Under the pieces are notes generated by a model. The model searched no databases. It saw only the letters and a program-made list of their open reading frames with translations, and was not told the DNA's origin. DNA of 64,000 bases from Collinsella provencensis (GTDB lineage Bacteria > Actinomycetota > Coriobacteriia > Coriobacteriales > Coriobacteriaceae), in contig NZ_LT904908.1 of NCBI RefSeq assembly GCF_900199705.1, forward strand, positions 1,251,243 through 1,315,242, in the 5' to 3' direction. This document shows positions 1-64,000 of the stretch, piece by piece. The translations under genes and the position numbers were made by a program. How positions within the stretch are numbered: position 1 is the first letter of the stretch; every line of letters starts with the position of its first letter.

Positions 1-1
1 G

Positions 2-1315
2 ATCCCCGCTTCCTCAGCTGAACCTCAGCCGACGAAGTCTCAGGTTTCGAGCGCGACAGCGTCCCAGCCCACCCCAACTCCGGCTTCGGTCGCATCACAG
101 ACGGTTTCGGCTGAACCTCAAAGGGCCTCCGTCACGTCCCAGGCTGCACCTGCCTCTCAGCCGACGACGCCTATCCCTCAACCGATACCCGTGCCACAGC
201 CGGCGATGCCTTCGGTTCCGAGCACATCTCAACCTGCTCCCGTGTCTGCTGCAGCTCAGCCGTCAACCTCGGCCCCAGTAACCACTCAACCGGCTTCTGC
301 TTCGGATATGCCCCAGCCGGCAGTCTCAACTCCGGTAATTTCGCAACCAGCCGCCGCTCCAACTCCTGTCCCCGCGCAGTCCGCTGTGAGCAAAACGGTT
401 TCGTCCGAATCCCAGCCCACGATGGCGGCTTGCGCCGTCACGCCGCCTGCCGCTGACGCGGGTGATCTGCAGCGTCGTTGGCTCGAAGTGGTCAAACTTG
501 TCACCGCCGCCCAGGCTTCTCGCGGCGGGCTGTTGCAAAGTTCACGCGCGGTCAGTGACGACGGCGAAACGCTCACCGTCGCCTTCCCCAAGGGCTCGAA
601 TTTCGCACTTAAGATGATTACGCGCGCCGATTCTCGCGAACTCGTGATGCCCATCGTTTGCCAGGTGTTCGGAAAGCGCTCCGTTGTATACGAGATGGAT
701 GGTGCAGTTGGTGGCAGCGCGCCTGCTGCCGCTCCCGCCTCTGTGCCGGCGTCTGTCCCTGCGCCCGTTCCCGTTGAACCCGCCCCAGCACCTGCAGTAG
801 TCGAAAAAGCGTCGCAGGACCGCGAAAATCTGCAAGATTTTCCAAAAACTCGCGCTTATGCGACGGAAACAAGTGCGGCTTCCCCGGTCCCCGCTCCGAC
901 CCCCGTGCCTGCCCCAGAGGCGACACCCGCATCTGTCCCGGCCCCCACTCCCGCCCCCGCCCCTGAGTCCGAGCCGCCCATCCCCGAGCCGGCATGGGAT
1001 GACGATATGCCGCCGTACGATGACGAGTACGCCGTTCTCTACGAGGACGACCTTGAGACGCCGCCCTTCGACGTGCCCTCCCATCCCGCGTCGAGTGCCC
1101 CTGCTCCCGCGCCAAGCGCTCCTGTCCAGCCGTCTAACCAGGTCGGGTCAGCTGTGGTTGGGGAGCAGTCCAAGGTCGCCTCACCTGCTGCGTCCGAAAT
1201 TCCCTCATTCGATTCGCAGGGCCCCGCTATCGACGAAGCGACCGATGCTCCAACTCTCGCAGACAAAGAGGCCATGCTTAAAGAGATATTCGGCACCGTC
1301 ACCATCATTGAGTAA
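2..1315 (+). CDS. dnaX: DNA polymerase III subunit gamma/tau, C-terminal part (5' truncated by window edge)
   Basis: The frame is open from base 2, so the gene starts outside the window. The clamp-loader AAA+ ATPase domain is missing here. What remains is a long Pro/Ala/Ser/Val-rich linker, then a folded segment (RWLEVVKL to VVYEMDG, about nt 475-700) that resembles the tau-specific domain. A second Pro/Ala-rich and acidic linker follows, and the end is DKEAMLKEIFGTVTIIE, a tail typical of DnaX. The protein would load the sliding clamp and tether polymerase and helicase at the fork. The low-complexity linkers are unusually long. The ybaB-recR pair that often follows dnaX lies about 5.9 kb downstream. 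Identification rests on the central segment, the tail and that context. Confidence 0.8.
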   Translation: MPASSAEPQPTKSQVSSATASQPTPTPASVASQTVSAEPQRASVTSQAAPASQPTTPIPQPIPVPQPAMPSVPSTSQPAPVSAAAQPSTSAPVTTQPASASDMPQPAVSTPVISQPAAAPTPVPAQSAVSKTVSSESQPTMAACAVTPPAADAGDLQRRWLEVVKLVTAAQASRGGLLQSSRAVSDDGETLTVAFPKGSNFALKMITRADSRELVMPIVCQVFGKRSVVYEMDGAVGGSAPAAAPASVPASVPAPVPVEPAPAPAVVEKASQDRENLQDFPKTRAYATETSAASPVPAPTPVPAPEATPASVPAPTPAPAPESEPPIPEPAWDDDMPPYDDEYAVLYEDDLETPPFDVPSHPASSAPAPAPSAPVQPSNQVGSAVVGEQSKVASPAASEIPSFDSQGPAIDEATDAPTLADKEAMLKEIFGTVTIIE

Positions 1316-1319
1316 AAAA

Positions 1320-1341
1320 GAGCCCGGCCAAAACCGGGCTC
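1320..1341 (-). terminator. Rho-independent terminator of the RpiR-family gene
   Basis: GAGCCCGG (1320-1327) pairs with CCGGGCTC (1334-1341) around a six-base loop. On the minus strand the hairpin is followed by a run of T (A-run at 1314-1319 on the plus strand), so it ends transcription coming from the minus-strand regulator. There is no T-run on the plus-strand side, so dnaX is not clearly terminated by it. Confidence 0.85.
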
Positions 1342-1440
1342 GAGGCATGTACGGCTTTCGTATTTGAGAGAACCTCGCGCGCGTGGCTTTCGCGCCATCT
1401 TCTCCCTGGTAGGGATGACGACCCCTGCCCGCTGCGTCTT

Positions 1441-2298
1441 CTACTCCGACTCCTCCTTGGTGGGAGCGATGACGGCTCGGATGCGGCTGAGCGGCTCGAT
1501 TGCCTTGTCGTCGCTGGCAAACATAACGATGGTGAACAGCGAGTCGATGATGGCGAGCTGCGCGATGCGGCTTGAAAGTGATTCGGAACGGTACCCCGTT
1601 TCTTCGGAAGCGGAAACCAGCACGATGTCTGCCAGCGCTGTGAGCGAGGCGGAAGGGTAGCTCGTGATGGCGATGACGCCTGCTCCCGCGTCGCGGGCGA
1701 TTCGGGCGATATCGAGCGTGTCTTTAGTGAGGCCCGTGTGCGTGGTGATGACGGCGCAATCGCCCTTGCCGAGCAGGGACGCTTGCATGCGCTGGATGTG
1801 CACGTCGGTGCCGTATTGCGCGCGCAGCGGCGTGCGCAGGAACTTGTGATATGCATCGTAGGCCACCACGTTGGAGCCGCCCACGCCAAAAAACGCCACG
1901 GTATGGGCGCCAAGTAGCATATCTCCTGCACGTTGTAGCGTTTCGAGGTCGAGCAGGGAACTGGTGTCCTGCAGCGACTTGATGCTCGAAGAAAAAACTT
2001 TCTGCGCAATAGCGAGCGCATCGTCGTCGGGGCGGATGTTCTCGTGGACGGAAACCGCAGGGTCGAATTCCTCGGTAAGCAGGGTGTTATGGAAATCGCG
2101 GAACCCGGCGAATCCCAGTTTGCGCGTGAATTGGAACACCGTGGACGGTGCCACACTGAGCTCTTCTGCAATCTCGTTGATGGTCATGCGCGAAACTTTT
2201 TTCGGTTCCTCAAGGATAAAGGAGGCGATAAGTGCCTCTTTCTTGCTGAAATCGCGCGACAGACTTTTGATTTTGCGTTTGAGTGAAAGGCGTGACAT
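1441..2298 (-). CDS. RpiR-family transcriptional regulator (HTH + SIS domain)
   Basis: This 285-residue protein has an N-terminal RpiR helix-turn-helix (about residues 20-75, MTINEIAEELSVAPSTVFQF) and a C-terminal SIS sugar-isomerase fold (about 110-260, including FFGVGGSNVVA). RpiR proteins sense phosphosugars through the SIS domain. The start is MSRLSLKRK at 2298, preceded by AAGGA; a longer reading from 2349 lacks a comparable ribosome site. It is divergent from the 6-phosphogluconate-dehydrogenase-like gene and the PTS genes, so it probably controls them. The effector is unknown; a phosphorylated sugar acid is the natural guess given the neighbours. Confidence 0.9.
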   Translation of the reverse strand: MSRLSLKRKIKSLSRDFSKKEALIASFILEEPKKVSRMTINEIAEELSVAPSTVFQFTRKLGFAGFRDFHNTLLTEEFDPAVSVHENIRPDDDALAIAQKVFSSSIKSLQDTSSLLDLETLQRAGDMLLGAHTVAFFGVGGSNVVAYDAYHKFLRTPLRAQYGTDVHIQRMQASLLGKGDCAVITTHTGLTKDTLDIARIARDAGAGVIAITSYPSASLTALADIVLVSASEETGYRSESLSSRIAQLAIIDSLFTIVMFASDDKAIEPLSRIRAVIAPTKEESE

Positions 2299-2559
2299 AG
2301 GGAAATCCTTCGGTCTATGTACGGGACACTGCCTAAGGCAATACCCCACGTTAACTTCATTATCGCATAAGTGCCGATAGCCGAAGGTAATCTACCATTT
2401 ACCGCAAAATAAAAAAAGTTTTGTAAAAAGGCTTAAAGAAAAAAATAATTTCTGCTATGCTTCGTCTAGATTCGCCCTTGACATGTCGGGCATGGGTTCT
2501 GCAGACCCACACAAGAATCGCTTCTGTTGATTTCGAGTTTTGGGGAAGGAGTGATTTCA
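2299..2559. promoter_or_regulatory. Divergent promoter region of the RpiR / PTS cassette, with a possible RpiR site
   Basis: This AT-rich stretch lies between two divergent genes. An imperfect palindrome AGAAA-N7-TTTCT lies at 2437-2453 and resembles the AT-rich GAAA/TTTC inverted repeats bound by many RpiR proteins. A TTGACA hexamer lies at 2478-2483. The ribosome site GGAAGGA (2544-2550) serves the gene at 2560. The operator is suggested by sequence only. Confidence 0.4.
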
Positions 2560-3465
2560 ATGGAAATCGGCATTGTCGGCCTTGGCAAGATGGGAAAGAG
2601 CATCGCGTGCAACCTTTCTGACCATGGGCACGTCGCACATGGATTCGATACAAATCCGGATATGCGCGCGGCGACCGAGGCGGAGGGCATCGCAACCTAC
2701 GACAGCATGGCGGACTTGGTTGCCTCACTGCCGACGCCGCGCGTGCTGTGGGTCATGGTCCCCTGCGGCGAACCGACTGAAGTGTGCATGGCACAGGCCC
2801 TCGAGCTGCTGGATCCGGAGGATGTGCTCATCGACGCAGGCAACTCGTTCTATCGCGACTCAATGCGCCACGCTCAGGCGGCTGCGGAGAAGGGTGTTCG
2901 CTTCCTCGACGCGGGCACGTCCGGCGGCATGTCGGGCGCTCGCAACGGTGCGTGCGTCATGACCGGCGGCGATCGTTCGGCCTACGACTATGTTGAGCCG
3001 CTGCTCAAGGACCTCGTTGTCGAAGGCGGCCTGCTGTACACCGGTCCCGCCGGGAGCGGCCACTTCATGAAGATGGTCCACAACGGCATCGAATACGGCA
3101 TGATGCAGGCCATCGGTGAAGGTCTGGAAATCATGCACAAGAGCGAGTTTGACTACGACCTCGAAGCAGTTGCCCACAACTGGAATCACGGCTCGGTTAT
3201 TCGCGGTTGGCTCATGGAGCTCATGGAGCAGCAGCTTGGCGCACATCCCAACCTTGAGGACATCAAGGGCGTTGTGGCGGCGAACGGCGAGGCGAAGTGG
3301 ACGGTCGAGACGGCCCTTGAGATGGAGGTCCCCGTTCCGACGATCGCCCTTGCGCTCATGGTGCGCAACGCGTCGCAGGAGGACGATTCGTTCACATGCA
3401 AGGCAGTGTCTGCCCTGCGCAACGGCTTCGGCGGACACGAGATTGTGAGCGTCGACCCCAAGTAA
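2560..3465 (+). CDS. NAD(P)-dependent 6-phosphogluconate dehydrogenase-like (decarboxylating, short GntZ/YqeC type)
   Basis: This 301-residue protein starts at MEIGIVGLGKMG, which is the Rossmann GxGxxG fingerprint. It carries the 6PGDH signature GTSGGMSGARNGA (about residues 122-134) and the catalytic-lysine helix GSGHFMKMVHNG (about 166-177). The length matches the short, often NAD-dependent bacterial 6PGDH and not the 470-residue housekeeping form. The expected reaction is 6-phosphogluconate to ribulose 5-phosphate plus CO2. The start has GGAAGGA about nine bases upstream. The gene lies before the mannose-family PTS genes and opposite an RpiR regulator, so it probably acts on the phosphosugar acid delivered by that PTS. 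3-hydroxyisobutyrate dehydrogenase is a more distant relative and less likely. Confidence 0.85.
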   Translation: MEIGIVGLGKMGKSIACNLSDHGHVAHGFDTNPDMRAATEAEGIATYDSMADLVASLPTPRVLWVMVPCGEPTEVCMAQALELLDPEDVLIDAGNSFYRDSMRHAQAAAEKGVRFLDAGTSGGMSGARNGACVMTGGDRSAYDYVEPLLKDLVVEGGLLYTGPAGSGHFMKMVHNGIEYGMMQAIGEGLEIMHKSEFDYDLEAVAHNWNHGSVIRGWLMELMEQQLGAHPNLEDIKGVVAANGEAKWTVETALEMEVPVPTIALALMVRNASQEDDSFTCKAVSALRNGFGGHEIVSVDPK

Positions 3466-3597
3466 CCGAGTGAATGTCTAGTCGAGCAAAAGCGCGTGCG
3501 GTTAACGCAGAGCAAATGTTTGGCATGGACGATGCCACGCGGCTTGAAAAATGATTGGGGGATGACCCCATATGATTTGCTGAGGAAGGGAAGTCAC

Positions 3598-4086
3598 ATG
3601 GCGGAGTTGAAGCTTGTGCGCCTGGATTACCGCTTGATTCACGGTCAGGTCGTTACCCAGTGGACGCGCGTGAGCGAGGCGAACCGTATCGTTATTGCAA
3701 ATGATGAACTTGCTGCCGATTCATTTATGGCTGACATCTATCGCATGGCAGCGCCGCGGGGCGTTCGTGTAGACGTCTTTGCTGTTGAAGACGCTTGCGT
3801 CGCCTGGAAGGAAAATACATTTGGCGAAGGCAATGTTTTGATGCTGTTTAAGAGCGCTCAAGATGCGCTGTGCGCCAAGCAAGGTGGTCTTGCGTTTGAC
3901 GATCTCCAAGTAGGAGGTTGCGGTGGCGGTAAGGATACTTTCCCCGCTTGTGGTATAGCCTTCCGTCGTGCTGACATCGATGCACTTAAGGAAATCGAAG
4001 CGATGGGTACGCGCGTTCACGTGCAGGTTGTACCCACCTCGGTAGACTACCCACTTTCTCAAGTAATCGAAAAACTCAATTTCTAG
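3598..4086 (+). CDS. PTS mannose/fructose/sorbose-family IIB component
   Basis: This 162-residue cytoplasmic IIB protein receives phosphate from IIA and passes it to the incoming sugar. The motif DYRLIHGQV holds the expected phospho-accepting histidine, H15, near the N-terminus as in ManX/LevE-type IIB domains. The start at 3598 is chosen because GAGGAAGGG ends eight bases before it; the frame is open further upstream without a good ribosome site. It is the first gene of a tight IIB-IIC-IID set. No IIA gene lies in this cassette, so IIA must come from elsewhere. The substrate cannot be read from sequence, but the linked 6PGDH-like gene favours a sugar acid such as gluconate. Confidence 0.9.
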   Translation: MAELKLVRLDYRLIHGQVVTQWTRVSEANRIVIANDELAADSFMADIYRMAAPRGVRVDVFAVEDACVAWKENTFGEGNVLMLFKSAQDALCAKQGGLAFDDLQVGGCGGGKDTFPACGIAFRRADIDALKEIEAMGTRVHVQVVPTSVDYPLSQVIEKLNF

Positions 4087-4098
4087 GAGGTGTTCGAT

Positions 4099-4878
4099 AT
4101 GGAATTGTCGACGATTCTGATCGCAGCGTTCTGCGGTTTTTGGCAGGTACTTTCCACGACGGACTATGGTTATACGCTTTCGGATACCCTCGGTCAACCG
4201 GTTGTGGTCGGTGGCGTAGTGGGCCTCTTGATGGGTGATTTGGCCCAGGGTTTGGTGCTTGGAGGCTCGCTCGAGCTGCTCTATTTAGGCATCATCTACC
4301 CGGGTGGCGTGGTTCCGGCATGCGCGAGCTCTGCGGCGCTTGTCTCTATCCCCATCGCACTCGCTACTGGTCTGGACGCTGGCGCCGCGACAGTGCTCGC
4401 TGTTCCGTTTGGTCTGCTGGGTGCCGCCCTTTGGACTGTCAAGGGCGCCGTTTTCAACGTTTGGACCGTCCGCGTCAATAAGTGCTTAGAGAAGAAGGAC
4501 TTCAAGGGCGTTCGCATTAACGCGACGATTCTTCCCCTGCTTACCTCTGCCGTGATTTTTTTCGTTCCCGTGTTCCTCTGCAACATCTTGGGCTCTGAGC
4601 TTGTGCTCGCGGTTATCGATTCGATTCCCGAGTGGGCTATGCACGGTATTGAGGTTGCCGGTTCACTGTTGCCCGCCATTGGCTTCTCCATTGCCGTGTC
4701 CCTTATCGGCAAGAAGGAAATCATGCCGTTCTTCTTTATCGGCTACTTCATCGTGCAGTACGCAGGTTTTGGCGCAATCGCGGTTGCCATCTTCGGCGCT
4801 TGCGTCGCTGTCCTGTACTACTTCCTGGGCAACAACCCGACTTCGGGTGCCTCGCTTTCGACGGGAGATGAGCAGTAA
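4099..4878 (+). CDS. PTS mannose-family IIC component (membrane permease)
   Basis: This 259-residue, highly hydrophobic protein has about seven membrane segments and the ManY-type pattern GGVVGLLMGDLAQGLVLGG followed by GGVVPACASSAAL. It forms the sugar channel together with IID. The start is ATG 4099 behind AGGAGGTG; a GTG three codons earlier overlaps that ribosome site and is unlikely. Its stop overlaps the start of the next gene (TAATG), so IID is translationally coupled to it. Confidence 0.92.
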   Translation: MELSTILIAAFCGFWQVLSTTDYGYTLSDTLGQPVVVGGVVGLLMGDLAQGLVLGGSLELLYLGIIYPGGVVPACASSAALVSIPIALATGLDAGAATVLAVPFGLLGAALWTVKGAVFNVWTVRVNKCLEKKDFKGVRINATILPLLTSAVIFFVPVFLCNILGSELVLAVIDSIPEWAMHGIEVAGSLLPAIGFSIAVSLIGKKEIMPFFFIGYFIVQYAGFGAIAVAIFGACVAVLYYFLGNNPTSGASLSTGDEQ

Positions 4879-5708
4879 TGACAGAAAAAGATAGCAGCAA
4901 GCAGCTCCTTACCAAACAGGATGTGAACAAGGCGTGGACCAAGTGGTGGCTCTATGCTGAGGTTTCGAGCAACGACGTCGTGTTCCAGGGCATTCCCCAC
5001 ATGTTGTCCATCATGGATCCGCTACGCAAGCTTTATCCAGATGACGAAGATTACAAAGACGCGCTCAGCCGTAACTCCCAGTTCTATAACACTGAGGGCA
5101 CCATCGGCGCCGTTGTCAATGGCATGACACTTTCCATGGAGGAAGAGCGTGCCATGGGCGAGAATGTTCCCGACGAGGTTATCTATTCCATTCGCACTGC
5201 TCTGATGGGACCCATGGCGGGCATCGGCGACAGCTTGATTTGGGGTACTTCCAAGGCGATTGCGCTTTCCATCGCGACCACGTTTGCACTTGCAGGTAAT
5301 GTCCTTGCGGTTCCTGCCGCGCTGCTGTTCCCATTGGTGACCTACTTCATCGGCCGTTGGATGTATGGCCTGGGATACGATTTGGGCCGTGGCGCCGTTA
5401 TGAACATGCTTAAGAGCGGCATTATGGACAAAATTATCACTGCCAGTGGAATCTTGGGCCTCATGGTCATGGGTGCGCTTTCTGCTGAAAATGTTGGTCT
5501 TGAGCTCATGGTTGAGTTCACACTCGCGAACACCGCCGATCCCATTTCGATTCAGGGAATGCTCGATAGCGTTGCTCCCGGCCTGCTTCCGCTCGGCATA
5601 ATCGGCCTCGTGTACCTGTATCTTAAGAAGAATAACAATAAGTACGGTACGCTTATCCTGCTCATCATCGTCTTGGCGCTGGTTTGCTCGTTCTTCGGCA
5701 TTGTGTAA
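4878..5708 (+). CDS. PTS mannose-family IID component
   Basis: This 276-residue protein has the IID features: an N-terminal cytoplasmic part with FQGIPHMLSIMDPLRKLYP, then EGTIGAVVNGMTLSMEEERA, then PMAGIGDSLIWG, and a C-terminal membrane anchor (LYLKKNNNKYG then a hydrophobic helix). It pairs with IIC to move the sugar across the membrane. The start codon overlaps the IIC stop by one base. Confidence 0.93.
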   Translation: MTEKDSSKQLLTKQDVNKAWTKWWLYAEVSSNDVVFQGIPHMLSIMDPLRKLYPDDEDYKDALSRNSQFYNTEGTIGAVVNGMTLSMEEERAMGENVPDEVIYSIRTALMGPMAGIGDSLIWGTSKAIALSIATTFALAGNVLAVPAALLFPLVTYFIGRWMYGLGYDLGRGAVMNMLKSGIMDKIITASGILGLMVMGALSAENVGLELMVEFTLANTADPISIQGMLDSVAPGLLPLGIIGLVYLYLKKNNNKYGTLILLIIVLALVCSFFGIV

Positions 5709-5719
5709 GGAAGTGTTGC

Positions 5720-7063
5720 ATGGCTGCATCTGACAACAACGGCATGCGGCACGAGGATGAGGGCGTTTGTGTTTGCGAGCGCCCTTGCTCGTACGATGCA
5801 TTCGCGCAGGAGACTTCGGTCGCCGACGCGCGACCGGGTTTGCTGGCCGACGTGCGCGCATTCGTGAATGACCTGGTCGACAGCGAGTTTGATGCGATGT
5901 GGGAGGTGTCCGAGGACATCCACGCGCATCCGCAGATCGCTTTTGAGGAAAAATACGCCAGCGAGCTGTGCCGAACGGTGATGGCGCAACACGGCTTCGA
6001 GGTTGCCGATGTGTGCCCCAAGCTGCCGACTTCGTTTGGCGCGACGTTTGCTCGCGGGGTGCCCGCGGGGGATGCGCCCGGTGCGGGCGCTGCGGTGCCG
6101 CGCATCGCGCTGTTTGCCGAGTACGACGCGTTGCCCGAGATGGGCCACGCGTGCGGCCACAACCTCATTGCCACGAGCGCCATGCTCGGCGGCATCGCCG
6201 CGAAGGCCGCTATGGAGAAGTTCGGCATCGCCGGTTCCATCGAGGTGTATGGTACGCCCGCCGAGGAAGACGGCGGCGGCAAGATCATCATGCTCAACGA
6301 GGGTGCATTTGATGGCGTGGACGCGGTGTATCTCATGCACCCGACTTCGGCGATGACGCGCATCGGTGGCGGCTGCACGTCGTTTTCCGGAACCTACGTG
6401 CGGTTTACCGGCAAGCCCGCGCACGCCGAGTCGCATCCCGAGGACGGCGTCAACGCCATGGACGCAGCGTCGCTGTTCCATCAGGCCATCGGCGTGGCGC
6501 GCCAACAGCTGCCCGACGAGGTGCACATCTGCGACGTGATTCAGTCCATTTCCCACGACATCGGCCGCATTCCGCACGAGGCATTCTTGGAAGTCGAGGT
6601 TTCCTCCACCGTCGGATTGCACATCGCCCCCGCACTTGAGGTTGTCGAGCGTTGCGCCCGCGGCGTTGCCATGGCGACCGGATGCGAGGTCGAAATCGAG
6701 CAGCTCGGCGGGTATCTGGGTCGCGTTCCAAACGGCGTGTTGGGCGACGTTGCTCGCGCGGAGCTCGAGGCGTTTGGCGAGCCGGTCATGGACGGCATGC
6801 CGGGCGATAAGGGAGGCGAGGACCTGGGCGACGTGTCGCGCGTCATCCCGGCGGTCAACATCTTTGGCACCATCCTGCCCGAACGCAAGATCTCGGGCCA
6901 TACCGACGAGTTCCGTGAGCTGGCGCTTTCGGACAACGCACGGCATTGCCTGCGCGTGACGGCCAAGGCGCTCGCCACCTCCGCCATTGCGCTCATGCTT
7001 AACCCCGGCTTGCTCGACGACGCTAAAGCGGAGCTCAAGGAGCGCTTGGCGCAGGAGCGATAG
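5720..7063 (+). CDS. M20-family amidohydrolase (ACY1L2 / aminobenzoyl-glutamate-hydrolase type)
   Basis: This 447-residue metallohydrolase has the M20 blocks: ALFAEYDALPEMGHACGHN (metal-binding D, H and neighbouring residues, about 130-150), GTPAEEDGGGK (catalytic and metal-binding E-E pair, about 178-188) and the dimerisation-domain segment KPAHAESHPEDGVNAMDA. Family members cleave N-acyl or p-aminobenzoyl-glutamate-like amides. The start at 5720 has AAGGAAG upstream and lies 11 bases after the IID gene, so it is probably the last gene of the PTS operon. That linkage suggests an N-acylated or amide-bearing substrate handled with the sugar, but the exact substrate is unknown. Confidence 0.85.
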   Translation: MAASDNNGMRHEDEGVCVCERPCSYDAFAQETSVADARPGLLADVRAFVNDLVDSEFDAMWEVSEDIHAHPQIAFEEKYASELCRTVMAQHGFEVADVCPKLPTSFGATFARGVPAGDAPGAGAAVPRIALFAEYDALPEMGHACGHNLIATSAMLGGIAAKAAMEKFGIAGSIEVYGTPAEEDGGGKIIMLNEGAFDGVDAVYLMHPTSAMTRIGGGCTSFSGTYVRFTGKPAHAESHPEDGVNAMDAASLFHQAIGVARQQLPDEVHICDVIQSISHDIGRIPHEAFLEVEVSSTVGLHIAPALEVVERCARGVAMATGCEVEIEQLGGYLGRVPNGVLGDVARAELEAFGEPVMDGMPGDKGGEDLGDVSRVIPAVNIFGTILPERKISGHTDEFRELALSDNARHCLRVTAKALATSAIALMLNPGLLDDAKAELKERLAQER

Positions 7064-7234
7064 GCTCGGCTGGTTTTGTTTTCGGGTGCTTGCGCGTCCG
7101 TTTTTGCCGCCTGCTTTGGCCGTGCTTGGGTCCTCTTTTAGGGCTGGTTGCACGGGTGTTCGTGATACGATTTGGGGCGGATTATCCTGCGGCGTTCGGG
7201 AAACCGGGCGCCGCTTCGCTCTAAGGAGAGACTC

Positions 7235-7555
7235 ATGGCCAACATGAACATGCAGCAGATGATGAAGCAGGCGCGCAAGATGCAGGAGCAGATGGCCGTC
7301 ATGCAGGAGAACCTTTCCAAGACCACGGTCGACGCGAGCGCGGGCGGCGGCATGGTCAAGGTGACCGTCAACGGCGACATGCAGATCACCTCGCTCAAGC
7401 TCGATCCCGAGGCCATCGACCCCGAGGACGTCGAGATGCTCGAGGACATGATCATCGCCGCCGTGAATGAGGCCGTTCGTGGCGTGGCCGAGGTCGCCAA
7501 CAAGCAGATGGGCAGCATCACCGGCGGGCTCAACATCCCGGGCATGCCGTTCTAG
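7235..7555 (+). CDS. ybaB: YbaB/EbfC-family nucleoid-associated protein
   Basis: This 106-residue protein has the family layout: an N-terminal Met/Gln/Lys-rich helix (MNMQQMMKQARKMQEQM), the beta core VTVNGDMQITSLKLDPEAIDPED, and a Gly/Met-rich tail GLNIPGMPF. It binds DNA as a dimer. The start at 7235 follows TAAGGAGAG. It sits directly before recR, a classical pairing with dnaX, which here is displaced about 5.9 kb upstream. Confidence 0.95.
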   Translation: MANMNMQQMMKQARKMQEQMAVMQENLSKTTVDASAGGGMVKVTVNGDMQITSLKLDPEAIDPEDVEMLEDMIIAAVNEAVRGVAEVANKQMGSITGGLNIPGMPF

Positions 7556-7659
7556 CTTCGCTTTTTTGTTTGCCGTAGGGGTTCTGGGCCGGCGCCGTTT
7601 GGGCGCCGGTTGAGCCGCTGCGGCGGTCGGTTATTTGATTAACGAGGTTTACCGCCGCC

Positions 7660-8256
7660 ATGAATGCAGATCGCAGTTTGCAGATTCTCCTCGATGAGCT
7701 GGGCCGCCTGCCCGGCATTGGACCCAAGAGCGCCCAACGCATCGCATATTACCTGCTTGAAGCCGATGCCGAAGAGGCACATCGCTTGGCCGACGCCATC
7801 TTGATGGTCAAAAACGAGGTGCATTTTTGCAGTCGGTGCTTCAATTACGCCACGGCTGACGAGTGCTCTATTTGCGAGGATATGAGCCGCGATCGCACGC
7901 GTGTCTGTGTGGTGGGCGAGCCGCGCGACGTAAGCGCGATTGAACGGACGGGCAGCTACCACGGTCTGTATCACGTGCTTGGCGGCGTGATTAGCCCGAT
8001 GGACAAAATCGGACCCGAGCAACTCCACGTCCGCGAGCTGCTTGCGCGTCTGGGTTCCGAAGATATCGAAGAGGTTATCATCGCCACCAACCCCAACATC
8101 GAGGGCGAGACCACCGCAAGTTATCTGGCCCGCACCATCAAACCGCTGGGTATCGCCGTGACGCGCTTGGCGAGCGGTCTTCCCGTTGGCGGCGACCTCG
8201 AGTATGCCGACGAGCTCACCCTCGGCCGCGCCATCGAGGCGCGCCGTGCGCTGTAG
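7660..8256 (+). CDS. recR: Recombination mediator protein RecR
   Basis: This 198-residue protein has the helix-hairpin-helix [20 protein letters not shown] (about 13-32), a C4 zinc finger CSRC...CSIC (about 54-71), a Toprim domain (CVVGEPRDV onwards, about 80-170) and the C-terminal [17 protein letters not shown] block. RecR works with RecF/RecO to load RecA at single-strand gaps. Full length and all motifs are intact. Confidence 0.97.
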
Positions 8257-8706
8257 GGCGTTTGCATGCAGGTCAAGGTCCTGCTCGTTTCCGGAGCCAT
8301 TGGGGCCCGACGTGCGTTGTAGGGTGTTTGCTTTCATCTTATCTGCTTGAAAGTTGCCAAAATGAGTGCTGGAACGATGCCGGCGCGGCTCGCTCCGGCT
8401 CATGTGAGACATTTCGCGCTCGACAGCGTACGTCCAAATCCAGTTCGCACGCGGCATTGCACGAATAAAAATCGGCCCGCGTGAAGCTCCTCGTGCCCAC
8501 AAGCTCGCGAATTCGGTTCAATTTTTCGCGCAGTCGGAGTAGACGGCGTTTTTTCGCAACAAAACCCCAGTTGGCGAGTGCCTGTTTTCGGCGTGTACTC
8601 GACGGGTCGCGAAAATTGAACCGAATTCGTGCATCCGGGTGCCGCGATGTGTCGCCGGGCAGCCCCTTGGGCGCCAGATTGCGTGATCGAGCAGATGCGA
8701 ACGGGG
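8257..8706. other. Intergenic stretch containing a palindromic repeat element
   Basis: I see no convincing gene here. The notable content is the large inverted repeat at 8508-8629, listed separately. The flanks, 8257-8507 and 8630-8706, show nothing I can name. Confidence 0.5.
8508..8629. repeat. Palindromic element A1 (long inverted repeat)
   Basis: The left arm CGAATTCGGTTCAATTTTTC and onward (8508-8530) is mirrored by 8608-8629, differing only by one T/A in a homopolymer. The two arms enclose about 77 bases. The same arm core, ATTCGGTTCAATT, recurs at 9858-9870 and in inverted form at 9961-9973 on the other side of the adjacent gene. No transposase is present, so this looks like a REP/BIME- or MITE-like element. 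Confidence 0.8.
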
Positions 8707-9843
8707 TCACGGGAGCAACATCTGCTCCCATTCGGTGAATATCGTATGCCTCAGCTCGGTTTCTGCCTTGCGGCTGTCGTCCGAGCGTCGTGCGGGTCGA
8801 ACTCCCAGTTTCTTTGCAATAAGCGAGCATACCGCCTGATAGTTGTTGTAATCGAACAGCTGGTCAAAGGTGAGGGGAAGCACGTCAACGCCCATAAGCT
8901 GAAGCGCTGCGGCTCGATCCGCATCCGAGAGGTATGACTCGCCGTTGTCGTGAATCATCTGGCTTTGGCACTCGATGTCCAAGGGGTTCCCTGTGACCGT
9001 ATCCTCAAAATACAGGTCCGCATAGCAACGGTGCTTGCCTCCCGAGATAAGGCTTGCCTTTGAGTTCAGGCGAATCGGGGCATTGTTGCAAAGGCCGGAA
9101 AATCCTTGACCCCCGTCTTTGATTGGCAGCGAGAGCAGCATCGACGCCTGCACTTCAAAAGGCGACGCGCATATCCCTGTGACTTGCGCTGCACATTTTG
9201 CAAGCCGCCTGTTTCCGCGATATCCCTTCGTCCGCAGCACGAATTCATTGAGTTCTTCAAGACTAAGCAACGGGTCGCGTTTCCAAAGGTTTCCCACCGC
9301 GTGGGGCTTATCAACGAGCTGGCTTTCCCCACGCTCGTACGGGCTCGTGTTGTCGTTTGAGGCTGCATGTGGCTTGCCAACGGGTTGCCACTCTCCAATT
9401 ACCGTTATCCCGCTTTCTCGTTTTGCCTGAACAAGAAGTGCCTCCATATCGGGGCGGTACGGGAAGATCGCAAACGAACCGCACATCTCATAGGCAGCCA
9501 TGATGAGCCGAGCGTCGGAAACGTGTTTCATGCGCGCAAGGGAAAGAAGCGTCATGGCAGGTGAAGTGACATCGAATCCGTGGTCAGTTTCCTGAATGGC
9601 TCCAAGTGGGAGTTCCGTCGACCAGAGCTGGTCTTCAATGTTTTGCGCCCGGCTGCACGAGTTTTTCGAAGTCCGAAGAAGGTACAGGGGCAGGCCGATG
9701 AAATCCTTCAAGAGAGGCGTTTTGAAGAGCGGGCGCCATGACGCAGGTTTTCTTGGGGCATGAATCTCGGGCAAAAGCGCCAGATATTGAGGCGGAATGC
9801 GGTAAAAGCGAAACGCCGATGGCCCGCAAAGCGTTAATTCCAT
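8707..9843 (-). CDS. Hypothetical protein with possible Vsr/DUF559-like nuclease C-terminus
   Basis: This 378-residue protein starts at MELTLCGPSAF, with GGAGG seven bases upstream; that ribosome site overlaps the palindromic element at 9854. I do not recognise a named family for the N-terminal half, though TSPAMTLLSLARMK and the segment after it resemble AbiEi-like scaffold proteins. The C-terminal part has CYADLYFED, then LDIECQSQ, then DADRAAALQLMGVDVLPLT, the order of acidic residues and helix seen in Vsr/DUF559 (PD-(D/E)XK) nucleases, with E-x-Q where E-x-K/D is usual. Codon use is less GC-biased than its neighbours. Palindromic elements lie on both sides, so it may be a recently acquired defence or accessory gene. 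Confidence 0.6.
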   Translation of the reverse strand: MELTLCGPSAFRFYRIPPQYLALLPEIHAPRKPASWRPLFKTPLLKDFIGLPLYLLRTSKNSCSRAQNIEDQLWSTELPLGAIQETDHGFDVTSPAMTLLSLARMKHVSDARLIMAAYEMCGSFAIFPYRPDMEALLVQAKRESGITVIGEWQPVGKPHAASNDNTSPYERGESQLVDKPHAVGNLWKRDPLLSLEELNEFVLRTKGYRGNRRLAKCAAQVTGICASPFEVQASMLLSLPIKDGGQGFSGLCNNAPIRLNSKASLISGGKHRCYADLYFEDTVTGNPLDIECQSQMIHDNGESYLSDADRAAALQLMGVDVLPLTFDQLFDYNNYQAVCSLIAKKLGVRPARRSDDSRKAETELRHTIFTEWEQMLLP

Positions 9844-9853
9844 CCCAGAACCT

Positions 9854-9973
9854 CCGAATTCGGTTCAATTAATCGGTACCGCTGAGTACATCTGTTTGGT
9901 GCAGGCTCATATCCTGCGGTTTTGTAAAACTTTTTTGCCGTCTACTTGAGGTGTGCAAAAAATTGAACCGAAT
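9854..9973. repeat. Palindromic element A2
   Basis: ATTCGGTTCAATT (9858-9870) is exactly inverted at 9961-9973, with about 90 bases between. The arm matches element A1 at 8508-8629. The two elements bracket the orphan gene at 8707-9843, and A2 contributes part of that gene's ribosome site. Confidence 0.75.
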
Positions 9974-10412
9974 ACGCGCTTTTCCGACTGTGGCGATGCA
10001 AAAAAGTAGGCCAATTGGGCGAGCCGAGCGCTCTTGGTGGATGCGGTTTGGGCATTCCCCGCAGTTCGGACGCAGCCTGGGCGTTCCCTGCAGTTTATCT
10101 ACTGCTTCTACCCGTTGCGCCCCTTTGGAAACGGATCATTTTGAATTCTTTTGTTGTGGCAAGCGGTTGGAGGGCGATTTGATTTGTCGAAAGCGAAAGA
10201 TTCGACGCTTTCTATGGGGCATCTGCGTTTTGGCCTCCCCGTGCGTGCCGCCCTTTGTGTATGTGGTTAAATGACCGCGCTTGCACTTGAGTCCGAGCTC
10301 GCATCTGCTGCACAACGACCATCGTTGTATGGCAGTTATATAACGTTGCGGGTTCGCGCTCGCGTTCCTTTTCACGAGAGTTCAAAGGAGTACAATAAAC
10401 GCCGTATGCGTC
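9974..10412. other. Non-coding stretch upstream of nifJ
   Basis: I see no gene here. Short open frames on both strands lack ribosome sites and protein character. A TACAAT hexamer at 10391-10396 could be a -10 element for nifJ, but I find no convincing -35 partner. Confidence 0.4.
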
Positions 10413-10445
10413 GTTTGCGCAGGTTGGAATTCGCACTGCGCAAAC
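10413..10445. promoter_or_regulatory. Perfect 10-bp inverted repeat upstream of nifJ
   Basis: GTTTGCGCAG (10413-10422) is mirrored by CTGCGCAAAC (10436-10445) around 13 bases. It lies about 110 bases before nifJ and just downstream of a TACAAT hexamer. No T-run follows, so it is more likely an operator or 5' UTR hairpin than a terminator. The binding protein is unknown. Confidence 0.5.
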
Positions 10446-10553
10446 AGCACGGACGTCTTTCGCGCAGCTCCTGCAGGTGAAATTCGTTCATAGCCAAGCC
10501 GGCGGACCTGTGGTCTGCCGGTGTTATATACCTAAACGAGAGGAGAGGGGTAT

Positions 10554-14096
<3,543 letters not shown>

Positions 14097-14230
14097 GTTG
14101 AGCTGCGATTAGGCTGAGCTGTGAGCAGGCTGGGCCACGCTGCGATTAGGTCGCGCGACGGTTAAGCCAAACCACGGCCGCGTCTGCTGAAGTTCGAGCC
14201 ATCGGACTTTGCAGAACATAGTCGCCTTTG

Positions 14231-14260
14231 GGCCCCGGTGTAACAGCCGGGGCCTTTTTT
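14231..14260 (+). terminator. Rho-independent terminator of nifJ
   Basis: GGCCCCGG (14231-14238) pairs with CCGGGGCC (14247-14254) around an eight-base loop, followed by six T (14255-14260). It lies about 135 bases after the nifJ stop. Confidence 0.9.
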
Positions 14261-14345
14261 GATGCGGGTGCCCACTGTGGAGCACAAGTGCAGCCTGGGA
14301 TTCTCTCGTATAATCAACCGATACTGCATTTCGTTCAAAGGAGCC

Positions 14346-16739
14346 ATGGTGGGTTCTTCTGCATCTTCAACGCCCTCAACGCGCGGCCCGCGCTATTACC
14401 TGGCAATGGCCACCGCCAAAGCCGCGTCCGTGGCGCTCAAGGCCCTGCATCGAAACGCCGGGCAATTCCCCGGCGCGCTTGCCGAGGCCATCGATCCCGA
14501 TTTCATGGCGCACATCGATAAGCCCGAGCACGTCGTGTTCGTTTCGGGCACCAACGGCAAGACGACGACGAACAACCTGCTCAACGATTTGCTGGTCGAC
14601 AACGGCTTTGAGCTGGTGGACAACCGCGCAGGCGGCAACATCGCCAACGGTATCGAGTCCACGTTCATCAAGAACGCCGGCATCACCGGTCGTCAAAAAC
14701 TGTCAACCGCCGTCATGGAGCTCGACGAGCTGTCGAGCCGCCTCGTGTTCCCGCACGTAACGCCCGACATCATGCTGGTCACAAACCTCTACCGCGACTC
14801 ATTTTCCCGCAACGCCAATCCCGACTTCATCTTCTCTGTCATGAGCGAGAAGATTCCGGCTTCCACCAAGCTCGTTTTGAACGCCGACGACCTTATCAGC
14901 TGTCGCATGGCGCCGCAGTGCAAGGAGCGCGTGTACTTCGCTTTGGGCCCCATGCCCGAGGACGAAAAGGAGGCCCAGGGAATCGCGTGCGATCTCACGG
15001 CATGTCCCGAGTGCGGCGGCAGGCTCGAGTATGACTACTGTCACATGCGCCACCTCGGCCGCGCACATTGCACGTCCTGCGGTTTTACCAACCCGGAGCC
15101 CCAGTATGTGGTCACGCGCATCGACCGCGAGGCGCATACGTTCACCGTTGAGGAGCGTCCGCGCGGTGGCGCTGAGGAACGGCTGAGCGCTCTGGGCGCC
15201 GGCACCGACGGCGAGGGGCAACCGCGTTCGTACACCTATCACTTTGGAACCTACTCGCTTACGAACATCTATAACCTGTTGGCAGCGCTGGTCGTTGCCC
15301 GTGAGCTCGGGGTGTCGCCCGAGGCGATTGCCGCGTCGTTTGAGCGCGGCATCAACGTGACGGCTGCCCGTTATTCCGAGCGTGAGGTTGGCGAGTACCG
15401 TCTGATTGCCCTTGCTTCGAAGGGCGAGAATTCCACGGCGACCTCAGTTGCGCTCGATACGATTCGCCGCGAGCAGGGTGACAAGATCCTGATGCTCATG
15501 CTTGCCGATGCCCACAAGGCGGAAAACCCGGTTCAGACGGAGTACATCGGCTGGTACTACCAGTCCGACTTCGAGTACCTCACCGACCCGACGTTCAAAC
15601 AGATCGTGGTGCAGGGGGCTACCTCAGAGGATCTGCTGCTGCGCCTGCGTTTGGCAGGGGTCGACATGGACAAACTCGTGATGGTTGCCACTCCGACGGA
15701 GGCCGCCGATGCGGTGGATCTCACGCTCACGCACGATGTGTATTGGGCCTACGACATTTTTAACGGCGGCGATGTCGAGTCGAGCCGCAATCGCCTGATT
15801 GAGCGCATTGAGGCGGGCGAGCTCGCGCCGCGTGAGGTGAAGAACCTGGCGAAGGTGGATGCCGAGGCGGAGCCGGAGGATGCCGCTGGCGCAGAAGATG
15901 AGGGTGCCGCTGCCGCCGATGCGACGGGTGCGGATGTCGCGAGTGCCGAGGACGCCACTGGCGCGGACACCGCGAGCGCAGACGCCCCCCAGATGAACGC
16001 ATCTCAGCCCGTCATCGAGGTGCTCTATCCGGAATACGGTAACCAGGCGGGCGACAATGGCAACGTGATGTACCTGCGCGCATGTCTACCTAATGCAACA
16101 TTTGTCGAAACCTCGCACGGCTCGGTGCCTTATTTTGCCGAGCACACGCCCGATCTCATCATCATGTGCAATATGACGGAGCGCCAGCAGGAAGCGGTGA
16201 TTGAGCAGCTTCGCCCGTATCGCGACCGTTTGGCGCAGCTCATTGACGAGGGCGTCTACATGCTGTTTACCGGCAACGCCGCCGAGGTCCTGGGCAAGGG
16301 CATTCGTGATGCCAAGACCGGTGCGGTCGAGGGCCTTGACCTGCTCGACATCACAACCGAGCGAACCATGCGCAGGCGTTACCTCACCGTGAACGTGGGC
16401 GCGTTTGCGCCGGAGCCGGGTTCCGACCCCATGGAGGTCGTCGGTTTCAAGATTCAGTTTACGCAGGTATTCGCTGGTGGTATAGACGGTGCCTTTATGG
16501 AAAACAGCGTAGGCTGGGGCCTGAACGAAAAGGTATCGAGTGAGGGTGTTCGCAAGAACAATCTGCTTGCCACATGGATGATCGGCCCCGTGCTGCCCCT
16601 CAATCCGGACTTCACGCGCTGGTTGCTTAAAAACGCAACGGGGCACGAGGTTCCGCTGGCGTTTGAGCAGGAGGCTCGCGCGGCGTACAACAAGCGCGTT
16701 CAAGAGCTCAAGACTCCGGGCATGCATCTCGCACACTAA
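14346..16739 (+). CDS. MurT-like Mur ligase fused to a GatD-like amidotransferase domain with lost catalytic residues
   Basis: The protein has 797 residues. Residues about 1-500 resemble MurT: P-loop SGTNGKTTT (67-75), EIDEGS-like VMELDELSS, and a zinc ribbon (C220, C223, C242, C245). An acidic Ala/Asp/Glu linker spans about 505-550. Residues about 556-797 resemble GatD (LYPEYGNQAGDNGN; EGVRKNNLLATWMIGPVLP). In known GatD the nucleophile lies in a CGG motif and the catalytic His in an LHGP motif. Here these read TGN and MIGP, so both are gone. The MurT motifs NPAGMN and DGRDTSW are also replaced. Canonical MurT-GatD amidates lipid II glutamate, so this paralogue may do something else. ATG 14346 is very close to AAAGGAG; GTG 14349 is an alternative start. 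Confidence 0.8.
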   Translation: MVGSSASSTPSTRGPRYYLAMATAKAASVALKALHRNAGQFPGALAEAIDPDFMAHIDKPEHVVFVSGTNGKTTTNNLLNDLLVDNGFELVDNRAGGNIANGIESTFIKNAGITGRQKLSTAVMELDELSSRLVFPHVTPDIMLVTNLYRDSFSRNANPDFIFSVMSEKIPASTKLVLNADDLISCRMAPQCKERVYFALGPMPEDEKEAQGIACDLTACPECGGRLEYDYCHMRHLGRAHCTSCGFTNPEPQYVVTRIDREAHTFTVEERPRGGAEERLSALGAGTDGEGQPRSYTYHFGTYSLTNIYNLLAALVVARELGVSPEAIAASFERGINVTAARYSEREVGEYRLIALASKGENSTATSVALDTIRREQGDKILMLMLADAHKAENPVQTEYIGWYYQSDFEYLTDPTFKQIVVQGATSEDLLLRLRLAGVDMDKLVMVATPTEAADAVDLTLTHDVYWAYDIFNGGDVESSRNRLIERIEAGELAPREVKNLAKVDAEAEPEDAAGAEDEGAAAADATGADVASAEDATGADTASADAPQMNASQPVIEVLYPEYGNQAGDNGNVMYLRACLPNATFVETSHGSVPYFAEHTPDLIIMCNMTERQQEAVIEQLRPYRDRLAQLIDEGVYMLFTGNAAEVLGKGIRDAKTGAVEGLDLLDITTERTMRRRYLTVNVGAFAPEPGSDPMEVVGFKIQFTQVFAGGIDGAFMENSVGWGLNEKVSSEGVRKNNLLATWMIGPVLPLNPDFTRWLLKNATGHEVPLAFEQEARAAYNKRVQELKTPGMHLAH

Positions 16740-17104
16740 ACGGAGCTCGACCAAGAGCAACTGCAAATCTTTACCGAGGTCAGCTGCAAATCCTTGTTGG
16801 GCTCAACTGCTGCCTGTCGTTATCTATGGCGCAGGGCCATTGTCTGCGGTTCTCCCGCGTTGCCTATGAGTTCGCGCTGCTATCTATGGCACCCCGTCAT
16901 TACCTATGGTTTTCTACCATTTGACGCTCTCAAAGTGCAGAAAACCATAGGTAACAGGAAGCAACCATAGGCAACGGGAAGCAACCATAGGCAGCGGACG
17001 GACGATATGGGCAACGGCGACAGCGAGAAAGCCGGACCGCTTCGGCGGTTCGGCAATGTTGACGGCCTAGCAACGTATTCGGCTCGGTTGCGTTGCCGGA
17101 ACGG
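16740..17104. repeat. Intergenic region with a CCATAGG 20-bp repeat cluster (copy 1)
   Basis: No gene is visible. Three CCATAGG units start at 16945, 16965 and 16985, an exact 20-bp period. Four units in the opposite orientation (TATCTATGG, GTTGCCTATG, TATCTATGG, TTACCTATGG) lie at about 16818-16909. TTACCTATGGTTTTCT (16900-16915) is perfectly mirrored at 16939-16954, giving a 16-bp stem. A related cluster lies at 34541-34738. There are no unique spacers and no cas genes, so it is not CRISPR. Confidence 0.85.
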
Positions 17105-18070
17105 CTACGCCAACAACCCGTCCATCCAGGCGAGGGCTTTGCGATAGACTTCCATACCTGCGGGGTTGGAGGTGTCGCGGTCAAAATCGTGCGGCAGATA
17201 GTAGACCCAGGCGGGCTTTGCCGAAGGAGCCTTGCGCATGAGCGTCTTGGAGATGCGCATGGGTACATCTTCGTCGCCGCTGCTTGCGGTGATAAACAGC
17301 GGCGGCAGGGCTGCGATATCCTCATCAGAAAGCGACCACGTCGCAGGCGAAGAGACAGCCGGCAAAGATGCTGCGGACGAAGGCGACGCGGGTGAAGACG
17401 TAGCCGGCAAAGACACCGCAGTTGAAGACTCCGCAGGCGAAGCGGAGCCAGCGTTCCCGGCACCCTCAGTCTCCTCGCTAGCGTTCAGCCCCATAAGTTC
17501 GAGCCATGCGCCGGCGTTTTGTCGCGCATACACGTACAACGAATACCGCAGCGGCTTGGGGCCGCTTGTCACCATCGCACTTGGATCGCCCGCGATGCGC
17601 GCAACTTGCTCCCGTGACACGCCCGGTAGTGCGGTATACGCTGCGGCAGGCTCATAAAATGCCTGGTCAAGCAGGCTATAGTACCCGTAAAAATCAAGGA
17701 TTCCCAACGGTTGCGGCGCCTCGGCGCCCAGCGCGTGAATATGTTGCGCGAGCATCAGGCTCAAGTACGCACCCGCTGAACGCCCAAACAGGAAATACCC
17801 CGTAAACTCTCCGGAGGCAACACGGTCAGCAATCTCGGCTCGCCACGTCGCCGCGAGCGAATCGAACAAGTCGCCAAGCGTTGCCTCAGGGCAGAGGGGG
17901 TAGTCTGCGCACACAAGCGTGTAGCCCGCGTCAACCAGCGTCTGCACGTACGGAGCAGGCAAATCGTCGCGCTCACCATACAGCAAACCGCCGCCGTGCA
18001 GGTAAAACACGGCAACATGCCGATCGCGCGCCGGCAGGGGAACGTGTACGGTAACAAGCGATTCGTTCAT
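17105..18070 (-). CDS. Alpha/beta hydrolase (HSL-type esterase) with a Ser/Ala/Pro-rich insertion
   Basis: This 321-residue protein has the hormone-sensitive-lipase oxyanion motif HGGG (25-28), the nucleophile elbow GRSAG (about 95-99), and C-terminal catalytic Asp (SSGDEDVP) and His (LPHDFDRD). It should hydrolyse small acyl esters or amides in the cytoplasm; no signal peptide is seen. Between about residues 205 and 250 lies a low-complexity insertion of SP/SA/PA units that the fold does not need, probably a surface loop. It starts 13 bases after the PucR gene on the same strand and is probably co-transcribed with it. Confidence 0.85.
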   Translation of the reverse strand: MNESLVTVHVPLPARDRHVAVFYLHGGGLLYGERDDLPAPYVQTLVDAGYTLVCADYPLCPEATLGDLFDSLAATWRAEIADRVASGEFTGYFLFGRSAGAYLSLMLAQHIHALGAEAPQPLGILDFYGYYSLLDQAFYEPAAAYTALPGVSREQVARIAGDPSAMVTSGPKPLRYSLYVYARQNAGAWLELMGLNASEETEGAGNAGSASPAESSTAVSLPATSSPASPSSAASLPAVSSPATWSLSDEDIAALPPLFITASSGDEDVPMRISKTLMRKAPSAKPAWVYYLPHDFDRDTSNPAGMEVYRKALAWMDGLLA

Positions 18071-18083
18071 AGCAATACGCCCT

Positions 18084-19697
18084 CTAGCTCTCTCTTCCCA
18101 GCGCCATGATCTTGCTTGTGAGCACTACCTGCAAAAAGTCGTCGGAGTCCTTCACGTCCACGCCGAACGCCTCGCGTGCGCGCTCTACGCGGTAGCGCAC
18201 GGTCTTGGGGTGAACGAACAGGTCCTTGCCCGTCTTGGTGTAGTCCATGCCGTTTTCGCACAGACGCACGAGCGTACGATAGATCTCCGGTTGCTTGTTG
18301 GCGAGTTCGACCACACGCGGCTCCATGTACTCCGAGAGCTGAGAAAGGTCATCGGCCTTGAGCAGCAGCTTATATACGCCCAAGTCCTCGAATCGAACCG
18401 AGCGGTTTACGTGCTTCTCGCTGTCGAACAGGCGATACACATTGATGACCTCGGTATTTGCCTGGGCGAGCGAATAGCGGTCCACCGTGCTGCTCAGGCT
18501 CACCAGATGCGTGAACAGCGGCAGCGCCGATGACTTGTGCAGTTTCTCCAGCGCGTCCTGCACCGCTTTGAGGTCGATGCCGGTCAGCGCACTGCGGAAG
18601 TTGTGCAGCATCACCAGGCGGTCGTTGTTGATGAAAAACGCCATTCCCGGGTACATGCTGCGCAGCCGACGGCGGATGGTTTGGAGCACCTCGTCAAGTC
18701 GGTCCGAATCAGCTTGGTCGACCAGGGTCACACGCACCAAAATGACCTCGTAGCAGGGATATTCGTCGATTCCCAGCATGGCAAGCGCCGAGTCGATGCG
18801 CTCGGGGGAGCCAAAACGGTCGAGCAGCAGATCGTGTACGGCGTTGTTGTTCTGCAAGAAAAGCTTTTGCTTGATGGCGTTCTGCTTGAGGATTTCCATT
18901 TGCAGCAAGCTCACGATGTTCTCGATGGTCATCGTGTCGAGCGGGGTGAGCTCGGCGTCCGTCTCGTGCACGAGCAAGTAATAATCTACTCCGTCTGAGC
19001 TGGGGATACGCACGGCAAGTGCGGAGCGCGTCGCGCCTTTTCCGCCGCGGTCGTCATCGAAGAACAGCGTGGTGTCGAAGTAGGCGTGCGTTTGGAAGGT
19101 GCTCGGTTCCCGTCGTGTGAAGGAATACGCGCTGAACTCGGTGAGCGCCGTATTGGTTCCCAGGCGTCGGTCGCGCGTGGTGTCCAGGTACGTCACATCC
19201 ATATGCAGCGTGTTTTTGAGCGTGGTGAGGATATAGGGGATCGAAGGCTGCTTGAGCGCCAGCGCCATCATGTGGCGATGCGCGTCGTAAAAGCGATTGA
19301 GCAGGGTGAGATTGGCATCGAGCACGTGTCCCAGCACGTCGAGCATGATCTCCTCGTAGGTGATCCCGGGGCTGAGCTGGATGAGCGGAAGCTCGAAATC
19401 GTCGCAGAGCTCGATGATGCTTTGCGGGGCGTTGATAAGCAGGCGTTCGGGCTTGAAGGCCATCGCGGCGATGCCGATGGAGCACATAGTGCGGAAGAAC
19501 TTTGCAACGTCGGCATCGCTGAGCTCCTGCAGCGCAAAAAAGCTCGTGATGATGAGCTGGCCCCGCTTGCCCCAGTTCTCGATATCGGTTGCTTCGAGAA
19601 CCATGGCACCTGTCAGCTCGCGATCCAAGCCAGAGGAACCAGCTATGACGTTTGCATCGGAGAAAGAGGGGAGTAGGAAAGCGTCGCGTACGTTCAT
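18084..19697 (-). CDS. PucR-family transcriptional regulator
   Basis: This 537-residue protein has the N-terminal PucR domain (about 1-125, including VLEATDIENWGKRGQLIITSFF), a long central GGDEF-like/sensory region, and the C-terminal PucR HTH (KTGKDLFVHPKTVRYRVERAREAFGVD, about 490-515). PucR proteins control purine and allantoin catabolism in Bacillus and actinobacteria. The start is at MNVRDAFLL, 19697, behind AAAGGAG. It is divergent from the AllFG-AllH-transporter-AllD genes, so it is the natural candidate for sensing a ureide or purine intermediate and activating them. Confidence 0.9.
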   Translation of the reverse strand: MNVRDAFLLPSFSDANVIAGSSGLDRELTGAMVLEATDIENWGKRGQLIITSFFALQELSDADVAKFFRTMCSIGIAAMAFKPERLLINAPQSIIELCDDFELPLIQLSPGITYEEIMLDVLGHVLDANLTLLNRFYDAHRHMMALALKQPSIPYILTTLKNTLHMDVTYLDTTRDRRLGTNTALTEFSAYSFTRREPSTFQTHAYFDTTLFFDDDRGGKGATRSALAVRIPSSDGVDYYLLVHETDAELTPLDTMTIENIVSLLQMEILKQNAIKQKLFLQNNNAVHDLLLDRFGSPERIDSALAMLGIDEYPCYEVILVRVTLVDQADSDRLDEVLQTIRRRLRSMYPGMAFFINNDRLVMLHNFRSALTGIDLKAVQDALEKLHKSSALPLFTHLVSLSSTVDRYSLAQANTEVINVYRLFDSEKHVNRSVRFEDLGVYKLLLKADDLSQLSEYMEPRVVELANKQPEIYRTLVRLCENGMDYTKTGKDLFVHPKTVRYRVERAREAFGVDVKDSDDFLQVVLTSKIMALGRES

Positions 19698-19929
19698 TAT
19701 GGCTCCTTTGCGCGTTGCACCTAGCCTACCTGCGTGCGCGGAAGTATTCATCCTCCAATTGGGAAAAGAATACGGACAAAACCTGTCCTTGCGGGAAATG
19801 AAACCAAAAAATCCACGTGTTTCAATACTCGCGACGCAAGAAGGCCGCCGCTGTCCCGGGAAACGCGGTAGCGCACCTGCGGGTGCCAGGCCATTAGCGC
19901 AGTATGGCTACTCTCAAAAGGAGGAACAG

Positions 19930-22900
19930 ATGCTAAAAACTGTGGTCAAGCAAAATTCGTATCAGGACTCCATTAACCTGATGCTGCTGACCAACAAGAT
20001 CAACACGCTCGATGGTGTTATCCAGAGCCAGATCATGATGGGCACCGACGCGAACAAGGACATCTATCGCGCCGCCGGCCTCCTCACGCCCGAGGCCGAG
20101 GCTGCCAACCCCTCCGACATGGTCGTCGTCGTCGAGACCGATGACGAGTCGATCATGGACACGGTTCTCGCAGAGGCCGAGGAGTTCTTGAACGACCTTT
20201 CCGTTAAGAAGCAGGCTGCTGGCGCTCCCGCCGAGGCCACCAGCTGGGAAGAGGCCATCGCCATGCTTCCCGACGCCAACATGGCGCTCTTCTCCATCCC
20301 TGGCGAGTATGCCGCTCCCGAGCTTGAGCGCGCTCTCGACCTGGGTCTGAACGTCTTCTCCTTCACCGATAACGTGCCGCTGGAGGACGAGGTTCGTCTT
20401 AAGCAGAAGGCTCACGAGAAGGGTCTGCTGTTCATGGGTCCCGACTGCGGCACCGGCGTTGTGTCCTCGGTTCCCGTTGCCTTCACCAACGTTATCAACC
20501 CCGGTAACATCGGCATCGTCGGCGCTTCCGGCACCGGCATCCAGGAAGTCACCTGCATGATCGACCGTCTCGGCGGCGGCTGCGTGCATGCCATCGGTAC
20601 CGGCGGCCGCGACCTCAACGAGAAGGTCGGCGCCGTGACCGTCAAGGACGCCATCGTCGCCCTCGAGCACCATGATCCCACTGACGTCATTTGCGTCATC
20701 TCCAAGCCGCCTGCGCCCGCCGTGCGCGACGAGGTCGTCGATCTGCTCCAGAAGTGCACCAAGCCGGTCGTCGCCATCTTCATCGGCGAGAAGCCCGAGG
20801 AGCACCTGGGCAAGGTCCATCTGGCCCATACCCTCGAAGAGGCCGCTCGCATCGCCGTTGACCTGGCCAACGGCGAGGCCGTGAAGAAGAACTACCTCGA
20901 GCCGCTCGACCTCACGGTTGAGGAGCCCCTGGCCGAGGACAAGACCGTTATCGGTCTGTACTCCGGCGGCACCCTCGCCGGCGAGGCTGCCATGATGATC
21001 ACCGAGGCCCTTGAGCTCGGCTCCATCATCAAGGAGGACGGCTACATGCTGCGCCACGGTGGCTACGACGTCATCGACCTGGGCGACGACGTGTACACCC
21101 AGGGCCGTCCGCACCCCATGATCGACCCCGAGGTCCGCATCCGCATGATGCGCGACTACGCTGCCAAGGCCACCACGGGCGTCATCGTGTTCGACTGCGT
21201 GCTCGGCTATGGTTGCCATCCCGACATGGCCGCCGAGCTTGCTCCCGTGATCTCCGAGTGCATCGCCGCCGCCAAGGCCGACGGCCGCGACATCCACTTC
21301 GTGGGTACCGTCGTGGGCACCGAGCACGACCCGCAGGACTACGAGCGCTCCATCAAGCTGCTCGAGGATGCCGGCGCCATCATGGAGCCCAGCAATGCCA
21401 TGGCCGTTCGCGCCGCTCTCGCCTTCAAGGGTGTCACCTTCACCGAGGCCGACCGCGAGGTCGTTCCGTACGAGATCAAGGACAACAGCCCGCTGCCCGA
21501 GCCTTCCGAGGCCGTCATGGAGCTGCTGACCACCAAGCCGCGCGTGATCAACGTGGGCGTCGAGTCCTTCAACGACCCGCTGCGCGCCTACGGCGCCGAG
21601 AGCGTCCAGTACACCTGGAAGCCCAAGGCCGGTGGCAACAAGCGTATGATTCACCTGCTCAACGAGCTCGACAAGATCGAGGGTATCGACGAGGCCAACG
21701 AGCGCATCTGCAACCGCTTCAAGGAGTCCCAGCCGGTTCTCGTTGACGTTGTCCCCGCTCACACCGTCATCCCCGAGCTCGATCGTCCGCAGAAGACCCT
21801 TCTGCACGCCGGTCCTCCCATCACCTGGGAGAACATGCAGGGCCCGATGCGCGGTTCTTGCATCGGCGCCGCGCTCTTCGAGGGCTGGGCTGAGACCGAG
21901 GAAGAGGCTCTCGCCATGCTCGAGGGCGGCGAGGTCGAGTTCATCCCGTGCCACCACTGCCACGCCGTTGGCCCCATGGGCGGCATCACCTCTGCCAATA
22001 TGGCCGTCCTTGTGGTTCGCAACCTGGCCGACGACACCGTTGCCTACTGCACCATGAACGAGGGCATCGGCGCCGTGCTGCGCTTTGGCGCCTACAGCCA
22101 GGAGGTCGTCGACCGCCTGCACTGGATGGCCGACGAGCTCGGTCCGGTGCTCGCCAAGGCGCTCAAGCTCTCCGACGGCGGCATCAACCTCAACGTTCTC
22201 ATGGCCCGCGCCATCACCCAGGGCGACGAGTTCCACCAGCGCAACATGGCCGCTACGCTCAACTTCCTCAAGGAGGTCGCGCCGCTCATCGTCAAGACCG
22301 ACGCGAGCGAGGAGGCCAAGCAGCGCGTTATCCAGTTCCTGGCCGACACCGATCAGTTCTTCCTGAACGTCATGATGGCCACGGGCAAGGCGATCGTCGA
22401 CTACGTCCGTAAGGACGTCGAGGGCTGCGTGGTTTCCACCATGACCCGTAACGGCTACGAGTTCGGCGTGCGCGTGTCCGGCCTGGGCGACGAGTGGTTC
22501 ACCGCTCCCGTCAACACCCCGATCGGCCTGTACTTCACCGGCTTCACTGCCGAGGACGGCTGCCCCGACAACGGTGACTCCGCTATCTGCGAGACGGTCG
22601 GCGTGGGCGGCATGGCCATGGTCGCCGCTCCCGGCGTCACCCGCTTCGTGGGCGCCGGTGGCTTTGAGGACGCGCTCAACATCTCCAACGAGATGGAGAA
22701 GATCTGCGTGACCCACAACTCCAACTGGTCTATCCCCACGTGGGACTTCAAGGGCGCTTGCCTGGGCATCGACATCCGCAAGGTCGTCGAGACCGGCATC
22801 ACCCCGCTGATCAACACCGGTATCGCCCACAAGCAGGCCGGCATCGGTCAGGTTGGCGCCGGCACCGTCCGTGCCCCGCTCGCCTGCTTCGAGAAGGCGC

Positions 22901-22935
22901 TTGAGGCCTACTGTGCCAAGCTCGGCATCGAGTAA
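19930..22935 (+). CDS. Fused AllF (FdrA) - AllG (YlbE/DUF1116) protein of oxamate carbamoyltransferase
   Basis: This 1001-residue protein is two E. coli-type proteins joined head to tail. Residues about 1-560 match FdrA/AllF: MGPDCGTG, NIGIVGASGTGIQE, GTGGRDLNE, and LGDDVYTQGRPHPMIDP, ending near YTWKPKAGGNK. Residues about 590-1001 match YlbE/AllG: LLHAGPPITW, FIPCHHCHAVGPMGGITS, TAPVNTPIGLYFTGF, GAGTVRAPLACFEKAL. In E. coli, allF, allG and allH encode the transcarbamylase that converts oxalurate plus phosphate to oxamate plus carbamoyl phosphate. ATG 19930 has AAAGGAGGA upstream; the frame is open further upstream without support. AllH follows 10 bases later. Very biased codons suggest high expression. 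Confidence 0.9.
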   Translation: MLKTVVKQNSYQDSINLMLLTNKINTLDGVIQSQIMMGTDANKDIYRAAGLLTPEAEAANPSDMVVVVETDDESIMDTVLAEAEEFLNDLSVKKQAAGAPAEATSWEEAIAMLPDANMALFSIPGEYAAPELERALDLGLNVFSFTDNVPLEDEVRLKQKAHEKGLLFMGPDCGTGVVSSVPVAFTNVINPGNIGIVGASGTGIQEVTCMIDRLGGGCVHAIGTGGRDLNEKVGAVTVKDAIVALEHHDPTDVICVISKPPAPAVRDEVVDLLQKCTKPVVAIFIGEKPEEHLGKVHLAHTLEEAARIAVDLANGEAVKKNYLEPLDLTVEEPLAEDKTVIGLYSGGTLAGEAAMMITEALELGSIIKEDGYMLRHGGYDVIDLGDDVYTQGRPHPMIDPEVRIRMMRDYAAKATTGVIVFDCVLGYGCHPDMAAELAPVISECIAAAKADGRDIHFVGTVVGTEHDPQDYERSIKLLEDAGAIMEPSNAMAVRAALAFKGVTFTEADREVVPYEIKDNSPLPEPSEAVMELLTTKPRVINVGVESFNDPLRAYGAESVQYTWKPKAGGNKRMIHLLNELDKIEGIDEANERICNRFKESQPVLVDVVPAHTVIPELDRPQKTLLHAGPPITWENMQGPMRGSCIGAALFEGWAETEEEALAMLEGGEVEFIPCHHCHAVGPMGGITSANMAVLVVRNLADDTVAYCTMNEGIGAVLRFGAYSQEVVDRLHWMADELGPVLAKALKLSDGGINLNVLMARAITQGDEFHQRNMAATLNFLKEVAPLIVKTDASEEAKQRVIQFLADTDQFFLNVMMATGKAIVDYVRKDVEGCVVSTMTRNGYEFGVRVSGLGDEWFTAPVNTPIGLYFTGFTAEDGCPDNGDSAICETVGVGGMAMVAAPGVTRFVGAGGFEDALNISNEMEKICVTHNSNWSIPTWDFKGACLGIDIRKVVETGITPLINTGIAHKQAGIGQVGAGTVRAPLACFEKALEAYCAKLGIE

Positions 22936-22945
22936 GGCATTTGAA

Positions 22946-23839
22946 GTGGGCATCTCCTCCGCAAGCAGCTACGCGCTCTCCCGCATCCACCCCTCTATGC
23001 GTGGAACGGTGCACTCCGTGTTCAACACGAGCTTCAACCTCGAGTTCGACGGAAACCTGCTGCATGTCGGCTCCATTGGCGGTCCGCTCTCCTGTATCGG
23101 ATTGTCGGTCGACGCGGAGGAGATGTCTTCGATGTTGGGCAGCGTGCGTGCGGGCGACCGTGCGCTCCTGCACAACGGGGTCGTTCGCATCTACAGTCTG
23201 GCCGGCGTGAGCGAGCTGGCTGTGGCGGACGTCCCTCGGCGCGATTGTTCGGTCCGGCCTCTGTCGAAGGTGATGAGGCCAGGCATGGACATCGAGGTTT
23301 CCGGGCTTCTGCGCTCGCTCGATTTGCTTGAGCAGACCGGGCTGCCGTGGACCGAGCGCTCGATTTCAGCCGTATCGGCTCTCGCTCGTTTTTCCGCACT
23401 GTGCTTTGCGGCTGACGAGCAGGGAGATGATCAGGTTGATGTCGATCGCTTCCAGGCGGCGGAGCGGGCGGTGCACGGCGCGGTCGAGTATCTCATGGGC
23501 CGTGGCCTGGGGCTGACTCCCTCGGGCGACGACATCCTCATGGGATTTGGCACGGCGTTGCGCTATCTCCACGGGACTTTGGCACCCAAGACCACGGACG
23601 CATTTTTCCGTGCGGTTGCCGAGGAGCTTCCCGGGAGGACGACCGCGGTGAGCGAGTCGTATCTTCAGGCGATGTGCGCAGGTCAGGCAAATGAGGATTA
23701 CCTCGATGTGCTTGCTCTTTTGGACTCGGGCAACTACGGGGAGCTCCCCTCCGCGTTCGACCGCGTGCTGAGCATGGGCCACACCTCGGGCGCCGACAGT
23801 CTTTTGGGGTTCGCGGCGGCTTTTGGCTGCCTCTTGTAA
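22946..23839 (+). CDS. allH: DUF2877 protein, AllH (YlbF) subunit of oxamate carbamoyltransferase
   Basis: This 297-residue protein ends with the DUF2877 signature RGLGLTPSGDDILMGFGTAL (about 188-207) and GHTSGADSLLGFAAAF. In E. coli the YlbF/AllH protein acts with AllF and AllG. I chose GTG 22946 because AAGG lies eight bases upstream and it falls just after the AllFG stop; no ATG start fits. The order AllF-AllG-AllH is conserved, with the first two fused here. Confidence 0.88.
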   Translation: MGISSASSYALSRIHPSMRGTVHSVFNTSFNLEFDGNLLHVGSIGGPLSCIGLSVDAEEMSSMLGSVRAGDRALLHNGVVRIYSLAGVSELAVADVPRRDCSVRPLSKVMRPGMDIEVSGLLRSLDLLEQTGLPWTERSISAVSALARFSALCFAADEQGDDQVDVDRFQAAERAVHGAVEYLMGRGLGLTPSGDDILMGFGTALRYLHGTLAPKTTDAFFRAVAEELPGRTTAVSESYLQAMCAGQANEDYLDVLALLDSGNYGELPSAFDRVLSMGHTSGADSLLGFAAAFGCLL

Positions 23840-23873
23840 TCAGTCATACATTCCAGAAAGGAAAGGAACGTAC

Positions 23874-25130
23874 ATGGCAGAGAAACAGAAAAAGATGGAT
23901 CTGACCGTCCTGATGCTCATTTCAATGATCGTCGCGGTCATCGCCGGCCTGGTTGGCGGCGAGGCAATGACTAAGATCCAGTTCATCGGTGACATCTTCT
24001 TCCGCTTGATCCAGATGTCCATTCCCATCTTCGTGCTTGCCACGGTCGTTAAGTCCGTCGGCGGCCTGACCCCCCAGACGCTCTCCGGCATCGGCATCAA
24101 GGGCGTCATCATCTTCATCGTGTCCTCCGGTATCGCCGCCGCCCTCGGCATCGCTCTCGGCGTTATCTTCCAGCCTGGTGCCAGCGCTGGTACCGAGGCT
24201 GTTATGGCAGCTGCCGGCTATGACGGCGAGCCCGTCGCGATGATGACCATCCAGGACACCCTCACCGGCTTCTTCGGCAACAACATCATCGCCTCCCTTG
24301 CCAACGGCTCCATGATTCAGATCATCATCTTCGCCGTTGCCCTCGGTCTGGTCATCAGCTTCTGGCGTCAGACCCACGACGAGTGCAAGCTCTATGATGT
24401 TATCTGCGAGACCTCTGACCTCCTGCTCAACATCATTCGTGGCGTTATGAACATCGCCCCCATCGGCATTTTCTGCTACGTCTCCTCCATGGTTGCTTCC
24501 GTCGGTATGACCGTTCTGGTCCCGCTGGCCAAGTACTTCCTCGTCATGGCCCTCGGCATGGTCATCATGTTCGTCGCCTACCTCATCGTTTGCGGTGTTT
24601 ACTGCAAGGTTAACCCCGTCAAGCTCGCCGGCAAGATGGTCCGCATGCTCGTGACCGCCTTCACCACCATTTCTTCCGCTGTTACCCTCCCCACCGCTAT
24701 GGAGGACTCCAAGCGCAAGATCGGTATTCGTCCCGACGTCTGCGACGTCCTGCTGCCCCTCGGCGTGCCGCTGAACTCCAACGGCGTGGCCATCCACATG
24801 ACCGTCGATGCTCTGTGCATCGCCCAGCTCTACGGCATCACCTTCGGCCCGTCTGACTTCCTGACCTGCTGGCTCATCTGCACGATGATCTCCTTCGTGA
24901 ACGCTGCTACCCCGGGTGCCTCCCTCGTGTCCCTGACCATGATGATTCCGGCTCTCGGCCTGCCCATGGAGGCCATCGGCATCTTCGGCGGTCTCGAGTA
25001 CCCGACCGGCGCTACCCGCACCCCGCTTAACGTTACCGGTGACGTGTTCGCCGCCATGCTCGTTGCTGGTCCTGACGGTATCGACCACGACATCTTCGAC
25101 GGCAAGAAGGAGTACGTGGAAGCGGCGTAA
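23874..25130 (+). CDS. Dicarboxylate/amino acid:cation symporter family transporter (DAACS), copy 1
   Basis: This 418-residue membrane protein has about eight to ten hydrophobic segments and family blocks QFIGDIFFRLIQMSIPIF, ISSAVTLPTAMEDSKRK (the serine-rich re-entrant loop), LGVPLNSNGVAIHM and NAATPGASLVSLTM. These define the sodium- or proton-coupled dicarboxylate/glutamate symporter fold. The start at MAEKQKK follows GAAAGGAAAGG. Its position after AllFG-AllH and before AllD suggests it imports a ureide or related anion (ureidoglycolate, oxalurate or allantoate), but substrate is not readable from sequence. A close paralogue follows at 25439. Confidence 0.88.
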   Translation: MAEKQKKMDLTVLMLISMIVAVIAGLVGGEAMTKIQFIGDIFFRLIQMSIPIFVLATVVKSVGGLTPQTLSGIGIKGVIIFIVSSGIAAALGIALGVIFQPGASAGTEAVMAAAGYDGEPVAMMTIQDTLTGFFGNNIIASLANGSMIQIIIFAVALGLVISFWRQTHDECKLYDVICETSDLLLNIIRGVMNIAPIGIFCYVSSMVASVGMTVLVPLAKYFLVMALGMVIMFVAYLIVCGVYCKVNPVKLAGKMVRMLVTAFTTISSAVTLPTAMEDSKRKIGIRPDVCDVLLPLGVPLNSNGVAIHMTVDALCIAQLYGITFGPSDFLTCWLICTMISFVNAATPGASLVSLTMMIPALGLPMEAIGIFGGLEYPTGATRTPLNVTGDVFAAMLVAGPDGIDHDIFDGKKEYVEAA

Positions 25131-25438
25131 GCCTTCCCGCACATCCTTACGATTACCTGCGATTTTCTTGAGACAGATTACCGCGTAACCCGTTTTCGCC
25201 CGCGCTGGATGCGCCCCAACGGGCGAGTACCTAAGACCTTTTCCTCGGATGGGCTGTGCTCGGAACCTCTGCACAGCCCTTCGGGGAGGTATGTCGCATC
25301 TGCGACGCAAGGCTGGTCTCCACTCGGACCTAAAAGCCCTTTGCCGCGTATATTGGGGCGTCGCGGCCGCCTGATCCCAGGTGTATCTCCACAACCTGAC
25401 AAAGGAAGAGTGGTTCCTTTAAGGGATTCGTGATTCCT
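25131..25438 (+). promoter_or_regulatory. Leader of the second symporter, with a strong hairpin
   Basis: No gene is visible. GGGCTGTGC (25251-25259) pairs perfectly with GCACAGCCC (25271-25279); weak flanking pairs CCTC/GAGG extend it. No T-run follows, so it is not a standard terminator. It could be a structured 5' UTR or operator for the gene at 25439. I could not match it to a known riboswitch. Confidence 0.35.
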
Positions 25439-26698
25439 ATGACAGAAGGATCGTCCGCAACAACGCGTAAGTTCCACTACAATCCCACCGTCGCGATGAT
25501 CGTCGCCATGGTGGCAGGTATCGCCGCCGGTCTCATCGTTGGCCAGGATATGACCAAGATCCAGTTCATCGGCGACATCTTCTTCCGTCTCATTCAGATG
25601 GGCATCGTGCCCTTCGTGATGTGCGAGATCATCGGCGCGGTGGGCTCGCTCACCAAGGAAGAGCTCGCGGGCATCGGCCTCAAGGCCGCTGCGGCCTTCC
25701 TGATTTCCTCGCTGCTCGCCTCCGCATTCGGCATGATGGCAACCGTCATCTTCCAGCCCGGTGCCGGCCTCTCCAACAGCACGATCGTGCAGAACGCCAC
25801 GACCGACCTCGAGGCCACTGCCGTGAGCGCGACCGATATGATCACCAGCTTCTTCTCCTCCAATATCATTTCGTCCATCGCCTCGGGTTCCATGGTGCCC
25901 TGCATCGTGTTCTCCATCTTCTTTGGCGTTGCTGTGATTTTGGTTAAGGAGAACAACAACGGCGAGTGCCGCGTGTACGACTGGGTGGTTAGCCTCAACG
26001 AGGTGCTGCTCACCATCATCAGGGTTGTAATGAACGTCGCACCGCTCGGCATCTTCTCCTACGTGTCCGCTTCCGTGGGCGCGCTCGGCATGGACGTGCT
26101 CGTGGCCATTGGCAAGTACATCCTCGTGCTCGCCGGCGCCACCCTCGTCTTTACGATTCTGTGGTTCATCCTCATCGGCACCTACTGCAAGATGAGCATC
26201 CCGCGCCTTGTTAAAAAGATGATGCCCATGTCCGTTATGGCAGCCGCCACCATTTCCTCGGCAGTGACGCTGCCCATGGAGATGGAGGACGCCAAGAACA
26301 AGATCGGCCTGCGTGACAACATCGCCAACCTGGTGCTTCCCCTCGGCGTGCCCCTGAACTCCAACGGCAGCGCCCTGCACATGGCTGTGACCGCCGTGTT
26401 CGTCGCCCAGATGTACGACATGGATTTCGTGGGCTCCGGCCTCATCCTGGTGTGCGTCATCGCGTGGCTGCTCTCGCTTGCCAATGCAGTCGCTCCGGGT
26501 GCCTCGCTTATTTCGCTCACCATGCTCATCCCGGCGCTCGGCTTGCCCATGCAGGCCATCGCGATTCTGGGTGGCCTCGAGTACATCGTCGCCGCTATCC
26601 GCACCACGCTGAACGTCAACTCCGACGTGTTCTGCGCGTTGCTGGTCGCAAAGGGCGAAGACGGCATCGACTACGACATCTTCAACGACGTCAAGTAA
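25439..26698 (+). CDS. Dicarboxylate/amino acid:cation symporter family transporter (DAACS), copy 2
   Basis: This 419-residue paralogue of the transporter at 23874 shares QFIGDIFFRLIQMG, ISSAVTLPMEMEDAKNK, LGVPLNSNGSALHM and NAVAPGASLISLTM. The second copy may differ in substrate or direction. AAGGGA (25421-25426) is 12 bases from ATG 25439 and only 3 from GTG 25430; I prefer the ATG but the start is uncertain. It lies between copy 1 and allD in the same direction. Confidence 0.88.
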   Translation: MTEGSSATTRKFHYNPTVAMIVAMVAGIAAGLIVGQDMTKIQFIGDIFFRLIQMGIVPFVMCEIIGAVGSLTKEELAGIGLKAAAAFLISSLLASAFGMMATVIFQPGAGLSNSTIVQNATTDLEATAVSATDMITSFFSSNIISSIASGSMVPCIVFSIFFGVAVILVKENNNGECRVYDWVVSLNEVLLTIIRVVMNVAPLGIFSYVSASVGALGMDVLVAIGKYILVLAGATLVFTILWFILIGTYCKMSIPRLVKKMMPMSVMAAATISSAVTLPMEMEDAKNKIGLRDNIANLVLPLGVPLNSNGSALHMAVTAVFVAQMYDMDFVGSGLILVCVIAWLLSLANAVAPGASLISLTMLIPALGLPMQAIAILGGLEYIVAAIRTTLNVNSDVFCALLVAKGEDGIDYDIFNDVK

Positions 26699-26900
26699 TT
26701 CCTCGCACCCAAGCATGGCCGAACGGTTGCGCTCGGCCATGCGGACCCCGGCCGTGGGTTGCGCGGCCAGCCCCGGCCGTGGGTTAAAACGACCGACCCC
26801 TCGTTCTCATGCGAGAGCGCCCCGCTCCAGCGCTTCGGCGCTGCGGTCCACCCCCCCCGCCTTCGTTTGAGGGCATTTGTACATGACCAAGGAGGTCTAC

Positions 26901-27953
26901 ATGCTCGTCCCACGTGAAGAGCTCAAGGCTCTTATGAAGAACAAGTTCATGGCTGCTGGTTTGCATGAGGATCATGCGGAGCAGATGGCCGAGGTGCTCA
27001 CCTGGTCTTCCGAGCGCGGTCTGCACAGCCACGGCGAAGTGCGTGTCGAGTATTACACCGAGCGCATTTCCAAGGGCGGCACCACCATCGACCCCAAGTC
27101 GACCTGGACCCAGACCGGCCCCTGCACTGGCATCCTCGACGGCGACAACGGCTGCGGCTATCCCTTCGCCATCGAGGGCATGAAGAAGGCCATCGAGCTG
27201 GCCAAGGAGAACGGCATCGGCTTCGTGGGCGTTTCCAATGTCGGTCACACGGGCGCCATCGGCTACTACACCGAGATGGCCGCCAAGGAGGGCATGATCG
27301 GCCTCTCCTGCACTCAGTCCGACCCGATGGTCATCCCTTACGGCGGCGCTGAGCCGTTCTACGGCACCAACCCCATCGCGCTTGCCGCTCCCACGGCTGA
27401 CGGCCGCATCGTGAGCTTCGACATGGCCACCACCGTTCAGGCGTGGGGCAAGATCCTCGACGCCAAGAGCGCCGGCCGCTCCATCCCCGAGGGCTGGGCT
27501 GTCGACGAGGAAGGTCTGCCCGTTACCGACCCGCACCAGGTCAACGCGCTCGTGGCCATCGCCGGTCCCAAGGGCTACGGCCTCATGATGATGGTCGACA
27601 TCCTTTCCGGCGTGCTCCTGGGTGTGCCTGCGGGCAAGAACGTGTCCTCCATGTATCACGACCTCTCCGAGGGCCGTCGCCTGGGTCATCTCAACGTGGC
27701 CATCAACCCGGACTTCTTCTGCGGTGGCGACGCGTTCCGCGAGAAGATGACCCAGGTCATCGACGAGCTCAACGCGGTCAAGCCGGGCGTGGGCTTCGAC
27801 AAGGTCTACTGGCCGGGCGAGCGCGCTCAGATGCGCATCAATGCCACCAACGAGGCCGGCGGCATCGAGGTCGTGGATGACATCTACGATTACCTCGTTT
27901 CCGACGACCTGTATCGCAAGAGCTGGGACCACAAGAACCGCTTCGCCGAGTAA
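26901..27953 (+). CDS. allD: Ureidoglycolate dehydrogenase (NAD+), LDH2/malate dehydrogenase family
   Basis: This 350-residue protein closely follows E. coli AllD by recall: RVEYYTERISKGGT, QSDPMVIPYGGAEPFYGTNP, FDMATTVQAWGKILDA, GPKGYGLMMMVDILSGVLLG and EVVDDIYDYLVSDDLY. AllD oxidises (S)-ureidoglycolate to oxalurate with NAD+. Oxalurate is the substrate of the AllF/G/H enzyme encoded upstream, so the two steps form a pathway. The general LDH2 family also holds malate and sulfolactate dehydrogenases, but the match and context favour ureidoglycolate. ATG 26901 follows AAGGAGG. Confidence 0.93.
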   Translation: MLVPREELKALMKNKFMAAGLHEDHAEQMAEVLTWSSERGLHSHGEVRVEYYTERISKGGTTIDPKSTWTQTGPCTGILDGDNGCGYPFAIEGMKKAIELAKENGIGFVGVSNVGHTGAIGYYTEMAAKEGMIGLSCTQSDPMVIPYGGAEPFYGTNPIALAAPTADGRIVSFDMATTVQAWGKILDAKSAGRSIPEGWAVDEEGLPVTDPHQVNALVAIAGPKGYGLMMMVDILSGVLLGVPAGKNVSSMYHDLSEGRRLGHLNVAINPDFFCGGDAFREKMTQVIDELNAVKPGVGFDKVYWPGERAQMRINATNEAGGIEVVDDIYDYLVSDDLYRKSWDHKNRFAE

Positions 27954-28081
27954 GCGCGACGTGGCAATGTGGTGAGCTGCGGATTCTGCGCGGACATCGT
28001 GCGTTTCCGTGACGCCGATTGAATGGACGGGGTGATGAGCTGCGGCTTTTCGCCCCGTTTTTGTATGAAACGGAGGAACGA

Positions 28082-29053
28082 ATGGATAAGAAGAAGATCG
28101 TGATCCTCGACGCCTGGGCTACGGTTCCCGGCGATATCTCCTGGGACCCGATTGCGGCCATGGGCGACCTCACGATTTACGATCGTACCCCTGCGGAGCT
28201 GGTGGCTGAGCGTATCGGCGACGCCCAGATCGTGATCTCGAGCAAGGTGATGATCGGGCGCGACGTGTTTGAGCAGTGTCCCAACCTCGAGTACATCGGC
28301 CTGCTTTCCACGGGCTTCAACGTGATCGACATCGAAGCGGCGCGCGAGCACGGCATCTCCGTGTGCAATGTGCCCGGCTACAGCACCATGGCCGTGGCGC
28401 AGATGGCGATGGCGCTGCTGCTCGAGGTCACCAACATGGTGGGTATGCACTCCCAGGCCGTGGACGAGGGAAAGTGGGTCGAGAGTCCCGACTGGTGTTT
28501 CTGGCTCAAAGACCACATCGAGCTGCTCGACAAGACGATGGGCATCATCGGGTTTGGTGCCATTGGCCAGGCAGCCGGCAAAATGGCCAACGCTTTTGGC
28601 ATGAAGGTTGTGGGCTACAGCCGTCATGCGCATCCGGAGCTCGATGACGAGATGACCGTCACGACGACCGATCTTGAGGATATCTTCCGCGTATCTGACG
28701 TGATCTTGGTCGCGGCTCCTCTGAACGACGACAGTCGAAACGTGATCCGCAAGGAGAACATCGACAAGATGAAGGATGGCGTTATCGTCATCAATATCGC
28801 GCGTCCGGGTCATGTGGTGGAAGAGGATGTGGTTGAGGCGCTCAAGAGCGGCAAAATGCGCGGCTTTGGCGCCGACGCTTCGTCAACCGAGTGGACCGAT
28901 GACCATACGCCGCTCGAGAACGTGGAGAACTGCTACCTCACGCCGCATATCGCATGGTGCCCGTATGAGACGCGCGTGCGCATGATCGACATCGTGACCG
29001 ACAATCTGCGTCATTACCTGGACGGCGATCGCATCAACTGCGTGAATCCGTAG
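28082..29053 (+). CDS. D-2-hydroxyacid dehydrogenase (NAD(P)-dependent; possible glyoxylate/hydroxypyruvate reductase)
   Basis: This 323-residue protein has the NAD-binding motif GFGAIGQAAG (about 160) and the family catalytic set: Arg in VINIARPGHVVEED, acidic residue in GADASSTE, and His in YLTPHIAW. It reduces 2-keto acids to D-2-hydroxy acids or the reverse. GGAGG lies five bases before ATG 28082. As the last gene after allD, it may reduce glyoxylate released from ureidoglycolate or reoxidise NADH made by AllD. Substrate is inferred from context only. Confidence 0.85.
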   Translation: MDKKKIVILDAWATVPGDISWDPIAAMGDLTIYDRTPAELVAERIGDAQIVISSKVMIGRDVFEQCPNLEYIGLLSTGFNVIDIEAAREHGISVCNVPGYSTMAVAQMAMALLLEVTNMVGMHSQAVDEGKWVESPDWCFWLKDHIELLDKTMGIIGFGAIGQAAGKMANAFGMKVVGYSRHAHPELDDEMTVTTTDLEDIFRVSDVILVAAPLNDDSRNVIRKENIDKMKDGVIVINIARPGHVVEEDVVEALKSGKMRGFGADASSTEWTDDHTPLENVENCYLTPHIAWCPYETRVRMIDIVTDNLRHYLDGDRINCVNP

Positions 29054-29140
29054 CGTTAAGCAGCAGGCGCTGGCCTTCGCGGCGAGACCGGTACGGCCAT
29101 CACCGCCTAATTGCGGTGTAGCACGCGATTTGCGTTTGAG

Positions 29141-29181
29141 CGGGTTGGCTAAGGCTTTCAAGCTGGTGCCAACCCGTTTTT
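29141..29181 (+). terminator. Forked Rho-independent terminator
   Basis: CGGGTTGGC (29141-29149) pairs with GCCAACCCG (29168-29176), followed by TTTTT. The loop holds a second small stem (GGCTTTCAAGC-like). It ends the D-2-hydroxyacid dehydrogenase transcript. A near copy lies at 31053-31093. Confidence 0.9.
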
Positions 29182-29309
29182 GCTTGAAAAAACGGCGTCC
29201 GACTCATATTGGCTTTATTGCAATGAGTTGGGTGTTCAGCAGGGCTCCTGCATCACAAAGAGCCCTCAAACTTCTTGCTGTCGAGCGTCACAAAAAGCTG
29301 TTACCCTTG

Positions 29310-29438
29310 CGAATTCCGTTGGTTTTTAGGCATTTCGACCCGATTTTTCACTCTGAAAGTCCGAAAAAGCAACGGAATTCGATTGATTGGAAGAGGAGGG
29401 GTCGACGCCTGGCAACGCCCATGGGGCAACGGAATTCG
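29310..29438. repeat. Palindromic element B1 with an extra arm copy
   Basis: CGAATTCCGTTG (29310-29321) is mirrored by CAACGGAATTCG at 29370-29381, and the same arm appears again at 29427-29438. The centre contains CATTTCGACCCGATTTTT, which also occurs inside element B2 at about 34897-34915, although the outer arms of B2 are different. This suggests a family with a fixed core and variable, self-complementary arms. Confidence 0.75.
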
Positions 29439-29479
29439 ATGGGAGAAGCACCCCGCACAGCCCCTCGGCATGAAATTAC

Positions 29480-29541
29480 ATAATTATGTGATAGGTATCA
29501 CGAAATTATGTATAATTTTGTGATACCTATCACATAATTAT
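29480..29541 (+). promoter_or_regulatory. Promoter inside a perfect 22-bp inverted repeat carrying two CRP-like operators
   Basis: The arms 29480-29501 and 29520-29541 are exact inverse copies. Each holds a palindrome of the TGTGA-N6-TCACA type: TGTGATAGGTATCACG (29487-29502) and TGTGATACCTATCACA (29519-29534), centred 32 bp apart, about three helical turns. Between them is a perfect -10 TATAAT (29511-29516), with GTGATA at 29488-29493 as -35 after a 17-bp spacer. One site covers the -35 and the other the expected start point, an arrangement suited to repression of the ATPase gene at 29567. Confidence 0.75.
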
Positions 29542-29566
29542 TACCCATCTCTGGAGGTGGGATCTT

Positions 29567-30901
29567 ATGAAGCGCCAGGCCATTAACGATCTCATTTGTT
29601 GGAAAAATGCAGCGAATAGAAAACCCCTGTTGTTGCTTGGCGCACGCCAGATAGGGAAGACGTGGCTTTTGAAGGAGTTCGGGCGCACGCAATATCAAAA
29701 CGTCGTCCATATCGACTTTGAACGTCAAGAAGAGTATCGAGAGTTTTTCGCTACAACAAAAGACCCTGCGCGCATACTTCAAAACCTCTCGATAGCCTGC
29801 GGCATGCCAATTCAACCCGGAACAACACTGGTGATTTTTGACGAAATCCAAGAATGTCCGGCCGCGCTCACTGCGTTGAAATACTTTTGTGAGGACGCTC
29901 CCGAATACCACATTGCTGCAGCGGGTTCGTTGTTGGGAATCACACTTGCTCAAACCTCGTATCCCGTTGGAAAAGTCAATCTCATCAAGATGTATCCAAT
30001 GAACTTCCTGGAGTTCTTGGACGCTATAGGGGATGAGGCTCTTGCGGGTTATCTTGAAGAGCTTTCTGCGATTGAGCCGATTCCGGCGCCTTTATTCAAT
30101 CCGCTTGCGGAAAAGCTAAAGCTTTATCTGATTACCGGCGGGATGCCCGAATCTGTAGCTACATGGGTTGATACGCGAAGCACCAGCGAAGTTCAACGGG
30201 TGCTCGAGGAGCTGACCATGCTCTACGAGTTCGACTTTCATAAGCACGCACAAACGAGCCAAGTGCCCAAGATTGATCTCATTTGGCGGTCCATCCCCTC
30301 GCAGCTCGCGCGTGAAAACAAGAAGTTTCTTTACTCGCTTGTTCGTACGGGAGCGCGGGCTAGGGAGTACGAAGATGCAGTTCAATGGATTGTTGAGGCA
30401 AACGTGCTCCACAAGATACCGCGCTCGACCGGCCCCGATATTCCCCAGGCAGCATATGATGAGGTCTCTGCGTTCAAACTTTACCTTCTCGATGCGGGAA
30501 TGCTGCGCCGTCATGCGGGTCTTGCACCGTCTGCTTTTTCGGAAGGCGATCGCCTGTTTACCGAGTTCAAAGGTGCGCTTACCGAGAATTATGTGCTGCA
30601 AGAACTCGTTTCATCGCATGAGGGGATACCGCGCTACTGGGCTATTGATAACCCTCGTTATGAGGTGGACTTCCTTGTTCAGCATGAAAATGAGATTGTG
30701 CCAATTGAGGTCAAGGCGGGCGAGAACGTTCGTGCGCGAAGCTTGAAAAAGTACCGCGAACGCTATGCGGATAGAACGCCGATTGCCGTGAGGCTTTCGA
30801 TGCGCAATCTGTCGTTTGACGATGGCGTGCTCAACATTCCGCTATTTTTAGCCGGGCAAACACACCGCCTCATTGATGTGGCGATGCAGATGAAGAAGTG
30901 A
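29567..30901 (+). CDS. AAA-family ATPase with DUF4143 C-terminal domain
   Basis: This 444-residue protein has Walker A GARQIGKT (25-32), Walker B TLVIFDEIQ (about 87-95) and a C-terminal DUF4143 region with the nuclease-like pair EVDFLV and PIEVKAG (about 366-384), where D and E-x-K match PD-(D/E)XK spacing. Members are widespread orphans in gut bacteria; a defence or mobile-element role has been suggested but is not established. The start ATG 29567 follows GGAGGTG. Codon use is more AT-rich than the neighbours (many AAA, GAA, CAA), suggesting transfer. It has its own tightly arranged promoter/operator upstream. Confidence 0.88.
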   Translation: MKRQAINDLICWKNAANRKPLLLLGARQIGKTWLLKEFGRTQYQNVVHIDFERQEEYREFFATTKDPARILQNLSIACGMPIQPGTTLVIFDEIQECPAALTALKYFCEDAPEYHIAAAGSLLGITLAQTSYPVGKVNLIKMYPMNFLEFLDAIGDEALAGYLEELSAIEPIPAPLFNPLAEKLKLYLITGGMPESVATWVDTRSTSEVQRVLEELTMLYEFDFHKHAQTSQVPKIDLIWRSIPSQLARENKKFLYSLVRTGARAREYEDAVQWIVEANVLHKIPRSTGPDIPQAAYDEVSAFKLYLLDAGMLRRHAGLAPSAFSEGDRLFTEFKGALTENYVLQELVSSHEGIPRYWAIDNPRYEVDFLVQHENEIVPIEVKAGENVRARSLKKYRERYADRTPIAVRLSMRNLSFDDGVLNIPLFLAGQTHRLIDVAMQMKK

Positions 30902-31052
30902 GGCAATGCTCGCATGAGCCAGAATGCGCACGTTGTCGTCGATTGTGATATTGCCGAGGTGGAGTAAGGTATCGTTTGCGTGGGCCGGGATGCTCCTTGC
31001 CATCGGCGGTGACGCCTGTGGTGAATTGCGTTTTATGCAATCCGCGCTTAAA

Positions 31053-31093
31053 CGGGCCGGCAAAGGCTTTCAAGCCGGTGCCAGCCCGTTTTT
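31053..31093 (+). terminator. Forked Rho-independent terminator, near copy of the one at 29141
   Basis: CGGGCCGGC (from 31053) pairs with the GCCAGCCCG side, followed by TTTTT (31089-31093). The inner part AAAGGCTTTCAAGC and GGTGCCA is shared with 29141-29181, while arm bases differ in a mostly compensated way. It ends the DUF4143 ATPase transcript on the plus strand. Confidence 0.8.
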
Positions 31094-31180
31094 GCGTTTT
31101 GTTTTGCGGGGTGTCATCTGTTCGAGTTTATTCGACACATATTTTGTCTTATCGCCCCGCCGCAATAAGCCCAACGTGCC

Positions 31181-31324
31181 TTAATGGCATCCGCGACAGT
31201 TCACGCAATTGCCGTCACATTTACGGCTTCCTGCATGTGACTTGCGCAGCAAGCGAATAGCCAGAGCAACTACAACGCCAAGCACGGCAATTACGACAAC
31301 GTCTCCCAACATAATGGGCATCAT
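31181..31324 (-). CDS. FeoB-associated Cys-rich membrane protein (47 aa)
   Basis: This small gene directly follows feoB on the minus strand, 21 bases after its stop. The 47-residue product has one membrane helix (about residues 5-25, rich in V, A and L), a basic RLLRKSH turn, and a C-terminal Cys cluster CDGNCVNCRGC (C36, C40, C43, C46), the layout of the FeoB-associated Cys-rich family. AAGGAAG lies nine bases before the first ATG (31324); a second ATG at 31321 is possible. It may bind or hand on Fe2+ at the membrane, but the function of this family is not settled. Confidence 0.85.
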   Translation of the reverse strand: MMPIMLGDVVVIAVLGVVVALAIRLLRKSHAGSRKCDGNCVNCRGCH

Positions 31325-31345
31325 ACGAGTACACTTCCTTCCAAT

Positions 31346-33556
31346 TTACTGGGATACGGCGGCAACGGAGGTTAGGCTATGATGCTCGGTTTCACCTTGG
31401 TATCCCTTGCGGAACAGCAGGTAGATGATGCCGGCTAGCAGAGCAATCGCGACGATGGTGCCGATGCCGAAGATCGCTTCACCCGTGAACAGGCCGCCGA
31501 TCTGGAAAACGATTAGGGACACCACGTAGGCAAAGCCGCACATGTATCCAATCGCGCCCAAGGTCCACTTGGTGTTGTTCATCTCGCGCTTGATGGCACC
31601 CATGGCGGCGAAGCACGGCGCGCACAGCAGATTGAAAATCATGAACGAATATGCGGCAACAGCTCCAAAATCAGCACCAATAGCTGCATAAATGCCAGAA
31701 GCGTCTTCCATCAGGTCCGCCTCGCCTGCGTAGCTGTACAGCACGCCGAAGGTGTTGACGACCTCCTCCTTGGCAATCAAGCCGGTAATGGTTGCCACGG
31801 TGGCTTTCCAGGCCATGTTTCCCACCCAGCCAATCGGGGCGAAAATCCAGGCAATGCTGCTGCCAATGGCGGCGAGCAGGGAGTCGTTGTTGTCCTCGAC
31901 CGCTTGGAACACGCCGTCCACAAAGCCGTAACCTTGGAGGAACCACAAAATGATCGAGCTCAGCAGGATGATGGTGCCAGCGCGCTTAATAAAGGACCAG
32001 CCGCGTTCCCACGTGGCGCGCAAAACGTTGCCAGCCGACGGCGCATGATGGGCTGGCAGTTCCATAACAAAGGGGGCGGGTTCACCGGCGAAGAACTTGA
32101 ACTTTTTGAGCATGATGCCGGAGATTACCACCGCCGCGATACCGATGAAGAACGCGGAGACGGCAACCAGCGCAGAACCGCCGAACACAGCGCCCGCAAA
32201 CAAGCCGATGATGGGCATCTTAGCGCCGCAGGGGATGAATCCGGTGGTCATGATGGTCATTTTGCGGTCGCGGTCCTGCTCGATGGTGCGCGACGCCATA
32301 ATGCCGGGAACACCGCAGCCCGTGGCGACGAGCATGGGGATGAAGCTCTTGCCAGACAGACCGAAGCGACGGAAGATGCGGTCCATGATGAAGGCGACGC
32401 GTGCCATGTAACCCACATCTTCAAGGATGGCGAGCAGCAAAAACAGCACGAGCATCTGGGGCACAAAGCCCAGCACAGCGCCTACACCGGCTACGATGCC
32501 GTCTTGGATGAGGCCGTAGAGCCAGCCGCTCACGCCCATCGAGGTGAGTATATTGTCAACGAACCCGGGGACTATCTCACCAAACAACACGTCGTTTGCC
32601 CAATCGGTGCCAAAAGTTCCAATGCCCACACCTCCATCCGCAATGGACGTGCCCATGGAGATGGCGTAGATGCAAAACATGATGACAGCGAAAATCGGCA
32701 GGGCGAGGATGCGGTTGGTCACTACACGGTCGATCTTGTCGGAAACGGAAAGGCTGCCCTTGACGGCCTTTTTGCGTACGGCTTTGGATACTACAGTGCT
32801 GATGTAGGAATAGCGTTGGTTGGTGATGATGCTTTCGGCGTCGTCGTCCAGCTCCTTCTCGCAGTCGGCAATGTGCTGTTCCAAGTGGGCGAGGAGGCTC
32901 TCGGAAAGGTTCAGCTCCTCCAGAACTTTCTCATCGCGCTCGAAGATCTTGATGGCATACCAGCGAAGATAGCCTTTTGCCACCTTGTCTTGAATGGATT
33001 CCTCGATGTGCGCCAGCGCGTGTTCGACGCTACCGGTGAATACATGGGGCAGTTCGCCGGCGTGATGGCTCTGCGCTATGGCAATGGTGCGCTCGGCGGC
33101 TTCGGTGCCACCCTCGCCCTTGAGGGCGCTCATTTCAACAACTTCGCAGCCCAGGGCCTCGCCTAGTTTGGCTAAGTCGATGACATCGCCATTCTTGCGC
33201 ACCAGGTCGATCATGTTCACGGCCACCACCACGGGCAGCCCAAGCTCAATCAACTGCGTGGTGAGGTACAGGTTGCGCTCGATGTTGGTGCCGTCCACGA
33301 TATTGAGGATGGCATCAGGCTGCTCGTTTACCAGGTAGCTGCGGGCTACGACCTCTTCGAGCGTGTAAGGGGAGAGGGAGTAGATGCCGGGCAAGTCTTG
33401 GATGACCACGTCTTTGTGCCCCTTGAGCTTGCCCTCCTTCTTCTCAACGGTGACCCCGGGCCAGTTTCCCACGTACTGGGCAGAGCCGGTCAGGGCATTG
33501 AACAGGGTGGTTTTGCCACAGTTCGGATTGCCTGCCAGGGCGATTTTGAGGTCCAT
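31346..33556 (-). CDS. feoB: Ferrous iron transport protein B
   Basis: This 736-residue protein has an N-terminal G domain: G1 GNPNCGKTT (about 9-17), G3 DLPGIYSLSPYT, and NMIDLV as G4. The helical spacer follows, and then the membrane part with Gate motifs and VATGCGVPGIMASRT, typical of FeoB. It drives GTP-linked Fe2+ uptake under anaerobic conditions. The start MDLKIALAG (33556) has AAGGAG eight bases upstream; an ATG six codons earlier overlaps that ribosome site. It lies after two feoA genes in the same direction. Confidence 0.97.
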   Translation of the reverse strand: MDLKIALAGNPNCGKTTLFNALTGSAQYVGNWPGVTVEKKEGKLKGHKDVVIQDLPGIYSLSPYTLEEVVARSYLVNEQPDAILNIVDGTNIERNLYLTTQLIELGLPVVVAVNMIDLVRKNGDVIDLAKLGEALGCEVVEMSALKGEGGTEAAERTIAIAQSHHAGELPHVFTGSVEHALAHIEESIQDKVAKGYLRWYAIKIFERDEKVLEELNLSESLLAHLEQHIADCEKELDDDAESIITNQRYSYISTVVSKAVRKKAVKGSLSVSDKIDRVVTNRILALPIFAVIMFCIYAISMGTSIADGGVGIGTFGTDWANDVLFGEIVPGFVDNILTSMGVSGWLYGLIQDGIVAGVGAVLGFVPQMLVLFLLLAILEDVGYMARVAFIMDRIFRRFGLSGKSFIPMLVATGCGVPGIMASRTIEQDRDRKMTIMTTGFIPCGAKMPIIGLFAGAVFGGSALVAVSAFFIGIAAVVISGIMLKKFKFFAGEPAPFVMELPAHHAPSAGNVLRATWERGWSFIKRAGTIILLSSIILWFLQGYGFVDGVFQAVEDNNDSLLAAIGSSIAWIFAPIGWVGNMAWKATVATITGLIAKEEVVNTFGVLYSYAGEADLMEDASGIYAAIGADFGAVAAYSFMIFNLLCAPCFAAMGAIKREMNNTKWTLGAIGYMCGFAYVVSLIVFQIGGLFTGEAIFGIGTIVAIALLAGIIYLLFRKGYQGETEHHSLTSVAAVSQ

Positions 33557-33861
33557 CGAAAATGCTCCTTTCAAATGTTTGCTTTGGGTAACTTACGTTG
33601 CAATAATTTTGCGGCCTTACGCCGCTACAAATGACAAGCCATATGTCGAAGAAACTTGAGAGAGAATGAGTTGTCCGAATTTGATCGGATGCGCCGCCCG
33701 AATGCGTGCCCGAACCTGCCGGGGGGCCTGTTCCTTCTGTGCGTGTGAGCATTTACACGCAAACGGAATTTCAAGCGAATAACCGTCGCGCCTTGCCGCT
33801 AGTAGCTCCTGGGCAATCGCGCCTTGTCGGCAGTGGCACTCTGGTCGTCGATCTCCGCAGG
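33557..33861. other. Gap between feoA and feoB
   Basis: I see no convincing gene on either strand in these 305 bases; the short frames lack ribosome sites. It holds the feoB ribosome site at the 33557 side. feoB may have its own promoter here or be read through from feoA. Confidence 0.4.
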
Positions 33862-34083
33862 CTACTTGACCTCGACCATCTCTGCATCGCCTTTGCGAAC
33901 AGACAGCTCATAGCCCCTGACGTTTAACTCCATGGGATCGCCTAAGGGAGCGACCTTACGCACGAAGATCTCGACGCCTTTGGTGATGCCCATGTCCATG
34001 ATGCGGCGCTTTACCGGACCATAGCCGTGGAGGCGTGTCACCGTTACCGTTTGTCCGACTTGTACATCCTTCAGTGTTTTCAT
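33862..34083 (-). CDS. feoA: FeoA-domain protein (second of the pair)
   Basis: This 73-residue protein is a single SH3-like FeoA domain: VGQTVTVTRLHG, RRIMDMGITKGVEI and PMELNVRGYELSVRKGDAEMVEV. FeoA helps FeoB-dependent Fe2+ uptake. It begins 21 bases after the stop of the upstream feoA paralogue. Two single-domain FeoA genes before feoB are common in gut anaerobes. Confidence 0.93.
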   Translation of the reverse strand: MKTLKDVQVGQTVTVTRLHGYGPVKRRIMDMGITKGVEIFVRKVAPLGDPMELNVRGYELSVRKGDAEMVEVK

Positions 34084-34104
34084 GTTCCTGCCCTTCTTGC
34101 TGTT

Positions 34105-34317
34105 TTAGACAAAAATCCGATGAGCCATGGTCTTATCAAGTGCGATACGGCTGTCCCTGACTTGAACGATGAGGTTGCCTGCAAGTTCGCTGACCACCGT
34201 TACATCGGTATCCACCACAAAACCCAGTTCGGCCAGGTGTTGGCGCACTTCGTCTCTGCCCGAAATCCTGCGAATCGTTGCGGTTTCCCCAACTTTTGCC
34301 CTGGTCAATGGCATCAT
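34105..34317 (-). CDS. feoA: FeoA-domain protein (first of the pair)
   Basis: This 70-residue FeoA domain protein has MMPLTRAKVGETATIRR, HLAELGFVVDTDVTVV and GNLIVQVRDSRIALDKTMAHRI. AGGAGG lies just upstream. It is the promoter-proximal gene of the feo cluster and differs in sequence from the second FeoA, so they probably form a non-redundant pair. Confidence 0.93.
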   Translation of the reverse strand: MMPLTRAKVGETATIRRISGRDEVRQHLAELGFVVDTDVTVVSELAGNLIVQVRDSRIALDKTMAHRIFV

Positions 34318-34337
34318 TACGCCCTCCTATCCCCTAA

Positions 34338-34433
34338 AGTTAGACACAGTTAACTAAAGCGATATTTTGCTCTATCGCCATGTGTTGTCAACCTAAAATA
34401 GGGGATTGACCAAAAAGTTAAATGTAGGTAACT
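34338..34433 (-). promoter_or_regulatory. feo promoter with two AGTTA-N8-TAACT palindromes
   Basis: Two sites share the form AGTTA-N8-TAACT: 34338-34355 and 34416-34433. On the minus strand, TTGACA (34386-34391 in plus coordinates) lies between them as a -35, with an AT-rich -10 region near 34363-34369. One site is therefore upstream of the promoter and the other near the start point. A metal-sensing repressor of the DtxR or Fur class is the likely binder; the sequence fits neither textbook consensus well. Confidence 0.6.
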
Positions 34434-34540
34434 CCTGAAACAAGCAAAATAACTCATGAAACGAGCTAAAGGGGCAACCTCACAGAGAAGCTGAACTAAG
34501 GGGGGCATCCGTCTAACCAGACGCCGCATTCCGCCCCCCG

Positions 34541-34738
34541 CTGTTATCTATGGTTCTTTGCAGCTCCCCATATAAACCGTCACAGTACGCGGGGTGATGT
34601 CGCTTCATGAGTTGCCTGTTGCCTATGGTTCTTTCCGCCATTCCCTATGATAATTTGCACCATAGGGCTCTGAAAGTGCAGGAAACCATAGGCAACGGCG
34701 CGGTGCCATAGGCAACGGCGCGGTGCCATAGGTAACAG
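34541..34738. repeat. CCATAGG 20-bp repeat cluster (copy 2)
   Basis: CCATAGGCAACGG starts at 34686 and 34706, and CCATAGGTAACAG at 34726, again an exact 20-bp period. Inverted units occur at 34541-34553 and 34619-34628. The bases just before the array, CTCTGAAAGTGCAGGAAA, match CTCTCAAAGTGCAGAAAA in copy 1 (from 16927). It sits between feo and the LuxR gene with no coding sequence. Confidence 0.85.
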
Positions 34739-34869
34739 GAGCAAACCGTGCTCTGTCGATGTAAAACGTCCGCCCGGCCAGCGTCAGCGCGCTTTTGTGT
34801 TGGCAAGTAAAGCGTGCAGAACGTAGAACCTTTGCATAAAGCACCTGCCTCGCAAAGAGATGCCTGCCC

Positions 34870-34950
34870 CTCATGAGTTTGGGCTATTTTTACGCATTTC
34901 GACCCGATTTTTTGTCTTGAAATACGTAAAAACAGCCCCAGATTCAAGGG
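34870..34950. repeat. Palindromic element B2
   Basis: GGGCTATTTTTACGCAT on the left pairs with TACGTAAAAACAGCCC on the right, with a few G-U or mismatched pairs. The centre CATTTCGACCCGATTTTTT is shared with element B1 near 29331-29347. The rest of 34951-35090 is GC-rich, contains a short direct repeat (GCGCTGGACTGCAGGGCACC twice) and shows no gene. Confidence 0.65.
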
Positions 34951-35090
34951 TGCGCGCCGGACCGCTGGGTGTCCGATTGCGTAAGTGCGCGCTGGACTGC
35001 AGGGCACCCGATGGCGTGAGTGCGCGCTGGACTGCAGGGCACCCGATGGCGTACGCGCCCGATCGCAGAGCGCTCGGCGTACGTGTGCGC

Positions 35091-36056
35091 CTAGCTCTGC
35101 CAGAAGCGTAGGACGAGGGTCTCGCGTGAGGTCTGGCCGGTCTTTTTCATGATGTTATGCACATGGGTTTTAACCGTGCCTACAGCCAGGAAGAGTTCAT
35201 TGGCGATCTCCTGATTACTCCTGCCAGCAATAACGAGGTGAAGCACCTCGCACTCGCGCTCAGAGAGCTTGTAGGTTTGGCGGAACATGGGCATGACCTC
35301 GTCGATATGAATATCGAGGTCACGCACATCATCCTGCACAGGCGCTTCTTTGATGCGAATGGAGAGCACGCGGTACGCCTGCTTAACCAAAATCACGGTG
35401 AAGAAGCACACCAGGATATTCTCCGAGAAATTGCGTTCGGACAGATAAAGCGGTAGCCAGTCGGGATGGGTGCTCATGGGCGCTATGAGGATGATGTACG
35501 TGTCTTCAAGCAAGATGCAGGTAGATAGCAGGGCGGAAACGATAAGCACCGTTTTGACCTTGTAGAGACGCGTGCGGTACTGCTCATCGGTGGAATGAAT
35601 GTAGGACCACAGGCAATATCCATAGACATAGAAGGAGAAAGCCTGACGGGCCGTGTAATAAGCCCACTGCTGCCATGCACCCTCGGGGATGCAAATGAGC
35701 GTCAGTGCGCTTACCACGCTAAAAGCAATGACAGGGATAATAAACAGTTGCTTGGAATGCTTATCGAGGAATGTCAATGCAACTGCCCAGATGCTTGCCT
35801 GCAAGATGGTCGCGACTGCGGTTCGAGTTACCGGAGAGTTGATGGCGTAATACTCTGCAGCGGGGAAGGCGATGTTCTGCGAGATGTACTCGAAAAAGAA
35901 AATCTCGATGATCTCCAAGGCGTAGCACAGAAAAGCAATGCCACTATATATAAAGACACGTCGACGCGAGGAGGCGTAGGCGGCGGCCGAGAGAACAACG
36001 CTCACAATACAGACGATCAAAATCGACAAGGTATAGAAAAAGAAGACCGTATTCAT
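35091..36056 (-). CDS. Membrane-anchored LuxR-family transcriptional regulator 1
   Basis: This 321-residue protein has about seven N-terminal membrane helices (residues 1-235) and a C-terminal GerE/LuxR HTH (about 258-315): LSERECEVLHLVIAGRSNQEIANELFLAVGTVKTH. Such fused sensor-regulators are frequent in Coriobacteriia and probably sense a membrane or small-molecule signal. The start MNTVFFFY (36056) has a G-rich ribosome site. It is divergent from the agmatine pathway operon at 36628, the obvious target. It is a paralogue of the protein at 43141. Confidence 0.88.
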   Translation of the reverse strand: MNTVFFFYTLSILIVCIVSVVLSAAAYASSRRRVFIYSGIAFLCYALEIIEIFFFEYISQNIAFPAAEYYAINSPVTRTAVATILQASIWAVALTFLDKHSKQLFIIPVIAFSVVSALTLICIPEGAWQQWAYYTARQAFSFYVYGYCLWSYIHSTDEQYRTRLYKVKTVLIVSALLSTCILLEDTYIILIAPMSTHPDWLPLYLSERNFSENILVCFFTVILVKQAYRVLSIRIKEAPVQDDVRDLDIHIDEVMPMFRQTYKLSERECEVLHLVIAGRSNQEIANELFLAVGTVKTHVHNIMKKTGQTSRETLVLRFWQS

Positions 36057-36627
36057 AAACCAACCCCCTTTCACCCCAGTAAACCACGGTTGACCCTCAA
36101 TAATACAGGTCAATGAATCGCAGTGCGTCCACAGGTTTAGTCAAAAGCATACCACGGCGCATTTGATACGTGCATGTCCTCACCGTCGTGTCATGACTAT
36201 CTGCTGGGTTTATTGCAGTTTAGAACTTAAACCAAATGTTCATTTGACCCGAAAAAAGATAAAACCAGTTGCGACAGGGGATTATTCGGCTAACTGTTTT
36301 TCGAAAAAAATCTCGATCGTCAAACGGCGTTTTTACCGGTAAACGGTAGGTAGAAATTGAGCGTTTACAGCACGATAAATGACTTACCTGCGGATTTATC
36401 TTTTCTCAACCCAGGGTTTATTTGGGATGTAAATCTATAAGCGGGTAATAAGCCTCTATAAACTTCCCCTTTCGATTGCTCGCACCGAAGATTAAATCAG
36501 CGACGGGGCCGGTGGGCGTCAAGCAGGATCGAACAGACCGCATGAACATCCGCCGATCGCGTTGCACGGTTGGTAAATAGCTTCGGCTAAGGGGGCCGGG
36601 GCATCCTTAACACAAGGAGGCAATGTA
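36057..36627. promoter_or_regulatory. Divergent control region between LuxR 1 and the agmatine operon
   Basis: This is a long AT-rich non-coding region. It contains the perfect palindrome TTTACCGGTAAA (36332-36343) running into CGGTAAACGGTAG (36337-36349), a 13-mer repeated exactly at 44245-44257 near the second membrane LuxR gene. The ribosome site AAGGAGG (36614-36620) serves the gene at 36628. The promoter itself is not clear by eye. Confidence 0.5.
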
Positions 36628-37704
36628 ATGGTAAAGGACTGGATCGACACTAACGATTTCACTAAGGAAGAGATCCTGGCTATCGAGGACCTCGGTCTTG
36701 CCATGAAGAAGGCCATCAAGGTTGACGGTTATTATCCGCACCTCCAGCGCAACAAGACCCTGGGCATGATCTTCCAGCAGGTCTCCACCCGTACCCGTCT
36801 CTCCTTCGAGACCGCTATGACCGACCTCGGCGGCCACGCTCAGTTCTACGGCCCCGGCTCCATCCAGCTCGGTGGTCACGAGTCCCTCGGCGACACCGCT
36901 CGCGTTATGGGCTCCCTGCTCGACATCATGATGGCTCGCGTTGACCGTCACAAGGACGTCGTCGGCCTCGCTGCTGGCTCCGCTGTGCCCGTGATCAACG
37001 GCATGTCTGAGTACAACCATCCCACCCAGGAGATGGGCGACCTCATGACCATGATCGAGAACCTCCCCGAGGGCAAGAAGATCGAGGACTGCACCCTTGC
37101 ATTCATCGGCGACGCTACTCAGGTCTGCGTCTCCCTCATGTTCATCTGCTCCAAGGTCGGCATGAACTTCGTGCAGTTCGGCCCCAAGGGTCACCAGATC
37201 TCCGACGGCGCTCTGCATGTTGGCACCCCCGAGGAGCGCGCTGAGTTCGGCAAGCAGCTCATGGCCGTTGCCGAGAAGAACTGCGCCGAGTCCGGCGCTA
37301 CCGTCGTCATCTCCGACGACATCGAGTGCATCAAGGGCGCTGACTTCATCTACACCGACGTGTGGTATGGCCTGTATGATGAGGAAGTCTCCGGCGAGAA
37401 CTACATGGACGTCTTCTATCCCAAGTATCAGGTCACCATGGACCTCATGAACTTCGCCGGCCCGAACTCCAAGTTCATGCACTGCCTGCCCGCTACCCGC
37501 AACGAGGAAGTCACCGACGAGGTCATGGACGATCCCGAGCGCTCCCTCTGCTGGGTCGAGGCCGAGAATCGCAAGCACTCCATCCGTGCTCTGCTTGCCG
37601 CCCTTGGCGCCCGCACCCCGCTCAACGACGAGGACGTCGAGTACTCCGCCAAGGCTGAGCTCCACGCTGCCCTCGACAAGATCAACGAGCTCCAGGGCCG
37701 TTAA
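36628..37704 (+). CDS. ptcA: Putrescine carbamoyltransferase
   Basis: This 358-residue carbamoyltransferase has the carbamoyl-phosphate loop [12 protein letters not shown] (about 53), HPTQE, and [15 protein letters not shown]. By recall it follows Enterococcus putrescine carbamoyltransferase along its length: KNKSLGMIFQQ-like, [40 protein letters not shown]. The enzyme converts N-carbamoylputrescine and phosphate to putrescine and carbamoyl phosphate. It is followed by an agmatine/putrescine-type antiporter and agmatine deiminase, which supports this over ornithine carbamoyltransferase; a separate ornithine enzyme is encoded at 52521. The ribosome site is strong and codons are highly biased. 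Confidence 0.93.
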
Positions 37705-37737
37705 TCTTCCTTTAGGACGTAAACCCGTCCTCTCTTC

Positions 37738-37775
37738 ACGTGGGCGGCGGATAGCTCGTCTCCTGCCGCCCACGT
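37738..37775 (+). terminator. Hairpin between ptcA and the antiporter gene
   Basis: ACGTGGGCGGC (37738-37748) pairs with GCCGCCCACGT (37765-37775), followed by the T-rich TTCTTTC. It may partly terminate after ptcA, making it the most expressed gene, or protect the mRNA end. Confidence 0.65.
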
Positions 37776-37809
37776 TTCTTTCGCTGCCTGACTGAGCAAA
37801 GGAACAAAC

Positions 37810-39246
37810 ATGAACGACAAAAAACAGCTTTCGTTTGTGACGGTTATCGCAACCGTCATCTGCGTCGTCTTCGTATGCGAGGCTGCCGCTCCTGCAGCCG
37901 CCATTGGTAACCAGCAGTTCTTCTGGTGGATCTTCCTCATCCTCACCTTCCTGCTGCCCTACGGCCTGATCGTTGCCGAGCTGGGCACCACCTATGACGG
38001 TGAGGGCGGCATCTACGACTGGGTCCGTGACGGCCTGGGCGACAAGTGGGGTGCCCGCATCTCCTTCTACTACTGGGTTAACTACCCCTTCTGGATCGCC
38101 TCGCTGGCCACCATGTTCCCCGACATCCTGGGCATGGTCTTTGGCGTGGAGTTCGATCTTCCCGTCGCACTCGCCATCGAGCTCGGCTTCGTGTGGATCG
38201 TTTACCTGATGGGCCGCTCCAAGGTTGCCGACTCCGAGTGGGTCCTCAACGGTGGCGCCATCATCAAGGTCGCCGTCGCTGTTATCGTGGGCGCCCTGGG
38301 CATTTGGTACGCCATGGAGAACGGCTTTGCCTCCGACATGAGCGCTCGCACCTTCCTGCCCGAGCTCACCAACACCAACGCTCTTGGTTACCTGTCCATC
38401 ATCATCTTCAACTTCATGGGCTTCGAGGTCATCTGCACCATGACTGACGACATGGCCGACCCCAAGACCGACATCCCCAAGGCGATCGTCGCCGGCGGTA
38501 TCGCCATCGCTGTTATCTACCTGTTCGCAGGCTTCGGTATCGGCGCTGCTATCCCCGCTGACCAGATCGACCCCGACTACGGCATGATCTACGCTCTGCA
38601 GACCATGGTTGGTGACTCCATCATCTTCAAGGTCGTCTGCATCGCCTTCCTGATCACCCTGTTCGCCAACATGGCCGCTTGGTCCTTCGGCGTCAACTCC
38701 GTCGCCCGCTACGCTGCTGAGCACGGCAACATGCCCAAGGTCTTCGCTTCCATGATCTCCAAGGACGACATGCCCAACGGCGCCAACCTCGTGAACGCCG
38801 TCGTCGCCTCCCTCGTCCTGGCTCTGCAGCTCGTTCCCGTCGAGGCCATTTCCGAGGGTATCTTCTGGATGCTCTTCGGCACCTCCGTCGTGTTCCTGCT
38901 GCTCACCTACATCCCGATGTTCCCGGCGTTCCTCAACCTGCGCAAGAACGATCCGAACCGCGAGCGCGTCTTCACCTTCCCGTTCAAGGGCGCGATGATG
39001 AATGTCGCCATCGCCGTTCCGTGCATCGAGCTCGTGCTGGCCATCGTCGCCACCATCGTTCCGCTCTCTGCCGATGAGGTCGCCGACAAGGTTCCGATGC
39101 TCGTCATCTTCGCGATCCTGCTGGTTGTTGGCGAAATCGTCCGCATCTGGAGCGCCCGTGGCCGTGAGACCGAGTACAAGGGTCTCACCCCCGAGCTGGC
39201 GGCTCAGCGCCTCGCCGAGGAAGCTGCCGCTGCCGAAGAGGAGTAG
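37810..39246 (+). CDS. aguD: APC-family permease, probable agmatine/putrescine antiporter
   Basis: This 478-residue protein has about 12 membrane helices and ends in an Ala/Glu-rich cytoplasmic tail. Blocks such as CEAAAPAAAIGNQQFFWW, GEGGIYDWVRDGLGDKWGAR and FNFMGFEVICTMTDDMADPKTDIPKA are typical of the amine-exchanging APC branch. Lying between putrescine carbamoyltransferase and agmatine deiminase, it should exchange agmatine for putrescine. A paralogue lies at 41271. Confidence 0.88.
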   Translation: MNDKKQLSFVTVIATVICVVFVCEAAAPAAAIGNQQFFWWIFLILTFLLPYGLIVAELGTTYDGEGGIYDWVRDGLGDKWGARISFYYWVNYPFWIASLATMFPDILGMVFGVEFDLPVALAIELGFVWIVYLMGRSKVADSEWVLNGGAIIKVAVAVIVGALGIWYAMENGFASDMSARTFLPELTNTNALGYLSIIIFNFMGFEVICTMTDDMADPKTDIPKAIVAGGIAIAVIYLFAGFGIGAAIPADQIDPDYGMIYALQTMVGDSIIFKVVCIAFLITLFANMAAWSFGVNSVARYAAEHGNMPKVFASMISKDDMPNGANLVNAVVASLVLALQLVPVEAISEGIFWMLFGTSVVFLLLTYIPMFPAFLNLRKNDPNRERVFTFPFKGAMMNVAIAVPCIELVLAIVATIVPLSADEVADKVPMLVIFAILLVVGEIVRIWSARGRETEYKGLTPELAAQRLAEEAAAAEEE

Positions 39247-39514
39247 GGTACCCCATCTCGGGGCTCCAACCCTCCTCGCGTACCTAAGTACGCTTCGTCG
39301 GGCTTGTCGCTCCCGACCTCGGGCACCCTACCCTCTTCGGAGGATTGAGTAACCTGAACGGTCAACTTGCCCGGCTGCAGGATCGCCTGCAAAGCTCCCA
39401 CACCGTCTGGCGGGTACGGTTCCAAAACCCGCCACCCTTTTGCCTACATGGTAGTAAGCGCAGGGTACCCGCCCTGCGTTAACAACGGTTGTACGAATAT
39501 GGAGGTTATTGACT

Positions 39515-40720
39515 ATGCGTACGATCTTTGAGTCCGACTCTACCCCTAAGGCCGACGGCTTCTACATGCCTGCCGAGTTCGCTCCGCAGGATCGCGTGTG
39601 GATGGGCTGGCCGCATCGTACCGACACCTGGGCCCACGGCGCCAAGCCCGCTCAGAAGCAGTACGCTGCCATCGCTCGCGCCATTGCCGAGTTCACCCCG
39701 GTTTATATGTGCGCCAACCAGGCCGACTACGCCAACTGCAAGGCCGTCTTCGAGGAAGACGAGAACGTCACCGTGCTCGAGATGACTACCGACGACGCTT
39801 GGTTCCGCGACACCGCTGCCACCTATGTCATCAACGGCAAGGGCGACAAGCGCGCTAACCACTGGCACTTCAACGGCTATGGCGGCCTCATCGACGGCCT
39901 CTACTTCCCGTGGGACAAGGACGAGCAGATCGCCCTCAAAATGGCTGAGCTCTCCGGCTGCCGTCGCTATCGCCCCGATGACATGATCCTCGAGGGTGGC
40001 TCCATCACCGTCGACGGCGAGGGCACCCTCGTCGTGACCGACCAGTGCCTGCTGTCCCCCGGCCGCACCTGCTCCGCAGTGCTCGAGGAGGAAGAGGATC
40101 CCGAGTCCATCTGGCCGAAGTACAAGAAGAAGTTCGAGCCCTGGAGCGAGGAGCTTCGCGAGTACATGAACGAGCACCTCAAGGATTACCTGGGTGTCGA
40201 GAAGGTCATTTGGGTCAAGGAGGGCATCGACCCCGAGGAGACCAACGGCCACATCGACGACGTCGCTACGTTCATCGCCCCGGGCGTCATGGCCTGCATC
40301 TGGACCGACGATCCCGAGTACCCGTTCTATGACCAGTGCCATGCTGCTTACGAGACCCTCTCCAACGCTGTCGACGCCAAGGGCCGTCAGCTCAAGGTCT
40401 ACAAGCTCCCGATGCCGGTCGAGCCTCTGTACATGGATCAGGCTTCCTGCGACACCATCGACGCCGACGAGAACGCCGAGCCGCGTGTTCCCGATGAGCC
40501 GCTGATCGCTTCCTACATGAACTACCTGGTCACCAACCACGGCGTTATCGTCCCGCAGTACGGCGACGTTAACGACCAGCTCGCCGTTGATACCCTCCAG
40601 AAGATCTACGACGAGGTCTGGGGCGAGGGCGTCTACAAGTGCGTGGGCGTTAAGTCTGAGCAGGTTGTGTACGGTGGCGGCAACATCCACTGCATCACCC
40701 AGCAGGAGCCGTCCGCGTAA
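39515..40720 (+). CDS. aguA: Agmatine deiminase
   Basis: This 401-residue pentein-fold enzyme hydrolyses agmatine to N-carbamoylputrescine and ammonia. Features are the N-terminal PAEFAPQDRVWMGWPHR, substrate-contact segment DDAWFRDTAATYVIN, EGGSITVDGEGT, NGHIDDVATF with the catalytic His/Asp, and the C-terminal nucleophile in GGGNIHCITQQEP (C393). ATG 39515 lies nine bases after GGAGG. The pathway antiporter and carbamoyltransferase lie directly upstream. The region 39247-39514 before it contains several short hairpins but no gene. Confidence 0.96.
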   Translation: MRTIFESDSTPKADGFYMPAEFAPQDRVWMGWPHRTDTWAHGAKPAQKQYAAIARAIAEFTPVYMCANQADYANCKAVFEEDENVTVLEMTTDDAWFRDTAATYVINGKGDKRANHWHFNGYGGLIDGLYFPWDKDEQIALKMAELSGCRRYRPDDMILEGGSITVDGEGTLVVTDQCLLSPGRTCSAVLEEEEDPESIWPKYKKKFEPWSEELREYMNEHLKDYLGVEKVIWVKEGIDPEETNGHIDDVATFIAPGVMACIWTDDPEYPFYDQCHAAYETLSNAVDAKGRQLKVYKLPMPVEPLYMDQASCDTIDADENAEPRVPDEPLIASYMNYLVTNHGVIVPQYGDVNDQLAVDTLQKIYDEVWGEGVYKCVGVKSEQVVYGGGNIHCITQQEPSA

Positions 40721-40795
40721 AGCAGGAACGTTCCTAAGAATCTACGCAAGTGGTTGCGCGTGTTGCGCTGCCGCGTAGATTGATTCCGTTGCCGA

Positions 40796-40830
40796 GCGCC
40801 CTGCTTGCTTTGGTAGGCAGGGCGCTTTTT
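40796..40830 (+). terminator. Rho-independent terminator of aguA
   Basis: GCGCCCTGC (40796-40804) pairs with GCAGGGCGC (40817-40825), followed by five T (40826-40830). Confidence 0.92.
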
Positions 40831-40842
40831 GTTTCAAAGATG

Positions 40843-40968
40843 ACGGAAATGCTCAAATCTTTTCGAGCACGGCAAGTATAGGCAAATCTGCCACTCGTTT
40901 CACCTGCGGTTTTGCCATTCAAAATCGTCGTCTACTCGGGAAGACGGAAAAGATTTATGCATTTCCGT
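40843..40968. repeat. Palindromic element C
   Basis: The 22-base arm at 40843-40864 is mirrored at 40947-40968 with only two mismatches (ACGGAAATG...AAATCTTTTC form). About 82 bases lie between. It resembles elements A and B in architecture and size but has its own arm sequence. Confidence 0.75.
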
Positions 40969-40988
40969 TATTTCCAGTTGGAGGTGCC

Positions 40989-41264
40989 ATGTTCCAGCGT
41001 TTGATGGAATACGTTCGCAAGTTTCGTGAGAGGGGCATGAGCCTCGCCGTGGATGGTTTTCGTGCGGGGGGCATGTCGATGGACAATGCCTCCTCCTTCC
41101 GTGCCCTCGGCACGAAGCCCATCTGCGATGACGCGCGTCGATGTGCGAGTCTGCGGCGTGTGGGTTTGTTTCGCGCGGCCGTATGTGCTTACGCTGACGT
41201 TTGTCTGTATCCGCTTACGGGCTGCAACGCTTTGCGCCGCGCCTCGGACTGCATTGCATGGTGA
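40989..41264 (+). CDS. Possible small protein or leader ORF (91 aa) before the second permease
   Basis: ATG 40989 is preceded by a strong ribosome site GGAGGTG, and the frame ends seven bases before the permease start at 41271, which has only a weak ribosome site. This could be a leader whose translation feeds the permease. The product is Arg/Cys-rich (seven Cys) with no recognisable domain, and codon use is not convincing, so it may be chance. Confidence 0.3.
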   Translation: MFQRLMEYVRKFRERGMSLAVDGFRAGGMSMDNASSFRALGTKPICDDARRCASLRRVGLFRAAVCAYADVCLYPLTGCNALRRASDCIAW

Positions 41265-41270
41265 TGCGGC

Positions 41271-42683
41271 ATGGCGAGCAAGAAATTCTCCCTCAAACAA
41301 GTCATTCTTTCCGTTATCTGCGTGGTGTTCACCATTGAGGCGGCTGCTCCGGCGTCTGCCATGGGCAACGTGCAATTCTTCTGGTGGGCCTTCCTCATCG
41401 TCACGTTTTTGCTGCCGTACGGCTTGGTGGTGGCCGAGCTTGGAACCACGTACGATTCTGAGGGTGGTCTGTACGACTGGGTTCGAGAGGGCTTGGGCGA
41501 CACATGGGCGGCCCGTTGCTCCTGGTACTACTGGGTGAATTTCCCCTTATGGGTGGCGAGCCTGGCGTGCATGTTCCCGAGCATCATCAACTCCGTTTGG
41601 GGTTTGGAGATGTCGCTGACCGTGAAGGTCGCCATCGAGTTGGCCTTCGTGTGGAGCGTTACCATCTTGGCGTTCTCACCCGTTTCCGAAGCCGACTGGA
41701 TCATGAACGGCGGCGCGTTCATCAAGATGTTCATTACCTTCGTGGTGGCCGCGGTGGGTATCTGGTTCGCCTGCACCCACGGGTTTGCCAACGACATGTC
41801 GCTGCAGACGTTCGTGCCCAATCTGGCGGATACCAACTCTCTCACGTATCTCTCCATCATCTTGTTCAACTTCATGGGCTTCGAGGTAGTCGCCACGTTT
41901 GCGAGCACGATGGAGAACCCGTCGCGCGACATCCCCAAGGCAGTTATCGTGGGCGGTATCGTAATCGCCGCCATCTACATCCTGTGCGGCATTGGCATCG
42001 GTGCCGCGGTTCCCACCGAAGACCTGTCGCTCGATTCCGGCATTGTCGATGCCGTGGCGGCGATGCTCGGCACGTCGCATCCGCTGACCGCCGCGGTGGG
42101 CGTTGCGTTTTTGGTGACGTTGTTTGCGAATATGACCTGCTGGTCGTTTGGCGTGAACTCCGTGGCGAGCTACGCGGCCAAGCACGGAAACATGCCCAAG
42201 CCGTTCGCGCTGTGTTCCAAGAAAACGGGCATGCCCAATGGTGCCGCGCTTATCAACGGCGCGCTCGCGAGCGCAGTTTTGCTGCTGCAATTCCCGCTTG
42301 GCGAGGATTCGGACGTCTTCTGGATGTTCTTCTCGATGAATGTCGTGTTCTTGCTTATGAGCTATATCCCGATGTTCCCGGCGTTTTGGGCGCTGCGCAA
42401 GTACGATAAGCGCCCCCGCGTTTTTGAGGCGCCGTTCCATGGAAAGCTGCTGGCAGTGGCGCTTGCGCTGCCCGCCATCGAACTCGTGCTTTCCATTGTT
42501 GCGACCATCGTGCCGCTCAACGGAACGCCGGAGGAGATGATCAAGTTGCCGATGTTGTTCGGTGTGGTGGCGCTTTCGCTGGTCGGAGAGGTTGTGCGTG
42601 TGCTGCTGCATCGCGGACACGATTATTACCCGGGCGCGCGTGAGCGTGCGCAGCAGGGGAGTGGACAGGAGCTTGCAAATTAG
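41271..42683 (+). CDS. APC-family permease, second agmatine/putrescine-type antiporter
   Basis: This 470-residue paralogue of the permease at 37810 shares EAAAPASAMGNVQFFWW, GGLYDWVREGLGDTWAAR, FNFMGFEVV and WSFGVNSVASYAAKHGNMPK. About 12 membrane helices are expected. It stands apart from the aguA operon, behind a terminator and a palindromic element, and may carry a related amine or amino acid. Codons are less biased than in the first copy. Confidence 0.87.
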   Translation: MASKKFSLKQVILSVICVVFTIEAAAPASAMGNVQFFWWAFLIVTFLLPYGLVVAELGTTYDSEGGLYDWVREGLGDTWAARCSWYYWVNFPLWVASLACMFPSIINSVWGLEMSLTVKVAIELAFVWSVTILAFSPVSEADWIMNGGAFIKMFITFVVAAVGIWFACTHGFANDMSLQTFVPNLADTNSLTYLSIILFNFMGFEVVATFASTMENPSRDIPKAVIVGGIVIAAIYILCGIGIGAAVPTEDLSLDSGIVDAVAAMLGTSHPLTAAVGVAFLVTLFANMTCWSFGVNSVASYAAKHGNMPKPFALCSKKTGMPNGAALINGALASAVLLLQFPLGEDSDVFWMFFSMNVVFLLMSYIPMFPAFWALRKYDKRPRVFEAPFHGKLLAVALALPAIELVLSIVATIVPLNGTPEEMIKLPMLFGVVALSLVGEVVRVLLHRGHDYYPGARERAQQGSGQELAN

Positions 42684-42699
42684 GAGGTTGCTCCGTAAA

Positions 42700-42735
42700 G
42701 AAAAACCCGCATTCCGTTTTGAAACGGAACGCGGG
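42700..42735 (-). terminator. Rho-independent terminator of the 57-aa gene
   Basis: CCCGCATTCCGTTT (42706-42719) pairs with AAACGGAACGCGGG (42722-42735) with one mismatch. On the minus strand it is followed by TTTTTCTTT. It lies 45 bases after the stop of the small gene at 42780 and supports that gene as a real transcript. Confidence 0.85.
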
Positions 42736-42779
42736 CGCAAACGCGGTTTGGGGAGACTGCAGGTTGAGCTCGAAGTACT

Positions 42780-42953
42780 TTAGCGCTTGTTGTCCTCGGT
42801 GGACTTGGGTGCAAAGAACGGGATGTGACCCAGGTAAGCGCAACGGTCGGCACGCTTATCGACAGCGCAGGGAACTTCTTCGTAGGTAAGCGAGGAGCTG
42901 AGGCGGGAGACTGCCTTCAGGGCGGGTTTAGAGATCATAGAAAAAGCGGTCAT
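42780..42953 (-). CDS. Orphan small protein (57 aa)
   Basis: The reading frame starts at ATG 42953 with AGGAG six bases upstream and stops at 42780, followed by a good terminator at 42735-42700. The product begins MTAFSMISKPALKAVSRL, has SLTYEEVPCAVDKRADRCAY in the middle and ends HIPFFAPKSTEDNKR. Two Cys lie nine apart (C29, C38). No membrane helix or signal peptide is obvious and I recognise no family. It is divergent from the membrane LuxR gene at 43141, so the two may be functionally linked, for example as peptide and sensor. That link is speculative. Confidence 0.7.
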   Translation of the reverse strand: MTAFSMISKPALKAVSRLSSSLTYEEVPCAVDKRADRCAYLGHIPFFAPKSTEDNKR

Positions 42954-43140
42954 GTGAAACTCCTCTCGGGAATAGCGAGCGAATACGGCGTATGCGCTCC
43001 AATGTGCAACTGGGGCAGTAGTCTAGCCAGCCGCAGGAATCGGGGCAAGCGCCACACGGATTCTTTACCTGCGGTTCGCACACGCTCCACAACTGGGGTT
43101 TTACGATATCGGACATTTCACGCGATTGGAGGTGTGAGCC

Positions 43141-44136
43141 ATGTTGGGAACGGTGTTCTTTCTCTATAGCTGTATCGCCATCATTTTGATGGCGGTTGCA
43201 TGTTCGACATCCGTCGCGGTGTGGTTCATCAGCCACCGTCGCACGGCAATCTACCTGGCCATTGTGTTTGCGGCGTATGGTGCTGAGATAATCGTGCTGC
43301 TTCTGAACGAATACACACGCGCGAAGGTTCTTAGCACGGTGAGGTTCGAGAGCGCGTCGGGGCATCCCTTAACGGACGTGCTGACAAGTGCCTTGTTCGT
43401 GATCCCGATTTTCCTTTGGGTTCTTGAGCGGAGCTACAGCACGATTTCTCGGCGTCACGCTGCGGTTTTAGCGGCAGCTTGGATCGGCGTCATGATTTTG
43501 CTGATGCCGATGGGCGGTCCCGGCGCCTCGCTTCGCCATTTCGCCTTCTGGGCTTGCCGCGATTTGGCGCTGCTTGCCTGCGCAATCTATTTTGTGTGGC
43601 GTTGTCGTCATGTTGAGGGCGAGTCGCGCCGCCGTGACCTCGAGCTGTTGGGACGCATCGGCGTGTTTGCGGTCGTTGGCGTCTTGTGCATTTTGGCCGA
43701 AGACGCGTACGTTATTCTACTTTATCGCCCCGAACCCAGCGACGACCTCACCATGCAACTCGCGTGGTACCTATCCGGCCGCAACATCACCGAGAACGCC
43801 CTGATGATTGTGGCATCTTGCCTGGTTATCGTCACCAATTTGCGCACATTTCTGGTGTACTTCCTCTATCACCCCCTTGCAGTGACCATGAAGGACGAAG
43901 CGTCGGATTCGATTTCGGGCATCAGCGACCGGCTGGCGCTCTATTGCGAGCGCTATGCGCTGTCCGATCGCGAGCGCGAAATTATGAATTACACGCTCGA
44001 GGGGAAGCAGGTGCAGGAAATGGCTTCTGAGCTGTGTTTGTCTCCTGCAACGATTCGCGTGCATTTGCATCGGATTTACGGCAAGGTCGGTGTGGACGGC
44101 AAAGACCAGCTCGTCGAGGACTTTTGGAAAAACTAG
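43141..44136 (+). CDS. Membrane-anchored LuxR-family transcriptional regulator 2
   Basis: This 331-residue paralogue of the protein at 35091 has about seven N-terminal membrane helices and a C-terminal LuxR HTH: LSDREREIMNYTLEGKQVQEMASELCLSPATIRVHLHRIYGKVGV (about 273-318). GGAGGTG precedes ATG 43141. It lies between the second permease and the Tat amidohydrolase and probably controls one of them. Confidence 0.88.
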   Translation: MLGTVFFLYSCIAIILMAVACSTSVAVWFISHRRTAIYLAIVFAAYGAEIIVLLLNEYTRAKVLSTVRFESASGHPLTDVLTSALFVIPIFLWVLERSYSTISRRHAAVLAAAWIGVMILLMPMGGPGASLRHFAFWACRDLALLACAIYFVWRCRHVEGESRRRDLELLGRIGVFAVVGVLCILAEDAYVILLYRPEPSDDLTMQLAWYLSGRNITENALMIVASCLVIVTNLRTFLVYFLYHPLAVTMKDEASDSISGISDRLALYCERYALSDREREIMNYTLEGKQVQEMASELCLSPATIRVHLHRIYGKVGVDGKDQLVEDFWKN

Positions 44137-44244
44137 CTCGTGCTCCGGGCTTTCGCGGCGCGTTCCGCCTACGTCGGGTGCATGCGACGCTGCGGTCGGC
44201 CGAAAAGACGGCATTTCCACAGGGTTTATGGATGCACATGCAAT

Positions 44245-44257
44245 CGGTAAACGGTAG
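44245..44257. promoter_or_regulatory. CGGTAAACGGTAG motif, possible LuxR operator
   Basis: This 13-mer is identical to 36337-36349 in the other membrane-LuxR control region. Related TAAACGG bits follow at about 44289. It lies about 160 bases before the amidohydrolase start. Confidence 0.45.
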
Positions 44258-44417
44258 CGAATCAGCCTAAACTATTGCAGGTCAAGCGTGTAAACGGAGT
44301 TAAACGTAACGCTTGCCGGGGTGTATATCCCGGGGTGGTTTTTCGTTTCCTAGGCTTGTTGGTAACGAAAGGGGTTCCGCGTGGAACCGAATACCAACGA
44401 GCTATGGGAGGCGCGTT

Positions 44418-46217
44418 ATGAGTGCAGTAACTTCGAATGTGAGCCGCAGGGCTTTTGTCGGAGGCGCAATGGCGGCAACGGCGGGCATGACGCTTACGGG
44501 TGTTTCGGGTTGTTCGGGCAATCAAGGAGCTCAAGGTTCAGCTGCGAAGGAAGAAGCCAAGGCAACGTTCGTATTCAAGAATGGTGTCATTCAGACGCTG
44601 GTCGCCGAGGACGACGTGGCCGAGGCCGTTGCCATTGCCGGTGAGGACATCGTGTATGTGGGCGACAACGAGGGCGTCGAGGAGTTCGTGGGCGACGACA
44701 CGAAGGTCATCGATCTTGAGGGCAAGTTCCTCTGCCCTGGCCTGATGGACGGTCACCTGCATGGCCCGCAGCCCTACTATGAGCAGATGTTCCAAATCTC
44801 CATTCCCGATGGTTGCATGGACAACGAAGAGTATCTGCGCATCATTCGCGAGTTCGTCGAGGCTCACCCTGATGATGAGGTGTATTACGGTGGTGCGTTC
44901 ATGCAGAACGCCTACCTGCAACCGGACGGCTCGAACCCCGGACCGCAGGCCAGCGACCTCGACGCCATCTGCGCCGACAAGCCCATCATGATTCGCGACG
45001 TGTCGCACCATGCATACTGGGTGAACTCCAAGGCGCTCGAAATCGCAGGTATCACTGCCGAGACCGAGGATCCGGACGGCGGCGTTATCGCGCGTGACGC
45101 CGACGGCAATCCGAGCGGCCTGCTTACCGACGCCGCCAAAAACATGGTGACCAAGAAGATCGAGGTTCCCTATACCGTCGAGAATATGCAGGCGGCCTAT
45201 GAGGAGTTCCAGAAGTACTGCCATTCCGTGGGCATCACCGGCCTCACTAACATCAACCTCAAGGGCGAGGAGATGATTCATGCCGAGGCGCTGCACAACA
45301 TGGACGAGGCGGGTGACCTGCATTTGCGTCAGCGCTTCCTGGTGTGGGGCACTCCCGGTGACGGTTACGACGAGGTCAAGGAGCTGCTCGACGCCGTTAA
45401 GGAATACGATTCCGACATGTTCACAACCGGTACGGTCAAGATCGTGTATGACGGCGTGACTGAGGGCGCGACCGCCGTCATGCTTGAGCCGTATTCGCCG
45501 GCTGCGGGCAAGGGCGACAATTGGTACGCCACGAGCGACTGGGATAAGGACAACTTCAATCAACTCGTTTCCGACCTGGACAAGGAAGGTTACCAGGTTC
45601 ACATTCATGCAATCGGCGACGGGGCCGTGCACGACTCGCTCGACGCATACGAGAAGGCCCGCGAGGACAATGGCGGGCGCGATGCCCGTCACACCATGGT
45701 GCACGTGTGCGCCATTACCGATGAGGACATCGAGCGCGCTGCCAAACTCGACGTCATTAGCTGCCTGCAGTTTCTTTGGATGTACAACGATCCGCTGTGC
45801 AAGCTCGAAACCGCTTTCATCGGCGAGGAGCGCGCGATGGCAATGTATCCGTCCAAGAACATGCTGGAAGCCGGCTGTTTCATCAGCGGTGGCAGCGACG
45901 GCGCGGTGACTCCGTACGACAAGCGCCTCGAGATCGAGACCGGCATCACGCGCAATAGCCCGTTCCCCGAGGAAGAGGACACGGACATGACGCGCTGGCC
46001 GGAGCAGGGTCTCACTGCATATCAGATGCTCGAGATTTATTCCAAGAACGTGGCGTTCGAGAACTACATGGATGACATCATCGGCACCGTTGAGGTGGGC
46101 AAGAAGGCCGACCTGGTTGTGTTCGAGAACAACCTGCTCGAAATCGATCCCACCGAGATTTCCGATACCGCTGTCGTGTATACCATCTCCAACGGCGACA
46201 TCGTGTACGAGGGCTAA
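44418..46217 (+). CDS. Exported amidohydrolase (YtcJ-like, amidohydrolase family 3), predicted Tat lipoprotein
   Basis: This 599-residue protein has a twin-arginine signal SRRAFVGG (R10-R11) running into a lipobox GVSGC (C32), so it is predicted to cross folded through Tat and be lipid-anchored outside. The metallohydrolase part shows DGHLHGPQP, then HIHAIGDGA and GGSDGAVTPY, in the order of YtcJ/AdeC-like enzymes. The C-terminal GTVEVGKKADLVVFENN is the usual composite beta domain. It should cleave an amide, N-formyl or cyclic amide bond outside the cell; substrate unknown. ATG 44418 follows GGAGGCG. Confidence 0.87.
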   Translation: MSAVTSNVSRRAFVGGAMAATAGMTLTGVSGCSGNQGAQGSAAKEEAKATFVFKNGVIQTLVAEDDVAEAVAIAGEDIVYVGDNEGVEEFVGDDTKVIDLEGKFLCPGLMDGHLHGPQPYYEQMFQISIPDGCMDNEEYLRIIREFVEAHPDDEVYYGGAFMQNAYLQPDGSNPGPQASDLDAICADKPIMIRDVSHHAYWVNSKALEIAGITAETEDPDGGVIARDADGNPSGLLTDAAKNMVTKKIEVPYTVENMQAAYEEFQKYCHSVGITGLTNINLKGEEMIHAEALHNMDEAGDLHLRQRFLVWGTPGDGYDEVKELLDAVKEYDSDMFTTGTVKIVYDGVTEGATAVMLEPYSPAAGKGDNWYATSDWDKDNFNQLVSDLDKEGYQVHIHAIGDGAVHDSLDAYEKAREDNGGRDARHTMVHVCAITDEDIERAAKLDVISCLQFLWMYNDPLCKLETAFIGEERAMAMYPSKNMLEAGCFISGGSDGAVTPYDKRLEIETGITRNSPFPEEEDTDMTRWPEQGLTAYQMLEIYSKNVAFENYMDDIIGTVEVGKKADLVVFENNLLEIDPTEISDTAVVYTISNGDIVYEG

Positions 46218-46701
46218 GCCTTACACGCATCGTGCGCGGGCGGTTGGCCGTTGAGCTGCCCGCCCGTGCAGGGTTTTCTCTGATGCTTCACCTGCAGAGA
46301 CCGTTGCGCTCGGAGCTGATCGCACGCACTCAGGGTTTTCGGTCGCCCCTTCGTCTGCATCTGCATGGGCAGAAACCGGTCGCTCGCAGGATTTAGTCCA
46401 TCGTCTTGCGGCTTTTGAGACGCAAGAGCATGCTGAAACTTCGGGGAGTCGGGATTGGCAAGGTAATTTCGACTCGTGTTTGGGCCGCTCGCATTGCGCG
46501 GGCGGCTTTTTCTTTTTTAATCGGCTCTTTGTGGCACGTGATTCTGGTAAAGAATTCCTACATAAAACTATGTATGAAATAGAAATGATGCCTGCTGAGA
46601 ATAGCCAAAGATGGGACTCCACCATACGATTGTGCAGTCTTGATGTTCCCTTTGCTGCTGCAGGCAAGGAATAGTTTCGGAAATAGGGATGAGGTGGCAT
46701 T
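46218..46701. other. Intergenic stretch with a terminator and upstream sequence of the NhaC remnant
   Basis: I see no gene. Apart from the terminator at 46484-46517, the sequence from 46518 to 46701 is AT-richer and probably carries the promoter of the next small frame. I found no recognisable N-terminal NhaC sequence in it. Confidence 0.4.
46484..46517 (+). terminator. Rho-independent terminator after the amidohydrolase
   Basis: GCCGC (46484-46488) pairs with GCGGC (46502-46506) with further inner pairing, followed by the T-rich run TTTTTCTTTTTT (46506-46517). Confidence 0.75.
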
Positions 46702-47154
46702 ATGCAGGCGCTTGTTGAACCGGTTGCCTCCAAGCTCAAGAGCTTCGAGGCGCTGACCATCGCGGCGGTTGGTAGCGGTGTGCTTTTCAACGTTTTGCTT
46801 CCCGACCAGTATCCCGCCATCGCGCTGTCGTGCAAGATGTATGGCGATGCGTTCTCCAAGCGTCCTTCCTCGGCGGAGGCGTGGGCAAACATCATTAATT
46901 CGAGTGCGGGTATCACCTCGGTGCTCATCCCGTGGAACACCTGCGCAATTTACATGGTTACCGTGCTCGGGGTTCCGTGCGCGGAGTATGCCCCGTATGC
47001 GTTCTTCTGCTATTTGTATCCGCTGGCCGTGGTGCTGATGGTGTTGTTGCTGGGCAAGCGCTTGGGTTGGAGTGAGTCTCGGTCGCACACGTCCGAGGTG
47101 GTATCGAAGACTCAGCAGCAGCGTAAGGCGGGCCTTCGTACCCAGAGCGCGTAA
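46702..47154 (+). pseudogene. NhaC-family Na+/H+ antiporter, C-terminal remnant
   Basis: The 150-residue frame matches only the C-terminal end of NhaC-type antiporters: VGSGVLFNVLLPDQYPAIALS, KMYGDAFSKR, SVLIPWNTCAIYM and EYAPYAFFCYLYPLAVV. Full proteins have about 450-500 residues, so roughly the first 340 are missing. A ribosome-like GAGGTGG precedes the ATG, so the fragment may still be translated. It has perhaps two or three membrane helices and is unlikely to transport on its own. Confidence 0.75.
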
Positions 47155-47279
47155 TAGAAGCGTTGGCGACCTCAGCGTGAGTCCGTTCACCGGCATGATG
47201 CCCGGACGCCCCTCCCGTTCCCGGATTTCTCGAGTAATTTGGACCCCGTTTTTTAACCGGTGAACTCCATGTTTTCATT

Positions 47280-47424
47280 CGTTTCGAAATTCGGAAGGTA
47301 TAGCGAAGGTGATTGAGTGCACTCCATTTCAATAAAGTGCTCAACTGGGGAAACGATACGAATAGTAATCGCAGAACGAGCGTCTAAACAACGTATTGAG
47401 TTTTACCTTCCGAATTTCGAAACG
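47280..47424. repeat. Palindromic element D (perfect 21-bp inverted repeat)
   Basis: The 21 bases at 47280-47300 (CGTTTCGAAATTCGGAAGGT plus A) are exactly mirrored at 47404-47424, enclosing 103 bases. No gene lies in 47155-47458. The design matches elements A, B and C: long arms, roughly 60-105-base centre, intergenic position. Confidence 0.85.
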
Positions 47425-47458
47425 AGCTGTCTTTGTTCGCGCAAATCGAAGCTGTTCA

Positions 47459-48130
47459 CTATGCCGTAATGTCGTGCGATGCCTGGAGCCACACCACCAC
47501 GCCGAGGACGCGAATGCGGCGCTTGGCGAGGAGAAGGTCGGGTTCCGATGTCTCATATGAGTAAGACGAGAGAATGATCATGTTATTTCCGCTGCTATAG
47601 CGCCTGATGACAATGTCGGCGTTGTCGGCGATCGCAAGGACGGTGCAGCCGTTCCAGGGCCTGAGGCTCGGATCGATGAGAAGCAACGACCCACTGGGAT
47701 AGCTGCGAGACATTGCCGACCCCTCCATCCTTACGAAGAAGCTGTCGGGATGCTTGGCAAGAACGGATGGGGGAAGCTCGGCTTCGGCGGAGCGAATGAG
47801 GCGTTTGGCGCCCGCTGACTGGCGAATGCGGTATACGCTTAACGCTGCTGAGCCACCGCGCTCCGCGTCGGTGCTGCCCGCAATCCGCTGTTCACCCTCG
47901 ATCGACGCGTTTGCCGTAGCGACGGCAAGTCCCATCTCATCGCTTACCAACGCATCGTACGAGACATTAAACATGCTTTGCATGCGCTCGAGTATGCGCG
48001 GCTTAACGGCGCAGCGTCCGCGTTCCCAGCGGCACACGGTCTCCTTGGTCACGCCCAAACGCCCGGCGAAGGCCTCTTGGGAAAGTCCGCTGAGTTTGCG
48101 CAGCTCACGGATGTTGTCACCGACTCCCAT
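47459..48130 (-). CDS. XRE-family regulator with S24 (LexA/CI-like) C-terminal domain
   Basis: This 223-residue protein has an N-terminal HTH (NIRELRKLSGLSQEAFAGRLGVTKETVCRWERG, about 5-38) and a C-terminal S24 fold (about 130-215). The S24 Ser motif reads EGSAM (GDSM in LexA). The usual catalytic Lys position reads VIRRY (VIKR in CI/LexA), so Lys is replaced by Arg and self-cleavage is unlikely. It starts 13 bases after the upstream arcA-like gene and is probably co-transcribed, suggesting control of arginine deiminase genes. ATG 48130 follows AGGAG. Confidence 0.85.
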   Translation of the reverse strand: MGVGDNIRELRKLSGLSQEAFAGRLGVTKETVCRWERGRCAVKPRILERMQSMFNVSYDALVSDEMGLAVATANASIEGEQRIAGSTDAERGGSAALSVYRIRQSAGAKRLIRSAEAELPPSVLAKHPDSFFVRMEGSAMSRSYPSGSLLLIDPSLRPWNGCTVLAIADNADIVIRRYSSGNNMIILSSYSYETSEPDLLLAKRRIRVLGVVVWLQASHDITA

Positions 48131-48143
48131 CAACCGGCTCCTG

Positions 48144-49382
48144 CTAGCAGTCTTCTCGCCACAGGGGCAGGCACAGACAGCTGGGACCGCCGTATCCCGA
48201 GGTCAGCTCGTCAATGGAAACGGGGAACAAATCGATGCCGGCACGATACAGAGCCTCGTTGGTCAGCTTGTTTTCCTCGTAGACGCACACTTTGCCCGGC
48301 GCCAGGGCCAGCACGCTCGCGGCATTATGGCGGCGCTCGCTCATCGATCCTCCGCAGGAAATGAGCGTGGGCGCGCTGATGCCCAGGCTCTGTTTGAGGA
48401 GTGCGGACACACCGCCGTCCAGCGACTTGATGCGGCATGTGCCCTTTTTCCGGCCTCGCACGATGCGGTAGATCTCCGCGTGGTCGAGCAGCTCGGGGTC
48501 GACGATGAACGTCTCCACATCGGCGCGCGACAGGAACGTGTCAAGGTGGATGCAGAGGTTGTCCTCGGGGACGCGCACCGCCCAAACGGATTCGATCTCC
48601 GAATTCTCGCTCCAGAGGAGCCGCCGCGCCAGCACGTCGATGGCCGCCGCCTCGGTGCGCTGCGATAGGCCTACAGCCACGTTCCTGGCATCGAGGTTCA
48701 CGACGTCACCGCCTTCTATGTGATAGGACGACGGCTCTTCGGGTGCAACCGAACACCCTGCAAAGCGCGGGTGATGCGAGAAGATTACCTGGTAAAAAGC
48801 CACTTCGCGCTCGCGATCGCTCCAGTACATATGGTTGAGCGAAAGCGTCGAGCCAATCACGCTGGCGGGATCGCGCGTGAAGAACATCGTGCTGAACGGA
48901 TTGACGAGCAGCGCATCGGCGGGATAGGGGTCGTCAACGAGGTTGGCCAAGCGGTCGTCGCCCTTTACCTGCTTGAATATATCGCCATAGCAGATGCTGC
49001 CGATCAGAGCGTCAATGAGGCTGCCGCCCGCCGCCTTCTGCTCGATCCACGCGCGTACGCTGCGCTTGAGTTCACTGCCGCGTACGCCGCATTCGTCGCA
49101 AAAGCGATCGAGCAGCGCTTCGCGCGCTTCCGAACTGGATGTCAGCGTTTCTTCCAACAGGTCGGTGAGCAGCAGCACCTCGACGCCGTTTGCTTCGAGG
49201 ATGGAGACCAGGCGTTCGTGCTCCTGCGTCGCTTTGTCAAGATCGAAGTTGCTCCGGTTGGGACGCAAGGTGAATACCTGGCCAAAGGCGTTTTCCGGAT
49301 AGCTCTTCGTCTCAAATCCCGGACGATGGAGCAAAACGCTTTTGAGCGTTCCGATCTCGTTATGTACGTGCAATCCTTGCAT
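48144..49382 (-). CDS. arcA: Arginine deiminase, divergent paralogue
   Basis: This 412-residue pentein enzyme carries the deiminase set: FTRDPASV (Asp), YHIEGGDVVNLD (Glu), CIHLDTFLS (His/Asp) and the C-terminal Cys in GYGGPSCLCLP (C402). It converts arginine to citrulline and ammonia. Compared with the copy at 51142 it is more divergent, for example GGPSC in place of GGPRC next to the nucleophile, so substrate use or kinetics may differ. It is on the opposite strand and paired with an XRE/S24 regulator. AAGGAA lies six bases before ATG 49382. Confidence 0.9.
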   Translation of the reverse strand: MQGLHVHNEIGTLKSVLLHRPGFETKSYPENAFGQVFTLRPNRSNFDLDKATQEHERLVSILEANGVEVLLLTDLLEETLTSSSEAREALLDRFCDECGVRGSELKRSVRAWIEQKAAGGSLIDALIGSICYGDIFKQVKGDDRLANLVDDPYPADALLVNPFSTMFFTRDPASVIGSTLSLNHMYWSDREREVAFYQVIFSHHPRFAGCSVAPEEPSSYHIEGGDVVNLDARNVAVGLSQRTEAAAIDVLARRLLWSENSEIESVWAVRVPEDNLCIHLDTFLSRADVETFIVDPELLDHAEIYRIVRGRKKGTCRIKSLDGGVSALLKQSLGISAPTLISCGGSMSERRHNAASVLALAPGKVCVYEENKLTNEALYRAGIDLFPVSIDELTSGYGGPSCLCLPLWREDC

Positions 49383-49460
49383 GAAAGATTCCTTACGGTT
49401 GTGTTTGTACGGCTCTATTGTCGCCCGTAGCGGAACAAATTGAGCCGATAGCTTCTAAAA

Positions 49461-49508
49461 ATTGACAAAAAATGATAATAAACGCCATTAATTGACAAAA
49501 AACGTCAA
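49461..49508. promoter_or_regulatory. Direct repeats of ATTGACAAAA between the divergent arc genes
   Basis: ATTGACAAAA occurs at 49461-49470 and 49491-49500, exactly 30 bp apart. The second continues as TTGAC-N7-GTCAA (49492-49508), a palindrome. They lie in the divergent promoter region of arcA (minus) and the antiporter (plus). They could be -35 elements, operators for the nearby XRE/S24 protein, or both. Confidence 0.5.
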
Positions 49509-49630
49509 CTTAAAAGCCAAAAACCGCCCGTTTTGCTGCCGTCCACCCGCCGCTAACGGTACCCCTCTCACTTCGATGACAGAATGACGATGCCAAAAGA
49601 AACGGCTTGTCCCAAGTCAAAGGAGGAGAA

Positions 49631-51067
49631 ATGGCAGGAGAGGGAAAGAAGCGGAAATTTACCGTACCTCACGTCTATACGATCATCTTCATCCTGATGG
49701 TCGTGTTCGCTGTGCTCACGTGGGTCGTACCTTCGGGCTCGTTCGATCGCGAGCTGGTCAACGGCCGCGAGGTTACCGTTGCCGGTACGTACACGGAGAC
49801 CGACAAGGTGTTCGTGGACGAGGAGACCGGCGCTGAAGTCGATCTGCGCCAGGGCGTGTTCGACGTTCTGCAGGCGCCTGCGATCGGCATCCAGCAGGCG
49901 GTCGAGGTCGTCGCGTTCATCCTCGTGGTGGGCGGTTCGTTCCAGGTTATCACGGCAACGGGAGCCATCACCAGCGGCGTGTCTCGTATCGTGAGAAAGT
50001 TCAAGGATAAGGACATCCTGATCATCCCGATTTTGATGGCCGTCTTCGCACTCGGCGGAAGCACCTTCGGCATGGCCGAAGAGACCCTGCCGTTCTTCGC
50101 GGTCTTGCTGCCCATCGTGATGTCTATGGGCTTCGATTCCATCACCGCGTTCATGATCGTGTTCCTCGGTGCCCGTATCGGCTACATCGGCTCCACCGTC
50201 AATCCCTTCAACGTGCTCATCGCCCAGGGCATCCTCGGCATCCAGGGCAATCCGCAGCTGTGGCTGCGCATGATCGCCCTCGTTGTGCTTACGGTTATCG
50301 CCATCGCCTGGGTCATGATGTATGCCAAGAAGGTCCGCGCCAACCCCGAGAGCTCCGTTGCCTATCAGGACGACCTTGCCAAGCGCGAGGAGTTCCTCGC
50401 CGACGGCGACGCGCTTAACGCTGAGTTCACCGGTCGCCAGAAGGCCGTTATCGTCACGTTTGTCGTGGGTATGGTGCTCATCGTGTGGGGCCTTGTCGAC
50501 CAGGGCTGGTACATGAACGAGATTGCCGGTATCTTCCTGGCCATGGGCCTTATCTCCGGTATCGTCTCCGGTATGAACGAGAAGGAAATCGCAGGTGAGT
50601 TCGTCAAGGGTATCGCCGATTTCGCCTTCTCCGCCATCGTCGTCGGTCTTGCTCGCGGTATTCTCGTCATCGCCAACAACGGCATGATCATCGATACGAT
50701 TCTCAACGCTCTGGCAACTTCGCTCGCCGGCATGCCCGCGGTGCTGTTTACCAGCTTGCTCTATATGGTTGACAACCTACTTGCCATTCTGGTTCCGAGC
50801 TCGTCCGGCATCGCCGCGCTCACCATCCCGATCTTTGGGCCGCTCGTCGAGCTCATGGGTCTGAACCCCGAGGCCGCCGTCACCGCCATGTCTATGGGCA
50901 GCGCCGCCATGTCGCTAATCTGCCCCACGAGCGCCATCCTCGTCGCCGGTCTGGGCGTGTGCAAGATCCCTCTGAGTCAGTGGTGGAAGGTCATCTGGAA
51001 GTTCTTCCTGCTCATCTCTGTTGTCTGCCTCGTATTCTCCGCTATTTCCGGCATGCTGCCGGTGTAG
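49631..51067 (+). CDS. arcD: YfcC-family antiporter, probable arginine/ornithine exchanger
   Basis: This 478-residue protein has about 12 membrane helices. An extracytoplasmic loop (about 45-80) follows the first helix, FAVLTWVVPSGSFDRE. Family blocks are GGSTFGMAEETLPFF, GARIGYIGSTVNPFNV and VPSSSGIAALTIPIFGPL. YfcC proteins serve as ArcD in streptococcal arginine deiminase operons. It begins the plus-strand arc gene run, so arginine/ornithine exchange is the best guess. ATG 49631 follows AGGAGGA. Confidence 0.85.
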   Translation: MAGEGKKRKFTVPHVYTIIFILMVVFAVLTWVVPSGSFDRELVNGREVTVAGTYTETDKVFVDEETGAEVDLRQGVFDVLQAPAIGIQQAVEVVAFILVVGGSFQVITATGAITSGVSRIVRKFKDKDILIIPILMAVFALGGSTFGMAEETLPFFAVLLPIVMSMGFDSITAFMIVFLGARIGYIGSTVNPFNVLIAQGILGIQGNPQLWLRMIALVVLTVIAIAWVMMYAKKVRANPESSVAYQDDLAKREEFLADGDALNAEFTGRQKAVIVTFVVGMVLIVWGLVDQGWYMNEIAGIFLAMGLISGIVSGMNEKEIAGEFVKGIADFAFSAIVVGLARGILVIANNGMIIDTILNALATSLAGMPAVLFTSLLYMVDNLLAILVPSSSGIAALTIPIFGPLVELMGLNPEAAVTAMSMGSAAMSLICPTSAILVAGLGVCKIPLSQWWKVIWKFFLLISVVCLVFSAISGMLPV

Positions 51068-51141
51068 GGCACGCATCAAGTACCTGCTTGTCAACGAGTA
51101 ATCAACTCCCGTAGTTCACATACGAAAGAAAGGTGAAACCC

Positions 51142-52383
51142 ATGAAGGGACTGAACGTCCATAGCGAAATCGGCGCGCTCAAGAAGGTTTGCGTGCATCG
51201 CCCCGGTCTCGATCTTGTCAATATGAAGGCGGAGGATTTCGAGCGCGTGTGGATTCACGACGCGTTCTATCTCGAGTACGCCCAGAAGGAGCACGACCAG
51301 TTCACCGACCTGCTCCGCGGCGCCGGTGCCGAGGTCGTCTACATGGAGGACCTGCTCGCCGAGACCTTCGACGCCAACCCGGCGGTTCGCGATGAGTTCC
51401 TGGGCACGTTCCTCGCCGAGAGCAACATCAAGAGCACCGCGCTTCGCCAGGCGGTTCAGGAGAAGCTTTCCTCCATCAAGGACAACAAGGAGTTCGTCCT
51501 CGCTGCCATGGGTGGCCTCTACTACCGTGATCTCGAGATCCCTCACACGGCTCGCACGCTCTCGATGATGAACAACGAGGACGTCAAGCCCGACGAGATG
51601 GTCCTGTTCCCCATGCCCTCGTCCTACTTCTCCCGCGATCCGCTGGCCGTCGTGGGCCACGGCGCCGCAATGCACCGCATGTACTGGCCGCAGCGCAACC
51701 GCGAGGTCATCTTCTACGAGACCGTCCTGCGCAACCACCCCGATTACGTGGGCAGTCCCATCTGGTACGACCACAACAGCGAGTGGACCATCGAAGGCGG
51801 CGACGTGCTGAACATCAACGCCACGACGCTTGCCATCGGTATCTCCCAGCGCACCACGCCCGAGGCCATCGATCAGCTTGCCAAGAACCTTTTCTGGGGT
51901 CCGGGCAACTCCGAGATTGAGACCATCTACGCCATCAACATCCCGTGCGGCTATGCCTACATGCACCTTGACACCGTGTGCACGCAGATCGACTACGACA
52001 AGTTCACCGTGTACCCGGGTATCTACCAGACCATGCGCGTGTACCGTCTGACCCGCGGTGCCGTTGAGGGCGAGGTGGCAATCGAGGAGCTCGAGACCAC
52101 CCTGCAGCATGCGCTCGAGATGGCGACCGGCGTGGATCACATCACGATGATCGAGTGCGGTGGTGGCGATCCCATCGAGGCTTCCCGCGAGCAGTGGAAC
52201 GACGGCTCCAATACGCTGGCCGTCGCCCCTGGCAAGGTGTGCGTCTACGAACGCAACGTGGTGACCAACGACGCCCTATATAAGGCAGGCGTTGAGCTGC
52301 TGGTTGCTCCGTCCGAGGAGCTCTCCCGCGGCCGTGGCGGCCCGCGCTGCATGACCATGCCGTTCTGGCGCGAGGAGATCTAA
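51142..52383 (+). CDS. arcA: Arginine deiminase, canonical copy
   Basis: This 413-residue enzyme has [30 protein letters not shown] and the C-terminal nucleophile motif [11 protein letters not shown] (C403). It deiminates arginine to citrulline, which ArcB downstream splits to ornithine and carbamoyl phosphate. ATG 51142 is three codons into the frame and has AAAGG upstream. It follows arcD and precedes arcB, the usual order. Strong codon bias fits high expression. Confidence 0.96.
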
Positions 52384-52397
52384 GTCGTCTTTTCGAT

Positions 52398-52445
52398 GAG
52401 GTCGGCGCCCATTCCTTCTTCCGTATCGGGCGTCCGCCTCTTTTA
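52398..52445 (+). terminator. Weak hairpin with T-run between arcA and arcB
   Basis: GAGGTCGGCGCCC (52398-52410) pairs imperfectly with GGGCGTCCGCCTC (52428-52440), followed by TTTTA. It could reduce read-through between arcA and arcB. Confidence 0.45.
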
Positions 52446-52520
52446 TGGACGATGCCTTTGCCTCCACATCGTCCCGTTCGATTGCCCAGATTTCAGCTTT
52501 TCATACGAAAGGATTTCACC

Positions 52521-53528
52521 ATGGGACTCTCACTTTCCGGCCGCAGCTTCTTGACTCTGCTCGACTATTCCACCGAGGAGATCGAGTACCTGCTCGATCT
52601 CGCCCGCGACTTCAAGAACCTCAAGCGCACGGGTACCCCGCACAAGTACCTCGAGGGCAAGAACATTGTGCTGCTCTTTGAAAAGACCTCCACACGCACC
52701 CGCTGCGCCTTCGAGGTGGGCGGCATGGACCTCGGCATGGGCGTGACCTACCTCGACCCGGGCTCGTCCCAGATGGGCAAGAAGGAGTCCATCGAGGACA
52801 CCGCTCGTGTGCTCGGCCGCATGTATGACGGCATCGAGTACCGCGGTTCCGATCAGACGCTTGTCGAGGAGCTCGCCGCCAAGGCCGGCGTGCCCGTGTG
52901 GAACGGTCTCACCAACGAGTATCACCCCACCCAGGCGCTTGCCGACATTCTTACCATGCGTGAGGAGTTCGGCGATACGCGCGGTATGAAGCTCACCTAC
53001 CTGGGTAAAGAGCAGGGCAACGTGAGCGATTCCCTCATGGTCATCTGTGCCAAGCTCGGTATCAACTTCTGCTCTTGCGGTCCCAAGGGAGACGTCGAGG
53101 GTGCCACGCATTTCCCTGCAGAGCTGCTCGAGCGCTGCCAGGCCATTGCCGCAGAGAACGGCTGCACCATCCAGCTCACTGACAGCATCGACGAAGGCGT
53201 GAAGGACGCCGATGTCATCTACACCGACGTGTGGGTTGGTATGGGTCAGTCCGAGGAACTGTGGAAGAGCCGTATTGATCTGCTGTCTCCGTATCGTGTG
53301 ACTCCTGAGGTTATGGCCAAGGCGAATCCCAACGCTATCTTCATGCACTGCCTTCCCAGCTTCCACGACACCAACACCACCATCGGTGCCGACATCGCCG
53401 AGAAGTTCGGCGTCACCGAGATGGAGGTTTCCGACGAGGTGTTCGAGTCCAAGCAGTCGCGCGTGTTCCAGGAAGCTGAGAACCGCATGCACACCATCAA
53501 GGCGGTCATGTACGCGACACTCAAGTAA
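52521..53528 (+). CDS. arcB: Ornithine carbamoyltransferase, catabolic
   Basis: This 335-residue protein has STRTRCAFE (carbamoyl-phosphate loop), [21 protein letters not shown], and [10 protein letters not shown]. The residues [24 protein letters not shown] form the usual C-terminal end. In the arc context it runs from citrulline and phosphate to ornithine and carbamoyl phosphate. ATG 52521 follows AAAGGA. It is distinct from the putrescine enzyme at 36628. Confidence 0.95.
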
Positions 53529-53578
53529 GAGCTGTTGAAACCAAACGCCAGGCGAAGAGGGTATCTGCGCTCTTAGGT

Positions 53579-53610
53579 GGGACTTCCGATATATTCGGAA
53601 GTCCCTTTTT
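53579..53610 (+). terminator. Rho-independent terminator of arcB
   Basis: GGGACTTCCGA (53579-53589) pairs perfectly with TCGGAAGTCCC (53595-53605), followed by five T. Confidence 0.95.
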
Positions 53611-54043
53611 CATGAGATCGGCAGCTGGTGCGACGTCCGCATGTGGGTGGGTCTCGCGTCTGTTCGATGAACGGGTTTTCTCCCATTTTGAAGCGAGCCT
53701 TATCTGAACGGGGACGTCTCTTCGAGCAGCAACGGCACGCTGAAAAACGGCGATGCATATTCGTGAATCATCTATCACAGTCTTGTGACGATAGTTTTGT
53801 AAAAATGTATAAAAATGCTTGCTTGAATTGTGGGCGCGGACAACGGGGAAAACGCTTTTTGGAGTTCTTCACAAAAAGACAAAAAGTCGCATGATGCGGG
53901 GTACGTCCACCCTTATTTTTTAGCCGTTTGCCTAAGGAATTCTGTAGCAAATGTGCTGTCGATTTATTCGCGGTATATTGCATAAAGTACTTTAGCCAGT
54001 GAATACATTTCACTGGTTTCCTACGGAAAGAGAAGAGGTTGTT
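53611..54043. other. Non-coding region upstream of arcC
   Basis: No gene is visible. The region is AT-rich and contains GGTATATTGCATAAAG near 53970, a possible -10 area, and the ribosome site AGAAGAGG (54031-54038). arcC therefore seems to have its own promoter, separate from arcA-arcB. Confidence 0.45.
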
Positions 54044-55006
54044 ATGTCCAAGCCCCTCGGCAAGCCCGATCGCGTCGTCGTCGCCCTTGGCGGCAACGCC
54101 CTCGGCAACACCCCCGAAGAGCAGATCGAGAAGGTCGGCAACGCCGCCCACGCTCTTCTGGGCCTCATCGAGCAGGGTAACGAGATCATCATCACCCACG
54201 GCAATGGCCCGCAGGTCGGCATGATTCAGAACGCCTTCGCCGCTGCTCACGACGCCATCGGTACCCCTTCCATGGACCTGCCCGAGTGCGGCGCCATGTC
54301 CCAGGGCTACATCGGTTACCACCTGCAGCAGGGCATCGGCCGCGAGATGCACAAGCGCTATAAGCGTTGGCACGCCGCCACCGTCGTCACCCAGATCGAG
54401 TGCGACCCCGACGATCCCGCGTTCGCCAATCCCACGAAGCCGATCGGCCCGTTCTACACCGAGGAGCAGGCCAAGGAGATCATGGCCGAGAACCCCGAGA
54501 TGACCTTCGTTGAGGACTCCGGCCGCGGCTGGCGTCGTGTTGTCGCCTCCCCCGAGCCCAAGAAGATCGTCGAGGCCGACTCCATCCTCAACCTGCTTGA
54601 CAACGAGTTCATCGTCATCGCTTGCGGTGGCGGCGGCATCCCCGTGGTCCGCGACTACAACAACAAGGGCTGCTACAAGGGCGTTGCCGCGGTTATCGAC
54701 AAGGACCTGGGCGGCGAGCTCCTCGCTGAGGACTGCAACGCCGACGTCCTGTTCCTCCTGACCGCCGTTGAGCACGTCGCCATCAACTTCGGTAAGCCCG
54801 ATCAGCAGGAGCTCGAGGAGCTCACCGCTGATGAGGCCGAGAAGCTCGCTGACGAGGGTCAGTTCGGCAAGGGCTCCATGGAGCCGAAGGTCCGCGCTGC
54901 CATCAAGTTCGCTCGCAGCCGCAAGGGCCGCACCTGCATCATCGGTGCTCTCGACAAGGCCGCTGAGACCATGGCTGGCCTCTCCGGCACCCGCATCGTC
55001 GGCTAA
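54044..55006 (+). CDS. arcC: Carbamate kinase
   Basis: This 320-residue protein has the amino-acid-kinase motifs VVVALGGNALGNT (N-terminal), ITHGNGPQVGMI, CGGGGIPVV and AVIDKDLGG...LLAEDCNADVLFLLTAV. It makes ATP, CO2 and ammonia from carbamoyl phosphate and ADP. It is the only carbamate kinase gene in the window. Separate promoter and terminator mean it can serve arginine, agmatine and oxalurate breakdown alike. ATG 54044 is chosen over the upstream-extended frame. Confidence 0.97.
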   Translation: MSKPLGKPDRVVVALGGNALGNTPEEQIEKVGNAAHALLGLIEQGNEIIITHGNGPQVGMIQNAFAAAHDAIGTPSMDLPECGAMSQGYIGYHLQQGIGREMHKRYKRWHAATVVTQIECDPDDPAFANPTKPIGPFYTEEQAKEIMAENPEMTFVEDSGRGWRRVVASPEPKKIVEADSILNLLDNEFIVIACGGGGIPVVRDYNNKGCYKGVAAVIDKDLGGELLAEDCNADVLFLLTAVEHVAINFGKPDQQELEELTADEAEKLADEGQFGKGSMEPKVRAAIKFARSRKGRTCIIGALDKAAETMAGLSGTRIVG

Positions 55007-55033
55007 TCGCCGCGCGGCATAACGTCGTTATGG

Positions 55034-55065
55034 GCGCCCCCGCTTCGAGCGGGGGCGCTTTTTTT
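55034..55065 (+). terminator. Rho-independent terminator of arcC
   Basis: GCGCCCCCGCT (55034-55044) pairs perfectly with AGCGGGGGCGC (55048-55058), with loop TCG and seven T after it. Confidence 0.95.
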
Positions 55066-55468
55066 GTTGCTTGAGATAAAGCCCTCAGAGCATATCGTCC
55101 GAGGAGAGCGCTTGAGATACCTGCGGGAATGAGCCTACATGCCATACGTCTACAAGCAGTATGTCTACATGCCATACGCCTACATGCTGTATGCCCGGGG
55201 ATCGTTCCCCAGCGCCCTCCGCGTTCGTTATCGTAAGTTTTGTCCTTGAGTGGCTTTCTTGCCGATTCCCATATCCGAATCCTGCCGCTCGTCCTAAAAT
55301 CGTGTCCGCTCGTCTGCGCGCGTCCATCGTAGGTCGAGATGAATGAGCCCTGCGAATGGCGCGGTCATATTCTGCAGTTGTCAACAAACCGCACGGCAAA
55401 AAGGAGCGTGCGGAAACCCGGACAGCGCAGTCCCGCGCTCGTCCCCAACAGCAGAAAGGAGGCATGCT
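55066..55468. repeat. Non-coding region with a 15-bp tandem repeat
   Basis: Four related 15-bp units run from 55135 to 55194 (CTACATGCCATACGT, CTACAAGCAGTATGT, CTACATGCCATACGC, CTACATGCTGTATGC), which also read as two 30-bp units. A short frame across them would give YMPYV-like pentapeptides but has no ribosome site. The rest shows no gene. AAAGGAGG at 55455-55462 serves the next gene. Confidence 0.6.
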
Positions 55469-56935
55469 ATGGCGGATACCACTACTGCTTCCGAGCAGGG
55501 CGGCATGAAGAAGACCCTCTCCCTGTGGAACTTCTTTACCATCGGTTTCGGTGCCATCATCGGAACTGGCTGGGTGCTGCAGGTCGGCGACTGGATGGTC
55601 GTGGGCGGCGGTCCCGTTCCCGCTATGATCGCATTCCTTCTGGGCGCCATCGCCTTGGTGCCCGTCGGAGCGGTGTTTGGCGAGCTGACGGCTGCCATCC
55701 CCGTGTCGGGCGGTATTGTCGAGTACGTCGACCGCACGTTCGGCCGCACGGCATCCTACATCACCGGTTGGCTTTTGGCCCTCGGTAACGGCATCCTCTG
55801 CCCGTGGGAGGCCATCGCCATTTCCACCCTCGTGTCCGACATGTTCGGCAGCCTGCCTGGTCTTGAGTGGCTCCGCGCCATCAAGCTCTACACCATCCTC
55901 GGCGCCGACGTGTATCTGTTCCCCACGCTGATTGCCCTGGCTTTTGCCTGCTACGTGATCTTCCTCAACTTCCGCGGTGCCAGCTCCGCAGCCAAGCTGC
56001 AGGCGTTCCTCACCAAGGCTCTGCTCTGCGGCATGTTGCTCGCCATGGGCGTCTCCATCGTCACTGGTTCTCCGTCGAACGCCATGCCGGTGTTCTCCCA
56101 GGTCTCCAATGCCGGCGGCGGCGTCGCTGCTACTGAGAGCAACAGCCTGCTCGCGGGCATCGTCTCGGTCCTCGTTCTGACCCCGTTCTTCTACGCGGGC
56201 TTCGACACCATTCCTCAGCAGGCTGAGGAAGCTGCCGAGGGCCTGAACTGGAACAAGTTCGGCAAGATCATCACCTTGGCCCTGCTCGCCGCTGGCGGTT
56301 TCTACATGGTGTGCATCTACTCCTTCGGCACCATCCTTCCTTGGGGCGAGTTCGTCGAGCAGCCCGTTCCGGCGCTCGCCTGTCTCAAGAACATCAACAT
56401 GATCCTCTACATCGCGATGCTCATCATCGCAACGCTTGGACCCATGGGCCCCATGAACTCCTTCTATGGCGCCACGAGCCGCATCATGCTCGCCATGGGC
56501 CGCAAGGGCCAGCTCCCCGAGCAGTTCGCCGAGGTTGACGAGAAGTCCGGCGCTCCCAAGCTCGCTTGCATGGTCCTCGCCGTCATCACCGTGGTCGGCC
56601 CCTTCCTAGGCAAGAACATGCTCATCCCGCTGACGAACGTCTCGGCTCTGGCATTCATCTTCTCCTGCACCATGGTTGCCCTCGCCTGCTTCAAGATGCG
56701 CTTCACCGAGCCCGATTTGCCTCGTCCCTACAAGGTCCCCGGCGGCAAGTTCGGTATCGCCATGGCCATCCTCGCCGGCTCGGTCATCATCGGTCTGCTG
56801 GTCGTCCCCTTCAGCCCCGCGTCCCTCAACATGGTTGAATGGTCCATCGTGATCGGCTGGCTGGTCGTGGGCATCGCGCTCATGTTCTTGACCAAGTCTC
56901 GTCAGACCAACGCGGCTTGCGAGAGCAACGCCTAG
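55469..56935 (+). CDS. APC-family amino acid permease
   Basis: This 488-residue protein has 12 predicted membrane helices, with the APC signature FFTIGFGAIIGTGWVLQVGDW in the first helix and GFDTIPQQAEEAAEGLNWNK between helices. It differs from the agmatine-type permeases at 37810 and 41271 and looks closer to general amino acid transporters. It follows arcC and precedes an amidohydrolase, so it may import the substrate of that enzyme or an amino acid for the arc pathway. ATG 55469 follows AAAGGAGG. Confidence 0.85.
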   Translation: MADTTTASEQGGMKKTLSLWNFFTIGFGAIIGTGWVLQVGDWMVVGGGPVPAMIAFLLGAIALVPVGAVFGELTAAIPVSGGIVEYVDRTFGRTASYITGWLLALGNGILCPWEAIAISTLVSDMFGSLPGLEWLRAIKLYTILGADVYLFPTLIALAFACYVIFLNFRGASSAAKLQAFLTKALLCGMLLAMGVSIVTGSPSNAMPVFSQVSNAGGGVAATESNSLLAGIVSVLVLTPFFYAGFDTIPQQAEEAAEGLNWNKFGKIITLALLAAGGFYMVCIYSFGTILPWGEFVEQPVPALACLKNINMILYIAMLIIATLGPMGPMNSFYGATSRIMLAMGRKGQLPEQFAEVDEKSGAPKLACMVLAVITVVGPFLGKNMLIPLTNVSALAFIFSCTMVALACFKMRFTEPDLPRPYKVPGGKFGIAMAILAGSVIIGLLVVPFSPASLNMVEWSIVIGWLVVGIALMFLTKSRQTNAACESNA

Positions 56936-57100
56936 TATCAGGCAGCTCGCTGTGATCAACAGCGAAAGAAATACCCGCGGAGGGTGCGCTTCCCAAAGCA
57001 ACCTCCACCCAATGGGAGCAATCCTCTAGGGGGCGCCGCTCAGATTGCGCTCTCCCGTGAGGTATGCAATAAAAACTCGTTCCAAATAAGGAGGAACAAC

Positions 57101-58378
57101 ATGGGTAAGAACTACGCGATCGTTGGTGGCAAGCTCATCGACGGCACCGGTGCCGCACCGGTCGAGAACTCCCTGGTTCTCGTCAACGAGGACGGCAAGA
57201 TCGAGTACGCCGGTGTCCACCAGGACGTGCCCGAGGGCTACGAGGTCATCGACGCCGCCGGCAAGACCGTTATGCCCGGCCTGATCGATACCCACCTGCA
57301 CTTCTCCGGCAACCTCACCGACGACGACACCGACTGGGTCATGCAGCCGCTCCTCGAGAAGCAGGCCGTCGCCGTCAAGCAGGCCTATGACTGCCTCACC
57401 CACGGCCTGACCACCGTGTGCGAGATTGGCCGCTTCGGCATCCAGGTCCGCGACTGCATCAACAAGGGCGTCTTCAAGGGCCCGCGCGTCCTCGCCACCG
57501 GCCTCGGCTTCTGCCGCGTTGCCGGCCACGGTGACTCCCATCACTGCAGCCAGCTCGAGAACAAGAACTCCCACCCCTGGGGCGACCAGGTCGACGGTCC
57601 GTGGGATCTGCGCAAGGCCGTTCGTCGCCGCCTTCGCGAGAACCCCGACGCGATCAAGATTTGGGCTACCGGCGGCGGCATCTGGCGCTGGGACTCCGGT
57701 CGCGACCAGCACTACTGCGCTGAGGAGATCAAGGCCGTCATCGATGAGGCCAAGATGGTCGGCATTCCCGTGTGGAGCCACTGCTACAACTCCCACTCCG
57801 CCGCTTATGACTCCGTCCGCTTTGGCTGCGAGCAGCTGATCCACGGCTTCGATATCGACGAGCGCACCATGGACCTCATGGCCGAGCAGGGTACCTTCTT
57901 CACCCCGACGATTGCCTTCCTGCCCACCTGGTACTCCACCTATCCGCCCGTGTACGTCCCCGAGCTGCACGACAAGTACGAGGGCACCCTCGTCGAGAAG
58001 GAGCTCCAGCGCAACTACGACTGCCTCCGCGAGGCCAAGAAGCGCGGCGTCGTTATGACCATCGGCTCCGATTCCTTCTCCTTCGTCACCCCGTACGGCA
58101 CCTGCTCCATCGAGGAGATTTACGAGTTCGTCGACAAGATCGGTTTCACCCCGGTCGAGTCCATCACCTGCGCAACCCTCAACGGCGCCAAGATGTGCCA
58201 CATCGAGGACGAGACCGGTTCCATCGAGGCCGGCAAGTGCGCCGACCTGCTGGTCGTGAACGGTGACGTTGCCGCTGACATCCACGTTCTCAACACCGAC
58301 AACATGGACGTCATCATGAAGGACGGCTGGATCGTCGATGCCGGCACCTTCGGTGAGGGCAACAAGTACTCCGAGTAA
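57101..58378 (+). CDS. Amidohydrolase family protein (imidazolonepropionase/prolidase-like, COG1228 type)
   Basis: This 425-residue cytoplasmic enzyme has the metal motif GLIDTHLHFSG (H-x-H), KIWATGGG (Lys as in carboxylated-Lys members), VWSHCYN, QLIHGFD and MTIGSDSFSF (final Asp). The N- and C-terminal strands (IVGGKLIDGTG; ECGKCADLL-like EAGKCADLLVVNGD) form the composite beta domain. The family includes Xaa-Pro dipeptidases, imidazolonepropionase and carboxypeptidases; substrate here is unknown. ATG 57101 follows AAGGAGG. It shares direction with the permease upstream. Confidence 0.85.
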   Translation: MGKNYAIVGGKLIDGTGAAPVENSLVLVNEDGKIEYAGVHQDVPEGYEVIDAAGKTVMPGLIDTHLHFSGNLTDDDTDWVMQPLLEKQAVAVKQAYDCLTHGLTTVCEIGRFGIQVRDCINKGVFKGPRVLATGLGFCRVAGHGDSHHCSQLENKNSHPWGDQVDGPWDLRKAVRRRLRENPDAIKIWATGGGIWRWDSGRDQHYCAEEIKAVIDEAKMVGIPVWSHCYNSHSAAYDSVRFGCEQLIHGFDIDERTMDLMAEQGTFFTPTIAFLPTWYSTYPPVYVPELHDKYEGTLVEKELQRNYDCLREAKKRGVVMTIGSDSFSFVTPYGTCSIEEIYEFVDKIGFTPVESITCATLNGAKMCHIEDETGSIEAGKCADLLVVNGDVAADIHVLNTDNMDVIMKDGWIVDAGTFGEGNKYSE

Positions 58379-58660
58379 CAGCCCCTTTCTTTTATCCCCG
58401 CCGGTTCCAACGCTCATTTCTTCCTGCTTACATCGAATTGAGATGTGCAGAGCGTTTGGGACCGGGCGGGGTTTTGGCGTTTCGCGATGCGAGGTTTGCA
58501 GTGCGTGGCGCACGATACGTGCGCGACACGCGAGACCTGCGATGCGCGATGCGCGGCGACATGCTGGTACCAAAGCTTCGGTCGCTGGGCGTCGCTTATC
58601 GCAATGTTTGTTGCGGAGCGTTAAGATGGCTGGGGAAATCGGTGAGATTCGGGGGTTAGG

Positions 58661-60100
58661 TTGAAGCTCAACCTGTTGAGGCAAAGAAATCAGACGAAGT
58701 ATTTCCGCGTGGCGCAGACCTGGGCGCTGCGCGGTCTTGTCGCTTGTGTGCCCATGCTGCTGATTCTTCTGGCAGCGGAATGCGCGACGAGCACCAATCC
58801 CGTGCCGGCGGTTGTCACCATTGCCGGCCTTGTGCTGCTGTGCTTCTTCTTCGCCTACGTGTTCGTCGTGCCCGACGACTTCTCGCTTTCGGCGACGGAC
58901 CGCACGCTCGGCATCGCGAGTAAGATCTTCGCCTACACGCGCCAGGGCCTCACGCCAGAGGCCACCTTGGGCGCCTGCCAGCTCATTTTGCCCGAAACGC
59001 TTGCCTCTTCCATCTGCATCACCGACGGCACCAAAGTGCTGGCGAGCTGGGGAGAGGATTCAGATAAGTGTCCTCCCGGCCAACCTATCGTACTGGACAC
59101 TACGTTGCGCGCCATCGAGACCAAGCGCATGGAGGCGTTTGCGCGCGAAATGTACGATCCCGGCATGAAGGAATACCACTTCTTCAAGCACCTCCACGCC
59201 GGCATTGTTGCGCCGCTCATCGTGCGTGACCGCTGCATGGGCACCTTCGAGTTGTACTACTCGCGCTATAGCGACATCGACGCACGTCAGATGGCTTTGG
59301 CCCGCGGTTTTGCCGAGCTCATCTCCACACAGCTGGCAAGTTTTGAGTTGGAGCGCCAGGAAGAAGTGAGCGCGCGCATGGAGCTGCGTGCGTTGCAATC
59401 CCAGGTCGACCCGCATTTCTTGTTCAACACCATCGGCACGATCGTGTCGCTCGTACGCACCGAGCCGGAAAAAGCGCGCTCGCTACTCATCGACTTCTCA
59501 AATTACTATCGACAGACGCTTTCGAATTCCGAGACGCTTACGTCGTTGGAAAAAGAGGTCGAGCAGGGCATCCGTTACATCAACCTCATGCAGGCGCGCT
59601 ATGGCGAAGGGCGCCTGCGCTTATCGGTGGACCTTGATCCCGAAACGCTCGACAGTCGCGTTCCGCCGTTCATTTTGCAGCCGCTGCTCGAGAACTGCAT
59701 CAAACATGCCATGCGTGAGACCGACCCGCTTTCCATCGCCCTGTCGTCGCACGAGACCGACGATGGCGTTGAGCTCGTGGTGGAGGACGATGGCATCGGC
59801 ATGGATGAATACACGCAGCGGTATCTGTTTGATACAAAACACCTGAATAACGAGGCGAATAGCGGCAACGGCGTGGATGTCTCGACAAGCAGGCGAGATG
59901 CCTGTACGACGGCGGACGGATCGCTCAAGCGCGGCGGAGGCCTGGCACTTTCCAACGTTTTGATGCGCATCCACTTCTTTTTCGGCGAAGAGTCGGGTAT
60001 ACGCGTTTCGTCCAGGTTGGGTGTGGGCACGCGCATCACCGTTGACTTGCTGGGCGAGCCGCATGAGCCCGAGGGAACGATGCTGCCTTCGGTACAGTAG
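58661..60100 (+). CDS. LytS-type sensor histidine kinase
   Basis: This 479-residue protein has two N-terminal membrane helices (about 25-70), a GAF-like sensor region (about 90-225) and a PF06580-type kinase core with LRALQSQVDPHFLFNTIG (H252) and the ATPase boxes PLLENCIKHAM and VEDDGIGM. The start is TTG 58661 with a weak GGGGGTTAGG upstream; no in-frame ATG fits. The LytTR regulator follows 117 bases later, completing a two-component pair. Confidence 0.88.
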   Translation: MKLNLLRQRNQTKYFRVAQTWALRGLVACVPMLLILLAAECATSTNPVPAVVTIAGLVLLCFFFAYVFVVPDDFSLSATDRTLGIASKIFAYTRQGLTPEATLGACQLILPETLASSICITDGTKVLASWGEDSDKCPPGQPIVLDTTLRAIETKRMEAFAREMYDPGMKEYHFFKHLHAGIVAPLIVRDRCMGTFELYYSRYSDIDARQMALARGFAELISTQLASFELERQEEVSARMELRALQSQVDPHFLFNTIGTIVSLVRTEPEKARSLLIDFSNYYRQTLSNSETLTSLEKEVEQGIRYINLMQARYGEGRLRLSVDLDPETLDSRVPPFILQPLLENCIKHAMRETDPLSIALSSHETDDGVELVVEDDGIGMDEYTQRYLFDTKHLNNEANSGNGVDVSTSRRDACTTADGSLKRGGGLALSNVLMRIHFFFGEESGIRVSSRLGVGTRITVDLLGEPHEPEGTMLPSVQ

Positions 60101-60217
60101 AGGCGAAGGAGCTCGCTCGGGGTTTCGCATACAATGGTCCGATGTCCAAGTAACGTGTATGGGGTTTGAGATTCATGTCAGAACGCTCTGGCGAGCCGGG
60201 GCACAAGAGGGGGAACG

Positions 60218-60961
60218 ATGGCAGATCAGCAGGGTTGGAATGTTTTGATCGTGGACGACGAGCCTCCTATTCGCTCGGAACTCGCCTATCTGTTGGGCCA
60301 AGATGAGCGCGTGGGAACCATCGACGAGGCGGGCGGTGCAACCGAGGCCATCGAGAAGATCCTTGCCGACAAGCCCGATGTGCTGTTCCTCGACATCCAA
60401 ATGCCCGGTACGAGTGGCGTGCAACTTGCCGACATCCTGAACAACCTCAAAAAGCCCCCTGTGGTGGTGTTTGTAACAGCGTTTTCCGAGTACGCCGCTG
60501 AGGCATTCGAGCTGAACGCCACCGATTATGTGCTTAAACCCGTTGAGCAGGAACGTCTCGCCAAGGCGCTCGACAAGATCGATGCCACGCTCGCGGCGCG
60601 CAAACCTGCGCCTTCGGGGGCGGCCACCCGTCGTATCCAAGGTGAGCGGAATGGCAAGCGCACTTACTTATCGGTGAGCGACATCTCATATATCGAGGCG
60701 AAAGCAGACTACTCCTTTGCGTACACGCAGTCTGGGGGATACCTGGTAAACGAGTCGATCTCCACGCTTGAGCAGCGTTTGCAGGATGAGGGTTTCATCC
60801 GGGTGCACCGCAGCTATTTGGTGAACATCGACGATGTGCGCGATATCGAGGTCGCCAAACAGAGCGGTTTGATTCAGCTGACGCTCGAGCGCAGCGGCGC
60901 GTGCATTCCGGTGAGTCGCCGTCGCGCCGCGACCGTGCGCAAGCAGCTTGGATTGAATTAG
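60218..60961 (+). CDS. LytTR-family response regulator
   Basis: This 247-residue protein has a receiver domain (VLIVDDEPPIRS, phospho-acceptor in VLFLDIQMPG, D59; conserved VTAFSEYA and LKPV) and a C-terminal LytTR DNA-binding domain (RTYLSVSDISYIEA, FIRVHRSYLVNIDDV). It pairs with the LytS-type kinase upstream. LytTR regulators in gut bacteria often control carbon-source uptake or cell-surface genes; the target here is unknown. Confidence 0.93.
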   Translation: MADQQGWNVLIVDDEPPIRSELAYLLGQDERVGTIDEAGGATEAIEKILADKPDVLFLDIQMPGTSGVQLADILNNLKKPPVVVFVTAFSEYAAEAFELNATDYVLKPVEQERLAKALDKIDATLAARKPAPSGAATRRIQGERNGKRTYLSVSDISYIEAKADYSFAYTQSGGYLVNESISTLEQRLQDEGFIRVHRSYLVNIDDVRDIEVAKQSGLIQLTLERSGACIPVSRRRAATVRKQLGLN

Positions 60962-61065
60962 GGGTTTGCCGCCCGTCGCGCTTGCTCGTTTTGCGCCGTG
61001 GGTGATTGGGCATAATAAGGTGCGAACGACTTTGGCGTATCGAACAGCGTATCGAAGGAGCTCTC

Positions 61066-62010
61066 ATGCCTGCGCTTATGACCCATCATTTGTTTGGCGA
61101 GGAAAGTATTGAACGTCTGCCCGAGGGGCTTATTTCCACAGACGACGAGCGCATAGCGTTTTTGCTGGCAAACCAGGGTCCCGACCCGTTCTTCTTCCGC
61201 TTCCGCACGCCCAATTCCTCAACATGCATGGACTTGGGTCGCGTGATGCACCGCTCGCGCATGTCCCGCACGTTCGCCGCGCTGCGCGATGGCGTGGCGC
61301 ATCTTCAACCGCACGATGCCGGCGTGGGCCGCGCCTGGGTTCTCGGCCTGCTTTCCCACTACGTGCTCGATCGCACGGTGCATCCGTTTGTGTATGCGCA
61401 GCAGTGGGGGATTCAGGAGGCAGACCCCGAGCTCGATGCTGCTTCGGACAAGGTGCACGCGGTCATCGAAACTGACCTCGACCTGCTCATGCTGCAGCTC
61501 AAACGTAATGGTGCCACTACGGCGGACTATCCTCCCGTGTGCGAGCTCGTTACCACCGACCGCGTTAACAAGGTTGCTGGTGCGCTCACGAGTTTTGTGG
61601 CGAGCAGCGTTTACGATTTCAAGGTGGGCGCCAACGAGTACGGCGGGGCGGTGGCCGACATGCAGCTTGTGTATCGCCTGATTGAGCCCGCGGGTTCTCC
61701 GAGTTCGAATCTCATCGCAAGAATCGAGCGGCTCAAGGGCGGCTATTCGCTGTTCCAGGCGCTGGCTCACCCTGTCACCACCGAGGTTCCCGCCGGTGCG
61801 GGCAACTTGGCGCACCACATGTGGGTCAACCCCTTCACCCATGAGGTGAGCAACGAGAGCTTCCCCGAGATGTTCGAGCTCGCGCTCGACGACTACGGCG
61901 TCACGGCGGCTCGCTTTATCGAGACGGGTGACATGGAGGCCGTGACGCGCCATCTCAACTACTCGGGCCGACCGCTCGACGCCACCGAGGAATTCGATCG
62001 CGAGGAATAG
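61066..62010 (+). CDS. Zinc-dependent phospholipase C family protein
   Basis: This 314-residue protein has THHLFGEESIE near the start, GPDPFFF, MHRSRMSRTF, and LGLLSHYVLDRTVHPFVYAQ, with the His/Asp pattern of PF00882 zinc-dependent phospholipase C. No signal peptide is seen, so it is probably intracellular or the family fold is used for another hydrolysis. AAGGAG precedes ATG 61066. Confidence 0.8.
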   Translation: MPALMTHHLFGEESIERLPEGLISTDDERIAFLLANQGPDPFFFRFRTPNSSTCMDLGRVMHRSRMSRTFAALRDGVAHLQPHDAGVGRAWVLGLLSHYVLDRTVHPFVYAQQWGIQEADPELDAASDKVHAVIETDLDLLMLQLKRNGATTADYPPVCELVTTDRVNKVAGALTSFVASSVYDFKVGANEYGGAVADMQLVYRLIEPAGSPSSNLIARIERLKGGYSLFQALAHPVTTEVPAGAGNLAHHMWVNPFTHEVSNESFPEMFELALDDYGVTAARFIETGDMEAVTRHLNYSGRPLDATEEFDREE

Positions 62011-62161
62011 GCGGGCGCATCATTTTAAGTAATATCGCGGGTGGTGTACGCACATGCACATGGGCGCTTTGAGTCTTTGCGCGGCATCGTTCATGCAACG
62101 AGGCAGGGTTTTCGTACTGCTATCCGCAATTATCGAGTAGACAAGGTGTTTGTGATAGAAG

Positions 62162-62190
62162 AGCCGCAGGTCAAAAGCTTGCGGCTTTCT
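62162..62190 (+). terminator. Probable terminator of the phospholipase-C-like gene
   Basis: AGCCGCA (62162-62168) pairs with TGCGGCT (62180-62186), followed by TTTCTTG. The tail is short. Confidence 0.6.
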
Positions 62191-62324
62191 TGTCTACTTG
62201 AACCGTTCGTGAACCAATACCAAAACCCTATCTCGGTGCAAGTGGGGCCGCCAGAATTCTTGTTTTTTGCTCTTGCTTAAAAGAGCAATCGTTCAAAGAG
62301 CAACGTTTTCTACGATTCAAACAG

Positions 62325-62356
62325 AAAAGGGCCCGGCACCTGTTGGTACCGGGCCC
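62325..62356 (-). terminator. Rho-independent terminator of hsp20
   Basis: GGGCCCGGCACC (62329-62340) pairs with GGTACCGGGCCC (62345-62356) with one mismatch. On the minus strand it is followed by TTTTC. Confidence 0.88.
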
Positions 62357-62404
62357 TGTGTTATCGCGTCTAACGAAGGAAAGTGGGGGTTCGCGGCCGT
62401 TAGA

Positions 62405-62833
62405 CTAGTCGATGGCGATCTTGGTGACGTTCTTCTTCTCGACGAACTTGGGAACATGGACGGTGAGCACGCCGTCGGCGAACGTGGCGGAGAGGCCCTC
62501 GCTTGCGGCATCCTTAAGATACACGCCGCGGGTTGCGCTGTAAGACGTGAACTCGCGCTGCAGGTAGTTCTTGCCCTTGTCCTCTTCCTTCTCCTTCACT
62601 TCGACGGAAATGGACAGACGGCCCTCGTTGAGCTCGACGTCCAGATCGTCCTTGGACACGCCCGTGAGATACGCCTTGATCTCGTAGGAATCGCCTTCGT
62701 CAACAACGTCGATGGGGAACGCTTTGGCGGTAAGTGCGGTGCGCGGGAGGTCCATCATGTCGTCGAAAATGTCGAACAGGGAATTGGAAACGGGAAGAAC
62801 GCTGTAACCCTGACGATACGGAACCATTGCCAT
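62405..62833 (-). CDS. Hsp20/alpha-crystallin family small heat shock protein
   Basis: This 142-residue protein has a short N-terminal arm and the alpha-crystallin domain (about 45-135): LTGVSKDDLDVELNEGRLSI, TRGVYLKDAASEGLSATFADGVLTVHVPK. It holds unfolding proteins in a refoldable state. ATG 62833 follows AAAGGAG by nine bases. A palindrome like the HspR-binding HAIR element lies upstream. Confidence 0.95.
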   Translation of the reverse strand: MAMVPYRQGYSVLPVSNSLFDIFDDMMDLPRTALTAKAFPIDVVDEGDSYEIKAYLTGVSKDDLDVELNEGRLSISVEVKEKEEDKGKNYLQREFTSYSATRGVYLKDAASEGLSATFADGVLTVHVPKFVEKKNVTKIAID

Positions 62834-62962
62834 AATCAATCACTCCTTTGTGATGCGCGCCGGCTGTTTGTTCGCCGGCGCTTTTCTGTACGACTCCGTT
62901 ATTCCCGCCGTGCAGCGCAATATACCCGAGAACGCAGATTTTTTAAGCGTCACAGTATCATC

Positions 62963-62989
62963 AAATCTAAGTGTATAAGACTTAGGTTT
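62963..62989 (-). promoter_or_regulatory. HAIR-like palindrome upstream of hsp20
   Basis: AAATCTAAGT-N7-ACTTAGGTTT (62963-62989) is a near-perfect inverted repeat. It keeps the AGT-N7-ACT core and spacing of the HAIR element bound by HspR in actinobacteria (CTTGAGT-N7-ACTCAAG), but outer bases differ. It lies about 130 bases before hsp20. Confidence 0.5.
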
Positions 62990-63063
62990 GTGAGGTGTGA
63001 AATGAGGGCTATGTAATAGGTGAGTGCTGCGGAAGAGGGATGCTGTTGAGGGTGAAGTGAGCC

Positions 63064-63081
63064 TTGCCGTATCTACGGCAA
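63064..63081. promoter_or_regulatory. Perfect palindrome TTGCCGTATCTACGGCAA, copy 1
   Basis: An 18-bp site (eight-base arms around TC) lies about 178 bases before the membrane protein gene at 63259. An identical site lies at 63773-63790 before the next gene. Between 63082 and 63258 there is a long leader with no gene. Confidence 0.7.
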
Positions 63082-63258
63082 TCGTTGTGGCCTGGTGGCG
63101 GAAGCCCCGAGGATACACTGTGTCCCGCAAAATCGTAAAGCACAAGGCATATGAGGGTGAAATCTCGTAGGAACGGGACCTCGGCAGGGATGAAGCGTCG
63201 CTGCAAGATGTGCCCGTGCGCAGCGTCTCGTAAAGAGGCGTGTTGAGAAGGGAACAAC

Positions 63259-63756
63259 ATGGCAGCAGCACCGAAAGAGTACAAGAGCTACCTGGCAAAC
63301 AAGTGCATTGTCGGCTACGGAATCATCAACGGCATCGTGAACGCCGCTATTTTCTTTGGCATGAACGCTTCCAATCCCGACGTGACGTTTGCTGCCAACA
63401 AGGTCGTTGAGGAGATCGTCCTCACCGGCGCCCTCCTCGGCCTCATCCTGACCTGGTGCGTCGTGCCGCTTACCAAGGTTGACCTGCGCAAAAACGTCTA
63501 CAAGGCCGAGGCCGACCGTAATGGCATCGTGGCAAAGCTCCCCGGCGGTGCCTTTACGCTGTCCATTCCCGTGGGCATCATCGCGGCCGTGCTCGCCGGT
63601 GCCCTGGCCTGGGTCTTTACGCTGGTGCTTCCCATGCCGCTGACCCGTACCGGCATGATGATTTTCAAGGGCTGCATGTGCGCCGTCGTGGGTGCCGTGT
63701 CCGGCTACCTGGTCGTTACGCGCACTACCGCGGGTTTTGAGCCTGCTGCTGAATAA
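63259..63756 (+). CDS. Small integral membrane protein (165 aa), function unknown
   Basis: The protein begins MAAAPKEYKSYLANK and shows about four membrane helices, with a short cytoplasmic loop TKVDLRKNVYKAEADRNGI between the second and third. AGAAGGGAA precedes ATG 63259. I recognise no family. It shares an identical upstream palindrome with the next gene, so the two are probably co-regulated. Confidence 0.8.
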   Translation: MAAAPKEYKSYLANKCIVGYGIINGIVNAAIFFGMNASNPDVTFAANKVVEEIVLTGALLGLILTWCVVPLTKVDLRKNVYKAEADRNGIVAKLPGGAFTLSIPVGIIAAVLAGALAWVFTLVLPMPLTRTGMMIFKGCMCAVVGAVSGYLVVTRTTAGFEPAAE

Positions 63757-63772
63757 GGCAAAGGGCAAAAGG

Positions 63773-63790
63773 TTGCCGTATCTACGGCAA
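63773..63790. promoter_or_regulatory. Perfect palindrome TTGCCGTATCTACGGCAA, copy 2
   Basis: Identical to 63064-63081. It lies 163 bases before the gene starting at 63953, a spacing close to that of copy 1 (178). Confidence 0.7.
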
Positions 63791-63952
63791 GTGTCCTGCT
63801 CATTGGCATGCGCGTCGCGGCATATTCTGTGGTCGTTTCAAATGTCCGTACCTGAATCGCTGCATGCGCGCAAGGGGAAACGCGCGCTCCGACAAGGTCG
63901 GATGGACTGTGTGGGAAGGCAGATGCCTTCCGGGAAGAGAAAGGAAGAAGCA

Positions 63953-64000
63953 ATGGCGTCTTCTGCAGTTAAGAGCGAGGCGAAGGAGGACAAGTTTCTC
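63953..64000 (+). CDS. Start of an unidentified gene (3' truncated by window edge)
   Basis: ATG 63953 follows AAAGGAAGAAG. Only MASSAVKSEAKEDKFL is visible, too little to identify. The frame runs off the window. It shares its upstream palindrome and leader length with the gene at 63259. Confidence 0.6.
   Translation, partial: MASSAVKSEAKEDKFL

Follow-up and report, generated by a model that had tools for sequence, protein, structure and literature searches.

A coriobacterial MurT-GatD clade that has lost the glutaminase triad and kept the ligase core

The window analyzed here, a 64,000-nucleotide stretch of the Collinsella provencensis genome, encodes a fused MurT-GatD protein that belongs to a divergent clade. 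As judged from alignments, the whole Cys-His-Asp glutaminase triad has been lost throughout this clade, and the ATP-, magnesium- and acceptor-binding residues of the ligase half are conserved. Our leading reading, a tentative one that we regard as close to an even call, is that the protein is an active ATP-dependent MurT-type ligase attached to a dead, structurally required GatD, with free ammonia as the most likely nucleophile. In a literature search on MurT/GatD in Coriobacteria, ranked so that papers with all three terms came first, the best-ranked papers did not mention Coriobacteria, and none of the papers covered by the search appears to describe this clade.

The gene, its upstream signals and the two halves of its product are located as follows.

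10554 to 14096, + strand: nifJ (pyruvate:ferredoxin oxidoreductase), an upstream neighbor kept in many relatives.
14231 to 14260, + strand: terminator-like hairpin, GGCCCCGG ... CCGGGGCC, T6, between nifJ and the fusion gene (from sequence).
14337 to 14343, + strand: AAAGGAG, likely ribosome-binding site preceding the ATG at 14346 (from sequence).
14346 to 16739, + strand: divergent murT-gatD fusion gene, ATG start, about 797 amino acids (sequence matches).
14403 to 15812, + strand: MurT half, comprising the Mur ligase middle domain, zinc ribbon and MurT C-terminal domain (sequence matches, AlphaFold2).
15813 to 15992, + strand: variable, Ala/Asp-rich linker between the halves, low confidence (AlphaFold pLDDT below 50 at residues 493-532).
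16011 to 16736, + strand: pseudo-GatD half with a class I glutaminase fold (alignment, AlphaFold2 model, structure match).

The reading frame is open from the ATG at 14346 to 16739; residue numbers are counted from the ATG at 14403 rather than from that at 14346. An in-frame upstream TTG at 14259 lies inside the strong terminator-like hairpin after nifJ and is an unlikely start, and the presence of this hairpin suggests that the fusion gene is a transcription unit separate from nifJ. An earlier note on this DNA had called a MurT-GatD fusion at these coordinates, and both the sequence matches and the AlphaFold2 model agree with it. The protein matched S. aureus MurT (E 4e-50) and GatD (E 5e-9), and its first and second halves were also matched by sequence to S. 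pneumoniae MurT and GatD, respectively. The AlphaFold2 model (pLDDT 88.5, pTM 0.87) aligned with the solved chains of MurT (Z 28) and GatD (Z 26), the best structural match other than MurT being the pseudomurein amino-acid ligase pMurC (Z 23.6). The MurT_C domain (PF08353) scored 45 bits, above the gathering cutoff of 25. NCBIfam equivalog scores were 136-196 bits for the MurT half (cutoff 800), 31-46 bits for the GatD half (cutoff 400-450) and 55 bits for the pMurC equivalog, under its cutoff of 560.

The glutaminase site of S. aureus is formed by GatD Cys94 and His189 together with MurT Asp349 (PMC6113224), and that of S. pneumoniae by GatD Cys107 and His206 together with MurT Asp355 (PMC6085368). 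The corresponding positions in the window protein are the following.

16272 to 16274, + strand: Gly624, aligned with the nucleophile Cys (C94 of S. aureus; alignments).
16581 to 16583, + strand: Ile727, aligned with the catalytic His (H189 of S. aureus; alignments).
15537 to 15575, + strand: TEYIGWYYQSDFE, clade-specific, which replaces DGxDxSWxxDxDFE and holds Tyr381 (alignments; role of D349 from PMC6113224).

Among the GatD halves of 32 relatives, the nucleophile position is occupied by Gly in 25 and by His in 7, and the catalytic His position by Ile, Leu, Cys or Ala, with His in none. The triad Asp (S. aureus D349), which corresponds to Tyr381 in the window protein, is absent from every clade member, and the oxyanion Gly-Gly-Gly is broken, its third Gly being Met in 31 of the 32 GatD halves. 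The absence of both catalytic residues from the GatD-like half, which the earlier note had claimed for this one protein, therefore extends to all 32 relatives. The note had also read the CGG nucleophile motif as TGN; the motif is indeed dead, but its register is shifted, since the catalytic Cys aligns with the Gly of TGN and not with the Thr (CGGYQ to GNAAE). The replacement of LHGP by MIGP stands as described, with the His aligned to the Ile. These substitutions, conserved among orthologues as the note had suggested checking, are common to all 30 MurT halves and 32 GatD halves examined, so chance and errors in sequencing can both be set aside.

No intact Cys-His pair was found at another place in the domain, and no conserved pair of this kind was present in pseudo-GatD across the 32 relatives. 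Pseudo-GatD has no conserved His, and its only fairly conserved Cys, C561 (27 of 32), is without a conserved His partner. The domain carries a new invariant set consisting of Q548, N552, F686-T687 and W725. GatD Arg128 is required for glutamine capture (PMC5871853), and the alignments disagree as to its equivalent, MAFFT placing it at V663 and HMMER near the invariant R659. R659 may correspond to this glutamine-capturing arginine, in which case a ligand pocket could survive in pseudo-GatD.

In the ligase half, both retained and rewritten elements were identified.

14547 to 14570, + strand: P-loop GTNGKTTT, including K53 and T54, kept (alignments).
14637 to 14639, + strand: N79, equivalent to S. 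pneumoniae MurT Asn85, which contacts the acceptor carboxylate; invariant (alignment; role from PMC6085368).
14724 to 14729, + strand: D108-E109, equivalent to the MurT Asp112-Glu113 Mg site; invariant (alignment; role from PMC6085368).
15003 to 15083, + strand: zinc ribbon CPECG...CTSCG (alignments).
15420 to 15446, + strand: KGENSTATS, clade-specific, replacing the (K)NPxGxNQ loop (alignments).

Among 30 relatives, the P-loop, N79, D108-E109, D132, R136, N291, R323 and the zinc-ribbon cysteines vary little or not at all, the four cysteines (C201, C204, C223 and C226) being invariant in all 30. Asp132 and Arg136 belong to the interface loop, Asn291 to the adenine pocket and Arg323 to the hinge. 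The equivalents of the kept residues in S. aureus or S. pneumoniae either lower or eliminate ligase activity when lost or are described as important for structure (PMC6085368, PMC6113224). S. pneumoniae MurT Asp139 and Glu143, whose replacement had minor effects, are not retained in the clade.

The changes are concentrated in the MurT C-terminal domain, where the mean identity between the clade and canonical proteins is 22%, compared with 31% for the middle domain and 25% for GatD. In the clade, NLAKNPxGFNQN is replaced by ASKGENxTATS and NDxxxDGxDxSWxxDxDFE by ADxxxA...TEYxGWYYQxDFE; the window protein reads TEYIGWYYQ where canonical MurT has DGxDxSW. A two-residue insert in the KGENSTATS loop adds the acidic residue E342, and the sequence SKGENSTATS may resemble the C-terminal loop of MurD. 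Invariant clade motifs of this domain are K340-G-E-N, E380, G383-W384 and Y386-Q387. This pattern bears out the description in the earlier note of a MurT half that keeps the P-loop and zinc ribbon and has lost the NPAGMN and DGRDTSW motifs.

The divergent form is monophyletic (SH-aLRT 99), with a stem branch of 2.24 changes per column, in a tree where a few other rows are long-branched and of unsure placement. A survey of the class identified MurT_C in 285 of 398 genomes. The divergent form was found in Coriobacteriaceae (Collinsella and others) and in several Atopobiaceae genera, including all 5 sampled genomes of one genus (g15), which has sequence matches to Lancefieldella/Atopobium records. 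Among named taxa it is carried by C. tanakaei, C. ihumii, C. bouchesdurhonensis, C. phocaeensis, Candidatus C. stercoripullorum, L. rimae and Atopobium spp. No relatives with more than 38% identity were found outside Coriobacteriaceae and Atopobiaceae among 396 genomes sampled across the phylum. Within the clade the genes are arranged as a murT-gatD fusion, as split murT-gatD or as split gatD-murT, and tandem duplicates occur in genomes G335 and G164; fusion is also frequent among canonical Coriobacteriia enzymes and is hence not unusual. Between near relatives, dN/dS is low for both MurT (0.04-0.19) and GatD (0.05-0.32), indicating that both halves are under purifying selection.

Other divergent MurT/GatD forms were also encountered. 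Genome G078, which belongs to the genus of the window, carries a very divergent pair of murT-like (L109, 2504-3880) and gatD-like (L087, 8399-9148) genes with dead motifs, VGTTV standing for the Cys motif and NCLGP for LHGP; this pair sits between nifJ and carbamate kinase, the locus of the window's clade. A pair in genome G258 (L098, 1617-4413) has the Cys (ACGNAAD) and has lost the His (VLGLLP), and looks like a half-way state. A third MurT lineage (L090-L096, L102 and L103; about 455-460 amino acids; support 100) has NTAGCNQ and DGxxTxWI motifs and occurs mostly in genomes of the Atopobiaceae group, L090 coming from another family. It coexists with canonical MurT-GatD in several genomes, and no gatD was found within the flanks examined. 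Two further MurT-like genes (L088, 6490-7860; L089, 6396-8036) retain AKNPVGFNQN and have no recognizable GatD nearby.

The source genome (1.74 Mb, 99.9% complete), in which the closest named relatives of the fusion gene are from Collinsella, was searched for a second, canonical murT-gatD, as the earlier note had proposed. None was found: the genome has a single MurT_C match and a single GATase_3 match, both within the fusion gene. Its other Mur ligase-type middle domains number five, so a canonical copy or an intact GatD partner at another place in the genome can be discounted. Within the genus of the window, the divergent form occurs alone in 13 genomes and a canonical-scoring MurT alone in about 26, the latter called by MurT score with the sequence checked in G064 and G076. 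Only G335 (92% complete) has both the divergent form and an intact canonical GatD; G078 has the different dead form described above, and one genome has none. Fisher's test on this exclusion gave p ~5e-8, a value that overstates the evidence because the genomes are related. Thus, the divergent form largely replaces canonical MurT-GatD within the genus. Several near-complete Coriobacteriaceae genomes (G159, G018, G027, G050, G066, G080 and others) have no MurT_C match at all, and the ligase family therefore seems dispensable in some members of this family.

The neighborhood of the gene was compared among relatives, in which the order nifJ, carbamate kinase, divergent murT-gatD, phospholipase-like, MFS, QueT, histidine kinase and LytTR recurs in both families. 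The carbamate kinase gene lies elsewhere in the window.

53999 to 55006, + strand: carbamate kinase (arcC), in an arginine deiminase block (neighbor comparison).

This gene adjoins the divergent murT-gatD in most relatives and is about 37 kb distant in the window. Its adjacency was considered as proof of an ammonia-feeding operon, but this argument loses force: canonical genomes of the Collinsella genus that lack the divergent gene and have canonical murT-gatD elsewhere also have nifJ next to arcC, with about 630-760 bp between them. This pattern fits either differential loss of an old locus or transfer of the gene into a fixed site, and nifJ is a genomic marker outside the mechanism. The arginine deiminase block of the window (48144-55006), an ammonia-producing pathway, comprises two arcA-like genes on opposite strands, an antiporter, ornithine carbamoyltransferase and carbamate kinase. 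At 19360-27953 the window encodes an FdrA-like protein (matched over residues 1-509 of about 930) and the ureidoglycolate dehydrogenase AllD, which suggests allantoin- or oxamate-type catabolism.

We infer the catalysis, acceptor and nucleophile of the divergent enzyme from these features and from published mutants. The MurT half would phosphorylate D-isoglutamate of lipid I/II at its alpha-carboxyl, giving an acyl phosphate that would then be attacked by a nucleophile not derived from glutamine, most likely cellular free ammonia, as in human CPS1. Pseudo-GatD would keep the synthetase in a competent form and perhaps shape the path of ammonia entry, and the product would be D-isoglutamine, identical to that of canonical MurT/GatD. 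In a lineage that meets enough ammonia, the glutaminase could go and the GatD fold would have to stay, which is the pattern seen. S. aureus GatD-C94G, which has the same Cys-to-Gly change as the window protein, lost glutamine-dependent activity and retained NH3-dependent activity at pH 8.5 (PMC3266927). S. aureus MurT without the GatD protein was inactive whatever the nitrogen donor, and GatD is therefore still required (PMC3266927). In human CPS1, likewise, the glutaminase domain is inactive and the substrate is ammonia (PMC4655335). However, MurT/GatD-C94G showed no ammonia-dependent activity at pH 7.5 (PMC3266927), so that loss of the Cys alone would be insufficient at neutral pH. Further, the C-terminal domain is rewritten beyond the triad, which stands against a simple ammonia model and suggests a changed nucleophile or acceptor; the ligand pocket that may survive around R659 also counts against this model. 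The earlier note had called the protein a repurposed cell-wall ligase that might use free ammonia or another nucleophile or serve as a scaffold. There is good support for a ligase that is retained and a fused glutaminase that is dead, but the word repurposed may overstate the case, since much of the pattern would follow from a mere change in the source of nitrogen.

The main alternative, unlikely but substantial, is that the MurT half joins the D-isoglutamate alpha-carboxyl to another amine, such as glycine, an amino acid amide or putrescine, with pseudo-GatD contributing to the amine pocket. The most rewritten domain, with its invariant clade motifs, is the one that holds the incoming amino acid site of Mur ligases, and pseudo-GatD has acquired its new invariant set (Q548, N552, F686-T687 and W725). 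The nearest structural relative other than MurT, pMurC (Z 23.6), is itself an amino-acid ligase, archaeal MurT-like ligases without GatD exist (PMC11915815), and Cyanophora is known to have D-Glu that bears putrescine (noted in PMC3266927). Against this alternative, no conserved neighboring gene for making or activating a special amine was found, and Lancefieldella parvula is described as chemotype A4alpha, L-Lys-D-Asp, with no mention of an extra D-Glu substituent (PMC3035223), although minor or labile substituents could escape notice in such a chemotype. Only two peptidoglycan types were found in the literature, A4alpha Lys-D-Asp for L. parvula and A4beta Orn-D-Asp for O. uli, and neither is decisive for the D-Glu carboxyl. 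The fuller version of this alternative, in which the nucleophile has switched, pseudo-GatD occupies the amine site and the peptidoglycan carries an undescribed amino acid or polyamine on the D-glutamate alpha-carboxyl, is a shade more doubtful still.

It is improbable that the ligase acts on another acceptor carboxylate, in a cofactor or in a teichoic or capsule precursor, rather than on peptidoglycan. The long stem branch (2.24 changes per column) and replacement of the loop that corresponds to the DNAAD motif, a presumed stem-peptide contact, would be in keeping with such a change. However, the divergent form and canonical MurT-GatD exclude each other almost completely in the genus, which suggests a shared role, and neither the acceptor-carboxylate Asn nor the Asp-Glu Mg pair varies. 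We consider a noncatalytic scaffold or regulator of cell wall synthesis very improbable: the KNP loop and the glutaminase are both lost, but the entire ATP/Mg/acceptor constellation is invariant in two families, which is unexpected for a pure scaffold. Sequence and published mutants together lead us to favor a glutamine-independent ligase over a pure scaffold, a preference that covers ammonia and other amines without separating them. Despite the missing glutaminase motifs, a decaying pseudogene or an assembly or annotation artifact is rejected, given that the frame is open in over 30 genomes, some of them single-contig, that dN/dS is well below 1 and that the members share a single clade.

In Gram-positive bacteria, amidation of D-Glu governs cross-linking, sensitivity to lysozyme and beta-lactams, and NOD sensing, and the known D-Glu-amidating enzyme is defined by its glutaminase. 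The existence of a natural clade with a conserved dead glutaminase suggests that the synthetase can be evolutionarily uncoupled from glutamine, and provides a natural test of the need of MurT for GatD when ammonia is supplied. A glutamine-independent or novel modification of D-Glu is predicted in common gut and oral bacteria; a new D-glutamate substituent, if real, would change how the peptidoglycan of these organisms is cross-linked and how host NOD receptors sense it. An automatic MurT/GatD annotation in Coriobacteriia should not be taken to mean that amidation there depends on glutamine.

In its fold, its domain order and most of its ligase features, the fusion protein is a member of the MurT/GatD family in the wide sense. 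Since it lacks the glutaminase features and falls below the NCBIfam equivalog cutoffs, it should not be filed as a glutamine-hydrolyzing lipid II isoglutaminyl synthase. With MurT/GatD of S. aureus, S. pneumoniae and M. tuberculosis it shares the two folds, the P-loop, the Asp-Glu Mg site, the zinc ribbon, the MurT C-terminal domain and a murT that adjoins or is fused to gatD; unlike them, the clade lacks the glutaminase Cys and His and the MurT Asp and has KNPxGxNQ and DGxDxSW replaced, and the fusion protein scores far below the NCBIfam cutoffs. The archaeal MurT-like proteins and pMurC are likewise MurT-related Mur ligases, but they are archaeal and lack any GatD domain, and pMurC adds an amino acid in pseudomurein synthesis. 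Human CPS1 resembles the clade in being a synthetase with a retained, inactive class I glutaminase domain, which here is conserved beside intact ligase residues, and would resemble it in its working only if the ammonia reading is right; CPS1 is an unrelated ATP-grasp synthetase with another product, and its Cys is changed to Ser, whereas that of the clade is changed to Gly or His. The S. aureus GatD-C94G mutant shares the Cys-to-Gly change at the nucleophile, keeps ammonia-dependent amidation and requires GatD (PMC3266927), but it carries one engineered change where the natural clade has many more.
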